Shown: piece by piece, positions 1 to 64,000 of the stretch
Layout of the letters: every line of letters starts with the position of its first letter
Position numbering within the stretch: the first letter of the stretch is position 1
Assembly (NCBI GenBank): GCA_021432605.1
Contig: MU271152.1
Coordinates: 620,001 to 684,000 of the forward strand
Direction: 5' to 3'
DNA length: 64,000 nucleotides
Source: Coniochaeta sp. PMI_546
Taxonomy: Eukaryota; Ascomycota; Sordariomycetes; Coniochaetales; Coniochaetaceae
Made by a program: the position numbers and the translations under genes
Notes under the pieces: model-generated
What the model was told of the DNA's origin: nothing
Database searches by the model: none
The model's input: the letters and a program-made list of their open reading frames with translations, nothing else

Positions 1-1608
1 GTCTGATGCAGATTTGATGCAGATTTCATGAATAGTGGTGTCTTCACATGACGGCACGAGGCACCACTCCCCGTCAGTTAGTCTCTTGTTGATAGAGAGA
101 CCTTGTGCCACAAAGACCGGCGATGGACGAATAATGAGACACGCCATTCCATCCGTCCAGTTTCCTCCCGGCGGACTGGGCATGTCAGTTCACGCTGTCG
201 GAAGAGGGCCTGGGCGCCAAGTGAGAGGAGGCGTCTTGCCCCGCCATTGTGAGCTTCTTGAGTGGACTCCCCACCAGCTCTACTGGTAACTTGCTCTGCT
301 GACATGGATCTCAGCGGTCTGCGCCCCCCGTACGAGCCTCCTTCTGTCCTTCATGATCCCTGGTGGAGTCGAATTGGCTTTACTTGGTTGGCGCCGCCAG
401 ATTCCACCGCTCTTCTCCAGCTCCGATTTCCCTGCAGCCGTGAAGGTTGATTGCTGATGGCTATGGTGATGCTCGGTGGAAGCACGGTGCATGTTCCAGG
501 TGTAGTTCGAGATAGTTGTACGCGTATATGAGGCGATGCGACCTTGTCATGTCCGAGACGAAGCTGCCTCACGTTATTCAATAAGTAGCAGGAAGGTGCA
601 TCTGCCACTGAACAAACCACTGGGGCAAGAGCGTATCCATCTCATGACGCCAGCGGACCCCTGTCGATCAGCAACCACACACGTGGACTTTGGTGCTCGT
701 GCAGGCGACCTGACTTCACCGCCAAAACCGCCCCAAGCCGAAAGCTGCACCTTCAGCATCCTCAACGGCGTCGTCCTCATGCCATCAACGACATGTGCCA
801 TTTCGCGTCTTCAGCTCCTAGAACACCGATGCTGACCGTAGAGAGGCCAACTCCAGCGCATGCGGCACGCATCATTCCTCACGAACCCTTTCTTGGAAAG
901 TGTATGTATCGGTTCGTTAACGGAATGATGGATCGCTCCTCAAACAACTTAGGACTTGCACGTCAACTATTTTGCTTCTTGGTCGACAATAGCTATCATA
1001 GTACTTGGATATCGGGTCGTGGGCCAATGTTTGTTTCACCTTTGGGTGGTGTTTTCGCTGGCCACCTCTTTGGGTGGCGCTCGGTGCTATAAGGTGGCGC
1101 GGTGCTAAATAAAGCCACTTCCTGACCACCATAACTTAAGTACATGACTACCTCCTAACTGGCAGGGACTGCCGCCTCATCCTGATTCTCCTTACATGAG
1201 GTAGGGTTCAAAAACTATTTCTGTGGCATATGGTACTATTAGTCGATGATGTGGGCCATCTTTCCGTCCTCCAGAGACGTTGAAACATGGCTGTGGTGGG
1301 AGTTATCACCACAGCCCGAGCTCCCGGCTTGCAGATATAAACATCCAGCTCTTTAAAAGAGGATAGTGAGTCTCTCACACCCTCCCCCTATGCGGGAGTT
1401 TTCGCATCTGGTTTTATTCGGAGCTTCAATGGCTATCTGTAGAGCGACGTCTACAGAGCCTCTCGACGACTATTGCCGGAAACTTGTACACCTGCAGGCC
1501 AGGCTCCTACGGTTGCGCATCCAGAACCTACAGAGGCGTGCCTTTCTTCGCCGTCGGAGACACACCTTGGAATGAGTATTTGTTGATCATCTACGAAATA
1601 CCGACAGT
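1..1608. other. Gene-poor left end
   Basis: No credible gene is seen. Open frames here are under 100 codons, overlap on both strands and resemble no family I know. The only structure noted is a short imperfect direct repeat near 1073-1112, listed separately. The last few hundred bases must contain the promoter of the secreted PEBP-like gene that starts at 1609. Confidence 0.5.
1073..1112. repeat. Two imperfect 20-base direct repeats
   Basis: Two adjacent units, each beginning GGTGGCGC and containing GGTGCTA followed by an A/T-rich end, lie side by side (1073-1092 and 1093-1112). They follow a GGTGG/CCACC pair that could fold into a small hairpin near 1045-1066. This may be the remnant of a small repeat or non-autonomous element. 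There is too little sequence to name a family. Confidence 0.35.
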
Positions 1609-2827
1609 ATGGGTTTGCTGTTCCTGCCGCTGGTGCTGTCAGGCGTCGTTGCGTCCTTCATTGCTATCGCAACATCTCAGACACCTCCTGGATTCCATTG
1701 CGACGTAGACAGACCTCTCTGGCTTAGACATGAAGATGGATGGCAGTTCCGTGCAGGGGCTCGATATCAAGCATCAGGTTGGTTCAGGTCGCGATGAGCA
1801 CATGAGAGGCCGTGGAGACTGACTTTTAACCCCAGATATGGCTCGGGAGCCATCGTTCTTGTTCGACGGCGCACAGCCTAACCAGACATATACCGTCATC
1901 ATTCTGGACTTGCCCATAGTCGCAGTCTCTACTGGATCTCCTTCTGTCTTCCTTACCCCAGATATGTCATATCTCTCCTTTGTCCAGACCTCTCTTCGGC
2001 CCATCGCCGACTCGAACGCCCTGAGCTCGCAACGCGAACCGTTGGTGCCATTCGGAACTCCCCGCACGGCTTCGACAGAGCCGCACCTTATGGTAACTCT
2101 TCTCTTTGCTACTCCCTTGAACTCTACTCTACCCAGGAGATTGCAACATCAGTTGCGTGAAACAGGACAATGCGAGGACAGTCGTTCGAAGTTTAACTAC
2201 GTCGACTTCCTCGTGGAGGCTGGCTTGGGGGTTCCAGTCGCGGCAAACTGGTTTTCTGTCGCCTGGAACATTGAACAAGGTAATGCGGACTATGTCACAA
2301 CGGTCATACCGACTATAACGCGGACAGTGACGACTTCTGCCTTGACGGCTTCGTCCACTTTCCCGGCCAGTAATCGTACAAAGACCGCAGGAAGCAATCA
2401 GAATCCACCTCCAACACTCGTTCTCCCCATCACAGGCGGCAAGACGGCCGGAGTTTCCTGGAACGAAGGAATGGCCACCAAAGGCTCTACATCGGCTTCT
2501 GGCTCGACTACCCTCGAATCTGCGGGACAAATTATGACTGGTACAGTTGCGCAGCCTTCCTTGCGCACTAATACAAGCTCATGGTCCTCGAGCAACGACA
2601 GTCCCGTGTCACTGGGCGCCTCCAGCCTCACCACCGTGACGCTTAACCCGACAGCGGCTCTGGGAGGTAGTAGTGATGCTGCTACTGGAGGTACAGGTGG
2701 ACCTGCGCCGACATCAACTGCTGGATTGGGCGTTACAGCGGGGGGAGTTAGGGACTCTGAGCCTGCTCTCGTCGGGGCCGTGGCGGCGTTGATGGTCACT
2801 GCTGGGTTTTACTGGATATTCATGTGA
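1609..2827 (+). CDS. Secreted PEBP-like protein, probable GPI anchor
   Basis: A 386-residue protein from two exons (1609-1777, 1836-2827); the 58-base intron has a GTTGGT donor and a CCCCAG acceptor and joins in phase 1. Residues 1-22 form a signal peptide, followed by TPPGF, the usual mature start of fungal secreted phosphatidylethanolamine-binding-like proteins. The PEBP-like fold spans roughly residues 25-215, with recognisable strands (YTVIILDLP, the MVTLLF strand and the PVAANWFSVAW end). The family's Pro-His-Arg ligand motif reads EPHLM here, so phosphate-head-group binding is doubtful. A Ser/Thr-rich linker (about residues 215-360) and a C-terminal hydrophobic segment (ALVGAVAALMVTAGFYWIF) suggest a GPI-anchored wall or membrane protein. 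Family assignment is by recalled similarity; the donor is non-canonical, so the first junction is the weak point. Confidence 0.7.
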
Positions 2828-3672
2828 AGTGAGGACATTTGTGTTTTGCCCGGCGTTGGTGGCAGATACCATGGATAGAGTAAGGTACCTCATGTACAGT
2901 AGACAAAATAGACGGGATCTGGTCAGGCGGTACGGCGTTCTGGGGGGCCAAAAGGTACCTTATGTTAGCTGGGAGAGATAGATATGTACAGTATATGGAT
3001 GAACTTGAATGTAGGTACATCTCGTGTATCCAGTCTTGAGACAACACCACATGTTGTCCTTTATCTCATAAGAAGCATCTCGTTGGGCATTGAGGTTGTC
3101 GTAGGGTTATCGAATAGGCGTTTGTAGACGTTAGAGAAGCCCCCCACCCCAAGAGAGACCTGTTAGCACAAGCCTGATAGTCTGCAGCCAAACTGGTCCG
3201 TGCATCTTTGTGTGGCCCCTGCTCTTGAGTCGTGCAGGTCGTTGCGGGTCGTGCTTGCCCTCGACGGATTTTTGTGGAGCGCGGGCCATCTGCAACTGCA
3301 AGCGCGGCTCTCAACGCATCGGCAACTGGCAAGTCATCAAGCTGGAAAGTGGAAAGTGGCAGCCTTCCGTCAAGACATTCGCTCAGGCCTTCCATCATTT
3401 TCCCGACCGGCCATAACCACCTCACAGCCTCCACCTCCACCTCCACCTCAACCCTACCAAGGTACGCTTGTCGGTGAAATCAAACCACCGCTCTGTCCCA
3501 AGCACAACACCAAGCTGTTCAACCCTCCAGCGACAGGTGCACTTTGCTCATGAACCCGCGAGCGAGCGCAGTGCACCTCCGCCCTTGCCAGAGATTGACC
3601 GCCAAGGTAGCCAATAACCAGTAACCAATCATCCACAATCTATCTTCATCGCCGCCGTCGGAGCACGTCAAG
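2828..3672. other. Intergenic, promoter and 5' leader of CAF40 gene
   Basis: No gene is seen. Two copies of the palindromic GGTACC core lie at 2885-2960, and a CCTCCA-type pyrimidine-rich microsatellite lies at about 3424-3450. CT-rich stretches of this kind are common upstream of constitutive fungal genes. The 240 bases before 3673 probably include the 5' untranslated leader. Confidence 0.4.
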
Positions 3673-4933
3673 ATGATGAATAGCCAACACGTCTACGGAC
3701 ACCATCAGTACAATGCCCAGGTCGAGCCCACCTGGGTGCACCAGCAGAATGCCCACCAGCATCGCGCCCAACAGGCTGCTGCTGCCGCCGCCGCCTCCGC
3801 CGCTCAACAGCAGCACTACAACCATATCGCCGCCGCCCACAACACGGCCAATGCCCTCAATGTAGCGCATGCCCAAGAAGAGATGACAGTGTCCGAGGAC
3901 AACAGGCGCACGCTGTCGTATGTCGCCGACCTCTTGAACGAGAACACCCGGGAGGCGGCGCTACTTGAGTTGAGCAAGAAGAGGGAGCAAGTGCCGGAGC
4001 TGGCACTGATACTTTGGCACTCTTTCGGTATGTCGCCGACCCTTGTGTGTGTTATTTCTATCTTGCGATCATGATTCTGACGTCGTCTTTAAAGGTGTTA
4101 TGACATCGCTGCTTCAAGAGATCATCTCGGTCTACAATCTACTCAACCCGTCGCAGCTCACCGCCGCGGCCTCAAACCGAGTGTGCAACGCCCTCGCCCT
4201 TCTGCAGTGCGTAGCATCACACAACGAGACCAGAACACTCTTTCTCAACGGTACGTATGCATCGTGTTGTTCAGGTCGCGACGCGAGCTGACCCTGACTT
4301 ACTTCAGCGCACATCCCTCTCTTCCTCTACCCATTCCTCAACACGACATCCAAGTCTCGCCCATTCGAATATCTCCGTCTGACCTCCCTCGGCGTTATCG
4401 GCGCCTTGGTCAAGAATGACTCGACCGAGGTGATCAACTTTCTCTTGACGACAGAGATCATTCCTCTGTGCCTGCGGATCATGGAGACGGGGTCGGAGCT
4501 TAGCAAGACGGTCGCCATTTTCATTGTGCAAAAGATATTGCTCGACGACAACGGTCTCAACTACATCTGCGCGACGTACGAGAGGTTCTACGCTGTCGGT
4601 ACTGTTCTGAGCAACATGGTCGGACAGCTGGTGGAACAGCAGACGGCTAGGCTGCTGAAGCATGTTGTGCGCTGTTTCCTGAGGTATGTGTCTCATATTT
4701 CCGTTCCTTCTCTCCGTCTATCGTGCAATGGATGATGCTAACCATCCTACAGGCTGAGCGACAACGCCCGAGCCCGCGAGGCCCTCCGACAATGTCTCCC
4801 CGAACCGCTCCGAGACGCGACCTTTTCGTCGGTACTCCGCGACGACGCGGCAACCAAGCGCTGCCTGGCCCAGCTGCTGATCAACCTCTCCGATAATGTT
4901 GTAGACCCTGCCAGCGGTCATTCTGCGATGTGA
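3673..4933 (+). CDS. caf40: CCR4-NOT subunit CAF40/CNOT9 (Rcd1)
   Basis: A 355-residue protein in four exons (3673-4027, 4095-4250, 4308-4683, 4753-4933), all with good GTATGT/GTACGT donors and CAG/AAG acceptors. It is the Rcd1/CNOT9 scaffold subunit of the CCR4-NOT deadenylase complex, which binds Trp-containing motifs of silencing partners and controls mRNA decay in the cytoplasm. The N-terminal 75 residues are low complexity (Gln, His, Ala runs). From about residue 80 the conserved armadillo repeats follow, with typical stretches such as [69 protein letters not shown] and [15 protein letters not shown]. The length and the four-exon layout fit fungal orthologues. The start has a second in-frame ATG one codon later. 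Confidence 0.95.
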
Positions 4934-6384
4934 AGGAGCATCTGTGTACAAAGAAAAGTAGGGCTAACGTGGAAATTACAGGGAAAGGATTGGATCGGCG
5001 GTTAAATGCCCGACAGTTTTTCTGGGGGGAGTTGTCCGGTTAGGCGCACTTTCTTCTATCGGCATCGCGAGAGATACCGATCAAGCATCGAAACCTTTCT
5101 TCGTTGTCGATATATGTCTCTGGACCAGCCCCTCGCCTGAGGTGGTTGGTTGGGTACGGCGAGCCTGCGTGTTCGCCGGGAGAGAACATGTTCTGGATAT
5201 TTTCAAAGGAGGGGAAGGGACAAAAAAGTTACGAAATCATTGGGGCCGGCGTTCATGAGGCGTTTTTCTTTCCCCCCACGAGGCTGCGAAGAGATATCAA
5301 CAGATGTGTGTGTACGGTACGATGAAGCGCGTCGGGGGCTTGGTGTCGGTTTCAAGGGGGAGGGAGGCATGGCTTCGCAAGCATAGCACGGGATTTCCAT
5401 GGCTTTTGTTATACCAGACGTTAGACTCTCATTTGGTTTGTCTAGGTGCCCGGTTGGACGAGACGACTTTCTGTACGGATAAGGGCTAAAATTCAAGTCA
5501 AGTGGTTAGATAGTAAATACGGATGTCGATACCCCCTCCTAGGTCTGAGTCTCTGACCACGACCAGCCACGAATGTCCTGAGCCGGGAGCTGGGCCGCGG
5601 CAAGACTGGTACCTGACTTGCTATCGTCGACATTAAGTTCTGACCGTCAACCAGAGCACCTGCCGTGGACGTCGCTAATCAAAACTATCACTGGTATGGC
5701 CAGCTATTGGCTGCTGTGCATATCTCCTAGAATTTCCAGTATCTTCAACGACTGGGTGTCGTCAGACCGCGATGCATCTCGGCCGAGATTGCTCTCGATG
5801 GACGCTGTCCGATTACACGATATAGAGCCGCGAAGCTATTAAGGTACCGGGGAATGTTATCATCCAGTCACAGCCGACGGTAACCCTGTAAGTTTAACCC
5901 ATGGATTAACATGGGCATGTGACGATTTACTCTGCAAGGACGGACGCACCATTCGTTCTCGATCCGGTAATTGGCCGCCCAATTTCTTGTTTTGTCGAGT
6001 AACAACGAGTAACAATGAACAACCTCCATCCAACCACTGCGGTATGATGTACCCTCCTTTATCTGTCCTTCATGTTAACTCTGCCAGGGGCGGGGGGTCC
6101 GTCGACTGGTGCACTGGCATTGCAGCACATCTCAGATACCGACCTGCCACTATCGCGACTCCAAACCGGCGCCAATGCTCGAAATGCGCCCGTCTGGTGT
6201 TACATTCATATGAGGGGGGCGAAGAGATGGTCTTGAACCTAGCTAGCTCGACTGTGTATAGCAATGCCCATTCGCGAGATCTGATCGCCCGCGCGGGGAA
6301 GTAGGAGCGCCGGACCCCGATCCTCTTCAACAGAAACTGTTTATTTACCACGTGAAAACCCCCCTTGGGGGAAGGGTCTCGACC
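4934..6384. other. Intergenic between CAF40 and ceramidase genes
   Basis: No gene is supported. The first few hundred bases will be the CAF40 3' untranslated region; the last few hundred the ceramidase promoter. Small open frames at 5104-5496 and 5987-6402 have no recognisable domain. Confidence 0.45.
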
Positions 6385-8832
6385 ATGTCCTCGACTCTGC
6401 ATCCCTCAGGCAGCCGTCGTCGACTCACCGGCACGAACACGACGCCAGCCGAGCTATCGCCACCCACCACCGTCGCCATGCCGTCTTCTCTCCACCGGCA
6501 GCAGCCCGCCTCTCCGGCGAGGAGGTACACAGCAACCGGCCTCGCCGCCCTCAGCTTTCTTATCTTGACCCTCCTCGCCATCTCCCAGTTCAGCAGCTCC
6601 CCCCGCGGCGACGGCCGGCACTCGAACCTGCGCCTCGCCACGCCCCACAGCGAATCCCACAGCGAAACCCGCGCCACCCCGGCAGGCGACAAGTACCTCA
6701 TCGGCGTGGGCAAGGGCGACATCACCGGCCCGGTAGTGGAGATCAACTTCGCCGGCTACGCCGCGCCGGCGCAGACGGGCACCGGCCTGCGGCAGCGGCT
6801 GTACTCCCGCGCCTTCATCGTCGGGGACGTGAACAACCCCAGCGACCGGTTCGTGTACCTGATCCTCGACACCCAGAGCGGCGACACGGCGGTGCGGTAC
6901 GGCATCCTAGAAGGGCTGAAAGCCCTCGGGTCGGACTACGCCGTCTACGGCGCCTCCAACGTGGCCGTCACGGGGACGCACTCGCACTCCGGCCCGGGCG
7001 CGTGGTTCAACTACCTGCTCCCGCAGGTCACCTCCCTCGGCTTCGACAGGCAGAGCTACCAGGCCATCGTCGACGGGGCCGTGCTGAGCATCAAACGCGC
7101 CCACGAGAGTTTGACGACGGGGTACCTCGACGTCGGGACCGTGAACGTGACGGACGCGAACCTGAGTCGTAGCTTGTACGCCTACCTCGCCAACCCGGCC
7201 GAGGAGAGGGCCAGGTACGCCGACAGCGTGGACAAGGAGCTCACCCTGCTGCGGTTCAGGCGCGCGAGCGACCTGAAGGATGTCGGGGTGCTGACCTGGT
7301 TTCCGGTCCATGGGACCAGTATGCTGGAGAACAACACGCATGTGAGCGCGGATAACAAGGGGGTTGCGGCTTATCTGTTCGAGCAGAGCGTAAAGGGCAC
7401 GGGGAACGCGGCGGACGGGTTTGTGGCTGGGTTCTCGCAGGCGAATGTGGGTGATACGACGCCCAATGTGCTCGGGGCGTACTGCGACGATGGGAGTGGG
7501 CAGATGTGCAGCCTGGAGCAGAGCACGTGTGCGGACGGCAAGAGCCAGAGCTGTCATGGACGGGGACCGAGGTTTGAGAAGCTGGATCTGGGGGTGTCGA
7601 GTTGTTTTGAGATTGGGAGGAGGCAGTTTGCCGGGGCCAAGTCACGTTATGTGAGTGTATTTTCCCCCTACATCGCACGGAAGTTGAAGTTTGCCCCTGA
7701 CCACCGGTAATAGGACAACCTCGACGCATCATCAACCCCCATTGTCGGCTCATCCGTCAAGTCCTTCCACTTCTACCAGGACATGCGATACTTCAAGTTC
7801 CCCCTCGACAACGGCACCACCGTCCAGACCTGCCCCGCCGCACTGGGCCACTCCTTCGCAGCAGGCACCTCAGACGGACCGGGCGCCTTCGACTTCACCC
7901 AGGGCGACTCGGGCGCGCCCAACAACCCCCTCTGGTCCGTCGTAGGCGGCCTCCTGCGCGTCCCCTCGCCGGAGCAGACGGCCTGCCAGGCCCCGAAACC
8001 GATCCTCCTCGACGTGGGCGAGATGGACACCCCCTACCCCTGGTCGCCCAACATCGTGGACGTGCAGACCCTCCGCGTGGGGCAGCTGCTCATCATCGTC
8101 TCCCCGAGCGAAGCAACAACCATGTCCGGCCGCCGGTGGCGGAACGCAGTGCACGCCGCCGCGTCCCAGCTGTCCCTCACCGGCAAGGCGGAGCCCATCG
8201 TCGTCCTGGGCGGGCCCGCAAACACCTACGCCCACTACGTCGCCACGCCGGAGGAATACGGCGTCCAGCGGTACGAAGGGGCGAGCACCTTGTTTGGACC
8301 CTGGGAACTACCGGCCTACATCAGCCTGACCCTCGGCGCCCTGCCCTACCTCTCCCCTACCTCCACCTCCTCCCCGGCCCCCGGCCCGAGCCCCCCGGAC
8401 AACCGCAACAAGAGCCTGAGCTTCATCACCGGCGTGGTGCAGGACTCCGCCCCGATAGGGCAGTCCTTCGGCCAGTGCACGGGACAGCCCGCGGCATCCT
8501 ACGCCCGAGGGGGGGTGGTCAACGCGACTTTTGTCGGGGCCAACCCGCGCAACAACCTGAGGCTGGAGGGGACGTATGCCGCGGTGGAGAGGCTGGGGGG
8601 CGATGGAGCGACGTGGACCAGGGTCAGGAGCGACGAGGACTGGGGCCTGGTGTATACCTGGACCAGGACGAATTTCGTGCTGGGGTACAGCTCGGTCGTG
8701 ATCAGCTGGGAGACGGACGGGGCTGCGGATGCGGCGGGGACGTATCGGATTCGGTATTATGGCGATGCGAGGAATTTGCTGGGGAGGGTTAGTGCTTTTG
8801 AGGGGGTGAGTGATTCTTTTGTGTTGATATAG
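6385..8832 (+). CDS. Neutral (non-lysosomal) ceramidase
   Basis: A 794-residue neutral/alkaline ceramidase from two exons (6385-7650, 7714-8832; intron GTGAGT...TAG, phase 0). It would hydrolyse the N-acyl bond of ceramide to sphingosine and fatty acid. A hydrophobic segment at about residues 38-60 gives a type II signal anchor with the enzyme on the lumenal or outer face. The amidase domain follows, with the zinc-site region GTHSHSGPGAW (His199, His201), the second conserved His in FPVHGTSM (His309), and a C-terminal Ig-like domain ending near residue 794. Where the family's catalytic motif reads GDVSPN or GDTSPN, this protein has GDTTPN at 356-361, so Thr359 replaces the nucleophilic Ser. 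ATG 6385 is chosen because it has a good context (CGACCATGT); the frame is open a little further upstream but without an ATG. Confidence 0.9.
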
Positions 8833-9548
8833 GGAGGGGGCGGGCGATGTCGTGGTGGTTTTGGTCTGGTGTATATAGGTTGGAGTGTCGCTTGGTTGGA
8901 GGATTTAGTATCTATGAGCCGGTTAGTATATACTTATCGAGCGTGTTGTACTTAGTTCTGAAGGACTGCTCTTGGATGGATGAGAGATGGAAGAAGACGG
9001 CGATGTTGCCGGCCAATAAAGACTTCAGCCACTGCAGCAAATGATCAAGACATTAAGTTAGGGGTCATACGTACTTTGTTGTTGATGAAAAAGCTTGCCG
9101 TGATTCGAGGTACTGTTTCCATCTCGACTGCCGGTTTAACGTGAAGCTATGTTGAGGTTGGCCGGGCTAATTGTCGCTCATGTCTGGTGGTCAAGGTGAA
9201 AGTAGGACTCTGTCGCGGTCTCATTGCGATGACTGAACATTAACCGAGGAGAAATACTGATGATTGCAAGGTACAATGGTCTTATGACATGAGCCTATTC
9301 ATGGTTACAAGGGTGTATTGAACGGTTGGGAGTTCACACTCTTCATCGAGCTACTCGGATGCCGAGTCGATACTAAGTACCCAGGTGGTGTGCAAGATCA
9401 CAATGTGATCTGAGATAGTGTCGAAGACCTCACACCACACGGAGATCAGCATTCATCGTGACTTCGCTTGAATGGTCTGTTTGGTTAACATGTAGGCGTA
9501 GAGCTATACCACCGATCATCAGAGTCGTCTCCAACCACCAAGCACATC
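8833..9548. other. Intergenic, ceramidase 3' side
   Basis: No gene is seen. The first part is presumably the ceramidase 3' untranslated region; the rest shows no coding signal, repeat or RNA gene that I can recognise. Confidence 0.4.
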
Positions 9549-9554
9549 AAAAAT

Positions 9555-9562
9555 AAAAAAAA
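9555..9562 (-). terminator. RNA polymerase III terminator of tRNA-Gly
   Basis: A run of eight T on the minus strand begins five bases after the discriminator base of the tRNA. A second T5 run follows after one A (9549-9553). This is the standard Pol III stop signal and supports the tRNA as an active gene. Confidence 0.8.
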
Positions 9563-9567
9563 CTCGT

Positions 9568-9655
9568 TGCTAGCACCGGGATTTGCACCCGGGTCTCTCC
9601 CTGACTTCCATTAGTAGATGGGAGGGGAGTGTCTTAACTACTATACCATGCCAGC
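9568..9655 (-). tRNA. tRNA-Gly(CCC) with a 16-base intron
   Basis: Read on the minus strand, the acceptor arms are GCTGGCA and TGCTAGC with discriminator A, and pair at all seven positions with one G-T. The anticodon stem is CTCCC/GGGAG. The T arm is CCGGG/CCCGG with loop TGCAAAT. The oversized 23-base anticodon loop begins C-T-CCC-A, giving U33 and anticodon CCC (Gly), with a 16-base intron one base 3' of the anticodon, the canonical position. The mature length is 72 bases. The D arm is weak: only two standard pairs plus a mismatch. The T loop has G where U55 is normal. The CCC anticodon depends on this placement of the intron. Confidence 0.8.
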
Positions 9656-10068
9656 TGTTGTTGTGATGGTAAGATCTAAAAGGAAACTTAAGGCATCCGA
9701 GGAGACTTGCGGGTATGAAGAGACTGACGATGAGTGAATGAGGTCATATCTGTAGAATTACGAGGCTCCGAGATAATGACTCCTAGAACCGCGATAGCTT
9801 CAACCAAGGTTCCAGAGTGAGTGAACCTATATTACCTTTCCGGGTCGTCAACGTTGGACAAGCTATGCAAAGAGATCCCAGCCACGTGGTGCAACATAGT
9901 CAGCCCTCTTGAGCATTACCGCTAAGGACGACATGACTGTAGACAAAGCTCGAACCTTACAGAACGAACATTGAAAGCATTGCCTATCTTAAAGCTAATA
10001 AAATGGGTATTATCTCCTATCAATCACGAGATGCCAAGCCATCTCTTTATCCTCAATCCTCTCCGCCA
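9656..10068. other. Intergenic, upstream of tRNA and 3' of GT32 gene
   Basis: No gene or repeat is recognised. It holds the 5' flank of the tRNA gene and the 3' flank of the minus-strand glycosyltransferase. Confidence 0.4.
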
Positions 10069-11031
10069 TCATTCCTGCCCAGGCAACTTGACAACCCTCC
10101 AACCACCCTTGTAAAAGTGCCTTACAAGCGCCCTCCTCCCCTTGCGCCAGTTGAACCACGTGCCCCAATCATCCCGCCAGTCCGCCCTGAAGCTCTCGAG
10201 CGGCAGCAGGACAATATCCCCGAAATGCCGCGGCTCCCTGATGCCGGTGAAGTCCAGCCAGCTCCTGACGCTCGGGTCTCTCTCCCTGAGCACCTCGAAC
10301 ACGTTCTCCGACCAGGCCACGGGTCCGGTGGTGTTGAGCACGTCCTTGTCGGAGAAGACGGCGTGGGCGACGTCGGTGTTCTGCGCCCGCGCCGCGGCCT
10401 GGAGGTCGGCCAGGGCGCGGTCGACCATGCGGGCCATGAGGGGGTGGTTCGGGGCGGAGGAGATGGTCCACTGGCAGAACTGCACCTCGTGCGCGGTCTG
10501 GTCCGTGTGCGTGTCCTGCGTCTCGTCGTACTCGAGCGCGATCACCAGCCTGGTGGTCCCGCGGAGGGAGGCGGGGAGCCAGGATTCCAGCGGCACCAGG
10601 GGCTTGGTGTCCACGTCGGAGTAGGTCCCGCCCCTGGCGGAGAGGAGGAGGTAGCGGAGGAAGTCCGACTTGAGGGCCGGGTTGGTGAGGGCGTGGAACG
10701 TGGTGCCAATCTCTGGCCGGTCGGCGAAGTAGGTGTCGATCAGGGAGGCGGCTTCCTGGTCAGCCACCATTGTGTAGGTGTACCCGGGGGCCATGGCTAT
10801 CCAGTCTGCGGAGAAGAAGGTGGATTTCTTCAGAGTGGCTGCTCCCGGTGGAGGAAAGAAGATCTGCCATATTTGGCGGGGAATGGGGATGTCTGAAGGT
10901 AGGGACTCCTGGTTTGGTACTGTGAGAGGTTGGCGTAGTTGAGAGGGTGAGAGGAGGTAGAAGAAGGTGATTATCGTGAGGAGGACCGCGGCGGCCGGGA
11001 GGACAAGCCGGCGCCGACCGAGCGCACTCAT
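10069..11031 (-). CDS. GT32 glycosyltransferase, OCH1-like
   Basis: A 320-residue, single-exon type II membrane protein. A short basic N-terminus is followed by one hydrophobic anchor (about residues 9-27). The GT32 'DXD sugar-binding' region follows: IPRQIWQIFFPPP, then LKSDFLRYLLLSARGG, then YSDVDTKPL with Asp139 and Asp141 as the metal/nucleotide-sugar DXD pair. The family (OCH1, SUR1/CSH1) transfers mannose or other hexoses in the Golgi to N-glycans or to inositol-phosphoceramide. Which substrate applies cannot be told from sequence alone. The ATG at 11031 is chosen; the frame stays open to 11082 but only with a GTG. Long plus-strand frames across this gene are shadows. Confidence 0.85.
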   Translation of the reverse strand: MSALGRRRLVLPAAAVLLTIITFFYLLSPSQLRQPLTVPNQESLPSDIPIPRQIWQIFFPPPGAATLKKSTFFSADWIAMAPGYTYTMVADQEAASLIDTYFADRPEIGTTFHALTNPALKSDFLRYLLLSARGGTYSDVDTKPLVPLESWLPASLRGTTRLVIALEYDETQDTHTDQTAHEVQFCQWTISSAPNHPLMARMVDRALADLQAAARAQNTDVAHAVFSDKDVLNTTGPVAWSENVFEVLRERDPSVRSWLDFTGIREPRHFGDIVLLPLESFRADWRDDWGTWFNWRKGRRALVRHFYKGGWRVVKLPGQE

Positions 11032-12166
11032 AGCGAGGCTGGATGAGCTCACGGGCCTGGGGATGGTGGTGAGTGCCTCCACGTGATTTAGGGCGGATCG
11101 GTGAGTTGCCGGATGCCACAGATCAATCCATCGACAACAGTACGCCTCTTCACTTCACATCACTTCTCTGTTCCCATCTAGGTGTATCTCCTTCAAATTT
11201 GTCTTAGGTATCGTTACCGTCGAACCACGATTGTTGGAGAGGTCGATGTTGCATTACGCGGCAAACAGCGATGTTATCTGACAGGCGCCGCAAAATAAAA
11301 GGGGTTGCCTAGAATCCTGGTGATTCCGATACAGTGATTGGTCAATCGTGGTCCTAGCTCCTGCTGGTGTCACTGTGCCACCTATCAAATCCCTGAGATC
11401 CAGCGGGTCTTGGCGTAGAATGACGATGCACATCTTCAGCCCTATGCACGACTTTAAGGTATAATGATGATATAGAAGTTATATTGTCACAAAGTTTCCA
11501 CGATGTTTGGCAAATATCACCCTCTTTATCACCCTTTGATTCGGAGACATGCTCGATCAATTCGAACTATCTCGTTGATATGATTTTACTATAGCATACT
11601 CTGGGAATATGGCCTATGCTTGCTTAGACGAGGAGGAGACCAGGACACTGGCGGCTTCATGTCACGATTTTGTGCTTTTAGCACACATTTTTGAATAACT
11701 CAAACACTTCTCTGTTTGTTAATTGTGAAGGCCGGAATTGGAGCTGGAGTTGATGAATGCTCAAGGACTGCAGTATACCTCGTTACTTCATTCGAAAGTC
11801 CATGTGCGAGGAGACATAAACTCTTCATTCACTTAGACATAGAGACTACAAACATATTTAGCAGGCGGGAATCCTCTGATATGCATACCTTAGTTACAAA
11901 GGATGTCATCAGCAAATTACTCTTATGGTTTAAAGCTCCTTCAAACTTTGGAGTTTCAACAGCATCCAGCATAGTGTTTCTCAAGGAGGGAGTGCACCAT
12001 TCCTTTATCGAGTCACAGCGTCATGTTTCGAAGAGGCTTCACAAGCGTAGCCACCATCTCTCCGCATTGACTTCATGTTATATCGTCTAGTCCTTTAATC
12101 ATCTCCTATATCCCCTCTTCATATACATTTCACTCCTGACCACACCCCCACTCCGTCAATCTTCCC
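11032..12166. other. Intergenic, relatively A/T-rich
   Basis: No gene is supported. The stretch 11440-12090 is visibly richer in A/T than its neighbours. It contains one 124-codon frame (11716-12090, plus) without a recognisable domain, a signal peptide or convincing codon use, which I treat as chance. Confidence 0.4.
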
Positions 12167-14640
12167 CTACTGAACCGTAAGAGTAGAATTCAACCTCAAA
12201 TCCTTGCTCGAACTCCCAGCAAAAACCGTAAAGTTGCCCGGCTCAACCACATACTTAAGCCTGATATCCCACAGCCCCAGCTCGGCGACATCAAGCGGTA
12301 TCTTGACCGTCGTCGTCTGGCCCGCCTTGATCAGCACCTTACTGAAACCCTTGAGCTGGATATTCGGCACCACCACACTGGCAATGTCATCCTTCACGTA
12401 CAGCTGGACGACCTCGGTGCCGTCGCGGGTCGAGTTGTTCGTCACGTCCACCGACACCGTCAGCTTGTCCCTTGCGCCGGCCTTGGACGCCGAGAGCCTG
12501 AGGTTCTTGTAGTCGAAGGTGCTGTAGCTCTTGCCGTAGCCGAACTCGTAGAGCGGGTAGGGCGTGCCGAGGACGTAGTTTGTGCCGAACACCAGCGTGC
12601 CGTTGGGGTAGGCGTGGCCCGGGTTCGGCCACGCCCGGCCCGAGTTGAGGTAGTCGTAGTACACGGGCAGCGTGCCCACGTCGGTCGGGAAGCCGACCGA
12701 CAGTTTACCCGAGGGATTCACATCGCCATACAAAATGTCGGCAAGGGCATTGCCGCCCTGCTCGGACGGGTAGAACTGCTGGATCAGAGCGGTGGCATTC
12801 TCGCTGATCCAGGGCTCGGTGATGGGTTTGCCGGACGAGAAGACGACGACGGTCGGCTTGCCGGTGTTGATTATCGCGGAGACGAGACGGGGCATGGCGC
12901 CCACCAGGTTGAGGGTGGAGGTGTCGATGTGTTCTCCCGTGGTGGCGTTCAGGTTCTGCCACAGCTCGCCCTGGTCGCGCGACCAGGTGCCCACCACGAC
13001 GACCGCGACGTCGGCTGCTTCGGCGGCTGCGATGGCGGCGGGAAAGCCGGACTCGTCGTTGGACCAGCGCTGGCAGCCTTGGGTGAAGGTCACGGTGCTG
13101 TTGGAGGCGGCTTTGATGCCGTCGTAGGGGGTGACGCCGCGGTACTGGGAGAGATAAGGCACGTAGTCGCCGTACTGGGGATGGGTTAGCGTGAGTAAGC
13201 TGGAGGGAGAAGTGGTTAACGTACGTTCATGTAGCCATGTCCCATAGGACCGATGACGGCGACCTTGGCGCTCTTCTTCAGGGGAAGGACGTTGTTGTGG
13301 TTCTCAAGCAGAACAATGGACTCGGCATCCAGCTCGCGAGCGAGCTTGATGGCGTCGGGTGTGTTGATATAGTCCTTGGCCTTGTCATCCGCGACGCCCT
13401 GGTACGGCTTCTCGAACAGGCCGAGCGCAAACTTGGCGCGCAGAACGCGAGACACGGCGGTATCAACCACACTCTGGCTAAGCTTCCCGGACTTGACCAT
13501 GTCGGGTATCTTCTGATAGTTGTATGAGCCGCCGCCCATCTCGGAATCCGTACCAGCGGTCAGTGCCATGGAGACAACTGCCTCCGAATCGATCGGCGTG
13601 GCGCGGCATAGGTTGAAAGCGCTGCAGAGGCGGTCGGTTCCGCCAGCATCGGACGTGACGAAATACTTGTACCCCCAGGAATTGCGTAGAATATCGGTGA
13701 GCATGTAGGCGTTTGCGACTGCGGGCACGCCGTCGTAGCAGTGATAAGCGGACATGACGCTGTAGGCGCCGGCGTCAATGATGGCCCGCTTGTAGGAGGG
13801 CATGTAAGTGGTGAGCAGCTCGCGCTGCCCGCCGTGGACAGGACCCGTGTTGATGCCCTGCTCTGGGGTGGCGACGCCTGCGAAGTGCTTGACAGTGGCG
13901 GCAACTTGTCCGGACTGGAGACCCTTGACATACGAGTACGCCATTTCCCCGGTGAGGTAGGGGTCCTCACTAAAGCTTTCCTCAACACGGCCATATCGGA
14001 GTTCCTGGACCATGCAAGTAAGTAAGGTGGTAGTCTCAGATTCGCAACGCGACATAGCAGCCTTGACTCCTCCAAAGAGCTCTCGACTGCGCGCCACAGG
14101 ATGAGAAGAAGACAGACGTACTCTTGCCAAGTCACCCAACGGAGCAAACAGCTGATTGACACCCAGCGCAAGGGCCTCTCTGGCAATGACCTGGGCCATC
14201 TTCTCGACAAGAGCCGGATTCCACGAGCAAGCATAGCCGATCGGCGAGTTGAAGATGGTAGCATTCGGGATCAGGAACCCATGGATACCCTCACTCTGCA
14301 CTAGCGCTGGGATGCCCAACGTAGTGTTATTGACCAAGTAGTCCTGGGCGATCTTGATGCCGTGGCTGATGCTGGTCCAATTCATGGGGTATCCGACGTA
14401 GAACTGGCTGGCGCGATACTTCATGTTCCACTCCAAACCCGTCTTGTTGAAGGTGCCGTCCGTGGTGTTGATCCAGTTGGAGAAGTCGCCCTGAAGGAGT
14501 TGGGCCGCCTTGTCCTCGATTGTCATACGCTTCAGCAGGTCGGCGACGCGGTCGTCCACTGAGGCCTTGGGGTTTTTGTAGACGGGTGTGCTGGCGGCGA
14601 CGGCGAGGCCGCTGAGGGCTAGGAGAGAGAGGAACCTCAT
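12167..14640 (-). CDS. Secreted GH3 beta-glucosidase
   Basis: A 768-residue glycoside hydrolase family 3 enzyme in three exons (14640-14122, 14004-13225, 13174-12167). The signal peptide covers residues 1-16 (MRFLSLLALSGLAVAA). The (beta/alpha)8 domain holds QSEGIHG, GDLARELRYGRVEE, the VKHFAG motif and VTSDAGGTD, whose Asp292 aligns with the GH3 nucleophile. The alpha/beta sandwich domain and a C-terminal fibronectin-III-like domain (from about residue 660) complete the fold. It would release glucose from the non-reducing end of beta-glucosides; beta-xylosidase activity cannot be excluded. The first intron (14005-14121) is 117 bases, a multiple of three and free of stops, so a spliced reading is preferred because it joins the conserved GDLAR-ELRYGRVEE block exactly. 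The gene is divergent from the GH31 alpha-xylosidase. Confidence 0.92.
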
Positions 14641-15886
14641 GGCTTGTGCCCGAGAGCTGATAGCAGCGGTGGGTAGACAACAGGACACTAGGGAGATGAC
14701 CGTTCGAGGTATGTTTTCTTCTCAATTGCGATGCGATATAGCCGTCATATCATATGTAGACAACCCCAGCTCTTCTCTCCTGGGATCAATGTTCCCCAGG
14801 TTCTCTCCACGATGGAAGAGCTGCCCTCCATTCCGACGCATATCACCCAATGGGAGACATTCTCACTGGGCCTGTGCAAGACAACAAGCATCACTTCGCG
14901 AGCGATGTGATGCTGAACCGGGGTAGAGAAGCAATCCCAAGACTTCGGGAACGGTGATCTCTACGTCTATCGTCATCTGCTCTCACTGGAGAAAACAAAA
15001 CATCACGTAGCTGAAAGGATGCAAGGGGGGATCTCGTCGGCCATAACGGCCGCTAGCGGATGTGGAAGGAGGATATCCGTGTTCGACAGGGTGATGTGCA
15101 TGCAGCTTGAGATGCATTCACCCTCCTGAGCCGAGATGATGGATTATAGATCCTTGAGCTGCGTGCGGAGATGATTTGGAGTCCTCAGTCAGAGAACCAT
15201 GGACTGGTGAAAGCAGCAGTACCCTATGTAAAACGTTCTGTGACTCGTGGAAAAGCCGCTGAGCTACAGTAGGCGGCATGCTTTATCCCGACTGCCGTAG
15301 CGTTACGGGGTGCTCCACCGTTCCCGCTCTTAGTACCCGCTCCACTAACATTCAGACAAGACTCCAGCACCAGCTGTTCAGCTTCCGACGGGTGATTCCC
15401 CTCACGTAGTTGCAGCATTACCTGACTGTGTAAGTCTGCCACATCCCGCTTCTTAGCGACGGGAGACCTCCGGTGCAAGGGTTGCCCTCCACCATTACCT
15501 CTAGACCACATATGACGGTGAATGTGTGCACATCTGCACCTGGATAAGAAATGCACCGACGGAGCGAAACTCCCTTCTGCAATCCTTTGACACTGTAGCT
15601 CATCCGAAGTTCAGCCACCTCTGGGAGTAGAGTTGCTCGATGACGGGCCGGAATGCCGTGAGACACAGTGACAGCTCTTGCTCTCCGAGCTTACTGAGAG
15701 CAGAGCTCCGGCACCGATGTCGCCAACGTTCATATGTGACGTGCTCCTGTTGAGAGCTTTTCTCCAAACTCTCCTTCAGGACATATTCTGATGATCAACA
15801 TCATACCTTCTAAGTTGTCTTCTTCTCCTGTTCTCCCCACCTACCATACTAGTTCCTCCCCTAGACAGGCAGTACGGTAGCCCACC
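14641..15886. promoter_or_regulatory. Divergent promoter of GH3 and GH31 genes
   Basis: About 1.25 kb separates two divergently transcribed glycoside hydrolase genes. No coding frame is convincing. A CCGGGG at 14918-14923 fits the CreA carbon-repression core SYGGRG, and GGCC-N5-GGCC lies near 15044-15056, but both are short enough to occur by chance. I saw no GGCTAA (XlnR) site. Confidence 0.45.
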
Positions 15887-18279
15887 ATGAAGTTCCGTGA
15901 CGGCATGTGGCTGGTGGCCGAGGGCATGAAAGTCGAGTACGCAGAAGGCGTCCACGAGATCACAGAGACGGAGCGAGGCTTGAAACTCTTATGCCCTACC
16001 ACACGCATCAGGTCCAGAGGAGACACCCTGAACCGGAGCTGTATTACTCTCGTGAGTCTCCCCGCCCGTCCAGCTCACAAAGCCACCCGCTTCTAACACG
16101 AGAACAGGACATCCAAGCCGAAATCGACGGCGTCATCTCCCTCGAAGCAACTCACTGGTCCGGCGCGCGCCGCCTTGGCCCCAACTTCGACCTCTATCCC
16201 GCAGGTAAACCCGCCGTGGACCCAAAGATCTCACGCGGCTCCAAAGGCACGACGGTGACCTCCGGCTCTCTATCGGCCACCATCCACCCAGACGAAAACA
16301 CCTTCAACATCTCCTTCGACGCGGCCGACGACTCAAAGCACCTGACCTCCCTCGCCTCCCGCTCCGTGGCCCTCGCCTATACCCCGGCCTTCAACAACGA
16401 GCTGGTCACCGAAGACATGAGAGCCATCAAGCACTACATGCTCACCCAATCCACCCTCTCGGTCGGCGAGTCCGTCCACGGGCTGGGCGAGCGCTTCGGC
16501 GCCTTCAACAAGGTCGGTCAAAGCATCCAGCTCTGGAACGCGGACGGCGGCACCTCGTCCGACCAGGCCTACAAGAACGTCTCTTTCTGGCTGAGCTCGA
16601 GGGGGTACGGCGTCTTCATCGACCACCCGGGCAAAGTCGACCTCGAAGTCGGGTCCGAGAGATCGTGCAGGGTGCAGACGTCCGTGGAAGGGCAGAGGCT
16701 GAAGTGGTTCGTCATCAACGGGCCGACGCCTAAGGAGGTGCTGTACAGGTACGGCATCCTGACGGGTAGACCCGGGACGGTGCCGAGCTGGAGTTTCGGG
16801 CTGTGGTTGAGCACCAGCTTCACCACCGACTACGACGAGCGGACGGTGAACGGCTTTCTGGAGGGCATGAGGGAGAGGGACATCGCGGTCGACGTGTTCC
16901 ACTACGACTGCTTCTGGATGAAGGCATTCAGGTGGACGGACTTTGTCTTTGACTCGGACAAGTTCCCGGACCCGAAGGCGCAGATCGCCAGACTCAAGGA
17001 GACGGGGCTGTGTAAGAAGGTCTGCGTGTGGATCAACCCGTACATTGCCCAGGCGGGCGAGGCTTTCGCACATGCGGCGGAGAAGGGGTACCTGGTGAAG
17101 AGGAAGAACGGGGATGTCTGGCAGTGGGACGTGTGGCAGGCGGGCATGGGACTCGTGGATTTCACGAACCCGGAGGCGTGTGAGTGGTACGTGGGGTGTC
17201 TGAACAAGCTTTTTGATGTCGGTGTTGATGCGATCAAGACGGATTTCGGGGAGAGGATTCCCACCAAGGACGTTGTGTGGTTTGATGCCCAGGCAGATCC
17301 GGAGAGGATGCATAATTTCTACACGTTCTTGTACAACAAGGTTGTGTATGAGGCGTTGCAGAAGCGATATGGGGAGAACGAAGCCGTGTTGTTCGCCCGC
17401 TCGGCGTGTGCCGGGACGCAGAGGTTTCCGCTTACATGGGGAGGCGACTGTGAGAGTACCCCCGAGGCGATGGCCGAGAGTGTGCGTGGCGGATTGAGCC
17501 TCGGACTCTCTGGGTTCGCGTTCTGGAGTGTCGATATTGGTGGGTTTGAGGGGTATCCGCCGCCGTGGATATATAAGCGCTGGGTGGCGATGGGGCTGTT
17601 GTGTTCTCACAGCAGGCTGCACGGGAGCGGGAGCTATCGCGTGCCGTGGACCATTGATGACGATGATAAGACGGAAGAGGGATGCAGTCGGACGCTGAGC
17701 AAGTGGACTAACTTGAAGACGAGGCTGATGCCGTATTTGTATCAGCAGGCGCTGGAAAGCGTAAAGAGTGGTGTGCCGCTTAGCTTGCGGGCGGTCTGTC
17801 TGGAGTTTCCGGACGACCCGACGAGCTGGTATCTGGACAGGCAGTTTATGCTTGGAGACAAGCTGATGGTCGCGCCGGTTTATGAGGAGAGTGGCGTGGT
17901 CGAGTTCTATCTACCCAAGGGCAAGTGGACCAATTTCTTCACGAATGAGGTGAGGAGTGGTCCTGGCTGGTTCAAGGAGAGGCATGGCTTTGGCACATTG
18001 CCGCTCTATGTGAGGGAGGGGACTGTGCTGGTGTTAGGCAGCAAGGCGGCGAGGGGCGCGGTGTATGATTATGCGCGCGATGCGGAGGTTTGTCTGTACC
18101 AGGTTTCAGGCGGAGAGAGGGCGACGTTGGTCGATTACCAGGGCAAGGAGGTTGGGATACTGGAAATTGAGGCGGATGGGAAGGTCAAGGGGACGGGGGT
18201 GTTGAAAGGTGAATGGACTGTGTCCAGCTCTGGCAGGAATGTTGAGGATGATGCGCCGAGGAGCATTGAGTCTCTCTAG
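15887..18279 (+). CDS. GH31 alpha-xylosidase (YicI-like), intracellular
   Basis: A 778-residue family 31 glycoside hydrolase in two exons (15887-16051, 16108-18279; GTGAGT...CAG, phase 0). The start MKFRDGMWLVAEG matches the N-terminus of the bacterial YicI alpha-xylosidase group, and there is no signal peptide, so it acts in the cytosol. An N-terminal beta-sandwich is followed by the (beta/alpha)8 barrel with the nucleophile in KTDFGE (Asp434) and the probable acid/base in WGGD (Asp502), then FAFWSVDIGGF and C-terminal beta domains. Alpha-xylosidases of this type remove xylose from the non-reducing end of xyloglucan oligosaccharides. Together with the divergent beta-glucosidase this suggests stepwise degradation of imported or wall-derived oligosaccharides. 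A 429-codon antisense frame across the gene is a shadow. Confidence 0.92.
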
Positions 18280-18720
18280 GTCTCTGCTGGCATCGGAGCT
18301 GCTGTGGATGCGGAAGAGCTTGTAGGTCCTACCTGCGGATATGAGCTGTATGACAGTCATCGAATGTTATACTTGCCAGGCCCGTTACTACTTAAATGTC
18401 CTGGGAGTCTGGCTCCTATTTCCTGTCCTCCATTAGTGGCAAGGACGAAAAGCCTCGGTGACGTGGTATAGCTTCGTAGAGAGAGGTGCTTGTTCACTTG
18501 TCAAGCCTGCAATCCTTGCGACATCGAGTGATGCATTGAAGGATGTCCATTTGATTGGAAAACCTCCACCTTCTGCTGCTCTTCTGATTGATAAAGAAAC
18601 TAAAATATTTCAAAGAATGTGTAGATACACCGCTAACCATCTTTATACACCATTTGAAGAAGAAAAACACCTGCTTCTCAACCCCTATACCACCCTCCCC
18701 CCCCCGCGTCACCTCTTCCA
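18280..18720. other. Convergent 3' region
   Basis: This is the shared 3' flank of the GH31 gene (plus) and the giant membrane-protein gene (minus). A C-rich run lies at about 18697-18707. No gene is seen. Confidence 0.4.
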
Positions 18721-21700
18721 TCAGTACCTCAATACAACCCCCGACTTCCGGTTCCCACCCTCCTCAACACCCTTCCCACCGGGACCAAAAGTATCCAACT
18801 CCCCAGCCTCCTCAATAGCCTTGATCTGCGCCATTATCTGCGCCCTCCTCTCCTCCTTCTCCTTGCTACTCCTCGACCTCTGACGCCTAACAACCGCGTC
18901 CTCCTTCACTGCCGCTCTCGTTTCCTCCATCTTCTCCTCCCCACGCGCGTCCTTCTCAGGACCCGTCCACGAATCCCCCTCCGAGTCGCCCGGCAACACT
19001 CTCTGCCTGTACATCTCCCCAGCCATCCTCGCAACAAACATCTTCTCCTCCTCCAACTGCCGGATCTGCTCCGCCAGCACATCACTCTCCAGTTTCCTCT
19101 CCTCTTCCTCCTCGACTTGCCTAGACGCGTACTCCACCATCGCGGGATGGACAGCCCCAAGCGGGCAGGTCACCGCCAGACTCCCGAAGAAGGCCGGGTG
19201 TACCGCCGACACGTCGTACGTATACCCCGTAGCGGCCGGGTGGAAGTGTTCCGAGGCGGCGGAGAGCGACGAGGCGGCGAAGACGGGGTGCCTGACGGAA
19301 GGGTCAAAGGATGACGGGTAGCTGAGCGACAGCGCGGAGTCGAGGGCGGCGGACCAGTCTTGGGCGCTGGCATTGCGGTGTGAAGGATAGCTGGCGGCGA
19401 TGGCGGCGTTGAGAGCTGCGGTCCACTCGGATTTGGATGCTGTTGGTCTGCGGTGCTGGCCTTGGGGGTTGGCGGTGATCCAGTTCCGTTCCCGCTGTTG
19501 AGGGGGCTTGGCTGACCAGAGGCTGGTGGATGTGAGCTGCTCCAGCGGCTTGTGCTCGGAGCGATGCGCCTTGCGAGCCATGGCCATGGCGGCCGGCTGT
19601 TGCGAGGTGGTTCTGTAGTCTGCCCGGGAGCGGCCGACGGTGAACAGGCCCCTGGACTCTGAGGACTGGCTATGTCGTGGCGGAGACCACATACCGTGAC
19701 TCATCTGCTGGAAGCGAGCCTTGTGATTCTGAGACTTGGTCCACATGTTCAACGACACGAGTCTATCCAACGGCTTGTGCTCAGCCGGGCGAGGTTTCCG
19801 GTCCATGATCCTGGCCGCTGGCTCGGCGGATGTGGTGCGATAGTCGGAGCGGGTGGCGTCAACCTTGAACAGACCCTGCGTTGCGCCCGAGTCTGTCTTC
19901 ACCGCTGGCTGCTTCCACAGACCACCGAGAGTGTGGTACTTGCGGTTCTTTCGCACATTCTTGACTTCTGAAGGTCGAGGGATCTTGGTAGGCTTGCCAC
20001 CAGCAGTCCACGACGGTCTCACATCCGCCTCCTTGGTCTCTGGCGTCCAGAGACTGTCGCTCTCAATTACAGACACCTCAACGGCACGTGTCTTGACTCT
20101 GCGGACCTCAGGGCCGGCGCCTGCAGCACCATACTTCATCCACGTTCCCTCGTCGGGATGAGGCAGACCGGCGCCATGCTCACCCCTGCCAGGCGTCTTC
20201 GGGCCTCCCTGCCACAGGACAGATTCCCGAGCCTGCTCATCCGAGAGACCGATGACGATAGAATCCTCACCAGCTGGTGACTCACCCTCATCATCCGAGG
20301 GGATGTCATTCATGTAATCATCGACAACCGAACTGGCAAGCGGCGGCGGGAACAGGCTGTCCTTGGAAGGGAGACCGTCCGTCTTCAACAGACTCGCAAT
20401 CTCCCACAGCGTCGTCTCGTCGAAATCGTCACCGCTATCCTCGTCCTCATCGCCAGAAATACCCATATCGTCATCGTCATACTCGTCAAAGAAAGAAGAC
20501 GAATACTCGGCAGACTCGAGCTCTCTAGACCTCGCCTCCAGCGCAGCGCTGATGGTCTGGCCGCCGGAGGTCATGGTGCCAGGCATGGCCATGACCATTG
20601 TCGAACGCACAGGCGCGACGGAAGCGGTGTCAGAGCGCTCGCCCCAGGGGAACTGGAAGATGCCGAGAGTCCCCCGCTTGTCCGGGAGGGGCTGGGGGTC
20701 TTCTATGATGTCGGGGAGGAGAGTCACTCTCTTGTTCCGCCTGGGCGGGCGCTGTGTCACGGGCCGGGGCGCTTTCTGAGACTGGATTTGCGACTGCACG
20801 GATACCGGGCGTGACGATCTTTGGACCGTGGGCTGCGGGGTGGCCCAGCTGGGGCGCCAGAGACCGGTAGTTGCCCGGGTCTTATGGTGAGGCTTACGCC
20901 ATAGCTGAGAGCTTGTGATACTGAGGGGCGCCAATTCCTTCCTTTGCGTAGGTCGGACGGAGAGGCCAGGGAGCACATGTTCAACTTCCTCCGGTTTCGT
21001 GGTGGGAGGGGACCAGAGTAAGCTGGATGAGCGGTGTGCGGTGGTGTTTGCCGGTACCCACAACAACTTCCGTTGGGGTTGTCCGCGCTTAGTCTGAGCA
21101 ACCACAGCATCTAGTTGTACTGGGCGGACAGCCGGAATTGAGATCTCCTCGTCTGATTGATCTGAGTCAGGAGGAGTCGGGCTGCCCAGCTGAGCCTTTG
21201 AGACAGTCAAGAAATTGAAACCGCGCAGCTTCGAGGCATCGGAGTTGTCCATTAGCTCCATCTCGGCCTCAGCCATGGCCAACTTCTGTTGCCAGGCGCC
21301 GGCTCTCGAATTGGCCGGGACCTGCAGTTGTGAGGGCTCATCGGCCTTTGCGATGCTACCAGACCTGATCCGGGAGCGTCGCAGAGCTCTACGTTCTTGA
21401 GCGATGTTGGCTTTCGACGGCGGCGGCGGAGCCTCGCGGGTGGCATTGACAGGCGCGATAACCGATTCCCGACGAGAGTTCCTGTTGGAGTTTGTTGTCC
21501 CAATGCTAGACATCGAGTTGCGACCTAGATCATGTTGCATCTCGTGCCAGTGATTCTCCTGCATGCCCATCTCCATCTCAAGATTCTCCAGGAGCGCCAG
21601 TCGCTGACCTTGGCTCTCGACGGAGTCGCGGTTTGGCTGCTCGAACTTCTTCAACTGCGCCTGGATCTGCTGCAAAGCCTGCTCCGGCGACTCGATAGGA

Positions 21701-24700
21701 GAAGGCTCTGCGGTGTGGATGACCATTGCGTTCATGTTTGAACCGGCATGGAGCAACAAGGGTGTCGGCGGAGGCATCTTTCGAGACCGAGTTTTCTCCT
21801 TACGATCGGAGAACGATGGACAATTGTCGCCCACTCGCCTGTGCCACTGCGATGCTCGTTCAGGTCGTACCATGTTGTCATCGCCAGATACCCAGGGTTC
21901 ATTGGCCCTGAGGTCTTCCTCGATGCCCGAATCCAACACAAAGTGAATCACCTCGCCACTGGCTCGCTCCTCTGCTACAGACGGCTGGCTTCTGCTCCTG
22001 ATATTCTGGCTGTCGACCCTCCGGATACTGGTCGCCCTCGCAATCTGCGCTGCGACTTGCACGCCAACAGCGACTTCGGGGGAATAGATAGAGTCCCAGT
22101 TGGTGGTGCTGTCATCTCGGGTGTCACGTGTCCTGGAGCCCGTGGTTTCCGTCCAGGAGGATTCACGGAGCGGGAGGACCGGTGAAGAACCACGCTTTCC
22201 GGCGCCGCCTTGAGATGAGGCTTGTGTGCTCTGTGTCTGCCTAAAGCTGCTATCGGTGATGCCTGGCAGCCAGCTTCGGCCAACCTCATCAGCGAAATTT
22301 GTCTCTGGGCTGAAGCGGCTGGCATTGACAGGCTTCGGGGCGATCTCATCGACATCAAAGAGGTTCTCCGTCTGAACAGACGTCTTCGTGGTCCTGTTCG
22401 ATCGGCGGTGGTCTTCCCCTTCCGTAGGAGACGAGTTCGATTCCAAGAACGCTCTCGGTACAGGAGGTAGCTGTGGCACCAAAGACTTCCTCTTTGCAGC
22501 GTTATCGCTCCTCGGTGGAGAAGGAAAAAACATTCCCATCTTCTCGTCCACGGTCATGCTCTTCGTGTCATTAGGATGCGGCCTCGACGGCATCCCAGCA
22601 CTCTTGGGAGGAGGCGGCAGAGGCGGGAGCTGCGTAGGACTGCCGGCCGTCGACATGAGTATCGACTTCCGGCTTACCAACGAGCCACCGGACCTGCTAC
22701 GCCTGTGCTTCCGAGCCTCTTCGGTCCCCGGTTCAATTTTCCTCGGTATCGGGCGCGGTCTGTGCACAACAGAGCTGGAATCATCCGGTGTCCGTGGCCG
22801 CGGTGCCATCTTCGACGCTCGGTCGTTGGCGCCGTCGATGATTCTCTGCACTTCGCGAGGATCGTCGTAGACGATGTTATTGACAAACATGACCGTCTGC
22901 TGAGCCTGTGCGCCTGCTTCCTTCGCTAGGTTGAGTTTACGGGCCCTCGGTCCGGGAGGAAGGCCGGTGGTAGGACGCCTTTGCAAAGGTGTTTTTGACG
23001 GCTCTGGCGGAGCTTCTTTCTTTGGAGAAGATAGCTTTCGTGAGGGGCGTATTCCCGGCCGTACAGCTATCTGCTGTGGTGGGTTCTGTTCGCGGGGCTT
23101 CTCGACAATAGGCGGCGAGACGGGTCGCATTTTGACGGGGCTCGCGACGAAGGGTTGCTCCTGTTCGAACATTGGCTCAACAGGCAACGGCGGAGCTTGA
23201 GACACCTCTGGCTTTGGAGGCGAGATCGGTCGCTGCGGCACTGGAGCATCCTGGTAATCCGCAGGTAGTTGACGAGGTGACCGCCGTCGGATCTCCTCCA
23301 CGCCAGGAGACAACTGCGCCGATGTTGTTGAAGACGTGCTGACTGGCTGTAAACTGGATGAAGGCAAAGTAGGAGGCGAAAATACAGAAGCGACTTCCTT
23401 GCGCTTGACACTAACCGACCGTTTCAAGGCTTCTTCAGGCGTGATGTTGGGTGGTTGGGGAGCCGGCCGCTTTGCTACGAGGTCTGACTCCCGCTTCATT
23501 GCCATAGCCCGTCGATCCTGCTCAGCTCTCGCTGCTTCCTTGAGATCGATCGTCGCAATCTTGTTGAGAGGGTTCTGAGCGTCGTTGTTCAGCAGGATAG
23601 GGTTTCCGATGGTAAGCTTGCCGGCTGATGCTGTTGCCGTAGACCCTTTGCCAAAGTCAAACAGACCCCTCTTTTGCTTCAACTCAGCAATGCTAGGTCT
23701 CCTCGCCCGATCAGGCAGTGGCATCGTCTCAACTCGAGTAGGCGGGAACAGCGCTCCTTGAACTGGAACTCCTCCCATGCCAACGATCCCAGTGATTGGC
23801 CTTGCGATGTTGGGGAGCCCCCGCGTATCCTCAAAAGCCTTTGGTGCCTCCCTTGGCTGCAGGAAAGTCGTGGACGACCTGATGGCTTGGTCTTTCAGGT
23901 CCTCATACCGACTTGGCGGATAGTCGCTGGAGTCAGCAGAAGATATGTCGCGGCTGATGTTGATCCGTCTCGGTGAGGGAGCCTCAGGCGGGCTCGATTG
24001 GCTTCCTCGAGGCGAGACAAGCTCGCCGCTGCAGGCAGTAACAATGACTGGAAATCGTTAGCTCATGTACGTCGCTGCTAATATCACAACTACTCACTGA
24101 TCAAGATGGCAAGGCCGATTGCCGGAACAGCAGTTCTGAAGATCAGATCCAATGTGGTCATTCCCAGCATCATCGTTACACTTGTCTGGAACCGAGTTAG
24201 CAGACGTTGCTTCCAGTCAGAGGTCCTACTCACCGCCGTCCATATGACGAAGCCAACCATGACAAACAAGATGGCCTTGCTCCTGGAAGAACTTGCTTTA
24301 CCCTCCTGCGCATCGGCAACCAGTCCGGTCATGAAGGCCCTGGCGGCGAGGGAAGTAATAACCAAGCCATCAAGCGCTATCACCGTGATTGCCACCGGCA
24401 TAACGGACGAAGTGGCAACGCAAAAAGTGTCGACCTGGGGTCTCGTGAAGCCGACGAAAACTCCTCCAGCAATGAAGCGTGCTGCGATGAAGATCTGCGA
24501 TATCATTCCGCCGGCCGATGTCTTCCCTGGTGTAACCATGGCCCATAGCAAGTATTGCTCCATCGCGAACCTCCCCAGCTGATCGAATAGTGTAGAGAAG
24601 ATGAGTCCGACCTGGCATGACATCGTGCCACTCGTCGTGTCAATGACGGTCGTAATGAAATCTATTTGTGCCCACAGGGCGGATGTGAGAAGGAATGTAA

Positions 24701-24900
24701 TGAGGACCAGCCTCAGGCCGTCCCGGAATATCGAAGAACCATGGCCTCTGGTGAAGAGAAATAAAGCTGCCGACGCCGCGTTGACCACGATGCCACTGCA
24801 AATTGTGTTAGCTGTTTAGTAAATAATGGCGATACCGACACGTGCTGACTGACAATGTGAAGGCCGCGATCAGCGCTTGGGAGGCGCCTTGGACCGCCAT
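18721..24900 (-). CDS. Giant membrane protein with long disordered Trp-motif tail
   Basis: A 2007-residue protein from four exons (24900-24854, 24795-24234, 24185-24098, 24047-18721). The summed exon length is exactly divisible by three, and the frame of the last exon runs without a stop from the 24047 acceptor into the long tail, so the membrane and tail parts are one gene. Residues 1 to about 240 carry roughly six or seven hydrophobic helices (for example VLITFLLTSALWAQIDFIT, MPVAITVIALDGLVITSLA, TAVPAIGLAILIIIVTA). The remaining 1760 residues are Pro/Ser/Arg/Glu-rich and predicted disordered. They contain at least nine [LM]W-x-[PK]-like motifs, a duplicated block, two copies of a W-[ST]-AAL-[ND]-[AS]-A motif and a C-terminal coiled-coil-like charged stretch. 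I recognise this as a fungal type without a firm function. One 48-base intron is in frame and stop-free. Confidence 0.75.
19520..19877 (-). repeat. Duplicated 45-residue block in giant protein
   Basis: Two copies, at about 19877-19742 and 19655-19520, encode RSDYRTTSAEPAA...EHKPLDRL...LNMW and RADYRTTSQQPAA...EHKPLEQL...TSLW. They are separated by a spacer holding another MW motif. The identity is clear over about 45 residues, so this is an internal protein duplication rather than a DNA repeat family. Confidence 0.7.
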
Positions 24901-27297
24901 GGCGATGGCGTCGAGAGGGAGCGCGCAGCAGCGAAGGAGAGAATCGAAGCCCAGTCAATGGGAGAGAGAGAGAGAGAAATGATAGACTACAAGAAACGAA
25001 GCATAATGAAAGCCGCCAATATCATCACAGGGTCCCGAATAGCGTCAAGGCCATGATGACACGCCTTCGCTATCACCGAAGAGAGAGTGAAAGAAGGAAA
25101 CAGGACAGAAGGTGAGGAGCGTGCGAGATGCTCTGCTAAGCTGAGAGACATGAGACAGTCGCCAAGCAGACTCCCAGATCCGAAGGAGGCCAATGTGCGG
25201 CGGGACTGACGTGCAGCGGGACTCTATTTCCTTCCCACCTGCACGCTGGGCAAGGGGAGGAAGCTGGTAACGAAACGGGAGTCTGTCCACTCACTGGAAG
25301 GTCCACTTGGACCATCTAATTCGGCCAGTGTGGTCTGTCTGTACGAGTGTCGCCCTGACGGGACCTGGGTCTAGGTCTCCTTTGCTCAAACAATGGCGGG
25401 CAAGGGTGGTGTTCGAGATCACTCGATTCGTACTTCATGCCGGAGGAGGGCGAAGGGGTTGATTGGCGGACATGCAAGGCTGACGAGGCTCGAGTCATGG
25501 GTTGTGCGCAGGACCCCTAGCCAAGCCTGTTTCACTTGAAACTTGAGACGTTACGCATCGACCAGCGTATACTTTGGCGGAGCAGCACTGGTCCCCCAGC
25601 TCTCCAAGCCGATGTCGCGTCTTCCAAATGTACACTGATTTTCGATGTTCTGAGCCGCATTGTGCGGATGATGGTGATGCAGCCCGCCCAGATGATCCAT
25701 CGTCGCTTAAGTTCGATGGTCGTCACCAGAATCTCATCTACCCGTCTATCCGACAGATGCGACGTCAAACATCAACAGGTGGCAGAAGAAGATCGAAACA
25801 GTCTTGGTGCTGCTCATGGAGCCATGATGAGCTGCTGACCATACGAGGCTGGTATGCACTCAGTGATGTATGACCCGGCGAAAGAAGCTCTTCGTGAACG
25901 TAGAGACTCCGACGTAGGAAGTCAGTCAGTCTTTGATTCAGCCATGAAGACGATTACCGGTAGTGATTGTCGAGACTTGGGCATCTGAGCAGAGCTCGAA
26001 GGGACTGCGCTAGTCTCTCTGACAAGGATTCTATTTTTGTTTTTCTCTCTGGCGGTCAAGTCCAGCTTGCAAGAAAGTTGGCGAAGGGGTTGAGGATAAG
26101 GCTACTGTGCTAACTTCTCCCACGGTCAAGGGAAGGTATCCAAATTCCAAGGGACCTTGCAGTGTCTCACCAACCCCACCAACCCCTATGATAACTGCAA
26201 GCGATCAGGGCGATTAAGCGTCAGGGCCCGTGCGCTTGCCGCAGCAAACCGAACCAAACCCTCCAGAGATACCTTACACTTAGGTAGGTACATAAGGTAC
26301 CTTGGAGAGAAGGTCGGGACCCCTCTGAACGTGCCTTGGATCGCTAGGTAGGATTCCGCCTCTTGATATCGCGACTCGAGATGACAGTCTTCCGTTTTCC
26401 ATGATCTTTTTTTTTTTCAATCTCGAGTAGCACCATAGGTATCATTACCCTATTAACCGTTCGCTCCCTCAGCAGACATTTTCCACATCTAAAACGCTAA
26501 GACGTAGATCTGCGGCTTCCCGCCTCGACAGGACGGGATCTATCCGTCTGCATTCCGAGTAGAAATGGAAGTTACAGAAGCCACTCAGCCGCCGTAGAAG
26601 GAAAGTTCGATCTGCATCATTCAGCCTCTCGGGATAAGGTATGAATCACTTCATGTTGGTGGCGTGCCGTCTGAGTCACGGGGGATATGACCAGCGGCAG
26701 ACACACAAACATGTCTGTCTGCAACAACTGAATCCCTTGAAATGCGATAGTGCCAGAGCAGCGTTCCATCACTTCGAGGAATCGAGGTCGGGAAAGCCGT
26801 CCTTACGACCGCTGTGTCTGCAAAGGATACACAGTAGACATCCATCTGGATGCAATTCCACCTGCAAATAGCTAGTGATTTATTTGCACGTGGGAGTCTA
26901 GAAGCTCTTCGCGTGCCTACTATGTAGTGTAGCATATTCGGCAGGACTTCCTTAGTACAGAATAGCGGGCTATTGTTGTTATCGCCCTACGCCCTTCCGA
27001 TCCAGTCGCTAGGCCGGATCCGCGACCAATCAGTTCGGGCCGGAAGTCGATGACAGATGTCGGCGCCGATCTAGAGTTGCACTACCGAATTGCCCTTTCG
27101 AAGCTTCGCAAAGTAAACAGTTTCCGTGACTCATCAAGATATCTGGCATTGATTAAAGTCTACCTTTGCGAACATAAGAAGGGACCATGTCGTAGCCAAG
27201 AGCATATTTCAGTTCAATCAACAAGACACTCCTCAGTCATCACTCGATAAGAACTTGAGAAACCAAGAAGTAAAGACGGAAATAAACAAAAGACAAG
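24901..27297. other. Large divergent intergenic region
   Basis: The region of about 2.4 kb lies between the divergently transcribed giant membrane-protein gene and the FMN-binding gene. No coding frame is convincing. Features seen are GA-rich repeats near 24961-24978, an AGGTACCT-like palindrome cluster around 26281-26305, and a T run at about 26406-26417. The rest is unexplained. Confidence 0.4.
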
Positions 27298-28210
27298 ATG
27301 GTTCGCTACGAGCTCGAATACCCCAAGCAGCCGTACAGCACGGTAAAGCGGTACGACTCACGCGGTAAGGGCCTCATCTCATCCACTCCTCCTCGCACCT
27401 CGGACCCCTATCTCACCACAAGCCTATACCCTCATACCCATCCGCTCTCATACATACTAACCCTCCCCAGCATCCTACGCCCTCTCAACAATCCACACCA
27501 TAATCTCCACCTCCCCCGTCCTCAACGTCTCCTTCACTCCCCCCAACTCCCCCTTCCCCACCATCCTCCCCATGATCGGCGCCCTGGGCTCCTTCGCCCG
27601 CCCCTCGGCAGACATAACCGACGTGCAGGACCTCTACCTCCACGGCTACGTCTCCTCCCGCATCATGAACCTGTCCCGCACCCCTGACCAGCCAGACGGC
27701 CTCCCGGTCTGCATCTCCGCCACCCACCTGGACGGCCTCGTCCTCTCCCTCACCCCCAACAGCCACAGCTACAACTACCGCTCCGCCACCCTCTTCGGCC
27801 ACGCCACGCTCGTGACCGAGGTCGACGAGAAGCTCTTTGCCATGCGGCTGATCACCAACGGCGTCGTCCCCGGACGCTGGGAGGGGACCAGGGTCCCGCC
27901 CAATGCCGGCGAGATGGCGAGCACCAGTGTGCTGAGGGTGAAGATTGCGGCTGGGAGTGCCAAGATCAGGGCCGGCGGGCCGAGTGATGATAAGGGTGAC
28001 ATGACCGACGAGGAGCTGAAGGATAGAGTGTGGACGGGCGTGGTGCCCGTTTACCAGACGCTGGGCGAGCCGTTGGCAAGCGGGTATAATAGGGCTGAGG
28101 TGCCGGGGTACATCGCTGAGTATGTGAGGGATGCGAATGAGGGAGCCAAGGAGCAGGCGCTCGAAGCGGCCACGACGTCGGCTGCACCTAAGAAGGTTAT
28201 TGATGAGTAG
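27298..28210 (+). CDS. FMN-binding split-barrel protein (PNPOx-like)
   Basis: A 268-residue protein in two exons (27298-27364, 27471-28210; GTAAGG...CAG, phase 1). It belongs to the pyridoxamine-5'-phosphate-oxidase-like split-barrel proteins (the flavin-nucleotide-binding group). The conserved run includes PMIGALGSF, DLYLHGYVSSRIMNL, VCISATHLDGLVLSLTP, NYRSATLFGHATLV and PGRWEGTRVP. Such proteins bind FMN, and a few act on heme or nucleotide-linked substrates, but no physiological role is established for the fungal group. There is no signal peptide, so it is probably cytosolic. It ends 520 bases from the convergent methyltransferase-fold gene. A 310-codon antisense frame over it is a shadow. 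Confidence 0.82.
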
Positions 28211-28732
28211 AGCCTGCGAAATGGGTGTGACGATTACTTGATCCGGCTCTGAGAGAGGATAGGGTGGCATCGTGTCCTGAGTTAGACGTATGTAAACCGC
28301 CTCCGACGCAGCTTGGAGACCACATAACCCAAGATCAGGAGGGCTATAATACGCTTTAACATGTTCGGGGGGGCTGGTACTCCACTCAACTCGATGTCGA
28401 ACGCAAGGTCGCAGCAAAAGAAGTCAAAGATCTTGAGAAGTTGCATCATTTCAGGTCATATTTAGCAAACCTACGGTCCCTTATATATACTTTTGATGGT
28501 CGACACCAACCGTCCAAGCAGCCTCGATACACGCCCGCCAACCTCATGATTCTGGCTCCGTAGCACTGTATCACCATCTCCAAACCGGGGCCACTGATGC
28601 CCGAACATACGGGCGCAACCCACGGTACACCGCGCCGTTACTGTACGACAGTCGTGCAGACCCTCCAGGTGGCCCCCTACCCCCCACTCTCTATTTACCA
28701 CCATACCTCCTGACCGCACCTCGACAGCGCGC
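28211..28732. other. Convergent 3' region
   Basis: No gene is seen. It is the shared 3' flank of the FMN-binding gene and the spermidine-synthase-fold gene. Confidence 0.4.
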
Positions 28733-30535
28733 CTACCAGTTCTCCCAAACCTCCTTGGGCAGCACACTCCGCATAACCCCCCAGTGCCCAACAGCACTCG
28801 TCCTATGCCACCTCTCCAGCTTCCCCGTGTCATTCCTGGTCACCAACCCCTCCCCAGCCCCAACCAAAAAATCCCCCTCCAGCACCTCATGCTTCGGCAC
28901 AAGAAACTGCTCCCTACTCGGGCTATTCAACAGATCCCCCTCCGTAGCCTCCCTAAACTCCACCCCCTCCCCCAGCTTCGTGCAAAAGATGACCATATTC
29001 GTGAAATCCCCCCCGGTCTTCCGAAGCCCCTCCTCGTCCCGCGGATGCTCCCTGAACACCCTGCAGCTCGGAAATATCTCCCTGACAGTAGCAACCACCA
29101 CCGCCGGCGGCGGCAGCGCAAAGTCCCCCGCGTAGTTGATAGCCATCACCCCATTGGGCCTCAGCAGCGCCGCAAGGTCAGACAAGAACTCCAGCGTGAA
29201 AAGCGCCACCGGCTCGGCGCCCCCCGTGAAGACGTCGTGGACGATGTAGTCGTACCTTCCCTCCCCCTCATCGCCGGCAATCTCCCCCGCCGACCGCCGC
29301 GCAAACGACACCGCATCCTCGACGACCGTGGTCAGCAGGCCCCCCCCTCCTTCCTCCTCCTCCTCCTCGGGCGGCAGGGCGAAGTACCTGTGCGCGAACT
29401 CGACCACCACGGGATCGATCTCGACCACCGTCGTCCTCACCCCGTGCGCCACCAGGGCGGCCGGGGTGGTGCCGATGCCCATCCCCACCACCAGGGCGGC
29501 CCGGGCCTGGGCCTGGTGGCTGTCCGGGACGACCACCAGCCGGACGGCCTCGAGCATGGCGAAGACGCCGTAGATGGGCTCTGCGACGGGGTTGGAGGCG
29601 AGGCGCGGGTGGGACTTGAGATGCACCCATTCCCCGCCGAGGAGGGAGTGGTCGCAGCGCAGGACGCGGAAGCCCGAGGCCGTGTTGTCCAGGACGGAGA
29701 TGTAGCCTGTCAGGGACTCCTGGCGGGCGAGGATTGTGTAGGATGACTGCTGGAGGGTGCTGTTTAGGTTGGAGAGGGCGTAGGGGGAGGGGACGTGGGT
29801 GTTGAGCAGGGTGAAGTGCAGGACTGCGGGGAGGGAGTAGAGGATGAGTTTGGATGGGGAGAAGAGGGTGTAGGAGAGGAAGAGGACGGCTTGTAGGCCG
29901 AGACGGGTGAAGATTGGCGAGGAGCCGATGTACTGGTTGAGGTAGGAGGATGACAGGTGCTCCGTTAGCTTGTAGAAGCCGAAGGACAGCAGGCCGGGCC
30001 AGCTGGGGAGTTTGCCGGCGTGGGCTTCTTCTAGGTAGTTGGCGACGCAGGCTACGGAGACGACGACCAGGGGGAAGAGGGTGAGCAGTTCTGTGACCAC
30101 CGGCCCCCAGATTGCACCCAGGGAGGAGCTGGTTTTGAAGAGGAAGAATTGCACGGCAGGAATGTATGCTGCCATGAGCGGAAGCCAGCGGTGTGCTCTC
30201 CGCGGAAGACTCCTGTTCGTGGACCAGCCGATGAAGCAGGCGGCGTTCATCAGCTTGGCGTGGTGGATGCTGGAGGGGATGGAGCCGTAGACGGGCGAGA
30301 GGGTCAGCTGGGAGACGTTGGAGTAGATGGCCATGAGGACGACCAGGACGGCCGACTTGAGGTGGAGGGTTGCCTGCTCACGGGCTGTGTTGAGCCAGGT
30401 CTCATCTTTGGCTTTGACGGCGAGGTCTTTGAGTTCCTTCTCGAAGCTTTCCTTGGTGAACGGTGGTGGTTCTAGAGCTGGTCCTTGAGTCCTGGGTGAC
30501 TTTGACTTGGACGACTTTGGTGTTTTTGGTGCCAT
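28733..30535 (-). CDS. Polytopic protein with spermidine-synthase-fold domain
   Basis: A 600-residue, single-exon protein. A basic N-terminus (KTPKSSKSKSPRTQ) is followed by about six hydrophobic segments between residues 60 and 270. A class I SAM-binding/aminopropyltransferase-like Rossmann fold follows from about residue 275 to 530. Motif I reads VVGMGIGTTPAAL, followed by TTVVEIDPVVVEFAHRYF (acidic ribose-binding residue in VVEID) and YDYIVHDVFTGG. True spermidine synthases have an Asp-containing catalytic loop (VDSSDP), which here reads HDVFTGG, so polyamine synthesis is doubtful and a methyltransferase or other role is as likely. A Glu6-Gly4 insert lies near residue 390. Membrane-fused members of this superfamily are widespread and mostly uncharacterised. 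Confidence 0.8.
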   Translation of the reverse strand: MAPKTPKSSKSKSPRTQGPALEPPPFTKESFEKELKDLAVKAKDETWLNTAREQATLHLKSAVLVVLMAIYSNVSQLTLSPVYGSIPSSIHHAKLMNAACFIGWSTNRSLPRRAHRWLPLMAAYIPAVQFFLFKTSSSLGAIWGPVVTELLTLFPLVVVSVACVANYLEEAHAGKLPSWPGLLSFGFYKLTEHLSSSYLNQYIGSSPIFTRLGLQAVLFLSYTLFSPSKLILYSLPAVLHFTLLNTHVPSPYALSNLNSTLQQSSYTILARQESLTGYISVLDNTASGFRVLRCDHSLLGGEWVHLKSHPRLASNPVAEPIYGVFAMLEAVRLVVVPDSHQAQARAALVVGMGIGTTPAALVAHGVRTTVVEIDPVVVEFAHRYFALPPEEEEEEGGGGLLTTVVEDAVSFARRSAGEIAGDEGEGRYDYIVHDVFTGGAEPVALFTLEFLSDLAALLRPNGVMAINYAGDFALPPPAVVVATVREIFPSCRVFREHPRDEEGLRKTGGDFTNMVIFCTKLGEGVEFREATEGDLLNSPSREQFLVPKHEVLEGDFLVGAGEGLVTRNDTGKLERWHRTSAVGHWGVMRSVLPKEVWENW

Positions 30536-31011
30536 CTCGACGATGAATGTCGACGATGGAGAGTCTCAGACTCTCCTGGTCATGAGGGTACTAATGGGAT
30601 GAAATCACAAAATGAAGAGCAGTGTGATATGCAATAACAGCCAGCTGTTGAAGCTCTCACGATGTCCTGATGTCCTGATGAACAGGTTGCAAATGTAAAT
30701 GTGGTCTCATTGGTCCAGTGTTTGAGACAGAGTTCCGGCAAAAGTAGGGGTTGGCAACCAGGGGTCCACGCACCCCTGTCAGAACACTCCAGAACCCCAC
30801 CAACACAGTTTTGCTCTCCGCTGGGGAAAGCTTCCAGGTCTTCGGCTACAGTGGTGTAATGACGCCAGACACTTTCTGGCCATAGCGTCATTTCTCATGG
30901 GATCCCGGCGACTTTCACAAGCTTCTTCTACACAAGAAATTTATTCTTTCCTTAACCACTACGAATTGCCTTGTCGAGATCGCGATATTGGAAGTAAAAA
31001 AAATCGCAGCC
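30536..31011. promoter_or_regulatory. Divergent promoter, SpdS-like and OPI3 genes
   Basis: A region of 476 bases lies between two divergently transcribed genes. No specific element is recognised. Coding frames inside it are short and lack domains. Confidence 0.4.
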
Positions 31012-31779
31012 ATGTCTTCCTCCTTAAAACTAACCGACCTGGTCGACTTTGACCAGAAGACTCTCCTTGGTAGGCGCAGACTAGATAGATGTCCGGTTGC
31101 GGTGAGGACAGCTTTGCTAAACCCCCGACAGTATCCGCCCTGAGCATCGCCTTCAACCCGACCTTCTGGAAGTAAGGAGACATTCTGCTTCTAAACCTGG
31201 ACATATCCGTCCCTTTTAACTTAACTAATGGCAAACGGCAACAACAGCATCGTCGCCCGCCGCGAGTACCGCACCCACTTCCTGACGCGCCTCTTCGGCG
31301 GCAACCGCCAAGCAGCCTGCTACTTCCTGGCAGCCACCATCTTCTCCCTCGGCCTGGTCAGGGACTTCCTCTACGAGCGCGCCCTCAGCCACCAGCCCTC
31401 CCACCCTCTCCTCTCCACCGACCTGGCCACCTACATCGGGTACGCCCTGATCGCCGCGGGCAACGTGCTCGTCATCTCCTCCACCTGGGCGCTGGGCATC
31501 ACGGGCACGTTCCTGGGCGACTACTTTGGCATTCTGATGGACCACATGGTCACGGGCTTCCCCTTCAACCTCACCGATGCGCCGATGTACAACGGCTCGA
31601 CCTTGAGCTTCTTGGGGGCCGCGCTGGTGTACGGCAAGCCCGCTGGTGTGCTGCTGACGGTGTGGGTGTTCCTCGTCTACAAGGTCGCCCTGGCATTCGA
31701 GAATCCGTTTACTGCGGCCATTTACGCGAAGAGGGAAAGGGAGAGGGCTGGCCGGAGGGGGGGAAAGAAGGAGTTGTAA
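31012..31779 (+). CDS. opi3: Phospholipid methyltransferase OPI3
   Basis: A 209-residue integral membrane enzyme in three exons (31012-31069, 31132-31171, 31248-31779). The second exon is only 40 bases; phases 1 and 2 join as LLVSALSIAFNPTFW and WNIVARREYR, as in fungal orthologues. It catalyses the last two SAM-dependent methylations converting phosphatidylmonomethylethanolamine to phosphatidylcholine in the endoplasmic reticulum. Evidence includes TRLFGGN, YFLAATIFSLGLVRD, GTFLGDYFGILMD, GFPFNLTDAPMYNGSTLSFLG-type motifs and the AFENPFTAAIYAKRERER end. Several hydrophobic helices and a basic C-terminus fit the family, whose usual length is about 200-210 residues. Confidence 0.93.
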
Positions 31780-33036
31780 ATATCTGCTAAGCCGGGGGGG
31801 GGGGAGGGGGTAGCAATACGCAGTGCGCAGGAGGGGTGTGCTGCGTTTGTGGAAGATGTGAGGAGAGCACGGAGTTGATGCGATCCGAGTGGAAACGGAG
31901 CGGATGTGTGCGAAGTTGCCGTTGCTCAATTGATCTTGAGCGCTGCGAGGAAAGTTTCGCTGTGGTTTTTCTCGTGAAGCTGTGGTTGACGACGTGAGAT
32001 CTGACCAACCCAACCGGGGCGGGTGTCAGAGCGGGCGGATGTGTGAGGTGGACATGGACATTGCCGGAGACACCAAAAAAGAGAGCACGTGAGGTGCAGA
32101 GACGGGCATTGCATGAGGTGATAGGGCTTGGTCACCGATCTGGATACTTGGCGACAAGGGGGGGGAAAGAGGCTTTGCATTCAACTTATTTATGGCGTAA
32201 CCATCAACTGGTCAGCAAGCGATTTCTTTAGGAATAATCATAATAATGTCATTGGCTTTGAGACGTGGAAGCAATGCAGCCGGCCGGAAGGGACTCCGTG
32301 CATCGTCCGCTGTATGCGTGCCGGACGTGCACCCATCAAGGTGCCAAGTCGTGATGAGCAGAGCGCAATTGATTGACGTGTACGTAGCGGTGAGAGGGAA
32401 ACATGGAATACGCGCTCAGAAGGGTAGGTAAGTGAGGTAGATACTTGAGAAAACCAACCCTTCTCGTCGTTTCCCGGCTTGCTAAGTGTACAGATCATAC
32501 TAGAGATAACTGCTCCGGAAGATCGAATCGATCGCGAGTGGTTCAATGACCCCTCGGCACTTGGCTCTCCCTTGTCCTGTGGTACGTCTTTCAAAGGTCT
32601 TCCGTTCCGGGCCTTAGATTCCGTAAACATTCCGGGAGAAACCGTGGGGTCGGCAAAATCCCTGACCAAATCGTGGCGTCTGGGGTCACCTGATTGGCCG
32701 GCTTGTTCTTGGCCACGAGAAATCTCGAGCCCGGGTACGTACCGGTTTCAGCACCGATACGGGTGACGATGATGCATAAGAACAAGCGCTATTCCTGGTC
32801 TAGAATCATCTGGTGTTTCTTTGATTGATGTGATTCTTTGTATGTGACTTTTATTAGTCTGTCTATCAATTTGACTGTTTGGCTTTCTGTCTGTTTAATT
32901 CAGCGTATCTCCTTCCCAGACACGGGAAGCAGATGGAAGGAAGGTGCAGATTCACTCCGAGTCACTGCCAATTGAGGAAATCTTCCACATTTATCGCCAT
33001 CGTCATTGGCGGGGCACATCGCCTGCATCATTCACC
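31780..33036. other. Intergenic, upstream of NRAMP gene
   Basis: No gene is supported. A G9-containing run lies at about 31794-31804 just after the OPI3 stop. The rest is presumed OPI3 3' end and the promoter and leader of the metal transporter. Confidence 0.4.
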
Positions 33037-35025
33037 ATGAACTGTCCCTCTCGGACTGACGAACCGCCCGTGTCGGATGGCTACAACCAGAGCCCCAATG
33101 CCTTGTCCAATGATCTGACCACAAATGCGGATCTGAATGGCATCTCGAACTTGAGACAGAGGAGCGACGATGCCTTGTCCATACTGAACGGAGGCCAAAG
33201 CTCAGAAGGGCCGGACATAACCACTCCTCATGACCCCGATGGACATCGTGGAAACTCAAGGGGTGGTGAGGCGACTGCGGGGTCAGGTGTCAAAGACCAG
33301 CAGTCGCCAGAAAAGGGGCGGTTCGACCTGGAGACTCTCGTGACTCGACAGTCCGCGTCTCCCTCGGTCACCGGCCCCGGCAGTGGCAGCGGCAGTGGAT
33401 CCAACCGCTCCGGCGGTCCCAAGCCTCTGCTTCACCGCATCCGGAACGGCCTGATTACCTTTGGCAAGTTTGTCGGGCCGGGCTTCATGGTTGCCGTGGC
33501 ATACAGTACGTCTTCCCCTTTTGACATCACATCATCTTCTCCTCCCCCGTGCCCAAGACTCACGTGACACACAGTCGACCCCGGCAACTACGCGACGGAC
33601 GTAGCAGCGGGTGCCAGCTACCGCTTCCGCCTGCTCTTCATCGTCCTGCTCAGCAACATCTTCGCCATCTTCCTGCAGAGCCTAGCCATCAAGCTCGGCA
33701 CCGTCTCCGGCCTCAATCTGGCCGAAGCCTGCCGCGCCTTTCTGCCCAGATGGCTCAACTACTTCCTCTACGTCATGGCCGAGGGCGCCATCATCGCCAC
33801 AGACATTGCCGAAGTCATCGGCACCGCCATCGCCATCAACCTGCTCGTCCCCAAGATCCCCCTGGTGGCGGGCTGCGCCCTGTCCATCCTCGACGTCATG
33901 GTCATCCTCTTCTTCTACCAGCCCAACGGCTCCATGCGCGGCCTGCGCTTCTTCGAGCTCGGCGTCATCCTGCTCGTGCTCGCCGTGGTGGTCTGCTTCT
34001 GCGTCCAGCTCAGCCTCATCCGGGACACGGCCGTCGGCGACGTCTTCAGGGGCTACCTCCCCAACGCCTCCATCACCGAGTCCAAGGGCCTGTACCAGGC
34101 CTGCGGCATCCTCGGCGCCACCGTCATGCCCCACAGCCTCTACCTCGGCTCCGGCATCGTCCAGGCCCGCCTCCGCGACTTCGACAACAAGTCCGGCCTG
34201 CTCCCGCCGGAGCCCCCCCAGTCGGCCGCCTCGAGCATGCGCGACGGCCACGGCAGCGCCGACAAGGCGACCTACATCCCGAGCCTGAAGGCCATCCGCT
34301 TCAGCCTCAAGTACTCCATCGCCGAGCTCGCCATCAGCCTCTTCACCTTTGCCTTGTTCGTCAACAGTGCCATCCTCATCGTGGCCGGCGCGTCTCTGTA
34401 CAACAACCCCGACGCGCTGGAGGCCGACATCTTCGGCATCCACGACCTGCTCTCCGCCTCCCTTTCTCCGGGCGCGGGGACCGTGTTCGCCCTGGCCCTG
34501 CTCCTCTCCGGCGTCAGCGCGGGCATAGTCTGCACCATCGCCGGCCAGATGGTCTCCGAGGGAGCCCTGAACTGGACGCTGAAGCCCTGGCTCCGCCGGC
34601 TGGTCACGCGGAGCATCAGCATCACGCCCAGCATCATCATCGCCGGCGCCGTGGGGCGGTCCGGCCTCGACGCCGCCCTGAACGGGAGCCAGGTCGCGCT
34701 GTCCGTCGTGCTGCCGTTTGTCACTGCCCCGCTGATCTACTTTACGTGCATGAATAAGTATATGACCGTGCAGCCGGGGATGGCGAGGTATGCGGTGCAG
34801 GGCACCGATGCCGAGACGGCCCTGGGGAGGAGAGTTACCGGGGACGAGGGCCGGAAGAGGAGTCTGTGGGCGAGGATTATGTTTAGGGGGGATGGAAACG
34901 AGGAGGTCGAGGGCGGTCCGGTGAGGATGGCGAATAGCTGGCTTGTTGCTGCTTTTGCGGTGTTGGTGTGGCTGATCATTACGGCTATGAATGTGGCGAA
35001 TCTGGTGTTGCTTGGGAAGGAGTGA
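33037..35025 (+). CDS. NRAMP manganese/divalent metal transporter (SMF-type)
   Basis: A 639-residue transporter in two exons (33037-33505, 33575-35025; GTACGT...CAG, phase 1). About 130 disordered Ser/Gly-rich residues precede eleven or so hydrophobic helices. The first helix carries the metal-binding DPGNYATD, split by the intron after the codon for Tyr-Ile. Helix 6 carries the GATVMPHSLYLGSG metal motif (MPH). The family imports Mn2+ and other divalent ions with protons at the plasma membrane, vacuole or endosomes. A Ser/Pro-rich insert follows helix 6. ATG 33037 has a strong context (TTCACCATGA); the frame is open upstream to 32944. The 402-codon frame at 33549-34757 is a shadow of the G/C-rich third positions. 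Confidence 0.92.
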
Positions 35026-35648
35026 GTTATGTTTTATTGATGGTGATGATGCTTTAATGTTATCAATGATGGATGGAAAGGCGTAGTGAAGGAGAAGAGG
35101 GTAGTGTTGGTCGTGAGCAAGCCCTGCATTGGTCTACACCGGGCGTCAAGATGGGTTTCAGGATAGGATGAATGAACAGGTTCCAGCTTCGAAAGACTCC
35201 AGTATCTGTACCCCTTGGTAATGAATTGGCATGTGCTGAAAGATACCCGTAGGGCAAAGCTATGTGTATGAGATGTTGAAGACTTGGCTGTTGTTTCTGT
35301 TTTCCGATGCTTCAGCTCTTCGTTGCTTCTGCTTTCCTGCGAGTCTTTGTTTTGTCGTCCTGCTGGTTGTTGAACTGTTTCTAGGTGTCGTTGATTCTAG
35401 GTCTCGAAACAAGCCTGTCAGGCAGCTACCCTTCACAGCTTGCTGAGCTTTGTAGACCTAGGCTTGAGAACTTCTTAGTAAGATCTCGCGCATTCTCCGG
35501 GTTGTAGAATCTCATTCATATCTGAGTCTTTGCAGGAGTATATAACAGCTCCCAGCTCCCAGCTCCCAGCCGATCTACTCGGACAGTCGGCAGTCATTCC
35601 CTTGGTTTGACATCTTACGAACACTATCTTCTGACTCCTCACATCATC
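35026..35648. other. Intergenic, upstream of F-box gene
   Basis: No gene is seen. Three tandem CAGCTCCC units occur at 35547-35569, just upstream of the F-box gene; this is too small to interpret. Confidence 0.4.
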
Positions 35649-37166
35649 ATGCCAACATCGAAGAAGCGCAAACGGCCCAATAAGCGAGCTGCGCCAAAGA
35701 AACAAGCGAAGACGCAGCAGACCCCCGAGAACCATGACATCCACGCGGGGGTGTCTGAAGGGAGCCTTGGGCAGCAGACACAACACCCGGTCACCTTGGG
35801 CGATCTGAAACGTACCATGGACCCTCTGATAGCGGCCCAGGTCTACAACGCCTGTCACAGTCCCATGGGCCGGCTCCCGGAGGAAATCGTGCTCGAGATC
35901 CTTCACTACCTCCGCCACGATATTGTTGGCCTTCATTGCCTTCGCCAGGTCTCCGCGCGATTCAGACGTCTCATATACTCGAAAGACATATGGCGCTACC
36001 TAAAACTACCACGCGAGACTTCAGGACCATGCATCGATCTTTCAAAGCTCTGGTACTACCCAGACGACCTGCGTGAGCGACTTCAATCGCACTTACAAAA
36101 AGACATGATGTGCAACAAATGCATCCTTAATCGTGATATGCACATTGTCACGGGGCACTGGAACCAAGAATCCTCTGCCGTTCTCCTTGCTCGTGCATTG
36201 TCCGAAGCATACCGGTTTATAATAGAGCCTCGTACCCCAGAGCTTCGTCGTTACTGTCACGGCTGTAGGGGTCATCATGACCTGTTACAGTTCTCGGATT
36301 CGGAGCAACAGCCTGAGAAACAAGAACGGCAGTGTCTGAGCCGTCAAGGAGCGGTAAAGCTCTGCGAGCACGTCCACATCGCTTGGGACGACATAGAGAC
36401 TCACATAAAGCACTGGTTGCATCGTGCGCCTGGTGACTGGCAGGCCTGCTTCGACCATTTCAAGATCGAGTGCCATGATCCAAGCCATGACACCCGATGC
36501 ATGGACGAGGCGTTGCCAACATGGCCGCGAGCCAGTCTATACAGCCGTAACGACGGTAAGGTGGCACTGAAGTTGGAGTGGGCACCTCACAGTGGCTTTG
36601 GGGCTATCAGACTCACCGCCGATGGACGTGCTCCCGCCCCGGACTTGAGGGCCATCTTCGCTAGGTATCGACGGGGGACGGCCAAAATCATGCTACCTGC
36701 GTACCGTCTAGATTTTCTGCCAGAGATGGTGTATTTTGATCCTTTCAGATGCAGTTGTCTTTACTACGCAGGGTGGAATGATGGGGAAAGATTCGAGACG
36801 AAGACTCCAACTGGTAAATCCGAGGACGGAACCTTCTTCCAGACACGGCCCGCCAGGAAAAGTTGTTCCCATCAGTATAATCGATACTGGGATGGCGGCA
36901 TCCAGAAAGTCAGCATGGAACGACACTGGGGGAAACGGTCGACCGACACGGTGTGCCTCGTTACCACGTACAGACGTGAAGTGGCGATCTGCTATCTCAC
37001 GAGTCCCAGCGGTTGCATCAGACCTTTCTACGAATGGTACAAAGCAATGGATCCGGACACGTACGACCGTCCCACTGACAGGTATTATGCTCGCCCGCCG
37101 TGCAAAGACGAGGACTGCATGAACTATTATCGATACCCAAGGAAGAACGACTTCTGGAAAGAGTAA
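35649..37166 (+). CDS. F-box protein
   Basis: A 505-residue, single-exon protein. A basic stretch (residues 5-20, KKRKRPNKRAAPKKQ) looks like a nuclear localisation signal. An F-box follows at about residues 74-120 (GRLPEEIVLEILHYL through the KDIWRYLKLP end), which would bind SKP1 and make the protein a substrate adaptor of an SCF ubiquitin ligase. A following segment has CNKCILNRD and YCHGCRGHHDL, two CxxC pairs that may bind zinc. No leucine-rich or WD repeats are visible, so the target is unknown. The first ATG in the frame is used. The gene is convergent with the GlcNAc-6-phosphate deacetylase and probably is not part of that cluster. Confidence 0.8.
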   Translation: MPTSKKRKRPNKRAAPKKQAKTQQTPENHDIHAGVSEGSLGQQTQHPVTLGDLKRTMDPLIAAQVYNACHSPMGRLPEEIVLEILHYLRHDIVGLHCLRQVSARFRRLIYSKDIWRYLKLPRETSGPCIDLSKLWYYPDDLRERLQSHLQKDMMCNKCILNRDMHIVTGHWNQESSAVLLARALSEAYRFIIEPRTPELRRYCHGCRGHHDLLQFSDSEQQPEKQERQCLSRQGAVKLCEHVHIAWDDIETHIKHWLHRAPGDWQACFDHFKIECHDPSHDTRCMDEALPTWPRASLYSRNDGKVALKLEWAPHSGFGAIRLTADGRAPAPDLRAIFARYRRGTAKIMLPAYRLDFLPEMVYFDPFRCSCLYYAGWNDGERFETKTPTGKSEDGTFFQTRPARKSCSHQYNRYWDGGIQKVSMERHWGKRSTDTVCLVTTYRREVAICYLTSPSGCIRPFYEWYKAMDPDTYDRPTDRYYARPPCKDEDCMNYYRYPRKNDFWKE

Positions 37167-37559
37167 ACTCATCTTCAACGCTGTTCCTGGTATCTTGTAC
37201 TTGGCCACTGGCAAAGAGCAGAAATCATTCATGTAGTAGCTAGGGGATACCTCACCAGGGATACACGAAGACAGCAATGATTGAGGAGGCATGGCGTTGA
37301 CAACCCTACCCAGTGGAGCGTTATACTCTGATATTGACTGGAGAATTGTAGTAAGAGGCAAGGTATTGAGGCCAAAGGCAGAGAGGAGCCTCGTTATTCC
37401 GCAGAGAGTTGAATTGCGGTGCATGTAGACTTAGACATTGTTTGGGAACAACCTGGCATGATTTACTTGCTTAGACAAACAGTCATCAATCTCTATTTCC
37501 AATCCTGAACGCCGGAACCGCCCTGTAATACGGATCGCACCATGCATCTATCAAGCATT
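37167..37559. other. Convergent 3' region
   Basis: No gene is seen. It is the shared 3' flank of the F-box gene and the deacetylase gene. Confidence 0.4.
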
Positions 37560-38921
37560 CTAAAACACCCTCGCCCCGAATTTCCACACCTCATCAATAA
37601 CCAGCTTCGGCGTGCCGTCTTCATTCTTCTCCTCCGAAAAGACTACAAGGTCTGCATCGCCTCCGGCTTCCAGAGTACCTTTGACGCCCTGAACACCAAG
37701 CATAGCCGCCGGCGTGGCAGTGACGGCCTTCAAGGCCTGCGGTATCGACGCGCCGGACCATTTGAGGAAGTTGTTGACGCACTCGATAAGAGTGATGGAG
37801 CTGGTTCACGTCAGCATAATGCAACCCGAGTATATAGTGTAACCCATGGACGTCCCGCAAAGCACTCACCTTCCAGCAATGGTTTCCGACCCCTCGAGCA
37901 ACAACACACTTCCCTTCTTCACAATGAAGTTCTCCTCGTCACCGTTGGTCCACCGATACGCCCCGTCCGGCAGACCCACGAGATGCATCGCATCAGTGAC
38001 GAGGATGAACCCGTCCGGATGCGAGTTATACGCGATCTTGACCGTCGTGGGATGTAGATGGATACCATCGGAGATAACCCCGAAATAAGGCCGTGGCAGC
38101 GACTCCGCGATTCCTAACACTCCAAAGATGCCAGGGTTCCGGTGGTGCAGGGGCCGCATCGCATTGAACAGGTGCGTGATCATGGTCGCGCCCTTTTCGA
38201 CCGCAGCCGAGGCCTCTTCGTAGGTGGCTTCTGAGTGCCCGATAGAGTAGATGATGTTCCGGCTGCAGATCTCCGGGATGAGGGAGCTCATGCTGCCCCG
38301 TTCCGGCGCGGCGGTGATCATTTTTATGGGAAGGGGAGAAGATGATGTGGGGTTCGGAGTGATGTTCTCCGCGCCGTACATGTCCTCCAGGTCTTGGAAG
38401 GAGTTCGCTTCGACCAGGACGTTGCGGTTGTGCACGCCGTTCTTGGTCGGATTCAGGAACGGGCCCTCGACATGTGCGCCGAGGGATTCCGCGCCGTCAG
38501 AGGATTGGCGGTGGCTTCCTGATGGTCCGAGGAAAGGGAGGACCTTGTGGTAGAGCTCGCTGGTCTGGCTGGTGACTGTCGGAATGTACGAGGTCACGCC
38601 TGTTGCGACGATCTGCCGGTTGACCTCCTTGAGCTTCTTGCCGTACTGGGACATGTCCTCCAGGACGGTGGAGAAGTTGAACCCAAACGCTCCGTTGAGC
38701 TGGCATTCTATCATACCCGGCGACAGGATGCGGCCGCCGAGGTCGATTGTCTCATCCGGGAGGACACGCTCGTCGTAAAAGGCTGCTTGGCTCTGCAGGA
38801 TCTTGCCGGTGACGGAACTGACCCAGACGTCTCCGTCTACCAAGCTGTCGCCGACGACAAGCCTGCAGTTGGTGAACTTGGTGATGCCATTGACCGGCGC
38901 TTGCCGAATGGCGGAAGGCAT
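37560..38921 (-). CDS. dac1: N-acetylglucosamine-6-phosphate deacetylase
   Basis: A 430-residue NagA-type amidohydrolase in two exons (38921-37870, 37800-37560; GTGAGT...CAG, phase 2, joining as ETIAGSSITLIECV). It removes the acetyl group of GlcNAc-6-phosphate to give glucosamine-6-phosphate and acetate. Metal and catalytic motifs are present: HVEGPFLNP, the metal His in IGHSEATYEEA, THLFNAMRPLHHRNPG, and the catalytic Asp in VTDAMHLVGLPDG. The reading frame is open upstream to 39071 and would add a hydrophobic leader, but that extension has no ATG, so the first in-frame ATG at 38921 (MPSAIRQAP) is used. It is divergent from the GH3-GNAT gene. It is named after the Trichoderma reesei dac1 gene of the GlcNAc cluster. 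Confidence 0.94.
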
Positions 38922-40063
38922 GGTCTGATAGCCAAAGCGACGAGGACGCGTCAGGTTATCGCAGAGTGAAACGTAAGGACAGAGGTCCTTTGAAAGGTGT
39001 TGAGAGGCTCCATGTATCAAGAACAAGAAGGACAGGACCAGAGCCAAGATACGTGAAGAGACACTAACCACTTATTAGGTCTGACACGGCAGCGGACCGG
39101 CATCCAGTAATCCACTGTGTCGGATCAGATCACGGAATCTATGCGTCAGAGTACAACGGATCACGATGAGGTAACTGCCCACGAGTAGCAGAGAGAAGCA
39201 CGAGTGGTCGGGCCGGCGATAGCCACTTGGCCCATACCAGCATTGCCCTGCGTCACAGGCGAAAGGCAGAAGCTGGGCGAAAAAAGATGCGCAACGACGC
39301 AAGATCCACATGGCCGCTATATCACCTTACATTCGCCCGATAAGGATTTACCAGACACGATATACGGTGGACCTAACCTGCGGACTCGGTCGGAATCAAA
39401 GTTCCCAGCACGGTGTGGCGGAGAAGAGGCCGAAATGTCTTGTTGGTGAGTGTGACCGTCCAGTTGCCGCGACGGAGGCCTGAGTGGGAGGCAAGAGGCA
39501 ACCGTTCGCTCCTGCCAGAAGAATGTAACGTTGCCGGATCCCGGATCCGCTCCTGCCCCCGTCTGTCATCTTTCAACGGTCGAGTGAGACAAATGGAAGA
39601 CAAGCCTTTTGGAGACTTTGGAGTAATGGAGTCAACCCTTCAACGCCCTTCCTAATTGGGAATAGCGTAATTTCCCCTCAGTCCATGCGGATTCCCATCT
39701 CCAATCATCGATATTGTGTCAGCTTGGCCAATGAGAGAGGGCCGTGAATCAACCGCTCATGCTTCGTTCAATGTTCTATTGAGCTTCGACGCCAGCACTG
39801 ATGCTTGGGTCTCCGTTTCAGCCACCAAGATCATCCTAACGAGATACCTACCGGCACAGAGGTCGCGACATCTCTGTACAACTGCCTACCTCGGATCTCC
39901 CAGCTGTCTGTCAGTCTGACCCGCTAAGCTTAGAACCCAAGCTCAGCCAGACATGCCATCCATACGGTGACAGACAGGTACTACAAGGCGATCTCAGCAT
40001 CCATACCAACCTTCCAGCCCCCTGTGAGACTATTAGCTGAGGCTCAACTGCCTGGTCCTCACC
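38922..40063. promoter_or_regulatory. Divergent promoter of deacetylase and GH3-GNAT genes
   Basis: About 1.14 kb lies between two divergent GlcNAc-cluster genes, the natural place for RON1 (Ndt80-like) binding. Ndt80 binds gNCRCAAAW elements in yeast. The closest I noticed is GAGACAAAT at 39585-39593, which misses one conserved base. No coding frame is convincing here. Confidence 0.45.
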
Positions 40064-43000
40064 ATGGCCAAGTTCGACGCCGATTTAGACCCACTATGGC
40101 AGGACCTAGACTGGTACGTACCTCTTCTACTCGGCCTCTGCTATTGCGTGCCGGGCCACCGCCGACGGCGTTCGGGTCCGTGTGGACCTGTCTCGTATGT
40201 TGTATGCGGCTTCCTCGTGCTGACGCGGCTGGTCCCAAAAGGGCTATTGGCCAGATGTTGTTCATGGGATGGGACGGAACTGAAGTTACACCTCAGTTGC
40301 GCCATCTCATCGTTGATCATCACATCGGCTCCATCCTCTTAACAGCCAAGAACCTCAAATGTAAGGTCACCGTCAAACCTTAACTCGGACTCTGTCAGGG
40401 ACACACGTGAAATTGGTACGCTGACCACCTCGCAGCTGCCCATCAAACGGCCAGGCTCGTACAGGAGCTGCAGACGATTGCTCATCAAGCTGGCCATCCG
40501 CAACCTCTGCTGATTGCACTTGACCAGGAGAATGGTGGTGTTAACAGCTTGTTCGACGAGGCTTATATATGCCAGTTCCCTAGCTCCATGGGCCAGGCTG
40601 CCGCCGGCAGTCCAGAGCTCGCCTACACCATAGCCAAGGCCACAGCAACCGAAGTGTCGGCATGTGGCGTCAACCTAATCCTCGGACCCGTGTTGGACGT
40701 CCTCACCAACGCACGCAACCAGCAGATGGGTGTGCGCGCTACTGGTGACGACCCGCAGGAGGTCTCCCAATATGGTATCGCCGCCATAAACGGCTACAGG
40801 GCTGCCGGAGTAGCTACTTGCGGCAAGCACTTCCCTTCTTATGGCAACCTGGACTTCCTTGGCTCAAGCCTAGAAATGCCCATTATCACCCAGACACTGG
40901 AGGAGCTGTCACTCAGTGCTCTTGTTCCGTTCCGGAACGCTATCTCCACAGGATGTCTCGATGCCATGTTCGTTGGCGGCTGCGGTATCGCCAACCCATC
41001 CATGAACGTCAACCATGCTTGTCTATCAGATCAAGTTGTCGATGACTTGCTCAGACATGAGCTTGGGTTCACCGGTGTCGCCATTTCCGAGTGCCTAGAG
41101 ATGGAGTCTCTCCGCAACGAGATCGGTGTCAAAGCTGGTACGGTCATGGCTGTCGAAGCCGGCTGTGATCTGATCCTCCTTTGTAGGGCATACGACGTCC
41201 AGCTCGAAGCCATCTCCGGGCTGAAGCTCGGCGTCGAAAACGAACTCTTGACCAAGGAACGGATTTATACCTCGCTGAAGCGGATCCTGCGAATGAAGAG
41301 CTCATGCACTTCCTGGGCGAAAGCCTTGAACCCTCCGGGGATCTCGCTTCTCTCCAAGATCCACCCTGAACATCTGGCGCTGTCACGTAAGGCCTATGAT
41401 GGCTCTATAACCGTCATGCGCGACAACGAGAAACTCTTACCGCTCAACGAGACGATGCATATGAACGAGGAGCTTCTCCTCTTAACACCCCTCGTCAAGC
41501 CTCTTCCAGCGTCGTCAATGACCAAAACCATCCTCGAGGCCAAGAACGCAAATGCCCCTTCCAACCACGACAAATGGGCTCACCGTGATAGGGGTGCCAT
41601 CATGAGCGGCGAGGGCGTGTTCAGGGAACTGGGTAGGTCCCTAGCTCGTGCCAGACACGGAAAGCTTCTGCACACGTCCTACACAGCCAATGGTGTCCGA
41701 CCAGGTACAATCTCTTCTCTATTGATGTAAGAAACAACGCTAATGGAAGACACAGTTCACGAAAACCTCATCAACCGGGCCTCATGCATCATTATTGTCA
41801 CGGCAGATGCCAACAGAAACCTTTACCAAGCCGGTTTCACCAAGCATGTCGCCATGATGTGCTCCATGCTGAGAGCCAGCGGTCAGAAGAAGTCCCTGAT
41901 TGTGGTGGCCGTAAGCTCCCCGTACGACTTTGCTATGGACAAGTCCGTCGGAACGTATATCTGCACCTTTGACTTCACAGAGACGGCCATGTTTGCTCTC
42001 GTTCGAGCACTGTTCGGGGAATTTCAACCCCACGGCACCTTGCCCGGCACGCTGCGGAAGAGCAAAAAGGTTGTCAAGTCGAGGCAGCAATGGCTGGTTG
42101 AGAACTATAATCGCGACAGAGACGGCCGTGGCCTCGACGAGCTTTTACAAGCCTTGGCCAGGGCCAGTGCACCGAGTCATCAATATCTGCAGACAACAAC
42201 CGCCGCGGCCTTCGAGCTCTTCAACCCGAGCATCGTGGAATCGCACTTTGTGGTCCGGAACAGCAGCACTCACGCACTGTACGGTTTCTGCGCCACTTAT
42301 TTCACCAAGGGTATCGGGGTCATTGGAGCCATCTTCGTCGACCCATCGAAGCGCAACGTATCAATTGGAAGATCCCTACACCGGAGAGCGCTCCGTAGTC
42401 TCACTCAGAGACAAGGCATAAAGAAAGTCCAGCTTGGCATGTCCTTCCCAGGCGTTTACCTCGGCATACCAGTCGACGACAGCACGACCCTGAAGAGCTG
42501 GTTCGCAAGCAGCGGCTGGGATACTCAGTTCCCGAAGCGTCTCACCAACATGATCATCAACGACCTGACGACCTGGCAGGCGCCCGAAGGCTTACTGCAG
42601 AGCATTCAGCGCGCGAGCATCAGCTTCGACCTCATCCACGGTCTCGATAATGCCGAGAGCGTCTTGAACCACGTCGCAACGCACGCCACGCCAGGAGTCT
42701 ACGAGCTCTACAAGTATGCTCTCCAGGAGACCAAGACATGCGGTGTCGTGCGCGCCAAGAGCCCCGTCGACAGCCTGCTGGGTACGGTCATCATCTGCTC
42801 ACCCGGAAGCCACCTGGCCACGTACGTGCCAGCACTGTTTCCCACTCGGCGGGATGAGCTGATCGGCGGCATACTAGCGCCCGTCGTACCGTCCACAGCG
42901 CAAGCAAATCTTGTGTTGCAAGGCCTCGCACTCATGGGCGTCAGGCAGAACAAGGCGCATAAATCTCTGAGAAGCGTGCTGAGCTGGGTGCAAGACGAGA

Positions 43001-43131
43001 CCTACGAGCCGCTGTTGACCATGGGATTCAATGTGCTGCAGAGCTTTGAGGAGATTACGAATGCGCCGGAAAATGTGAGCGTCAAATCCTTATACTGTGT
43101 TTTACGAATGACAGAGCTAATAAGTGCATAG
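40064..43131 (+). CDS. nag3: GH3 hexosaminidase-like protein with GNAT-like domain
   Basis: A 937-residue protein in four exons (40064-40113, 40242-40360, 40436-41704, 41756-43131), lengths summing to a whole frame. The N-terminal part is a NagZ-type GH3 barrel (IGQMLFMGWDG, HIGSILLTAKN, ALDQENGGVN, LGPVLDV, CGKHFPSYGNL, VAISECLEME). The middle is the GH3 alpha/beta domain. The C-terminal third contains a GNAT acetyltransferase-like fold (IGAIFVDPSKRNVSIGRSLHRRAL). There is no signal peptide, so it is probably intracellular. It resembles the GH3 gene (nag3) of the T. reesei GlcNAc cluster. Oddly, the catalytic Asp-x-His dyad of bacterial NagZ is not seen, and Glu stands where the nucleophile Asp is expected (SECLEM versus SDDLSM). 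Whether it hydrolyses chitobiose or muropeptide-like substrates, or has another role, is open. Confidence 0.88.
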
Positions 43132-44078
43132 TTTATCGATGTTGTTTGAGATTTTGTACCGCGATTGTTATGTATGACGATTAGGATATGGATGCTTCTG
43201 GCGCTACTTATGTCTGCTATTTACCTGAGTTCTATTTCATCCTGTATCCTCAATCTCTACGCCCATATGATTCTTGCAAGCTTGAAGCTTCTACAGATCT
43301 ATCAGCACGTTTTTCGGTTGTCGGTTGTTCTGATGTCGTAGTCGTTACCCCTGATCAATCTCCATGTTCGCAGATCTGCGACACATCTCCACTAAACAGA
43401 CGTTATCAGGCAGCAAGATTCATCGAGCACACTTGATCAAGTCCATGGCGGATGGGAGGTCTCGTGCCGCTGTTTTTGTCCACTGACACGGATGATTGCA
43501 GCGCCCGAAGACCCTGAATTCTGCATCCCTCGGTCTCATTTCCCCAATGTCTCGAGCCGTGGCCGAAGTTTAGCACCTCTCTAGCGTGAGGGTCTGCAGA
43601 CTTTCAGGGTGGAAAGCAGGGCAGCCACACGGGGCCGAGCATGCTCAGGGTAACCTTGAACGGCTTCCCCTCACCCCACCACCATGTCCATGCATCCATC
43701 CAATTGGCGTTCTCGTCTTTGTCCGGCTGATAGGAACTGGAAGCTCTGTGGAACTGGGGAGGAAGCTGTGGTCGCTCCACTGGGGACTTACAACATTCGC
43801 CCGCCCGTCGCCCGCATCGCAATTGGGAAAGTCAAAAGTGCGCTATCGTGAACCACACTCTACTTTGCTACGTCTCCAGATTGACATCTGACAGTCCTCT
43901 CTCACCACAAGGAAAGTGCTTGTTCGAACAGAAAGTGAGCGTTTTGAAATACCATACCGGAAGTTCAGTCAACAGGCTCACCGGTAAAGTGACTCCTGGT
44001 CGGATTCGGCCGCGTCCGTCTGACAATTTAACCTTTACCAAATGCCGATAAAGGATCGACCACACGAGACGAGATGAG
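43132..44078. other. Intergenic, ron1 promoter
   Basis: No gene is supported. It is the upstream region of the cluster regulator gene. Small frames at 43188-43891 have no recognisable domain. Confidence 0.4.
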
Positions 44079-46044
44079 ATGATGTCCGCGTTCAACACCA
44101 TGCCGGCGCTCTCGTCTGGCGCACCCTCAGGACCCGATGGCCTAGGGCTGAGCCACAACGGCCAATCTCTGCACATGGATTTCGATCAAGATTTGAACTT
44201 TGACGAATCTCTCCTGTAAGTGCCTTTTACCCAAGAAGTCAGACAGACGGGCTTCCTGGGGAATCCCGATGTGGAAACGCGACCGAGTAAAAGAGGCCAC
44301 GAGGAGAATGACCATATAGACGCAACACAAAAACTAACAAGACGTCTTCCCTACCACCAGCGACGGAGTCAACGGCGGTCTACCACCACTACCCTTTACA
44401 CCTTCCTACGATTTCGAGACCTTCTCGACAACCTTTGAAGACCCCTTCTCCTCATATCCAACCAGACACTACGATGCCGTCGCCCCCGACGCCGAAGCCT
44501 ACAACGGCGAGGAATCCTCCCCGCAGGAGCTCGACAACAAGCTCCTCGGCTTCTCCGCCCCCATCATAAAAGCCGCCATCGTCCCCGACGAGTCCGCCGC
44601 CGGGGCTGCAGGCAGCCAATACTCCGACCCGGGCGAGGTCGGCATGAGCGCGGAGCTCTACGGCATGTTCTTCGTGGCCGAGGACGTCTTCGGCGGCGAC
44701 AACAACCCAGCCCGACCGCTGGAGCTAACGTGCTACCGCCGCAACCTATGGCAGTGCTCGGGGCAGATAACACTCCCCAAGTACGGCGTATCGGCCGTCG
44801 TCACGGAGCAAGGGCGACGGGTACCGGTCTTCGACCTCGCGGCGAGCATAACGGCCATCGAGTCTATCGAGGGCAAGTCGACGGAGATCATCAGCATACC
44901 CTGGAAGAGCAGCACGGCCAACCCGGGCGGCGCGGTATCGGAGGACACGAAGGTCGCCAGCGCCCCGCCGCAGGTACCGCTGGACCTCGGGAGCGGACAG
45001 GAGCTGGACGGGCACATGGTCTCGGTGCCCGTGTCGTGGAAGCGGCTGCAGTTCAAGCATGCCACGGCCAACAACGGCCGGCGGAAGGGGCTGCAGCAGC
45101 ACTACGTCGTGCAGATCAACCTGCTCGGCAAGACGAAGAGCGGCGAGTTCATCAAGATCGCCGAGATACAGTCCGGACCCGTGATCGTGCGCGGGAGGAG
45201 TCCGAGGAACTTCGACAGCCGGAAGGATGTGCCCTTGTCCGGGGACAAGAAACTGGAGAGGAGATCTACGGACACGTCTGTGGGATCTACTCCCGGTCCT
45301 GGTGTAGGCGGCGGCAAGACGGAAAGGGGCGATTTGGCGCTGAATATGCAGAGGTATCACTCTTTGGGGAATATACAGGTAGGCAATATCACTCCTTTCC
45401 CCTCCTTTCTCTTCCCCTCTCTTTCTATCATCGCTGACAAGAATATCTAGCAGTCCGCAGACTGGATATCAGCCCAGATCCCCTACCCACAACCACCAAC
45501 CCCTTCCCAACAACAACACCCCTCCAAGAAACTAGCCCTCTCTCCAAGTCTAACCCGGCCGCCCGTGCCGTCCTGGTCGAGCGACCCGTCCATATCCCAG
45601 CAGAGACCGCCCTCGACACCATCCATGGGCAAAACAATGCAGACCCTCCCCATCAACCTGTCGCTGTCCGAAGACGAGCGCAGCCCCAACAACCGCTCCG
45701 CCGGGTCGGATCCGATGTCCAGTCCGCAGTTCAACAAGACCCTGGCCTCCGGCGGGGTCGGCCAGAGTGCCCCCGGCGCGAATCCGAGCGGCAGTCCGCT
45801 GGAGACGGCGGATATGCTCTACGAGTATTTCCCGCTTAGTTTGGATGACTGGTAGGTGTCTTTTTCCAACTACGAAGGTTTAGGGGGGCCAGATGAGGAT
45901 GGGAAATGGGGCTAACGAAAGAGTTACAGGATGCCCCCCGTCGACGCGATTTACAGGCCTCATGTGGTTCATCATACCGTCGTGCCGCCCGAGGTCAAGG
46001 CGCAGCAGACGAGGACCAAGACGAAGAGGTATTTTACTGACTGA
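44079..46044 (+). CDS. ron1: Ndt80-like transcription factor RON1
   Basis: A 556-residue p53-like (NDT80/PhoG) transcription factor in four exons (44079-44215, 44361-45378, 45451-45851, 45930-46044). The DNA-binding domain covers about residues 140-330: LYGMFFVAEDVFGG, LTCYRRNLWQCSGQITLP, VSVPVSWKRLQFKHATANNGRRKG and QQHYVVQINLLGKTKSGEF. The N-terminus is acidic/aromatic, and the C-terminal half is Pro/Ser-rich, typical of activation regions. In T. reesei the orthologue RON1 activates the GlcNAc catabolic genes; here it sits inside the same gene set, between the two divergent pairs. An in-frame ATG pair begins the gene at 44079; an out-of-frame ATG at 44074 is followed at once by a stop. The last exon adds MPPVDAIYRPH and ends TKRYFTD. 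Confidence 0.92.
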
Positions 46045-46384
46045 CTGAGGCAGGGGAGGTGGTTTATTTTTTTTTTTTTTTAACAAGTCTACTTTGCGGA
46101 TATCCATTTCAAAGGCTTTGCGTTCTGGTTGAGCGTTGATCTTGACTGATGATTTCCCAACGAAACATCTGCTTACTAGCATTTGCCCCCCTACCCCCTT
46201 TTCGGCCCCGTATGGAGTTTGTTTTCTTTTTGCTCTTGCGATATCACAGTTGCCTTGGGATATGTACACTATCGGCTCAAAGAGGGATATGCGCGGCGGA
46301 AAGGAGAATTGGGGGAGGGAAGCCACAGCACAAATGCGTATTCTGCCTCAGGCAGCCAGGCTGCTAAGGTATGCGGGTGGGTGG

Positions 46385-46428
<44 letters not shown>

Positions 46429-47092
46429 GACTGAATGGTTACAAAAGTGGACGGGAGGACCCAAGAAACCGAGGCTGGGTAGGATCTGATAGCCATATGC
46501 GGGCTTCTTCTGATAAGGCTCGACCACTACCCGACCATGAGAATGAAATGTAACTTCCTCTTTTGGTAAATATTGATGGACATGATACTTGCTGATCCGG
46601 CCTCCTGATGATCTATCTCATTGTGGTTTTGGGCAAAGTCGTGGGAGGGGACAGGCTATCTGTGGCCTGATAATCCTCATAGCTGTTTCAGGAAGCCGAA
46701 ACAGGCACAAAGATAGTTGTTATCGCGTTCTTTCGCATGCAGTTCCGACCAGCGCTCGAGTTTGAAAAATATGGGTTTCATTCATATGTTCTGTTGCTCT
46801 CAGAGCCTCGCAGAGTAGACAAGCGCTATTTAAAAGGGCAGATGAGAAAAGTCAACGGTTTAGAAGGGACCGCTATTTATCTACAAAAAAACGCCTCTAA
46901 ACCATTCGTCCGTTAGGGGGTTCGAGTGAATCCGCCAACGGACAGCGCAATGCACCCTGTACTCCTCTCCTCGCAACTCTCAGAAATGGTATATATAGTA
47001 TGATGAATCGTCCGAAGATCGGATATTGGATCTTTCAGGGTATTAAGCCCTGGGTTTCTTCAACCTTGCTCCCTCCTACGAGTGACAGGGGT
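46045..47092. other. Convergent 3' region with long G run
   Basis: This 1-kb stretch lies between the 3' ends of ron1 and the hexokinase gene. It has a T14 run at about 46068-46081 and the 40-base G run listed separately. No gene is seen. Confidence 0.45.
46386..46425. repeat. Uninterrupted G40 homopolymer
   Basis: Forty consecutive G on the plus strand (C40 on the minus strand), flanked by GGTGGC and TTAGAC. Such a run is unusual in a fungal genome, can form G-quadruplexes, slips easily in replication and sequencing, and its exact length may be an assembly estimate. Confidence 0.9.
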
Positions 47093-48889
47093 TCAGTTCG
47101 CCTTGCCCTCCTCTACACAAGCCAGCGCAACCGCTGCGCCGATCAGCGAGCTCTCCTTCGCGGCAACGAGATCGATGCTGCCCGGCACGCCTCCGGCCGC
47201 TGTCGTGAGATCGTCGATGTACTTTTGGGTGTTTGTGAGGTAATGCGGGTAGTTCTCGATCACGGAGCCGTTGAAGGAGACGATGGTACGGGGTAACCGC
47301 AGCTCGGCTTCGGTCTCTGGCACGAAAGGGGACCCGGCGGTTATTAGGTCGCGCAGATACTCCGTCTCCGTTTCTGATTTCAGCTGCCAGAGTGCGAAGA
47401 GTGATGCCGCCACGATCGAACTGGATCGGCGGGAGACGTATGAAGCTATGGTTTGTAAGGCCTTCATATCGACCGTCGTAGGTTCCGGAAGAGAAGGGTA
47501 ACATTGTCTGAAGGCTGAGATGGCCTTGGAGAGTGACGGGCTCGTGTCTCTGCAAAGGCGGGTTAGTATTTGTAGCCGGACTCAGCTATAGGGCAAAGAC
47601 TCACGCTTCGATTATAGACATCGTCCGAGTGTCTAGAGAGTACTGCTTCGACAGCGATGGCGGAACAGTCCCTCCTAATATCCCGGTTGATTTGATAGCC
47701 TCAACGAAAGCGATGCGTGCCATCTCGCCCAGATAAAATCCGCTAACCAGGTACTCTAGGGGCTGGAAGTCGGGCCGTGGGTGACTGGCCGCTAGTATGC
47801 GATCCCACCGAGTGAAGGGGAGGATACCCTCGCCAAACATTCCCAGCTCGGTGTTGACGACGACATGGCTGGCCTTGTCAAACCAGCCATCTGGACGGAC
47901 CCCGTACTTCTTCGGGCTGATGGTCGGTATTGGAAGATGCGCAGCAATGTTGACTCCCGTGCCCAGGATCAAACTGAAGCGAGTGGCTTCATTGATATAT
48001 GCTTGTGAAAGCAAGGCTGCCGTCGAGTCGTTGACAATCGCTGCAAGCTCAACCTCCAACCCCTTTCCTTTGCACGCAGCTTGGATAACGTCTCCCAGGT
48101 CCTGGCCCAGGAGCCCATTTGCTGCAAGAAAGCCTTTGCCCATGTTGCGCAGGACACCACCCTTGAGGGACGTTTGCCTGCCGTGCGTTAGAAGACTGAT
48201 CCTTGTTTTCGGGATCTGCAGTGCAGAGAACTGCCGATCGGCACGGGATAAAGTCGGCCAGATGGCCGAGGGGAAAGGGAGACATACTCAATGGGAAAAC
48301 TCCACGCCAAGCCCATGGGAAGCGGCTTCTCCGAGCTGTTCTGCTTCACATCTTCGGCAACGGTCTCGACGATCAGATCCGCCATCCAGTTGAAGAAGTC
48401 CATCCCTTCGAGATTCTTGATAGGAGTGTCGATCGGAAAGGACTTCATGCGGATAATTCCGCTCTCACTGCCCCGCGCACCTCGGCTTCGCAGCTCGACA
48501 AGAGCAACGCGCAACGTCGAACCTCCGACATCCAGCGCTAGATACTGGCCTCTCTCGTAGCCGTTGGGTAGTTGGTAGTTGTAGGACGGCAGCATGCAGT
48601 CCGGATTCGACAACAAGCCCTCCCGAAACTGCAACTTGAGCTTCGAGGCAAACTCCTTCAACCCATCGCCCTCCGACGGTCCGAGAAGCAGCTCCTGGGC
48701 CTCCCTGAGGAAATCCTCGATCGTCCTCACAGGCTGATCCCTTGTGTCGACCTTCTGACTCTTCAAGACGGTGGGGCTGACCCAGAAGGCGAGAAAGGCT
48801 TGTATTAGCGACTTGCCGCGCAACAAGGACTTGAGGGCGGCAGCAAAGGCCTGGCGTAGTGTTGTCATTGCAGAAATGAGCGGCTGCAT
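47093..48889 (-). CDS. hxk3: Atypical hexokinase of the GlcNAc cluster
   Basis: A 543-residue hexokinase in three exons (48889-48288, 48177-47605, 47549-47093). The phosphate-binding motif is LALDVGGSTLRVALVEL (about residue 118), the sugar loop LAWSFPIEQTSLKGGVLRNMGKGF, and the catalytic Asp lies in AAIVNDSTAALLSQAY. Then come LILGTGVNIAA, NTELGMFG and LVSGFYLGEMARI. It differs from glycolytic hexokinases at many otherwise fixed positions (DVGGS for DLGGT, VNDS for INDT). It has an N-terminal extension with a hydrophobic segment (SLIQAFLAFWVSPTVL). In T. reesei the corresponding hxk3 product phosphorylates GlcNAc to GlcNAc-6-phosphate. A second in-frame ATG at 48868 is equally plausible as the start. 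It is divergent from the deaminase. Confidence 0.9.
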
Positions 48890-51330
48890 GACAAGAGAGG
48901 ACAGTCTCAGCTCAGGTCATCGAAATGGAGGAGAGAGACGGCTTAGAAGTATGGGCATCTCTCGATGGTGGAGGCAAGACGACAGGGGAGCCAGTCAGCG
49001 AGGTTTTTAGACCATTGTTCCTCCAGGTAAGGCGCGATTGGATTGTTGGTAGAAATCAACGAGAGAAGACACAAGCAGCCAACGGCGTCTCTCTGAGAAG
49101 TCACCGTAAGAAAGGGACTGGAACGGAGACGGCAGAAATGAAACCTGCCCTGTGGACTATGGGGAGGTGCTCAAGGTTCCTCCCGTATAAGCCTGAAAAG
49201 GGAAAGGGAAGGTGTCTTGCCAGCCAATGGATTCGGAGGTTGCAAGCCGGCGTAATAGTGGAGAGGCAGCCGACGATGAGGACCGTTAGCAACAAGAGGG
49301 GAACACGAGGCACGACGTTCTAGGTGCGTCTAATGTAATGCCAGCATGCTATGGCGTGTAGGGCATGGTATGTATTGTTATGCGGCCTCAGCTGAAGGAG
49401 ACTTGCTACCACCACAGAGAGGGCTCCTTAGGGGGGGAACAAGATAGCGAGCAATGTGGTAGGATATTGCCAGAGAATCAGAAACCAATAGTCGTGAGCC
49501 AATGGCAGGACAGCTTTGACCTGCGTTACAATAGGAAGAGAGGCGACAATGAACGTCCCATTATGGACAAAACGGCAATATTACGCTAAAATATCGCGGT
49601 AGAAGCTGGTAAGGTAGATGGGGGTCTACGGTTTGTGGTCTCCGTTGCTCCAGTACAAGGAAATGAAAGCCTGTCTCAGGCGGTGTCCCACTGGAAACAC
49701 TACCACAGGGTGAGCGGCGACTGGTGCAATTGTTGAGCGAGACGACGTTGGCAGAGTTGCCCTGTGGTTCCTTTTGGTGAAGAGAAACCTCCTTGGCGTT
49801 GTTGTATCCGATTTCAAGGGGAACGTAACGTTGCCTTAGTTCGACGGGTACACCAGTACACCTGTACATGTACGGGTCCGGTACAGAGAAGGGCGGATCC
49901 AGGCGTGGGATTGGCGCGCATTTGACAGACCAATTTCTGGGACCATCCGTACGAGCGTAGTGTACCCTGTGTACCCTGTGTACATTCACAATTGGCACCC
50001 CAGCGCACAGACCAAGCAGCCCTTTTCGCCTCGGATTGAGTGGAGATGTCATTCATGGATCGTCCCTTCCCTTTATGCAAAACTATCTGAACTTCCATCA
50101 AGAGGCAAGAGCAGAGAATCCGGTGTAGCGACTTCCTCTAGATGAAGTGGACTCTTTGGACTTTGATCAAACCCGAAAACTTTGTCAGAATAATGTTCGG
50201 ATAAGGTTGCACAACGATGCGCTAACTTATGAGCCGTTCAAGCGAGCCACTGCATAAGGTATCGCGCAATGGAGCCTCTCTGTTCTCTCAGCCTCACAGC
50301 AACCGCTCACGCTCACCTTGCTCACCGTGTCCACTGCCCACCGTGCCCACCTCGGGCCGGCGGTCCCATCACACATCGATCAGGTGCTCATTACTACGCA
50401 GTACTGTTACCACGGCGCTTCACCGTTGATGTAGTGGCTGCTCCATTGAAAACAGAAACCACCCGGAGATTCTGGCAGGTAACCTAACGTGACTGGATGA
50501 CGGTTTTGCAAAGTGCGTGGCAGTGCCACGGTCAGCGTCATCCTTCACTCAGTGGCTAACGTACTGGCCACCAGGCCACGCTGCCATTCCTCACTAGCTG
50601 ATAGGAGGACACTGACTGTCTGCGATAAAGATCTCTGATGAGCTAATGAATAGTAATGGCTGATCTCCGTTAACTGCACAGTTTCCAGCAAGTCAAGATC
50701 AGGCTCTAACGTACCGACACAACGTGCTACGTAGTGCCAGAGGAAGATCGTTTTCTTAGCTTCTCCACGCCGCCGCCATTCCCGGGGAGCTAGTCAGGCT
50801 AGTCTAGCATCCTTCTCCATGTCGACCATGTTATTAGTGATGCACCTTCAACGTCTGATGGGCCATCAAGGGTCCAGCACTCCGCAGCTCCCCGGGCCCA
50901 GTGAGACGACATCAACGTTCCATCGTCCGCTGAGTCCACTCCTATCAGAAACACGCCCACCACCGCGTGCACCACCAGTCTGCCTGTCATCCCCGGCGCT
51001 ATCCGCAATCCGGCCAGCGAGATGCTGTCCCGGGCACCGAGACTGTCGTCATTGTTACCACCAGCGTGGCTCTGCTTGTGCTAGTCCAGCGGTTAGTCGC
51101 CGCCGACAGGCTTCCAGTCTTCTAGAATGTCGTCTCTTAATCAGGTCTCAGAACCCCTTCTTTCTCGTCTTCCTTACTGTTCCCTCCTCTTCAAAGTCCA
51201 AGAAGAGCTATCTCTCAAAGCAACACCAGCCCTTCTCTGATTGCTCTCAGCTTCGGACAAGCTACTTTTTAACCCTAACGTTCACTGCCACCCTATCTCG
51301 CACATCACACCTCTTTCAGGCTAGTTCACG
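48890..51330. promoter_or_regulatory. Long divergent promoter of hexokinase and deaminase genes
   Basis: The 2.4 kb between the divergent hexokinase and deaminase genes has no convincing coding frame. Repeated GTAC steps around 49849-49883 (with CTGTACATGTAC) and three GTGTACCCT-like units at 49961-49985 are the only local patterns I noticed. The region is longer than the other intergenic gaps in the cluster, and no GlcNAc transporter coding remnant was recognised in it. Confidence 0.45.
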
Positions 51331-52609
51331 ATGAGGCTCATCATAAGGGACCAACCCGAGGCGGCGAGCGCATATGTAGCGAACTACATCATCGACCGCA
51401 TAAAGCATTTTGCTCCCACGCCGGCGCATCCGTTCGTGCTCGGCCTACCTACTGGTTCCAGCCCCCTCGGCGTCTATAGGATTCTCGTAGAGAAGTACAA
51501 GGCTGGCGAGGTATGCTAGGCCCCCTCTGTACTACCTGCACGTCCCAGAGGTCTGACTAAGGTACTCCTAGATATCCTTCGAGAATGTCATCACTTTCAA
51601 CATGGTAAGATTTTAGTGTACTTTCGCGTTCGTAGAAAACCCAAAATGTGAACCTCGGCCTGACATCGTCCAGGACGAGTACATTGGTATTCCGCGGGAT
51701 CATCCCGAGAGCTACCACTCCTTCATGTGGAAGCACTTCTTTTCCCACGTAAACATCCACCCCAACAACGTCAACATCCTCAACGGCAACGCACCCAACC
51801 TCGAAGCCGAATGCGTCGAGTACGAGGCCAAGATCAAGCGCGTTGGCGGCATCGACCTCTTCCTGGCAGGCATCGGTGAGGACGGCCACATCGCCTTCAA
51901 CGAGCCCGGCTCGTCACTCGCGTCCCGGACGCGGGTCAAGACGCTGGCGTACGACACCATCCTGGCCAACTCGCGCTTCTTTGACAACGACCTGGAGAAG
52001 GTGCCCAAGATGGCTCTTACGGTCGGTGTGCAGACCGTGCTCGAGGCGAGGGAGGTTGTCGTTATCATTCTGGGAGCGAGGAAGGCGCTGGCGCTGCAGC
52101 GGTGTATCGAGCAGGGCGTCAACCACATGTGGACGCTGTCGAGTCTGCAACTACATCCGCACCCGATGATTGTTTGCGACGAGGATGCCACGCTCGAGTT
52201 GCAGGTCAAGACTGTCAAGGTACTTATACGCATTTCCCCCCTTAGCCCTGGCATCCCCTCACTAACTTCCACTCAGTACTTCAAATCCATCGAAAAGGTC
52301 GCTCTGGCGCAGGGCTTCGAGCAGATCCTCCCCTCCAAGATCCGCACCGGTCCCGCCCCAGAAACCGTCGTCCAGTCGCCGCGACACGTCGACGAGGCCG
52401 AGTCCCCAACCATCGTCTCCCCGCAACCGACCACATCGCGTCTTCTCCGCGCCTCGTCGCCGGCCAGGGAGTATCCCATCCGCTCTCACTCGCCCGACGG
52501 CGATCTCGTCCCGGATCGCATGGCCAGTCGGATCCCAGAACCTGGTCTAACGAAGCGGCTGACACCTACGCCCGAGACGCAAAATAGGGTTGGTGCCGTT
52601 GGTGCTTGA
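51331..52609 (+). CDS. dam1: Glucosamine-6-phosphate deaminase
   Basis: A 363-residue NagB-type isomerase/deaminase in four exons (51331-51510, 51572-51604, 51674-52219, 52277-52609); exon 2 is only 33 bases. It converts glucosamine-6-phosphate to fructose-6-phosphate and ammonia, the entry to glycolysis. Family motifs are clear: [16 protein letters not shown], the catalytic Asp in [16 protein letters not shown], and [14 protein letters not shown]-type loop ([20 protein letters not shown]) with the catalytic His and Glu. The conserved enzyme ends near residue 280. A further 80 or so residues, Pro/Ser/Arg-rich, form a tail that bacterial enzymes of about 266 residues lack. The first ATG after a pyrimidine-rich leader is used. 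Confidence 0.95.
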
Positions 52610-53234
52610 GCGGATGCGTGGATGGCGTGCCCCCCCGAGGGAGCAAGGAATCCGTGGCCGTTTGATGGCTTTATGCTTCACCGTGTTGGCGTAAGTGGGA
52701 TAGGAAAGGTCTGAGGGTGGGCTGGATATCTGACCAGATTGGCACAAACAAGTTAGATGATGTCACGACGCGCATGTACCCCTGTAGGCCGATGCTCAAA
52801 ATCTGCATTAGAAAGATTGCGTGTCTTAGTATACCGTCTGGTTCACGCCTGGGCTGGATATGCCTGTGTATTAGATATACCCCTTTTTATCTGTTTTATC
52901 GCTAAGAATCATATCCTGTGTACATGTGTTTTTTGTGCTTGATATCGGCGTGGAGGACCTACATATGTGCCTGGGTTTTATCAGCGCCATATGAGCCGTC
53001 ATCAGATGAGTTACCAGTCTGACAAGATCGTCTTGTTGATTGTTTTGAAGCTGGGCAACTACTTGCATCACATCACCACGAGACGTATGTCAGAATTCCA
53101 GACCAAGGGGCATACTCCAAGCCAAGACCCGTTTCTCAGTGGTTATAGAGTGGACATCGTGTTTCGACTAAGGGAAGCTTATCTTCAACTCGTCTCTAGC
53201 TACGACTCAGTCCGCCACTCCATTGTAAACATTT
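52610..53234. other. Intergenic
   Basis: No gene is recognised. It contains the deaminase 3' flank and the 3' side of the first Cys/His-rich gene. Confidence 0.4.
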
Positions 53235-53525
53235 TCAAAACCGACGCGCCTTTGGATTACCCTGATATTGACCCCCCCATTGAAAGGCGGCGCCCTTATC
53301 GGCGGGTTTGTTCGAGTTGTCCTCACGCCTCGCTGCCTCTTCCTTGGTAGCATCCGGGTTGTGATCCTTCTGCCTCCTTATACAGTCGCTGCATATGCCC
53401 TCGTGCTCCAGCCTTTCTGTCTTGGGGCCCAGGCACTCCGGCTTCCCGCAGGGCTTGATGACGGGCGGGAACTTGGCGCTGGCGTGCTCGCAGCCCTTCC
53501 AATAGTCCTCGGTTATGGCGCACAT
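53235..53525 (-). CDS. Small Cys/His-rich protein, copy 1 of 3
   Basis: A 96-residue, single-exon protein of unknown function. It begins MCAITEDYWKGCEHA and continues with CGKPECLGPK and HEGICSDCIRR, then a charged, Cys-free tail. The Cys/His spacing (MC, CxH, CxxxxCxGP, CxxC) is shared with two neighbouring same-strand genes at 54559-55239 and 55715-55939 and suggests zinc binding. There is no signal peptide or membrane helix, so it is probably intracellular. I know similar small proteins in many Pezizomycotina genomes, but no defined role. A possible TATA box lies about 255 bases upstream. Confidence 0.65.
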   Translation of the reverse strand: MCAITEDYWKGCEHASAKFPPVIKPCGKPECLGPKTERLEHEGICSDCIRRQKDHNPDATKEEAARREDNSNKPADKGAAFQWGGQYQGNPKARRF

Positions 53526-53780
53526 TGTTGGATCTGTGGATCAGTGTCGTAAGTTGGCTAGTGGTTCGACTGTGTCTTTGGGATGTTGGCTGTTTCCCTT
53601 GCTCTGGACGAGTCGAGGTTCACTCGTGAGTGATAGGTTTCGGAATTAGCTTCGAAAGCGTGAGAACTTAGGTGAGTTGCTGTTTGCATATCTTGATCCC
53701 CGTTTGGAGGATGCTCTCGTGCTGTTTGAACTGTGCTGCTTGAGACCTGGGCGTGGCATGGCAGTAGCATCTCCGAGAGG

Positions 53781-53790
53781 CTTATATAGG
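53781..53790 (-). promoter_or_regulatory. Possible TATA box of Cys/His-rich copy 1
   Basis: On the minus strand CCTATATAAG lies about 255 bases upstream of the copy 1 ATG. It is a good TATA match, but the distance implies a long 5' leader, so the link is tentative. Confidence 0.3.
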
Positions 53791-54362
53791 CAAATAACCA
53801 TGGTATGAGTGAATCAAGTTCAGAGACAGTAAGGAATAGGGAGTCTCCTCATGGAAGGGGAGAAGGTGAAGCCAAGTAGGATAGCGTGACCGGACCATTT
53901 GTACGCAAATTGCAGCCCGCTCAACTGTAAGAGCCGGTATTGAGCAGTGAAGGTCCAAAAATCCAAGAGTGACGCTTGGGAGAGAGGTAGAACCATTTGT
54001 CAGAATCCATGACAATCTTTGCAGATATAAGCCAACATTTGTGAAGCTAGGCCACATGCCACGAAGGCAAGGAGGCGTCTTGGTGATATCGCATATATCA
54101 CAAGCATCATACGATCATCGTTAGAGCGTTACCGCCGTCGTTGATCAATCTCCGTGTGAAAAATGGTTGTTGGGAGTATATGCCTAGTGACTGGCCTTCG
54201 CTCGAGGTAATCTATAGAACAAATCATGCTTCGTGAAACATTAGCATACAACGAAAGCCGCTTCTTATCATGAACCTCAATTCAGCGTGACACCCAACGC
54301 CAAACATCAATCTGGTTCGTTGCTCAAGGCCTAGAACTTCCCTTCTCGGTCACGCCTTACGG

Positions 54363-54480
54363 CCTTCTGCCCTTAGGTCCTCTGCCTTTAGGTCCTCTGC
54401 TTCATGTCTGTTGCCGTTAGGTTCCCCGCCATTGAGCCCTCCGCGATTGAGCCCTCAGCAATTGATCCCCCTACCATCGA
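54363..54480. repeat. Decayed short tandem repeats
   Basis: About three units of CCTTTAGGTCCTCTG type (54369-54401) are followed by three of ATTGAGCCCTC type (54431-54466). They lie just 3' of the second Cys/His-rich gene and look like a small degenerate minisatellite. Confidence 0.5.
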
Positions 54481-54558
54481 ATTTTGCACACCTCGACCAT
54501 TGAATACCTTATCCAACAGATCAGTGTTCCCGAGATGGCCAAGACTGGGAAGGTGAGG

Positions 54559-55239
54559 TCATGTCTCGCTCTCCACGCTATCCTCCTCCTCCTCCTCCTC
54601 GTCGTCGTCGTCGTCGTCGTCCTCGTCGTCGTACGGCGTCTCCATCCTCCTTCGCTTGTTCCTCCACCTTTCATCTTCCTCTTGGTCTGTTGACGTTCCA
54701 TTCTCAGAGGGTAGACCATGTTGATCCTGGTCTTCCTCGCGTTGTCGCTTGACTTGACGGTTGGCGCCTCGTATCATTCCAACCCGTTCACATGTAGCAG
54801 CCGAAAGTTGTGTCTCGTTGCGCTGCCCTTCTTGTCGTTTCACTTCCACTTGTTCCTCTTCCAGCTGACGCTCTTCCAGTTCTTTTTCAGCCCGCAGTTT
54901 CTCTTCCCAATCTCTCTTCTGCCACGCTCTCTCCATCCGCAGTTGCTCTTCCCACCGCCGGCGCAGTCGAAGCTGCCTCAGCATCTCGTCCCTCGCCGGA
55001 CGATACCGTGCCTCGTAGAGCTCCCTCTGTCTCCTGTCCTCCTCCGCGTCGAGATTGAGGGCACGTCTGCGTGCACGATCACAGCCGGGACAGATGCCGT
55101 CGTGCTGCAAGCTGACGGGGAACGAATCTTGCGACCCACCAGGCCCGAGCCAGCATCTCAGCAGATCATCGCAGCACGCCAATTCCCAGAGGCACCGGTG
55201 CCCGTAGTCCCTGAACAACTCCTGATGTTGGATGCACAT
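54559..55239 (-). CDS. Cys/His-rich protein with charged coiled tail, copy 2 of 3
   Basis: A 226-residue, single-exon protein. The first 60 residues repeat the layout of the neighbouring small genes: MCIQHQELFRDYGHRC, then a Cys-rich middle with CWLGPGG, then HDGICPGCDRA. Unlike them it continues into a long Arg/Glu-rich segment (residues 60-150), probably a coiled coil. It then has a basic KR-rich stretch and ends in an Asp/Glu run (about residues 205-222) encoded by GTC/TCC microsatellite-like DNA. Function is unknown. The acidic tail and basic patch are compatible with a nuclear or RNA/chromatin-associated protein, but that is only inference. Confidence 0.6.
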   Translation of the reverse strand: MCIQHQELFRDYGHRCLWELACCDDLLRCWLGPGGSQDSFPVSLQHDGICPGCDRARRRALNLDAEEDRRQRELYEARYRPARDEMLRQLRLRRRWEEQLRMERAWQKRDWEEKLRAEKELEERQLEEEQVEVKRQEGQRNETQLSAATCERVGMIRGANRQVKRQREEDQDQHGLPSENGTSTDQEEDERWRNKRRRMETPYDDEDDDDDDDEEEEEEDSVESET

Positions 55240-55714
55240 TGTCTTTATCTGTTGGACTTGTTAGGCACCACCTGACAGAAAGTCGCAGGCCCGCTGGTGA
55301 CTTTTTTCCTCGGAGATGTTCGATGCGTTCTGGGTCCGTCTAGGTATCTATCTATGTTACGTCTCCTGTTGAGTCGACTTGGGGTAGTCTGACATGAACA
55401 AGGATAACGACTTTGGTGATGACCACTGTTGTGAGTAATTGACGGGCGATACCTGGAAACAGCCGAATACCGAGAGTATGATGACTGAACATGGAATCGA
55501 GAATCTCAAAGCTGGAACGATGAAGCGAAGCCGAGAGCCGATGCTAGTAGATACCTATTGGGAAGACGAAAAATAATGCTCCAATTCCGGTATTGGTGAT
55601 CAGGAAACGAAGATGAAGGGTTGAGGACTTTCGACAACAAGCGCAGCGGGTGACATCGACCCGTATACCAAAGAAGAAGGACAGTGCGCCCATAACTTCC
55701 GGCGGCGACAGCCG
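55240..55714. other. Intergenic between Cys/His-rich copies 2 and 3
   Basis: No gene is seen; presumably the promoter of copy 2 and the 3' end of copy 3. Confidence 0.4.
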
Positions 55715-55939
55715 CTACTTCTGCCTCCTGTAAGGATCGTGGTTTCGAGCATTAGGATTGGGGTCCTTCTCTCTGGCGATGCAGTCGGAACAGTTTCCCT
55801 CCTTCCACTTGTCGGTCGTCCTCCACTCGGGGGTGCCTTTCGGACCAAAGCAGCCCCTTCCAAAGTCCGGGCACGGCTGCATCCAGTAGACGGACTCGTG
55901 CCCGCATTTTTTGTACTGGCACATCCGTTCCCAGCACAT
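55715..55939 (-). CDS. Small Cys/His-rich protein, copy 3 of 3
   Basis: A 74-residue protein beginning MCWERMCQYKKCGHES, then QPCPDFGRGCFGPKG and EGNCSDCIAREKDPNP. It shares with copy 1 the GP after a Cys, the G-x-CSDCI block and the following K-D-x-NP-[DN]-A string, so these two are the closest pair. The frame is open well upstream (to about 56161), but the upstream part lacks the family pattern and ends at CTTACAG just before the ATG, which could be the acceptor of a 5' leader intron. The ATG at 55939 is chosen because all three copies then start with Met-Cys. Function is unknown. Confidence 0.6.
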   Translation of the reverse strand: MCWERMCQYKKCGHESVYWMQPCPDFGRGCFGPKGTPEWRTTDKWKEGNCSDCIAREKDPNPNARNHDPYRRQK

Positions 55940-58517
55940 GGTTAATCTGTAAGGTAACGCTTTGACGCCGGTTGGCGTAGGTGTCTTGCCTCTCTTCCGT
56001 GCGCAAGTCGCCCCTGCCTCCTTGGGCTCGCTATGCCGAGGGGCTCGCGGTTCAGTGACCCTCTGTGCTATATAGCCTCCTCGGAGTGGACTCAGCGTGA
56101 CAGCTCGAGAGGCAAAATCTGGTGTCTCAAGGATATCGAGACTCGTGTCACAAAGACACAAGTCTCGTTCAGTTCAGTTTGTCAAATTCGAGAGGTCCGA
56201 GACCTGGAGCCCAGCAGAGAGGAAGGGGTAAACAGGGCAGTGACGACCGTGGACAGAAGACGGCATATGAGCGCGAGCCAGCCTCAGTTTCTCGTCACCG
56301 CAATAACGTGGTATGATGGATAGCAATGACCACTCGAGACCAGGCTGTCTAGTAACAGCAAGTGGTTCATCGGTGTCAGTCTCCTAAGCGGGTCAGGGAG
56401 GTTGATAGACCATGGTCCAAGAACCTAGGCCCGTACTCGAATAAGTAGGAGACCAGAATCTCTGTGATGGGATGCACACTTGAGGAGTGTGAAGAATGAC
56501 AGGTGCGGTTTAAGAGGTGAGAGTTGTCGCTGGACCTCGGAAATGCCGTTGGCGACAATTCGGCCGTGTTTGGCCACCCACACGATAATAGCCCCACCGT
56601 TCTCGGCCTTGGAGGAATGAAAGTAAGGCCATTCTGCAGTGGTAGCCACTTTTTACTTCTTCAGCAACACAACTGTTGTACGGATGCTGTACACTGTCGG
56701 ACATAGCGCGCGCAAGGTCTGCACGACATCGTTTGCGAGATAACAAACCCTATGACAGTCGAGTTTTGAGGTCGGAGGTGCTGTCTTTGTCCTTACCTGC
56801 GCTTGAACCTGCAGGTTTGTTTGGCTTTCGGCTGGGGGTTCTCTTCCGTCCATCCAGCTGCAATTCTCTCGCCCTTGCGCGAATAGGAAGCTCTTCCGAA
56901 TCCAATCGCGGCGCAAAGCGTCCCCCCACGTACTGGACAAACTCGAACGGGTGCAGAAAAGATGTACAATGACAGATGCAGGGTACACGTATTATTAGTT
57001 CAGGTCGTGAATCCTCACTTGATCGTGCAACTTCCCGGTCTGCCACAATGACTTCTTGGATAAGGAGCCGTCGGTGTCGATGTCGCACGTCGCGTGCAGT
57101 GTCAGGAGTGTGTAATGTGGACGATTACGACGGTCCAACAAAGGGCGGTTGTTTGCGGCGCGCGGAATCGTTTCCTGTCGAGTCTAATTCTCTTCAGCTG
57201 CATTAGCTGCCGTGTGGTCGGACAGGGACGAATGATAGCAAAGCTGAAAGTATATTGCTGTTGGTGGCCGTCACGAGCAACCAACGAGTTAGCGCTTAAT
57301 TCACCAGACTCCCAGTCGTAGGGTCGCAGGGTCGTATCAGGACACTTACACGTAGTGTCTCTCTTGCTCTCTAACTCGCCGCTCTCGACGTCGAATGACA
57401 TATTTGGTAATAAGTAGGTAGTTAGCCGAAGCCTTTTGGGGGTACCGGCGCCCTTCCTTTTGTCGTTCGTGTGCGACGTTACGCAGACCCCGCCATTGAT
57501 GACCTGCTTATTATGGCACATCTGGTGTTTAGACACGAAATATCACAAGTTTTGCTCCCGTGGAATTGCCTACGAACATCACAACGTGTCAGGACGAACG
57601 AACGAACCAACAAGCAATGCCACTCTGGCTCGACGCCGGCTTTGGTCGTGGCTGAAGATACATCAGGTGCTCTTTGGACAAGAACTCCCGTCAGCATCAA
57701 GCACGTCTCTAACCGGTGCACCTTCTATGTCGTTGGTTTTCGTCTGCGGTTACCTACAGGCCGGTATCTGGAGGGACTTGACTCTTAGTCTTCCGAGAGA
57801 ACTGCTTGACCTGTACGGCGGAAAACAAGACCGCCGTTTACTCATATCAGCTCACTTCAACCTTCAGAAGAGTCATTGATCCCAATATATTGTACAATGA
57901 AGGCCATAATGCTCCCCCACAATCCCGAACCTCGACCCGTAATGCGGGTGGTCCCGGTGAGGCACCCACACATTTTGTACACTTGTATGTCGAAGATCTA
58001 CACCGGAGAGGCTCGAGCACACGCAACGTCCGAGCAACAGTTGCACAACAACGACTGTCTGTGCGATCGTATAATGAGTGCAGGTCTCCTGGCTTTCATC
58101 TGCAAAATCCCGGTTCAGACCTCGGCACTGAGCAGCTGTACAGCACCACAAAGTCCATTACACCCAACGAAGTAAGACCACGTCAATATCAGAGCGTCTG
58201 AACGATATGGAAATAGAAGAACTGTCAAACACTGTATCCATAGGGGCGCATATACAGTCGCAACATACTGTACAATGCAGAGATTGTCTCCGAAACACAA
58301 ACAGCGCACGATATGCACTCATCAGCAGCGCTCTAGCGCGCCACGGCAAAGCACCTTGCCATTCGTAACACCACAAACGCACGGAACACTATTTCCTGAC
58401 AGTAAGGACGGAACGCCAACCCTTCCAAAAGTCCCCCACCCACTCAGCGCCTTTTTGCAGTCATTTACCTGATATCCAATCACCTGATCCAGCCGTAGGA
58501 CCTGTGTTCCGCCGGGT
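55940..58517. other. Large intergenic region
   Basis: About 2.6 kb without a gene that I can support. A TATA-like GCTATATAGC lies at about 56068-56077, upstream of copy 3 of the Cys/His-rich genes. Overlapping small frames on both strands between 56400 and 58300 have no recognisable domain or consistent codon use. Confidence 0.4.
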
Positions 58518-59873
58518 TCAGAATCCTGTCCGCTGCTCAACCTGGTACACGGCTCTCTGGACCTGGATCCCACCACCACCATGCAGCACTGATTGTGGCC
58601 TCGAGACCTCAGCTCGGCCACCGCCGTCCACCCGCGACAAGACTGTCATCCTGAGCCCTAGGTGGACATCACGGTCTTCTCCACTCGTCCGCTCCCCATC
58701 GGTGCCCCTGCTCTGGGTCCTCTCTTCTCTCGTGGTCTGCAGCCCAATGATATCCTCCGTGGACTCGCCGCTATCAATGTGAGAGCGCGCATATGCGGGG
58801 CCAGCACCGCTGCTGCTCGGCTCGCTCATCGACGGTTGGCTGCTATCACCGCTACCAGCCCGTTTGTGCCTGGCGGCCGTGGCCGCCGTCTCCACGTCAT
58901 TGCCGTAATCCTGATAACCGTCCGTCAACTGCGTACCGAGTGTGGGGAAATGCGCCTTCAGAAACGGCCTCAGGGTTGGCAGACAGGCACACGTGATCCC
59001 CGAGCACAGCTCGCCGATGGACCAGGCTGAGGTCTCGACATTCTGCCAGGTGAAGTCCTCAAAGAGCTTGAGGTACTTGATCCTCAGCACCGAGATGGCC
59101 ACCGTGAAGAACCCCAGCCCAAAGATACCAAACAGCAACAGCTTCTGCTGCTTGGGTAGGTTGAGCCGCTTGAGCAGCGGGAAGGGCATGACCAGGACGG
59201 CAATGTCGGTGATGATGTTGCCCGCGGCGTTGATGTAGAACTGCGGGTAGTTGGGAATGCACTTCGCGCGCACGGTGGCGTCCCAGAACCCGCGGATGGG
59301 GGTGCAGATGAAGATGCCGATGAGGACCTGGGATATACCCCATGCTCCGACGACGACGATGGCGGCGATGAAGATCTTGCGCAGGTTCTGGACGCCGAAG
59401 ACGCGGTAGTACTGGAAGAGGAAGGTCATTTTTATGGTGAAGAGGCCGGCGCAATAGAGGACTATGGAGACGTAGAAGCTCTGGAAAGTTATCAGTGATG
59501 ATGAGGTTGAGGGATGGGGCAGTTGGCGTACCCTGAGATAGAGCGGTATCTCTACTCCTGGATTTTGGAGCATCCATACGTGGCGTCCTAGGCCGAACTG
59601 TGTCACTGGAACCTGTCAGCAGGAAAGCCATATCGCTTGGATGAAGGGCCTCTTACTGCATAAAATGGCGATGCCGGTCCCATAGGCCATCAGCAGCGAG
59701 GCTATCGCAAAGTAGTCATCAACGCCCATCTGATTGATGATCCATCCTCTCGTGTAGGTCCGCAGAACGACCACCGTGGAAGCGATGCTGAGGCAGAGGA
59801 TGGTGACACCTATTGTCGTAGAGACTTGGCTGTCGTAGGAGCCGGGTGGAAGGGTCGCTGTAGGATCTGCCAT
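58518..59873 (-). CDS. Pth11-like seven-helix membrane protein
   Basis: A 417-residue protein in three exons (59873-59657, 59605-59532, 59480-58518; donors GTAAGA and GTACGC). It belongs to the large fungal 'rhodopsin domain' integral membrane family that includes Pth11-like putative receptors. Seven helices are visible, starting with VTILCLSIASTVVVLRTYTR, with MGVDDYFAIASLL after helix 1. The family signature KMTFLFQYYRVF, a CTPIRGFWD loop and IITDIAVLVMPFPLL follow. A Ser/Gly-rich cytosolic tail of about 130 residues ends the protein. There is no N-terminal CFEM domain. Ligand and signalling partners cannot be told; some relatives sense surface cues in plant pathogens, but most members are uncharacterised. 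Confidence 0.88.
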
Positions 59874-62149
59874 TGCAACACGCCTTGTGCTCGAGTCGAT
59901 AGTATGATAAAAGTCTCTCCTTGCACGAGCCTAAAAGCTGTGGTTGACCACCGGGGCTTGATCAAGAGGTGGACATTGGCATATTGTTATACACCAGCTC
60001 GACGTCCATGTTGAGAAAGACAGCTTCACGAGTACGAGAAGAAGCCCTAGTGCACGGTGATGCTCGTGCGGCGACGATTTGCCTGGCAAGCCTGACCAGT
60101 GAAGATAGCGTATAAAGACGACAAGAGACGAGTAAACGTTCTGGTGGCGCGGATTTGAGTCCACGAGGGGAGTCCAGGGCGTCCGTGCGAAGAGGTCACC
60201 GGTGCGCCACTTGGTGAACCTGGGGAACTAGAGGTTTCGGTGAGGATTAGGCGAAGGAGGGAAGGGAGCATCCCCGCATCAAGACATCGATCAGCGTTGG
60301 ACACGCTACAATATGTACCCAAGCGCACTTCCTGGGCGACGGTTCGCCGGGACGGGATGGCTTGCTAGATCGCCGGTTTGTGGTGTCAACCCTGTTCCGT
60401 GTAGAGCCAGATCCTCCGCAACGCCACTTCCAGGGATGTGGCAGCTTTGGGATGATATATGAAGTGCAGATCAAGGTTATGACGAGGCCACACTCTCCTC
60501 CAAATTCAATCTAGCGTGGCTCGCAATTGTACTGTGCATCGGACCATATTCTTTCGGAGAGCTAGCTTGCGAGATGCAATGGCTTTGCGCTAGCGAAATG
60601 ATGCCGCGCTTGATCCTGAGGGCATCTCGCCAAGGACAGACTACAGTCAGCGGCGTGCGAAGACCACCAGCACAGGACAGACCACGCTTGTAGCCGAGAC
60701 GTATTTGCTTCTGGAAATTCAACTTTCGAATTGAGCAGACAGCCCGTTGAGAGGCCACACGATCTGTAACAGGAAGCGAGAGCCGGAAGGCATATACCGG
60801 CTAATATACTTGCCCAGTCATGCGCAACTTATTCACGTTCTGGATTGGGCGTATGTTCCGGTAAGCCGGTCGCGGCTTGTTGTCAAATGGACCATTGGTA
60901 CCTTACCTTAGATCTGACGCAAGACCCGTGAATATTCTTCAGAAACTGTCAAGAGTTGAGCGGGTACAGGAATCTTAGCTGATTCGAGGACGAGGATCTG
61001 ATACGTCCAAAGGTAGATATGGCTTGGGGGCTGAAATGGAAGAAGCTCTAGCCCCCAACGACGGGCGTATGACGAGCGTGAGATCGATAAGATTCAGATT
61101 GCCGAAGAGCACGGGAAGGAACGAACGTCTCTCTTGGCTCTTGCACCTTCCCTCTTTAAGACATTGAAGGATTCGACGACGACGACAACGGATCTAACAT
61201 CTTGACTTCGAGGTGTTTGAGCGCGTACGCCGGTCCTCCGTTGCCTCCGGTTTTGGCGTTGAGTCTCGGCGCAGGAACGACTGCCAATGAAATAGGAGAT
61301 GAAATGTTCTCCCCATCAGCCGAACAAATCCCGATCGGGCTGTCGACGAGCCTCGATCTCGACTTGATAAAGAGGGAACTCGAGCCGGCCCTACTCGACC
61401 GAGGGTACTTGCGAGATTCGACATGAGCAAGCGGTGACAGCCCACAGGATAGCTTTTGCCCTGATCCAAAATTTGTGGAATAATTCACACGACTTAGCTG
61501 GTGCTTGTCCGCTTGGAGTCTACGGATGCTCAGGGACAGCAGCAGCGAACCCGCAGTTATAACCTGACCACTCGACGATGCTGTGCGACATTGGAGGATT
61601 TATTGGTCGCAATGGCAAGACGGCACCACTGTTGCCGCACATCCTATCGATCAGGCTTCTTATACGCGATACGAAGGAGCGTCCACGCAATCCCCGCTAT
61701 CGTCGACCTGTTGCGTCCCCTCGGTGTGGTGGGGACAGGGGTCTGGGCCGGTCGCTAAGCCTCATCAGTCATCCATTGGCGATCTCCAATGTCGTCGTAA
61801 TGGATTCCTTTACCTTTTCTTAGCACAGCTAGCTTTTGCTGAACTCCGTCAGACACCCTCGACGCTCGACTTCTTTTCTTTCGCTCTCTGTCTTTGTTGG
61901 CAATACGCCGTGCCAGTTCTGGCGTATAAGAGCCTGTTTCGACTAGTATGGATACCAACGCGTGATGCACCGGACATCGAGAACTCAGCTATAGCGAACG
62001 GAGAAGGACCGGCAGGATTCTCCGAGTTTCCGCGCGTAACTATCGACCACGAACGAGGCGCCCGTCGACTCGACGACGGTGTCAACGCTTGTCTCCAACT
62101 GTATTCAAGTTAAGCTTGCCATTGACCGTGTCCGAAGCCACCATCCGCG
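59874..62149. other. Divergent intergenic region
   Basis: About 2.3 kb lies between the receptor gene (minus) and the ABC transporter gene (plus). No coding frame is convincing; the 176-codon frame at 61583-62113 and the minus-strand frame at 61156-61488 have no recognisable domain, and the latter lacks an ATG start. Confidence 0.4.
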
Positions 62150-64000
62150 ATGCGCTTCTTTCGCCAGACATGGACTCTGACGTCCAAGACCTTCCTCATC
62201 GTACTTCGGCGACATTGGTTTGCGACCTTCGTACGCGCATTCATCCTTCCGCTAGCTCTGACGGCATTTCTGAGCTTTGCGCGGAATCTGTTCGTCCCTG
62301 CAGCCATCTATGGGTTCGGCACACCATCTCCTGTCTTCAGTCTACACGATGCTCTGCTACAGGCTTCCGGCTCTGGCCACCAGACTGTTGCTTTTGTGAA
62401 TAATGGCTTCGTCGGAGGAGATATCGAACGGGTCATCAACACCCTCATCCCGGTCGTGACGGGCGCGGGCGCCGAAGCGCCGGTGCTGACATCGGACAGC
62501 GATCTCCTGACGGTCTGTCGAGCGAGTTTACGTGGAGTGACACCGTGTTACGGCGCCGTGGTGTTCAATGCCTCGCCAAACGAGGGCAAAGGAGGACTGT
62601 GGAACTATACAATTCGTTCTGATGGGTCTCTGGGCGTTGGCAAGATCAACGTGGACAAGAACACCAACGATGCGCAGGTATACATGTTCCCATTCCAGCA
62701 CGCGATCGATGCCGCTATCGCTAGCGTCAATAGCTCCTCCACGAATCCGATCCCGAACACCATCGAGCAGTTTCCTTTCACGGGGTTGACGCAGCGGGAG
62801 CGCGATGACAGGGTCCGAGTACTCTACCAATCCGCGATCATGAACTTCCTCGGTGTTACGTTCATCGCCGGTATCATTGGCGTCGTCTACCATATGACCG
62901 GCTTCATCGCTTCCGAGAGAGAGACGGGAATGTCGACGCTGATCGAGGCTATGATGCCCACGTCACGACCATGGCACGCTCAAGCTGCCAGGCTTCTGTC
63001 CTACCACATCTCCTTCTCCTTGGTCTACGCGCCAGGTTGGATTATTGGGTCAATAATCCTCGCACGGGGAGTTTTCGCGCACACGAACCTCGGACTCGTC
63101 CTCATATATCACGTACTAACCGGACTTGCTTTATCCTCGATGTCCATCTTCGGAGCTGCTTTCTTTAGGAAGTCGCAGCTCAGCGGCGTGTGCGTGACCA
63201 TTGTCTACATCCTTTTGGCCGTCATTGCCCAGACTGTTAGCTGGCCAAGAAGTGCAACCGTTGCTATACTCAGTCTCCTGTTTGCTCCGTGCAACTACAC
63301 CTATTTTATCTCCCTTCTGGCCCGTTGGGAACAGCAACAGTTACCGACTAACTTGGTGAAGGTGGCACCGAACAGCCCCTGGGCACTGCCAGGTATTGTC
63401 CTTTGGATCTTCCTCATAATCCAGATCATTGTGTATCCAGTCCTCGGCGCACTACTGGAGAGGTACTTCCACGGGACATCGACTAACACGCGGAATATCA
63501 TCTTTGGCGCACAGAGTCAAGAAGGCGCTGGTGCCGGAAGCGCAGTTCGCCTTGAGGGTTTCACCAAGATCTATAGCCGTGGAATCTTCCGCCGCATGTT
63601 CTCCTTCATCTCGAAGCCGAAACCTCCCGTGGTTGCCGTGAATGGCCTTACACTCTCGGCGGGTCGCGGCCAGATTCTTGCTCTACTTGGCGCCAACGGT
63701 AGCGGAAAGAGTACAACTTTGGACGCTATTGCGGGTATCAGCAAACTCACGAGCGGAAACATTACGATTGATGGCACAGGTGGCTTGGGTATCGCCCCGC
63801 AGAAGAATGTTCTTTGGGACGAGCTGTCGGTTGAGGAGCACATCAGGATATTTAACAGACTTAAGTCCCCAGGAAACAACGCATCTAAGGAGGAGATCCG
63901 GGACCTCATCCACGCCATTGACCTTGATACAAAGGTTAAGGCACACTCTAAGACCCTTTCAGGAGGACAAAAGCGCAAGCTGCAACTGGGCATGATGTTG
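62150..64000 (+). CDS. ABCA-type ABC transporter, 5' part
   Basis: A partial protein of 617 residues, open through the right edge. A first transmembrane helix (about residues 25-48) precedes a large lumenal/extracellular loop, as in ABCA half-modules. About six more helices follow (for example NFLGVTFIAGIIGVVYHMTG, GLALSSMSIFGAAFF and PWALPGIVLWIFLIIQIIV). The nucleotide-binding domain begins near residue 465, with Walker A GANGSGKST (from residue 514), a Q-loop in GIAPQKNVLWDELS, and the signature LSGGQKRKLQLG. The Walker B motif lies beyond the edge, as does the probable second half. ABCA proteins move or flip lipids across membranes. The ATG at 62150 (MRFFRQTWTLTSKTFLIV) matches the usual N-terminus. 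No intron was needed in the visible part. Confidence 0.9.
   Translation, partial: MRFFRQTWTLTSKTFLIVLRRHWFATFVRAFILPLALTAFLSFARNLFVPAAIYGFGTPSPVFSLHDALLQASGSGHQTVAFVNNGFVGGDIERVINTLIPVVTGAGAEAPVLTSDSDLLTVCRASLRGVTPCYGAVVFNASPNEGKGGLWNYTIRSDGSLGVGKINVDKNTNDAQVYMFPFQHAIDAAIASVNSSSTNPIPNTIEQFPFTGLTQRERDDRVRVLYQSAIMNFLGVTFIAGIIGVVYHMTGFIASERETGMSTLIEAMMPTSRPWHAQAARLLSYHISFSLVYAPGWIIGSIILARGVFAHTNLGLVLIYHVLTGLALSSMSIFGAAFFRKSQLSGVCVTIVYILLAVIAQTVSWPRSATVAILSLLFAPCNYTYFISLLARWEQQQLPTNLVKVAPNSPWALPGIVLWIFLIIQIIVYPVLGALLERYFHGTSTNTRNIIFGAQSQEGAGAGSAVRLEGFTKIYSRGIFRRMFSFISKPKPPVVAVNGLTLSAGRGQILALLGANGSGKSTTLDAIAGISKLTSGNITIDGTGGLGIAPQKNVLWDELSVEEHIRIFNRLKSPGNNASKEEIRDLIHAIDLDTKVKAHSKTLSGGQKRKLQLGMML

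Follow-up and report, generated by a model that had tools for sequence, protein, structure and literature searches.

The window (the whole 64,000-nucleotide stretch of DNA that was analysed) almost certainly carries the N-acetylglucosamine (GlcNAc) catabolic cluster of ascomycetes together with its two regulators, and its mechanism is proposed by reference to studied relatives. Positions 37560-52609 contain five adjacent intact spliced genes, namely, from left to right, dac1 (minus strand), ngs1 (plus), ron1 (plus), hxk3 (minus) and dam1 (plus). The locus is a complete but ordinary member of an already known system, and as such provides one more clean, complete primary-metabolism cluster with a transcription factor of its own and what is likely its sugar sensor. 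It also bears on which DNA site is read by RON1, the Ndt80 core CRCAAAW being missing from all three control regions. This absence and the reading of the fifth protein (GH3-GNAT) as a putative sensor are the additions made here to the sequence-only reading of this DNA, whose observation was confirmed and is correct in substance and whose interpretation is partly supported.

Gene models and layout of the cluster

Splice sites of the five predicted gene models were picked by hand. The rebuilt models contain 12 introns, each with a GT start and an AG end, and their frames are free of internal stops. The features are as follows, with coordinates given as positions in the window:

37560..38921, minus strand: dac1, GlcNAc-6-phosphate deacetylase, 430 aa, 2 exons, intron 37801-37869
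38922..40063, no strand: dac1/ngs1 divergent control region, 1142 bases, without CRCAAAW
40064..43131, plus strand: ngs1, GH3 (altered catalytic residues) and GNAT part, likely GlcNAc sensor, 937 aa, 4 exons
40114-40241, 40361-40435 and 41705-41755, plus strand: introns of ngs1, spliced model
43132..44081, plus strand: ngs1-ron1 intergenic region, upstream of ron1, 950 bases, without CRCAAAW
44082..46044, plus strand: ron1, Ndt80/PhoG-type transcription factor, 555 aa, 4 exons
44216-44360, 45379-45450 and 45852-45929, plus strand: introns of ron1, spliced model
47093..48889, minus strand: hxk3, hexokinase-family kinase, predicted GlcNAc kinase, 543 aa, 3 exons
48178-48287 and 47550-47604, minus strand: introns of hxk3, spliced model
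48890..51330, no strand: hxk3/dam1 divergent control region, 2441 bases, without CRCAAAW
51331..52609, plus strand: dam1, glucosamine-6-phosphate deaminase, 363 aa, 4 exons
51511-51571, 51605-51673 and 52220-52276, plus strand: introns of dam1, spliced model

The outer limits that the sequence-only reading had set, 37560 and 52609, fall at the stop codons of dac1 and dam1, respectively. The intergenic gaps measure, in order, 1142, 950, 1048 and 2441 bases. All 45 stretches of 60 codons or more that lack a stop within these four gaps were scored for codon usage and none of them scored like coding sequence: the best reached 0.034 per codon, whereas the five cluster genes, each scored with a training set that excluded it, gave 0.113-0.207 per codon and four frames from beyond the cluster (one of which is partial) gave 0.142-0.314 per codon. 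As the gap stretches score low, an additional protein gene 60 codons long or longer is not seen between the cluster genes. A 171-codon frame that runs from 50819 and ends across the start codon of dam1 was rejected as a gene because its codon score of -0.190 falls inside the intergenic null (median -0.231, 95th percentile -0.127, 720 frames). The spliced models, their order and the gaps bear out the earlier description of five consecutive genes on the strands given, and the scoring of the 45 stretches that of a cluster with no unrelated gene inside it. The regulator had also been placed between two divergent pairs, and dac1/ngs1 and hxk3/dam1 are indeed divergent with ron1 lying between them.

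Catabolic enzymes and the GH3-GNAT protein

Four of the proteins, and the fifth in its GH3 half, gave family matches far beyond chance. The dac1 product matches TIGR00221 (nagA; 5.9e-70) of NCBIfam above the curated cut-off, and its best PDB match is 7nut (4.1e-83), named N-acetylglucosamine-6-phosphate deacetylase; searched against Pfam at 0.001, the main dac1 frame matched no family. Residues E152, H229, H250 and D310 of DAC1 lie at conserved places of the 7nut alignment and are presumed to be its metal and catalytic residues. The dam1 product likewise exceeds the curated cut-off of its NCBIfam family over residues 1-259 (TIGR00502, nagB; 1.5e-120), and its alignment with PDB 1ne7 is gap-free over 259 residues (3.1e-114). 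DAM1 possesses D72, D141, H143 and E148, which we take to be the expected active-site residues of a deaminase, and carries a 104-residue tail C-terminal to the NagB domain. Both hexokinase domains were identified in the hxk3 product by Pfam (PF00349, 1e-42; PF03727, 1.2e-54), with matches to PDB hexokinases down to 1.7e-67 and none to any NCBIfam family; D251 of HXK3 is at the position of what is presumably the catalytic Asp. That GlcNAc is the substrate of HXK3 we infer from its membership of the cluster. The route from GlcNAc to fructose-6-phosphate put forward in the sequence-only reading holds as far as can be judged at this level, the active-site residues of the enzymes being kept, and the identities it gave to the five genes (deacetylase, GH3-GNAT, Ndt80-like, hexokinase and deaminase) agree with the family and structure matches.

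The N-terminal half of NGS1 matches the GH3 family (PF00933, 2.9e-56). Its closest solved relative is PDB 4zm6 (1.7e-92, with both halves aligned, including the C-terminal (GNAT) half), which is named N-acetyl-beta-D-glucosaminidase and which we take to be Nag of Rhizomucor miehei. The 4zm6 motif KHFPGHG...DSH reads KHFPSYG...GSS in NGS1: the Lys-His pair is kept (K187 H188), G199, S200 and S201 replace the catalytic DSH, so that the triad lacks its Asp and His, and the nucleophile Asp of TDCLEMD in 4zm6 is E275. The Lys-His pair is described as GlcNAc-binding in the available parts of a group of papers that covers Candida albicans Ngs1 (PMC5063960/PMC12570498/PMC12584764/PMC6415606, hereafter the PMC5063960 group).

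The GNAT part is less well matched by Pfam, the best result being 9.6e-4 and 19.9 bits for a 187-residue piece (below the 20.7 cut-off) and 0.0087 for the whole protein; weak GNAT homology has been reported for C. albicans Ngs1 too, in the text available from the PMC5063960 group. In motif A, NGS1 possesses V674 and G684, ten residues apart, and H688. The first two are spaced as V686/G696 of C. albicans Ngs1 (PMC5063960 group) and V685/G695 of T. reesei NGS1 (PMC12176254), as given in the sections available, and by spacing a His is found where the C. albicans protein has His700. Single-sequence folding of the C-terminal part gave low confidence (pLDDT 41.2), and the low-confidence secondary structure hints at a second GNAT-like module. 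Relatives of the C-terminal half were not found in the viral contigs scanned, and the 12 pattern matches obtained among bacterial and archaeal genomes all went unconfirmed.

The favoured reading of the GH3-GNAT protein is that of the putative GlcNAc sensor NGS1, because the literature and its own residues point to that protein. The domain naming of the sequence-only reading stands; it gave the protein no role, and the sensor role is added here. An active beta-N-acetylglucosaminidase or phosphorylase supplying the pathway with free GlcNAc, the role originally suggested for T. reesei nag3, is a very unlikely alternative to the sensor. Such an enzyme would fit the strong GH3 match and the name of the nearest structure, and the authors of the T. 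reesei study, who see in their protein a sensor rather than a GH3 enzyme, leave glucosidase activity possible in the portion of the paper available (PMC12176254). The same portion reports G-S-N instead of DSH and Glu instead of the nucleophile in T. reesei NGS1, and the replacement of D-S-H by G-S-S and of the nucleophile D by E seen here is a change of that type, which argues against an enzyme; so does C. albicans Ngs1, for which the text available from the PMC5063960 group gives no detected hydrolase activity.

The Ndt80-type factor and the control regions

The ron1 product contains a full NDT80_PhoG domain (PF05224, 2.1e-39, residues 166-332). Its PDB match was to a chain of myelin regulatory factor at 0.089, and single-sequence folding of the Ndt80 region, for which the input stretch began a few codons inside an intron, gave a pLDDT of 33.1. 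The naming of this factor as RON1 instead of its paralogue VIB-1 rests on cluster membership rather than on a tree. VIB-1 and RON1 are described as paralogues in Sordariomycetes and Leotiomycetes in the available sections of a survey (PMC4950302), which lends some footing to the view that a VIB-1 type paralogue moved into the cluster; the cluster member named in the same sections is RON1/XprG and not VIB-1, and we regard such a move as extremely improbable.

The ron1 gene belongs to neither divergent pair and has its own 950-base upstream region. The four intergenic regions were scanned for CRCAAAW and GNCRCAAAW (taken here as forms of the Ndt80 consensus, or MSE), for SYGGRG (taken as the CreA-type site) and for CACAAA, with 200 dinucleotide shuffles of each region for comparison; CACAAA is given for Ndt80 in the available text of PMC9925049. 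Neither CRCAAAW nor GNCRCAAAW occurs in the 4,533 bases that make up the three control regions, where the shuffles lead one to expect about 1.7 CRCAAAW in total (0.32, 0.56 and 0.85 per control region). Little weight can be put on this absence, because chance alone would give few sites and because the motif of C. albicans Rep1, which is rich in adenine, differs from that of Ndt80 (PMC9925049, in the text available). MSE sites are no defining feature of RON1, and the literature on RON1, in the parts available, yielded no DNA site for it. It is possible, at rather less than even chances, that RON1 of filamentous fungi reads a hitherto undescribed site in the control regions that differs from the Ndt80 core, as the adenine-rich Rep1 motif also does.

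CACAAA occurs once in the hxk3/dam1 region (reached by 133 of the 200 shuffles) and twice in the convergent region between ron1 and hxk3 (13/200), the latter also holding a single CRCAAAW (88/200). SYGGRG was found 12 times in the hxk3/dam1 region (11.76 expected), once each in the dac1/ngs1 and ron1-hxk3 regions (6.23 and 6.41 expected, respectively) and six times upstream of ron1 (3.58 expected; 30/200 shuffles). A search for words common to the control regions left five of 8 bases after filtering and none of 9-12 bases. All four copies of GTCTGTCA in the window are in control regions, three in dac1/ngs1 and one in hxk3/dam1; it was dropped as a regulatory word, since placing the three regions at random gave such a word in 23 of 300 cases. 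ACATGGAG occurs three times in the window, once per control region and nowhere else, and was dropped likewise (matched by 87/300 random placements). The other three words were also found outside the control regions. Repeats inside the three control regions consist of three short imperfect palindromes, and direct repeats were absent from them.

These results bear on the suggestion of a shared promoter from which both genes of a divergent pair are switched. The layout permits this, and it is possible yet unsupported, because CRCAAAW is absent and the common words are no more than random placements give. That the genes are neighbours by descent, each under its own promoter, with a divergent layout that has no regulatory role, falls only a little short of an even chance; this alternative is about the layout only and can be held together with the best explanation of the locus. 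Besides the three control regions without an Ndt80-type site or a common word beyond chance, it gains from reports that the cluster of Aspergillus nidulans has been split by an inversion (PMC4950302) and that the genes of A. fumigatus A1163 are not clustered (PMC5063960 group), both taken from the text available. It is weakened by T. reesei, in which every cluster gene depends on RON1 (PMC4950302), and by C. albicans, in which Ngs1 and Rep1 occupy the divergent promoter common to NAG1 and DAC1 (PMC5063960 group), again according to the parts of these sources that were available.

Proposed working of the cluster and comparison with known systems

The mechanism is most likely that transferred here from Candida, Yarrowia and Trichoderma. 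GlcNAc would be brought into the cell by a transporter encoded elsewhere, phosphorylated by HXK3 to GlcNAc-6-phosphate, deacetylated by DAC1 to glucosamine-6-phosphate and acetate, and converted by DAM1 to fructose-6-phosphate and ammonium. RON1 on the cluster promoters would recruit NGS1 or hold it there, and GlcNAc bound in the non-catalytic GH3 barrel of NGS1 would switch on its GNAT acetyltransferase, so that histones would be acetylated and transcription of the cluster induced. The available sections of the underlying studies describe induction of the cluster genes by GlcNAc in T. reesei, with RON1 and NGS1 both needed (PMC4950302, PMC12176254). For C. albicans, they describe activation of the Ngs1 acetyltransferase by GlcNAc binding and the bringing of Ngs1 to promoters by Rep1, and for Yarrowia lipolytica an interacting pair of an Ndt80-type and a GH3-GNAT protein, both of them needed (PMC5063960 group). 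Outside the cluster 36 long ORFs were listed, and Pfam scans of 20 of these and of one short ORF recognised no GlcNAc transporter. T. reesei ngt1 is named apart from the cluster genes in the text available (PMC4950302, PMC12176254). The transporters seen outside the cluster are an NRAMP-type protein and an ABC-type protein.

Reports of the RON1 GlcNAc cluster span the Ascomycota, and ron1 and nag3/ngs1 are often among its genes (PMC4950302, available sections). Clustered kinase, deacetylase and deaminase genes, as in that cluster, are present here (the GlcNAc specificity of the kinase being predicted). An Ndt80/PhoG factor is also present inside the cluster, a feature described in the same sections as frequent and not universal. 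Clustering itself is not universal either, because the A. fumigatus A1163 homologues are reported as unclustered in the text available (PMC5063960 group).

The closest comparison is with T. reesei, whose cluster (hxk3, dac1, dam1, ron1 and nag3/ngs1) is alike in that the same five gene families are clustered, and the match to it claimed in the sequence-only reading is upheld in gene content, on which the comparison was made (PMC4950302, available sections). The GH3 triad reads G-S-N in T. reesei and G-S-S here, with the nucleophile Asp changed to Glu in both, and ngs1 has six exons in T. reesei as against 4 in the present model (PMC12176254, available sections). The Rep1-Ngs1 system of C. albicans is alike in having an Ndt80-type factor and a GH3-GNAT sensor that control three enzymes, a control that would apply here by analogy. 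It differs in that the NGS1 gene is outside the enzyme cluster in C. albicans (PMC4950302, in the part available), whereas ngs1 is inside it here, and in that C. albicans DAC1 is paired divergently with NAG1, whereas dac1 is paired with ngs1 and hxk3 with dam1 in the present locus. Nag of R. miehei (4zm6) is alike in joining a GH3 and a GNAT-type C-terminal half in a single chain (PMC12176254, available text); it is named as an enzyme and retains DSH and the nucleophile Asp, both of which are altered in the NGS1 described here.

Genes to the left of the cluster

The left neighbours of the predicted GlcNAc catabolic cluster, and an uninterrupted open stretch, are listed as follows:

18721-24057, minus, open stretch of 1778 codons
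35526-37166, plus, F-box protein
33568-35025, plus, NRAMP-type metal transporter

No family match was returned for the 1778-codon stretch by Pfam at a threshold of 0.001. A GH31 gene adjoins the second GH3 gene of the window (the first being ngs1) in divergent orientation, the pair lying at 12167-14721 (minus) and 15901-18279 (plus). The second GH3 gene encodes GH3 N- and C-terminal domains along with an Fn3-like domain, and these are spread over two frames.

Features within the cluster

The final part of NGS1, the likely GlcNAc sensor (window 42619-43128), displays a strand-helix order in the predicted model, at low confidence (pLDDT 41); judging by this model, it could be a second GNAT-like module. 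Between ron1 (Ndt80/PhoG-type factor) and hxk3 (hexokinase-family kinase), 40 consecutive G residues occur at 46386-46425, covered by a Tandem Repeats Finder row at 46375-46425. This run is either genuine homopolymer sequence or an artefact of the assembly. The product of dam1 (51331-52609), the glucosamine-6-phosphate deaminase, carries 104 residues C-terminal to its NagB domain (including 15 Pro, 10 Ser and 10 Arg); except for its first few residues, this tail lies beyond the stretches matched by the listed families and solved structures.

Frames with Cys-rich starts downstream of dam1

Three neighbouring reading frames with Cys-rich starts were identified downstream of dam1:

53235-53540, minus, Cys-rich-start frame
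54559-55260, minus, Cys-rich-start frame
55715-56173, minus, Cys-rich-start frame

None of the three had a family match in the Pfam scan (0.001). Their starts have in common a similar short Cys-rich pattern. The aligned pieces contain 13 invariant columns, with the other two pieces sharing 45% and 28% identity with the first. These frames possibly represent a small tandem family.
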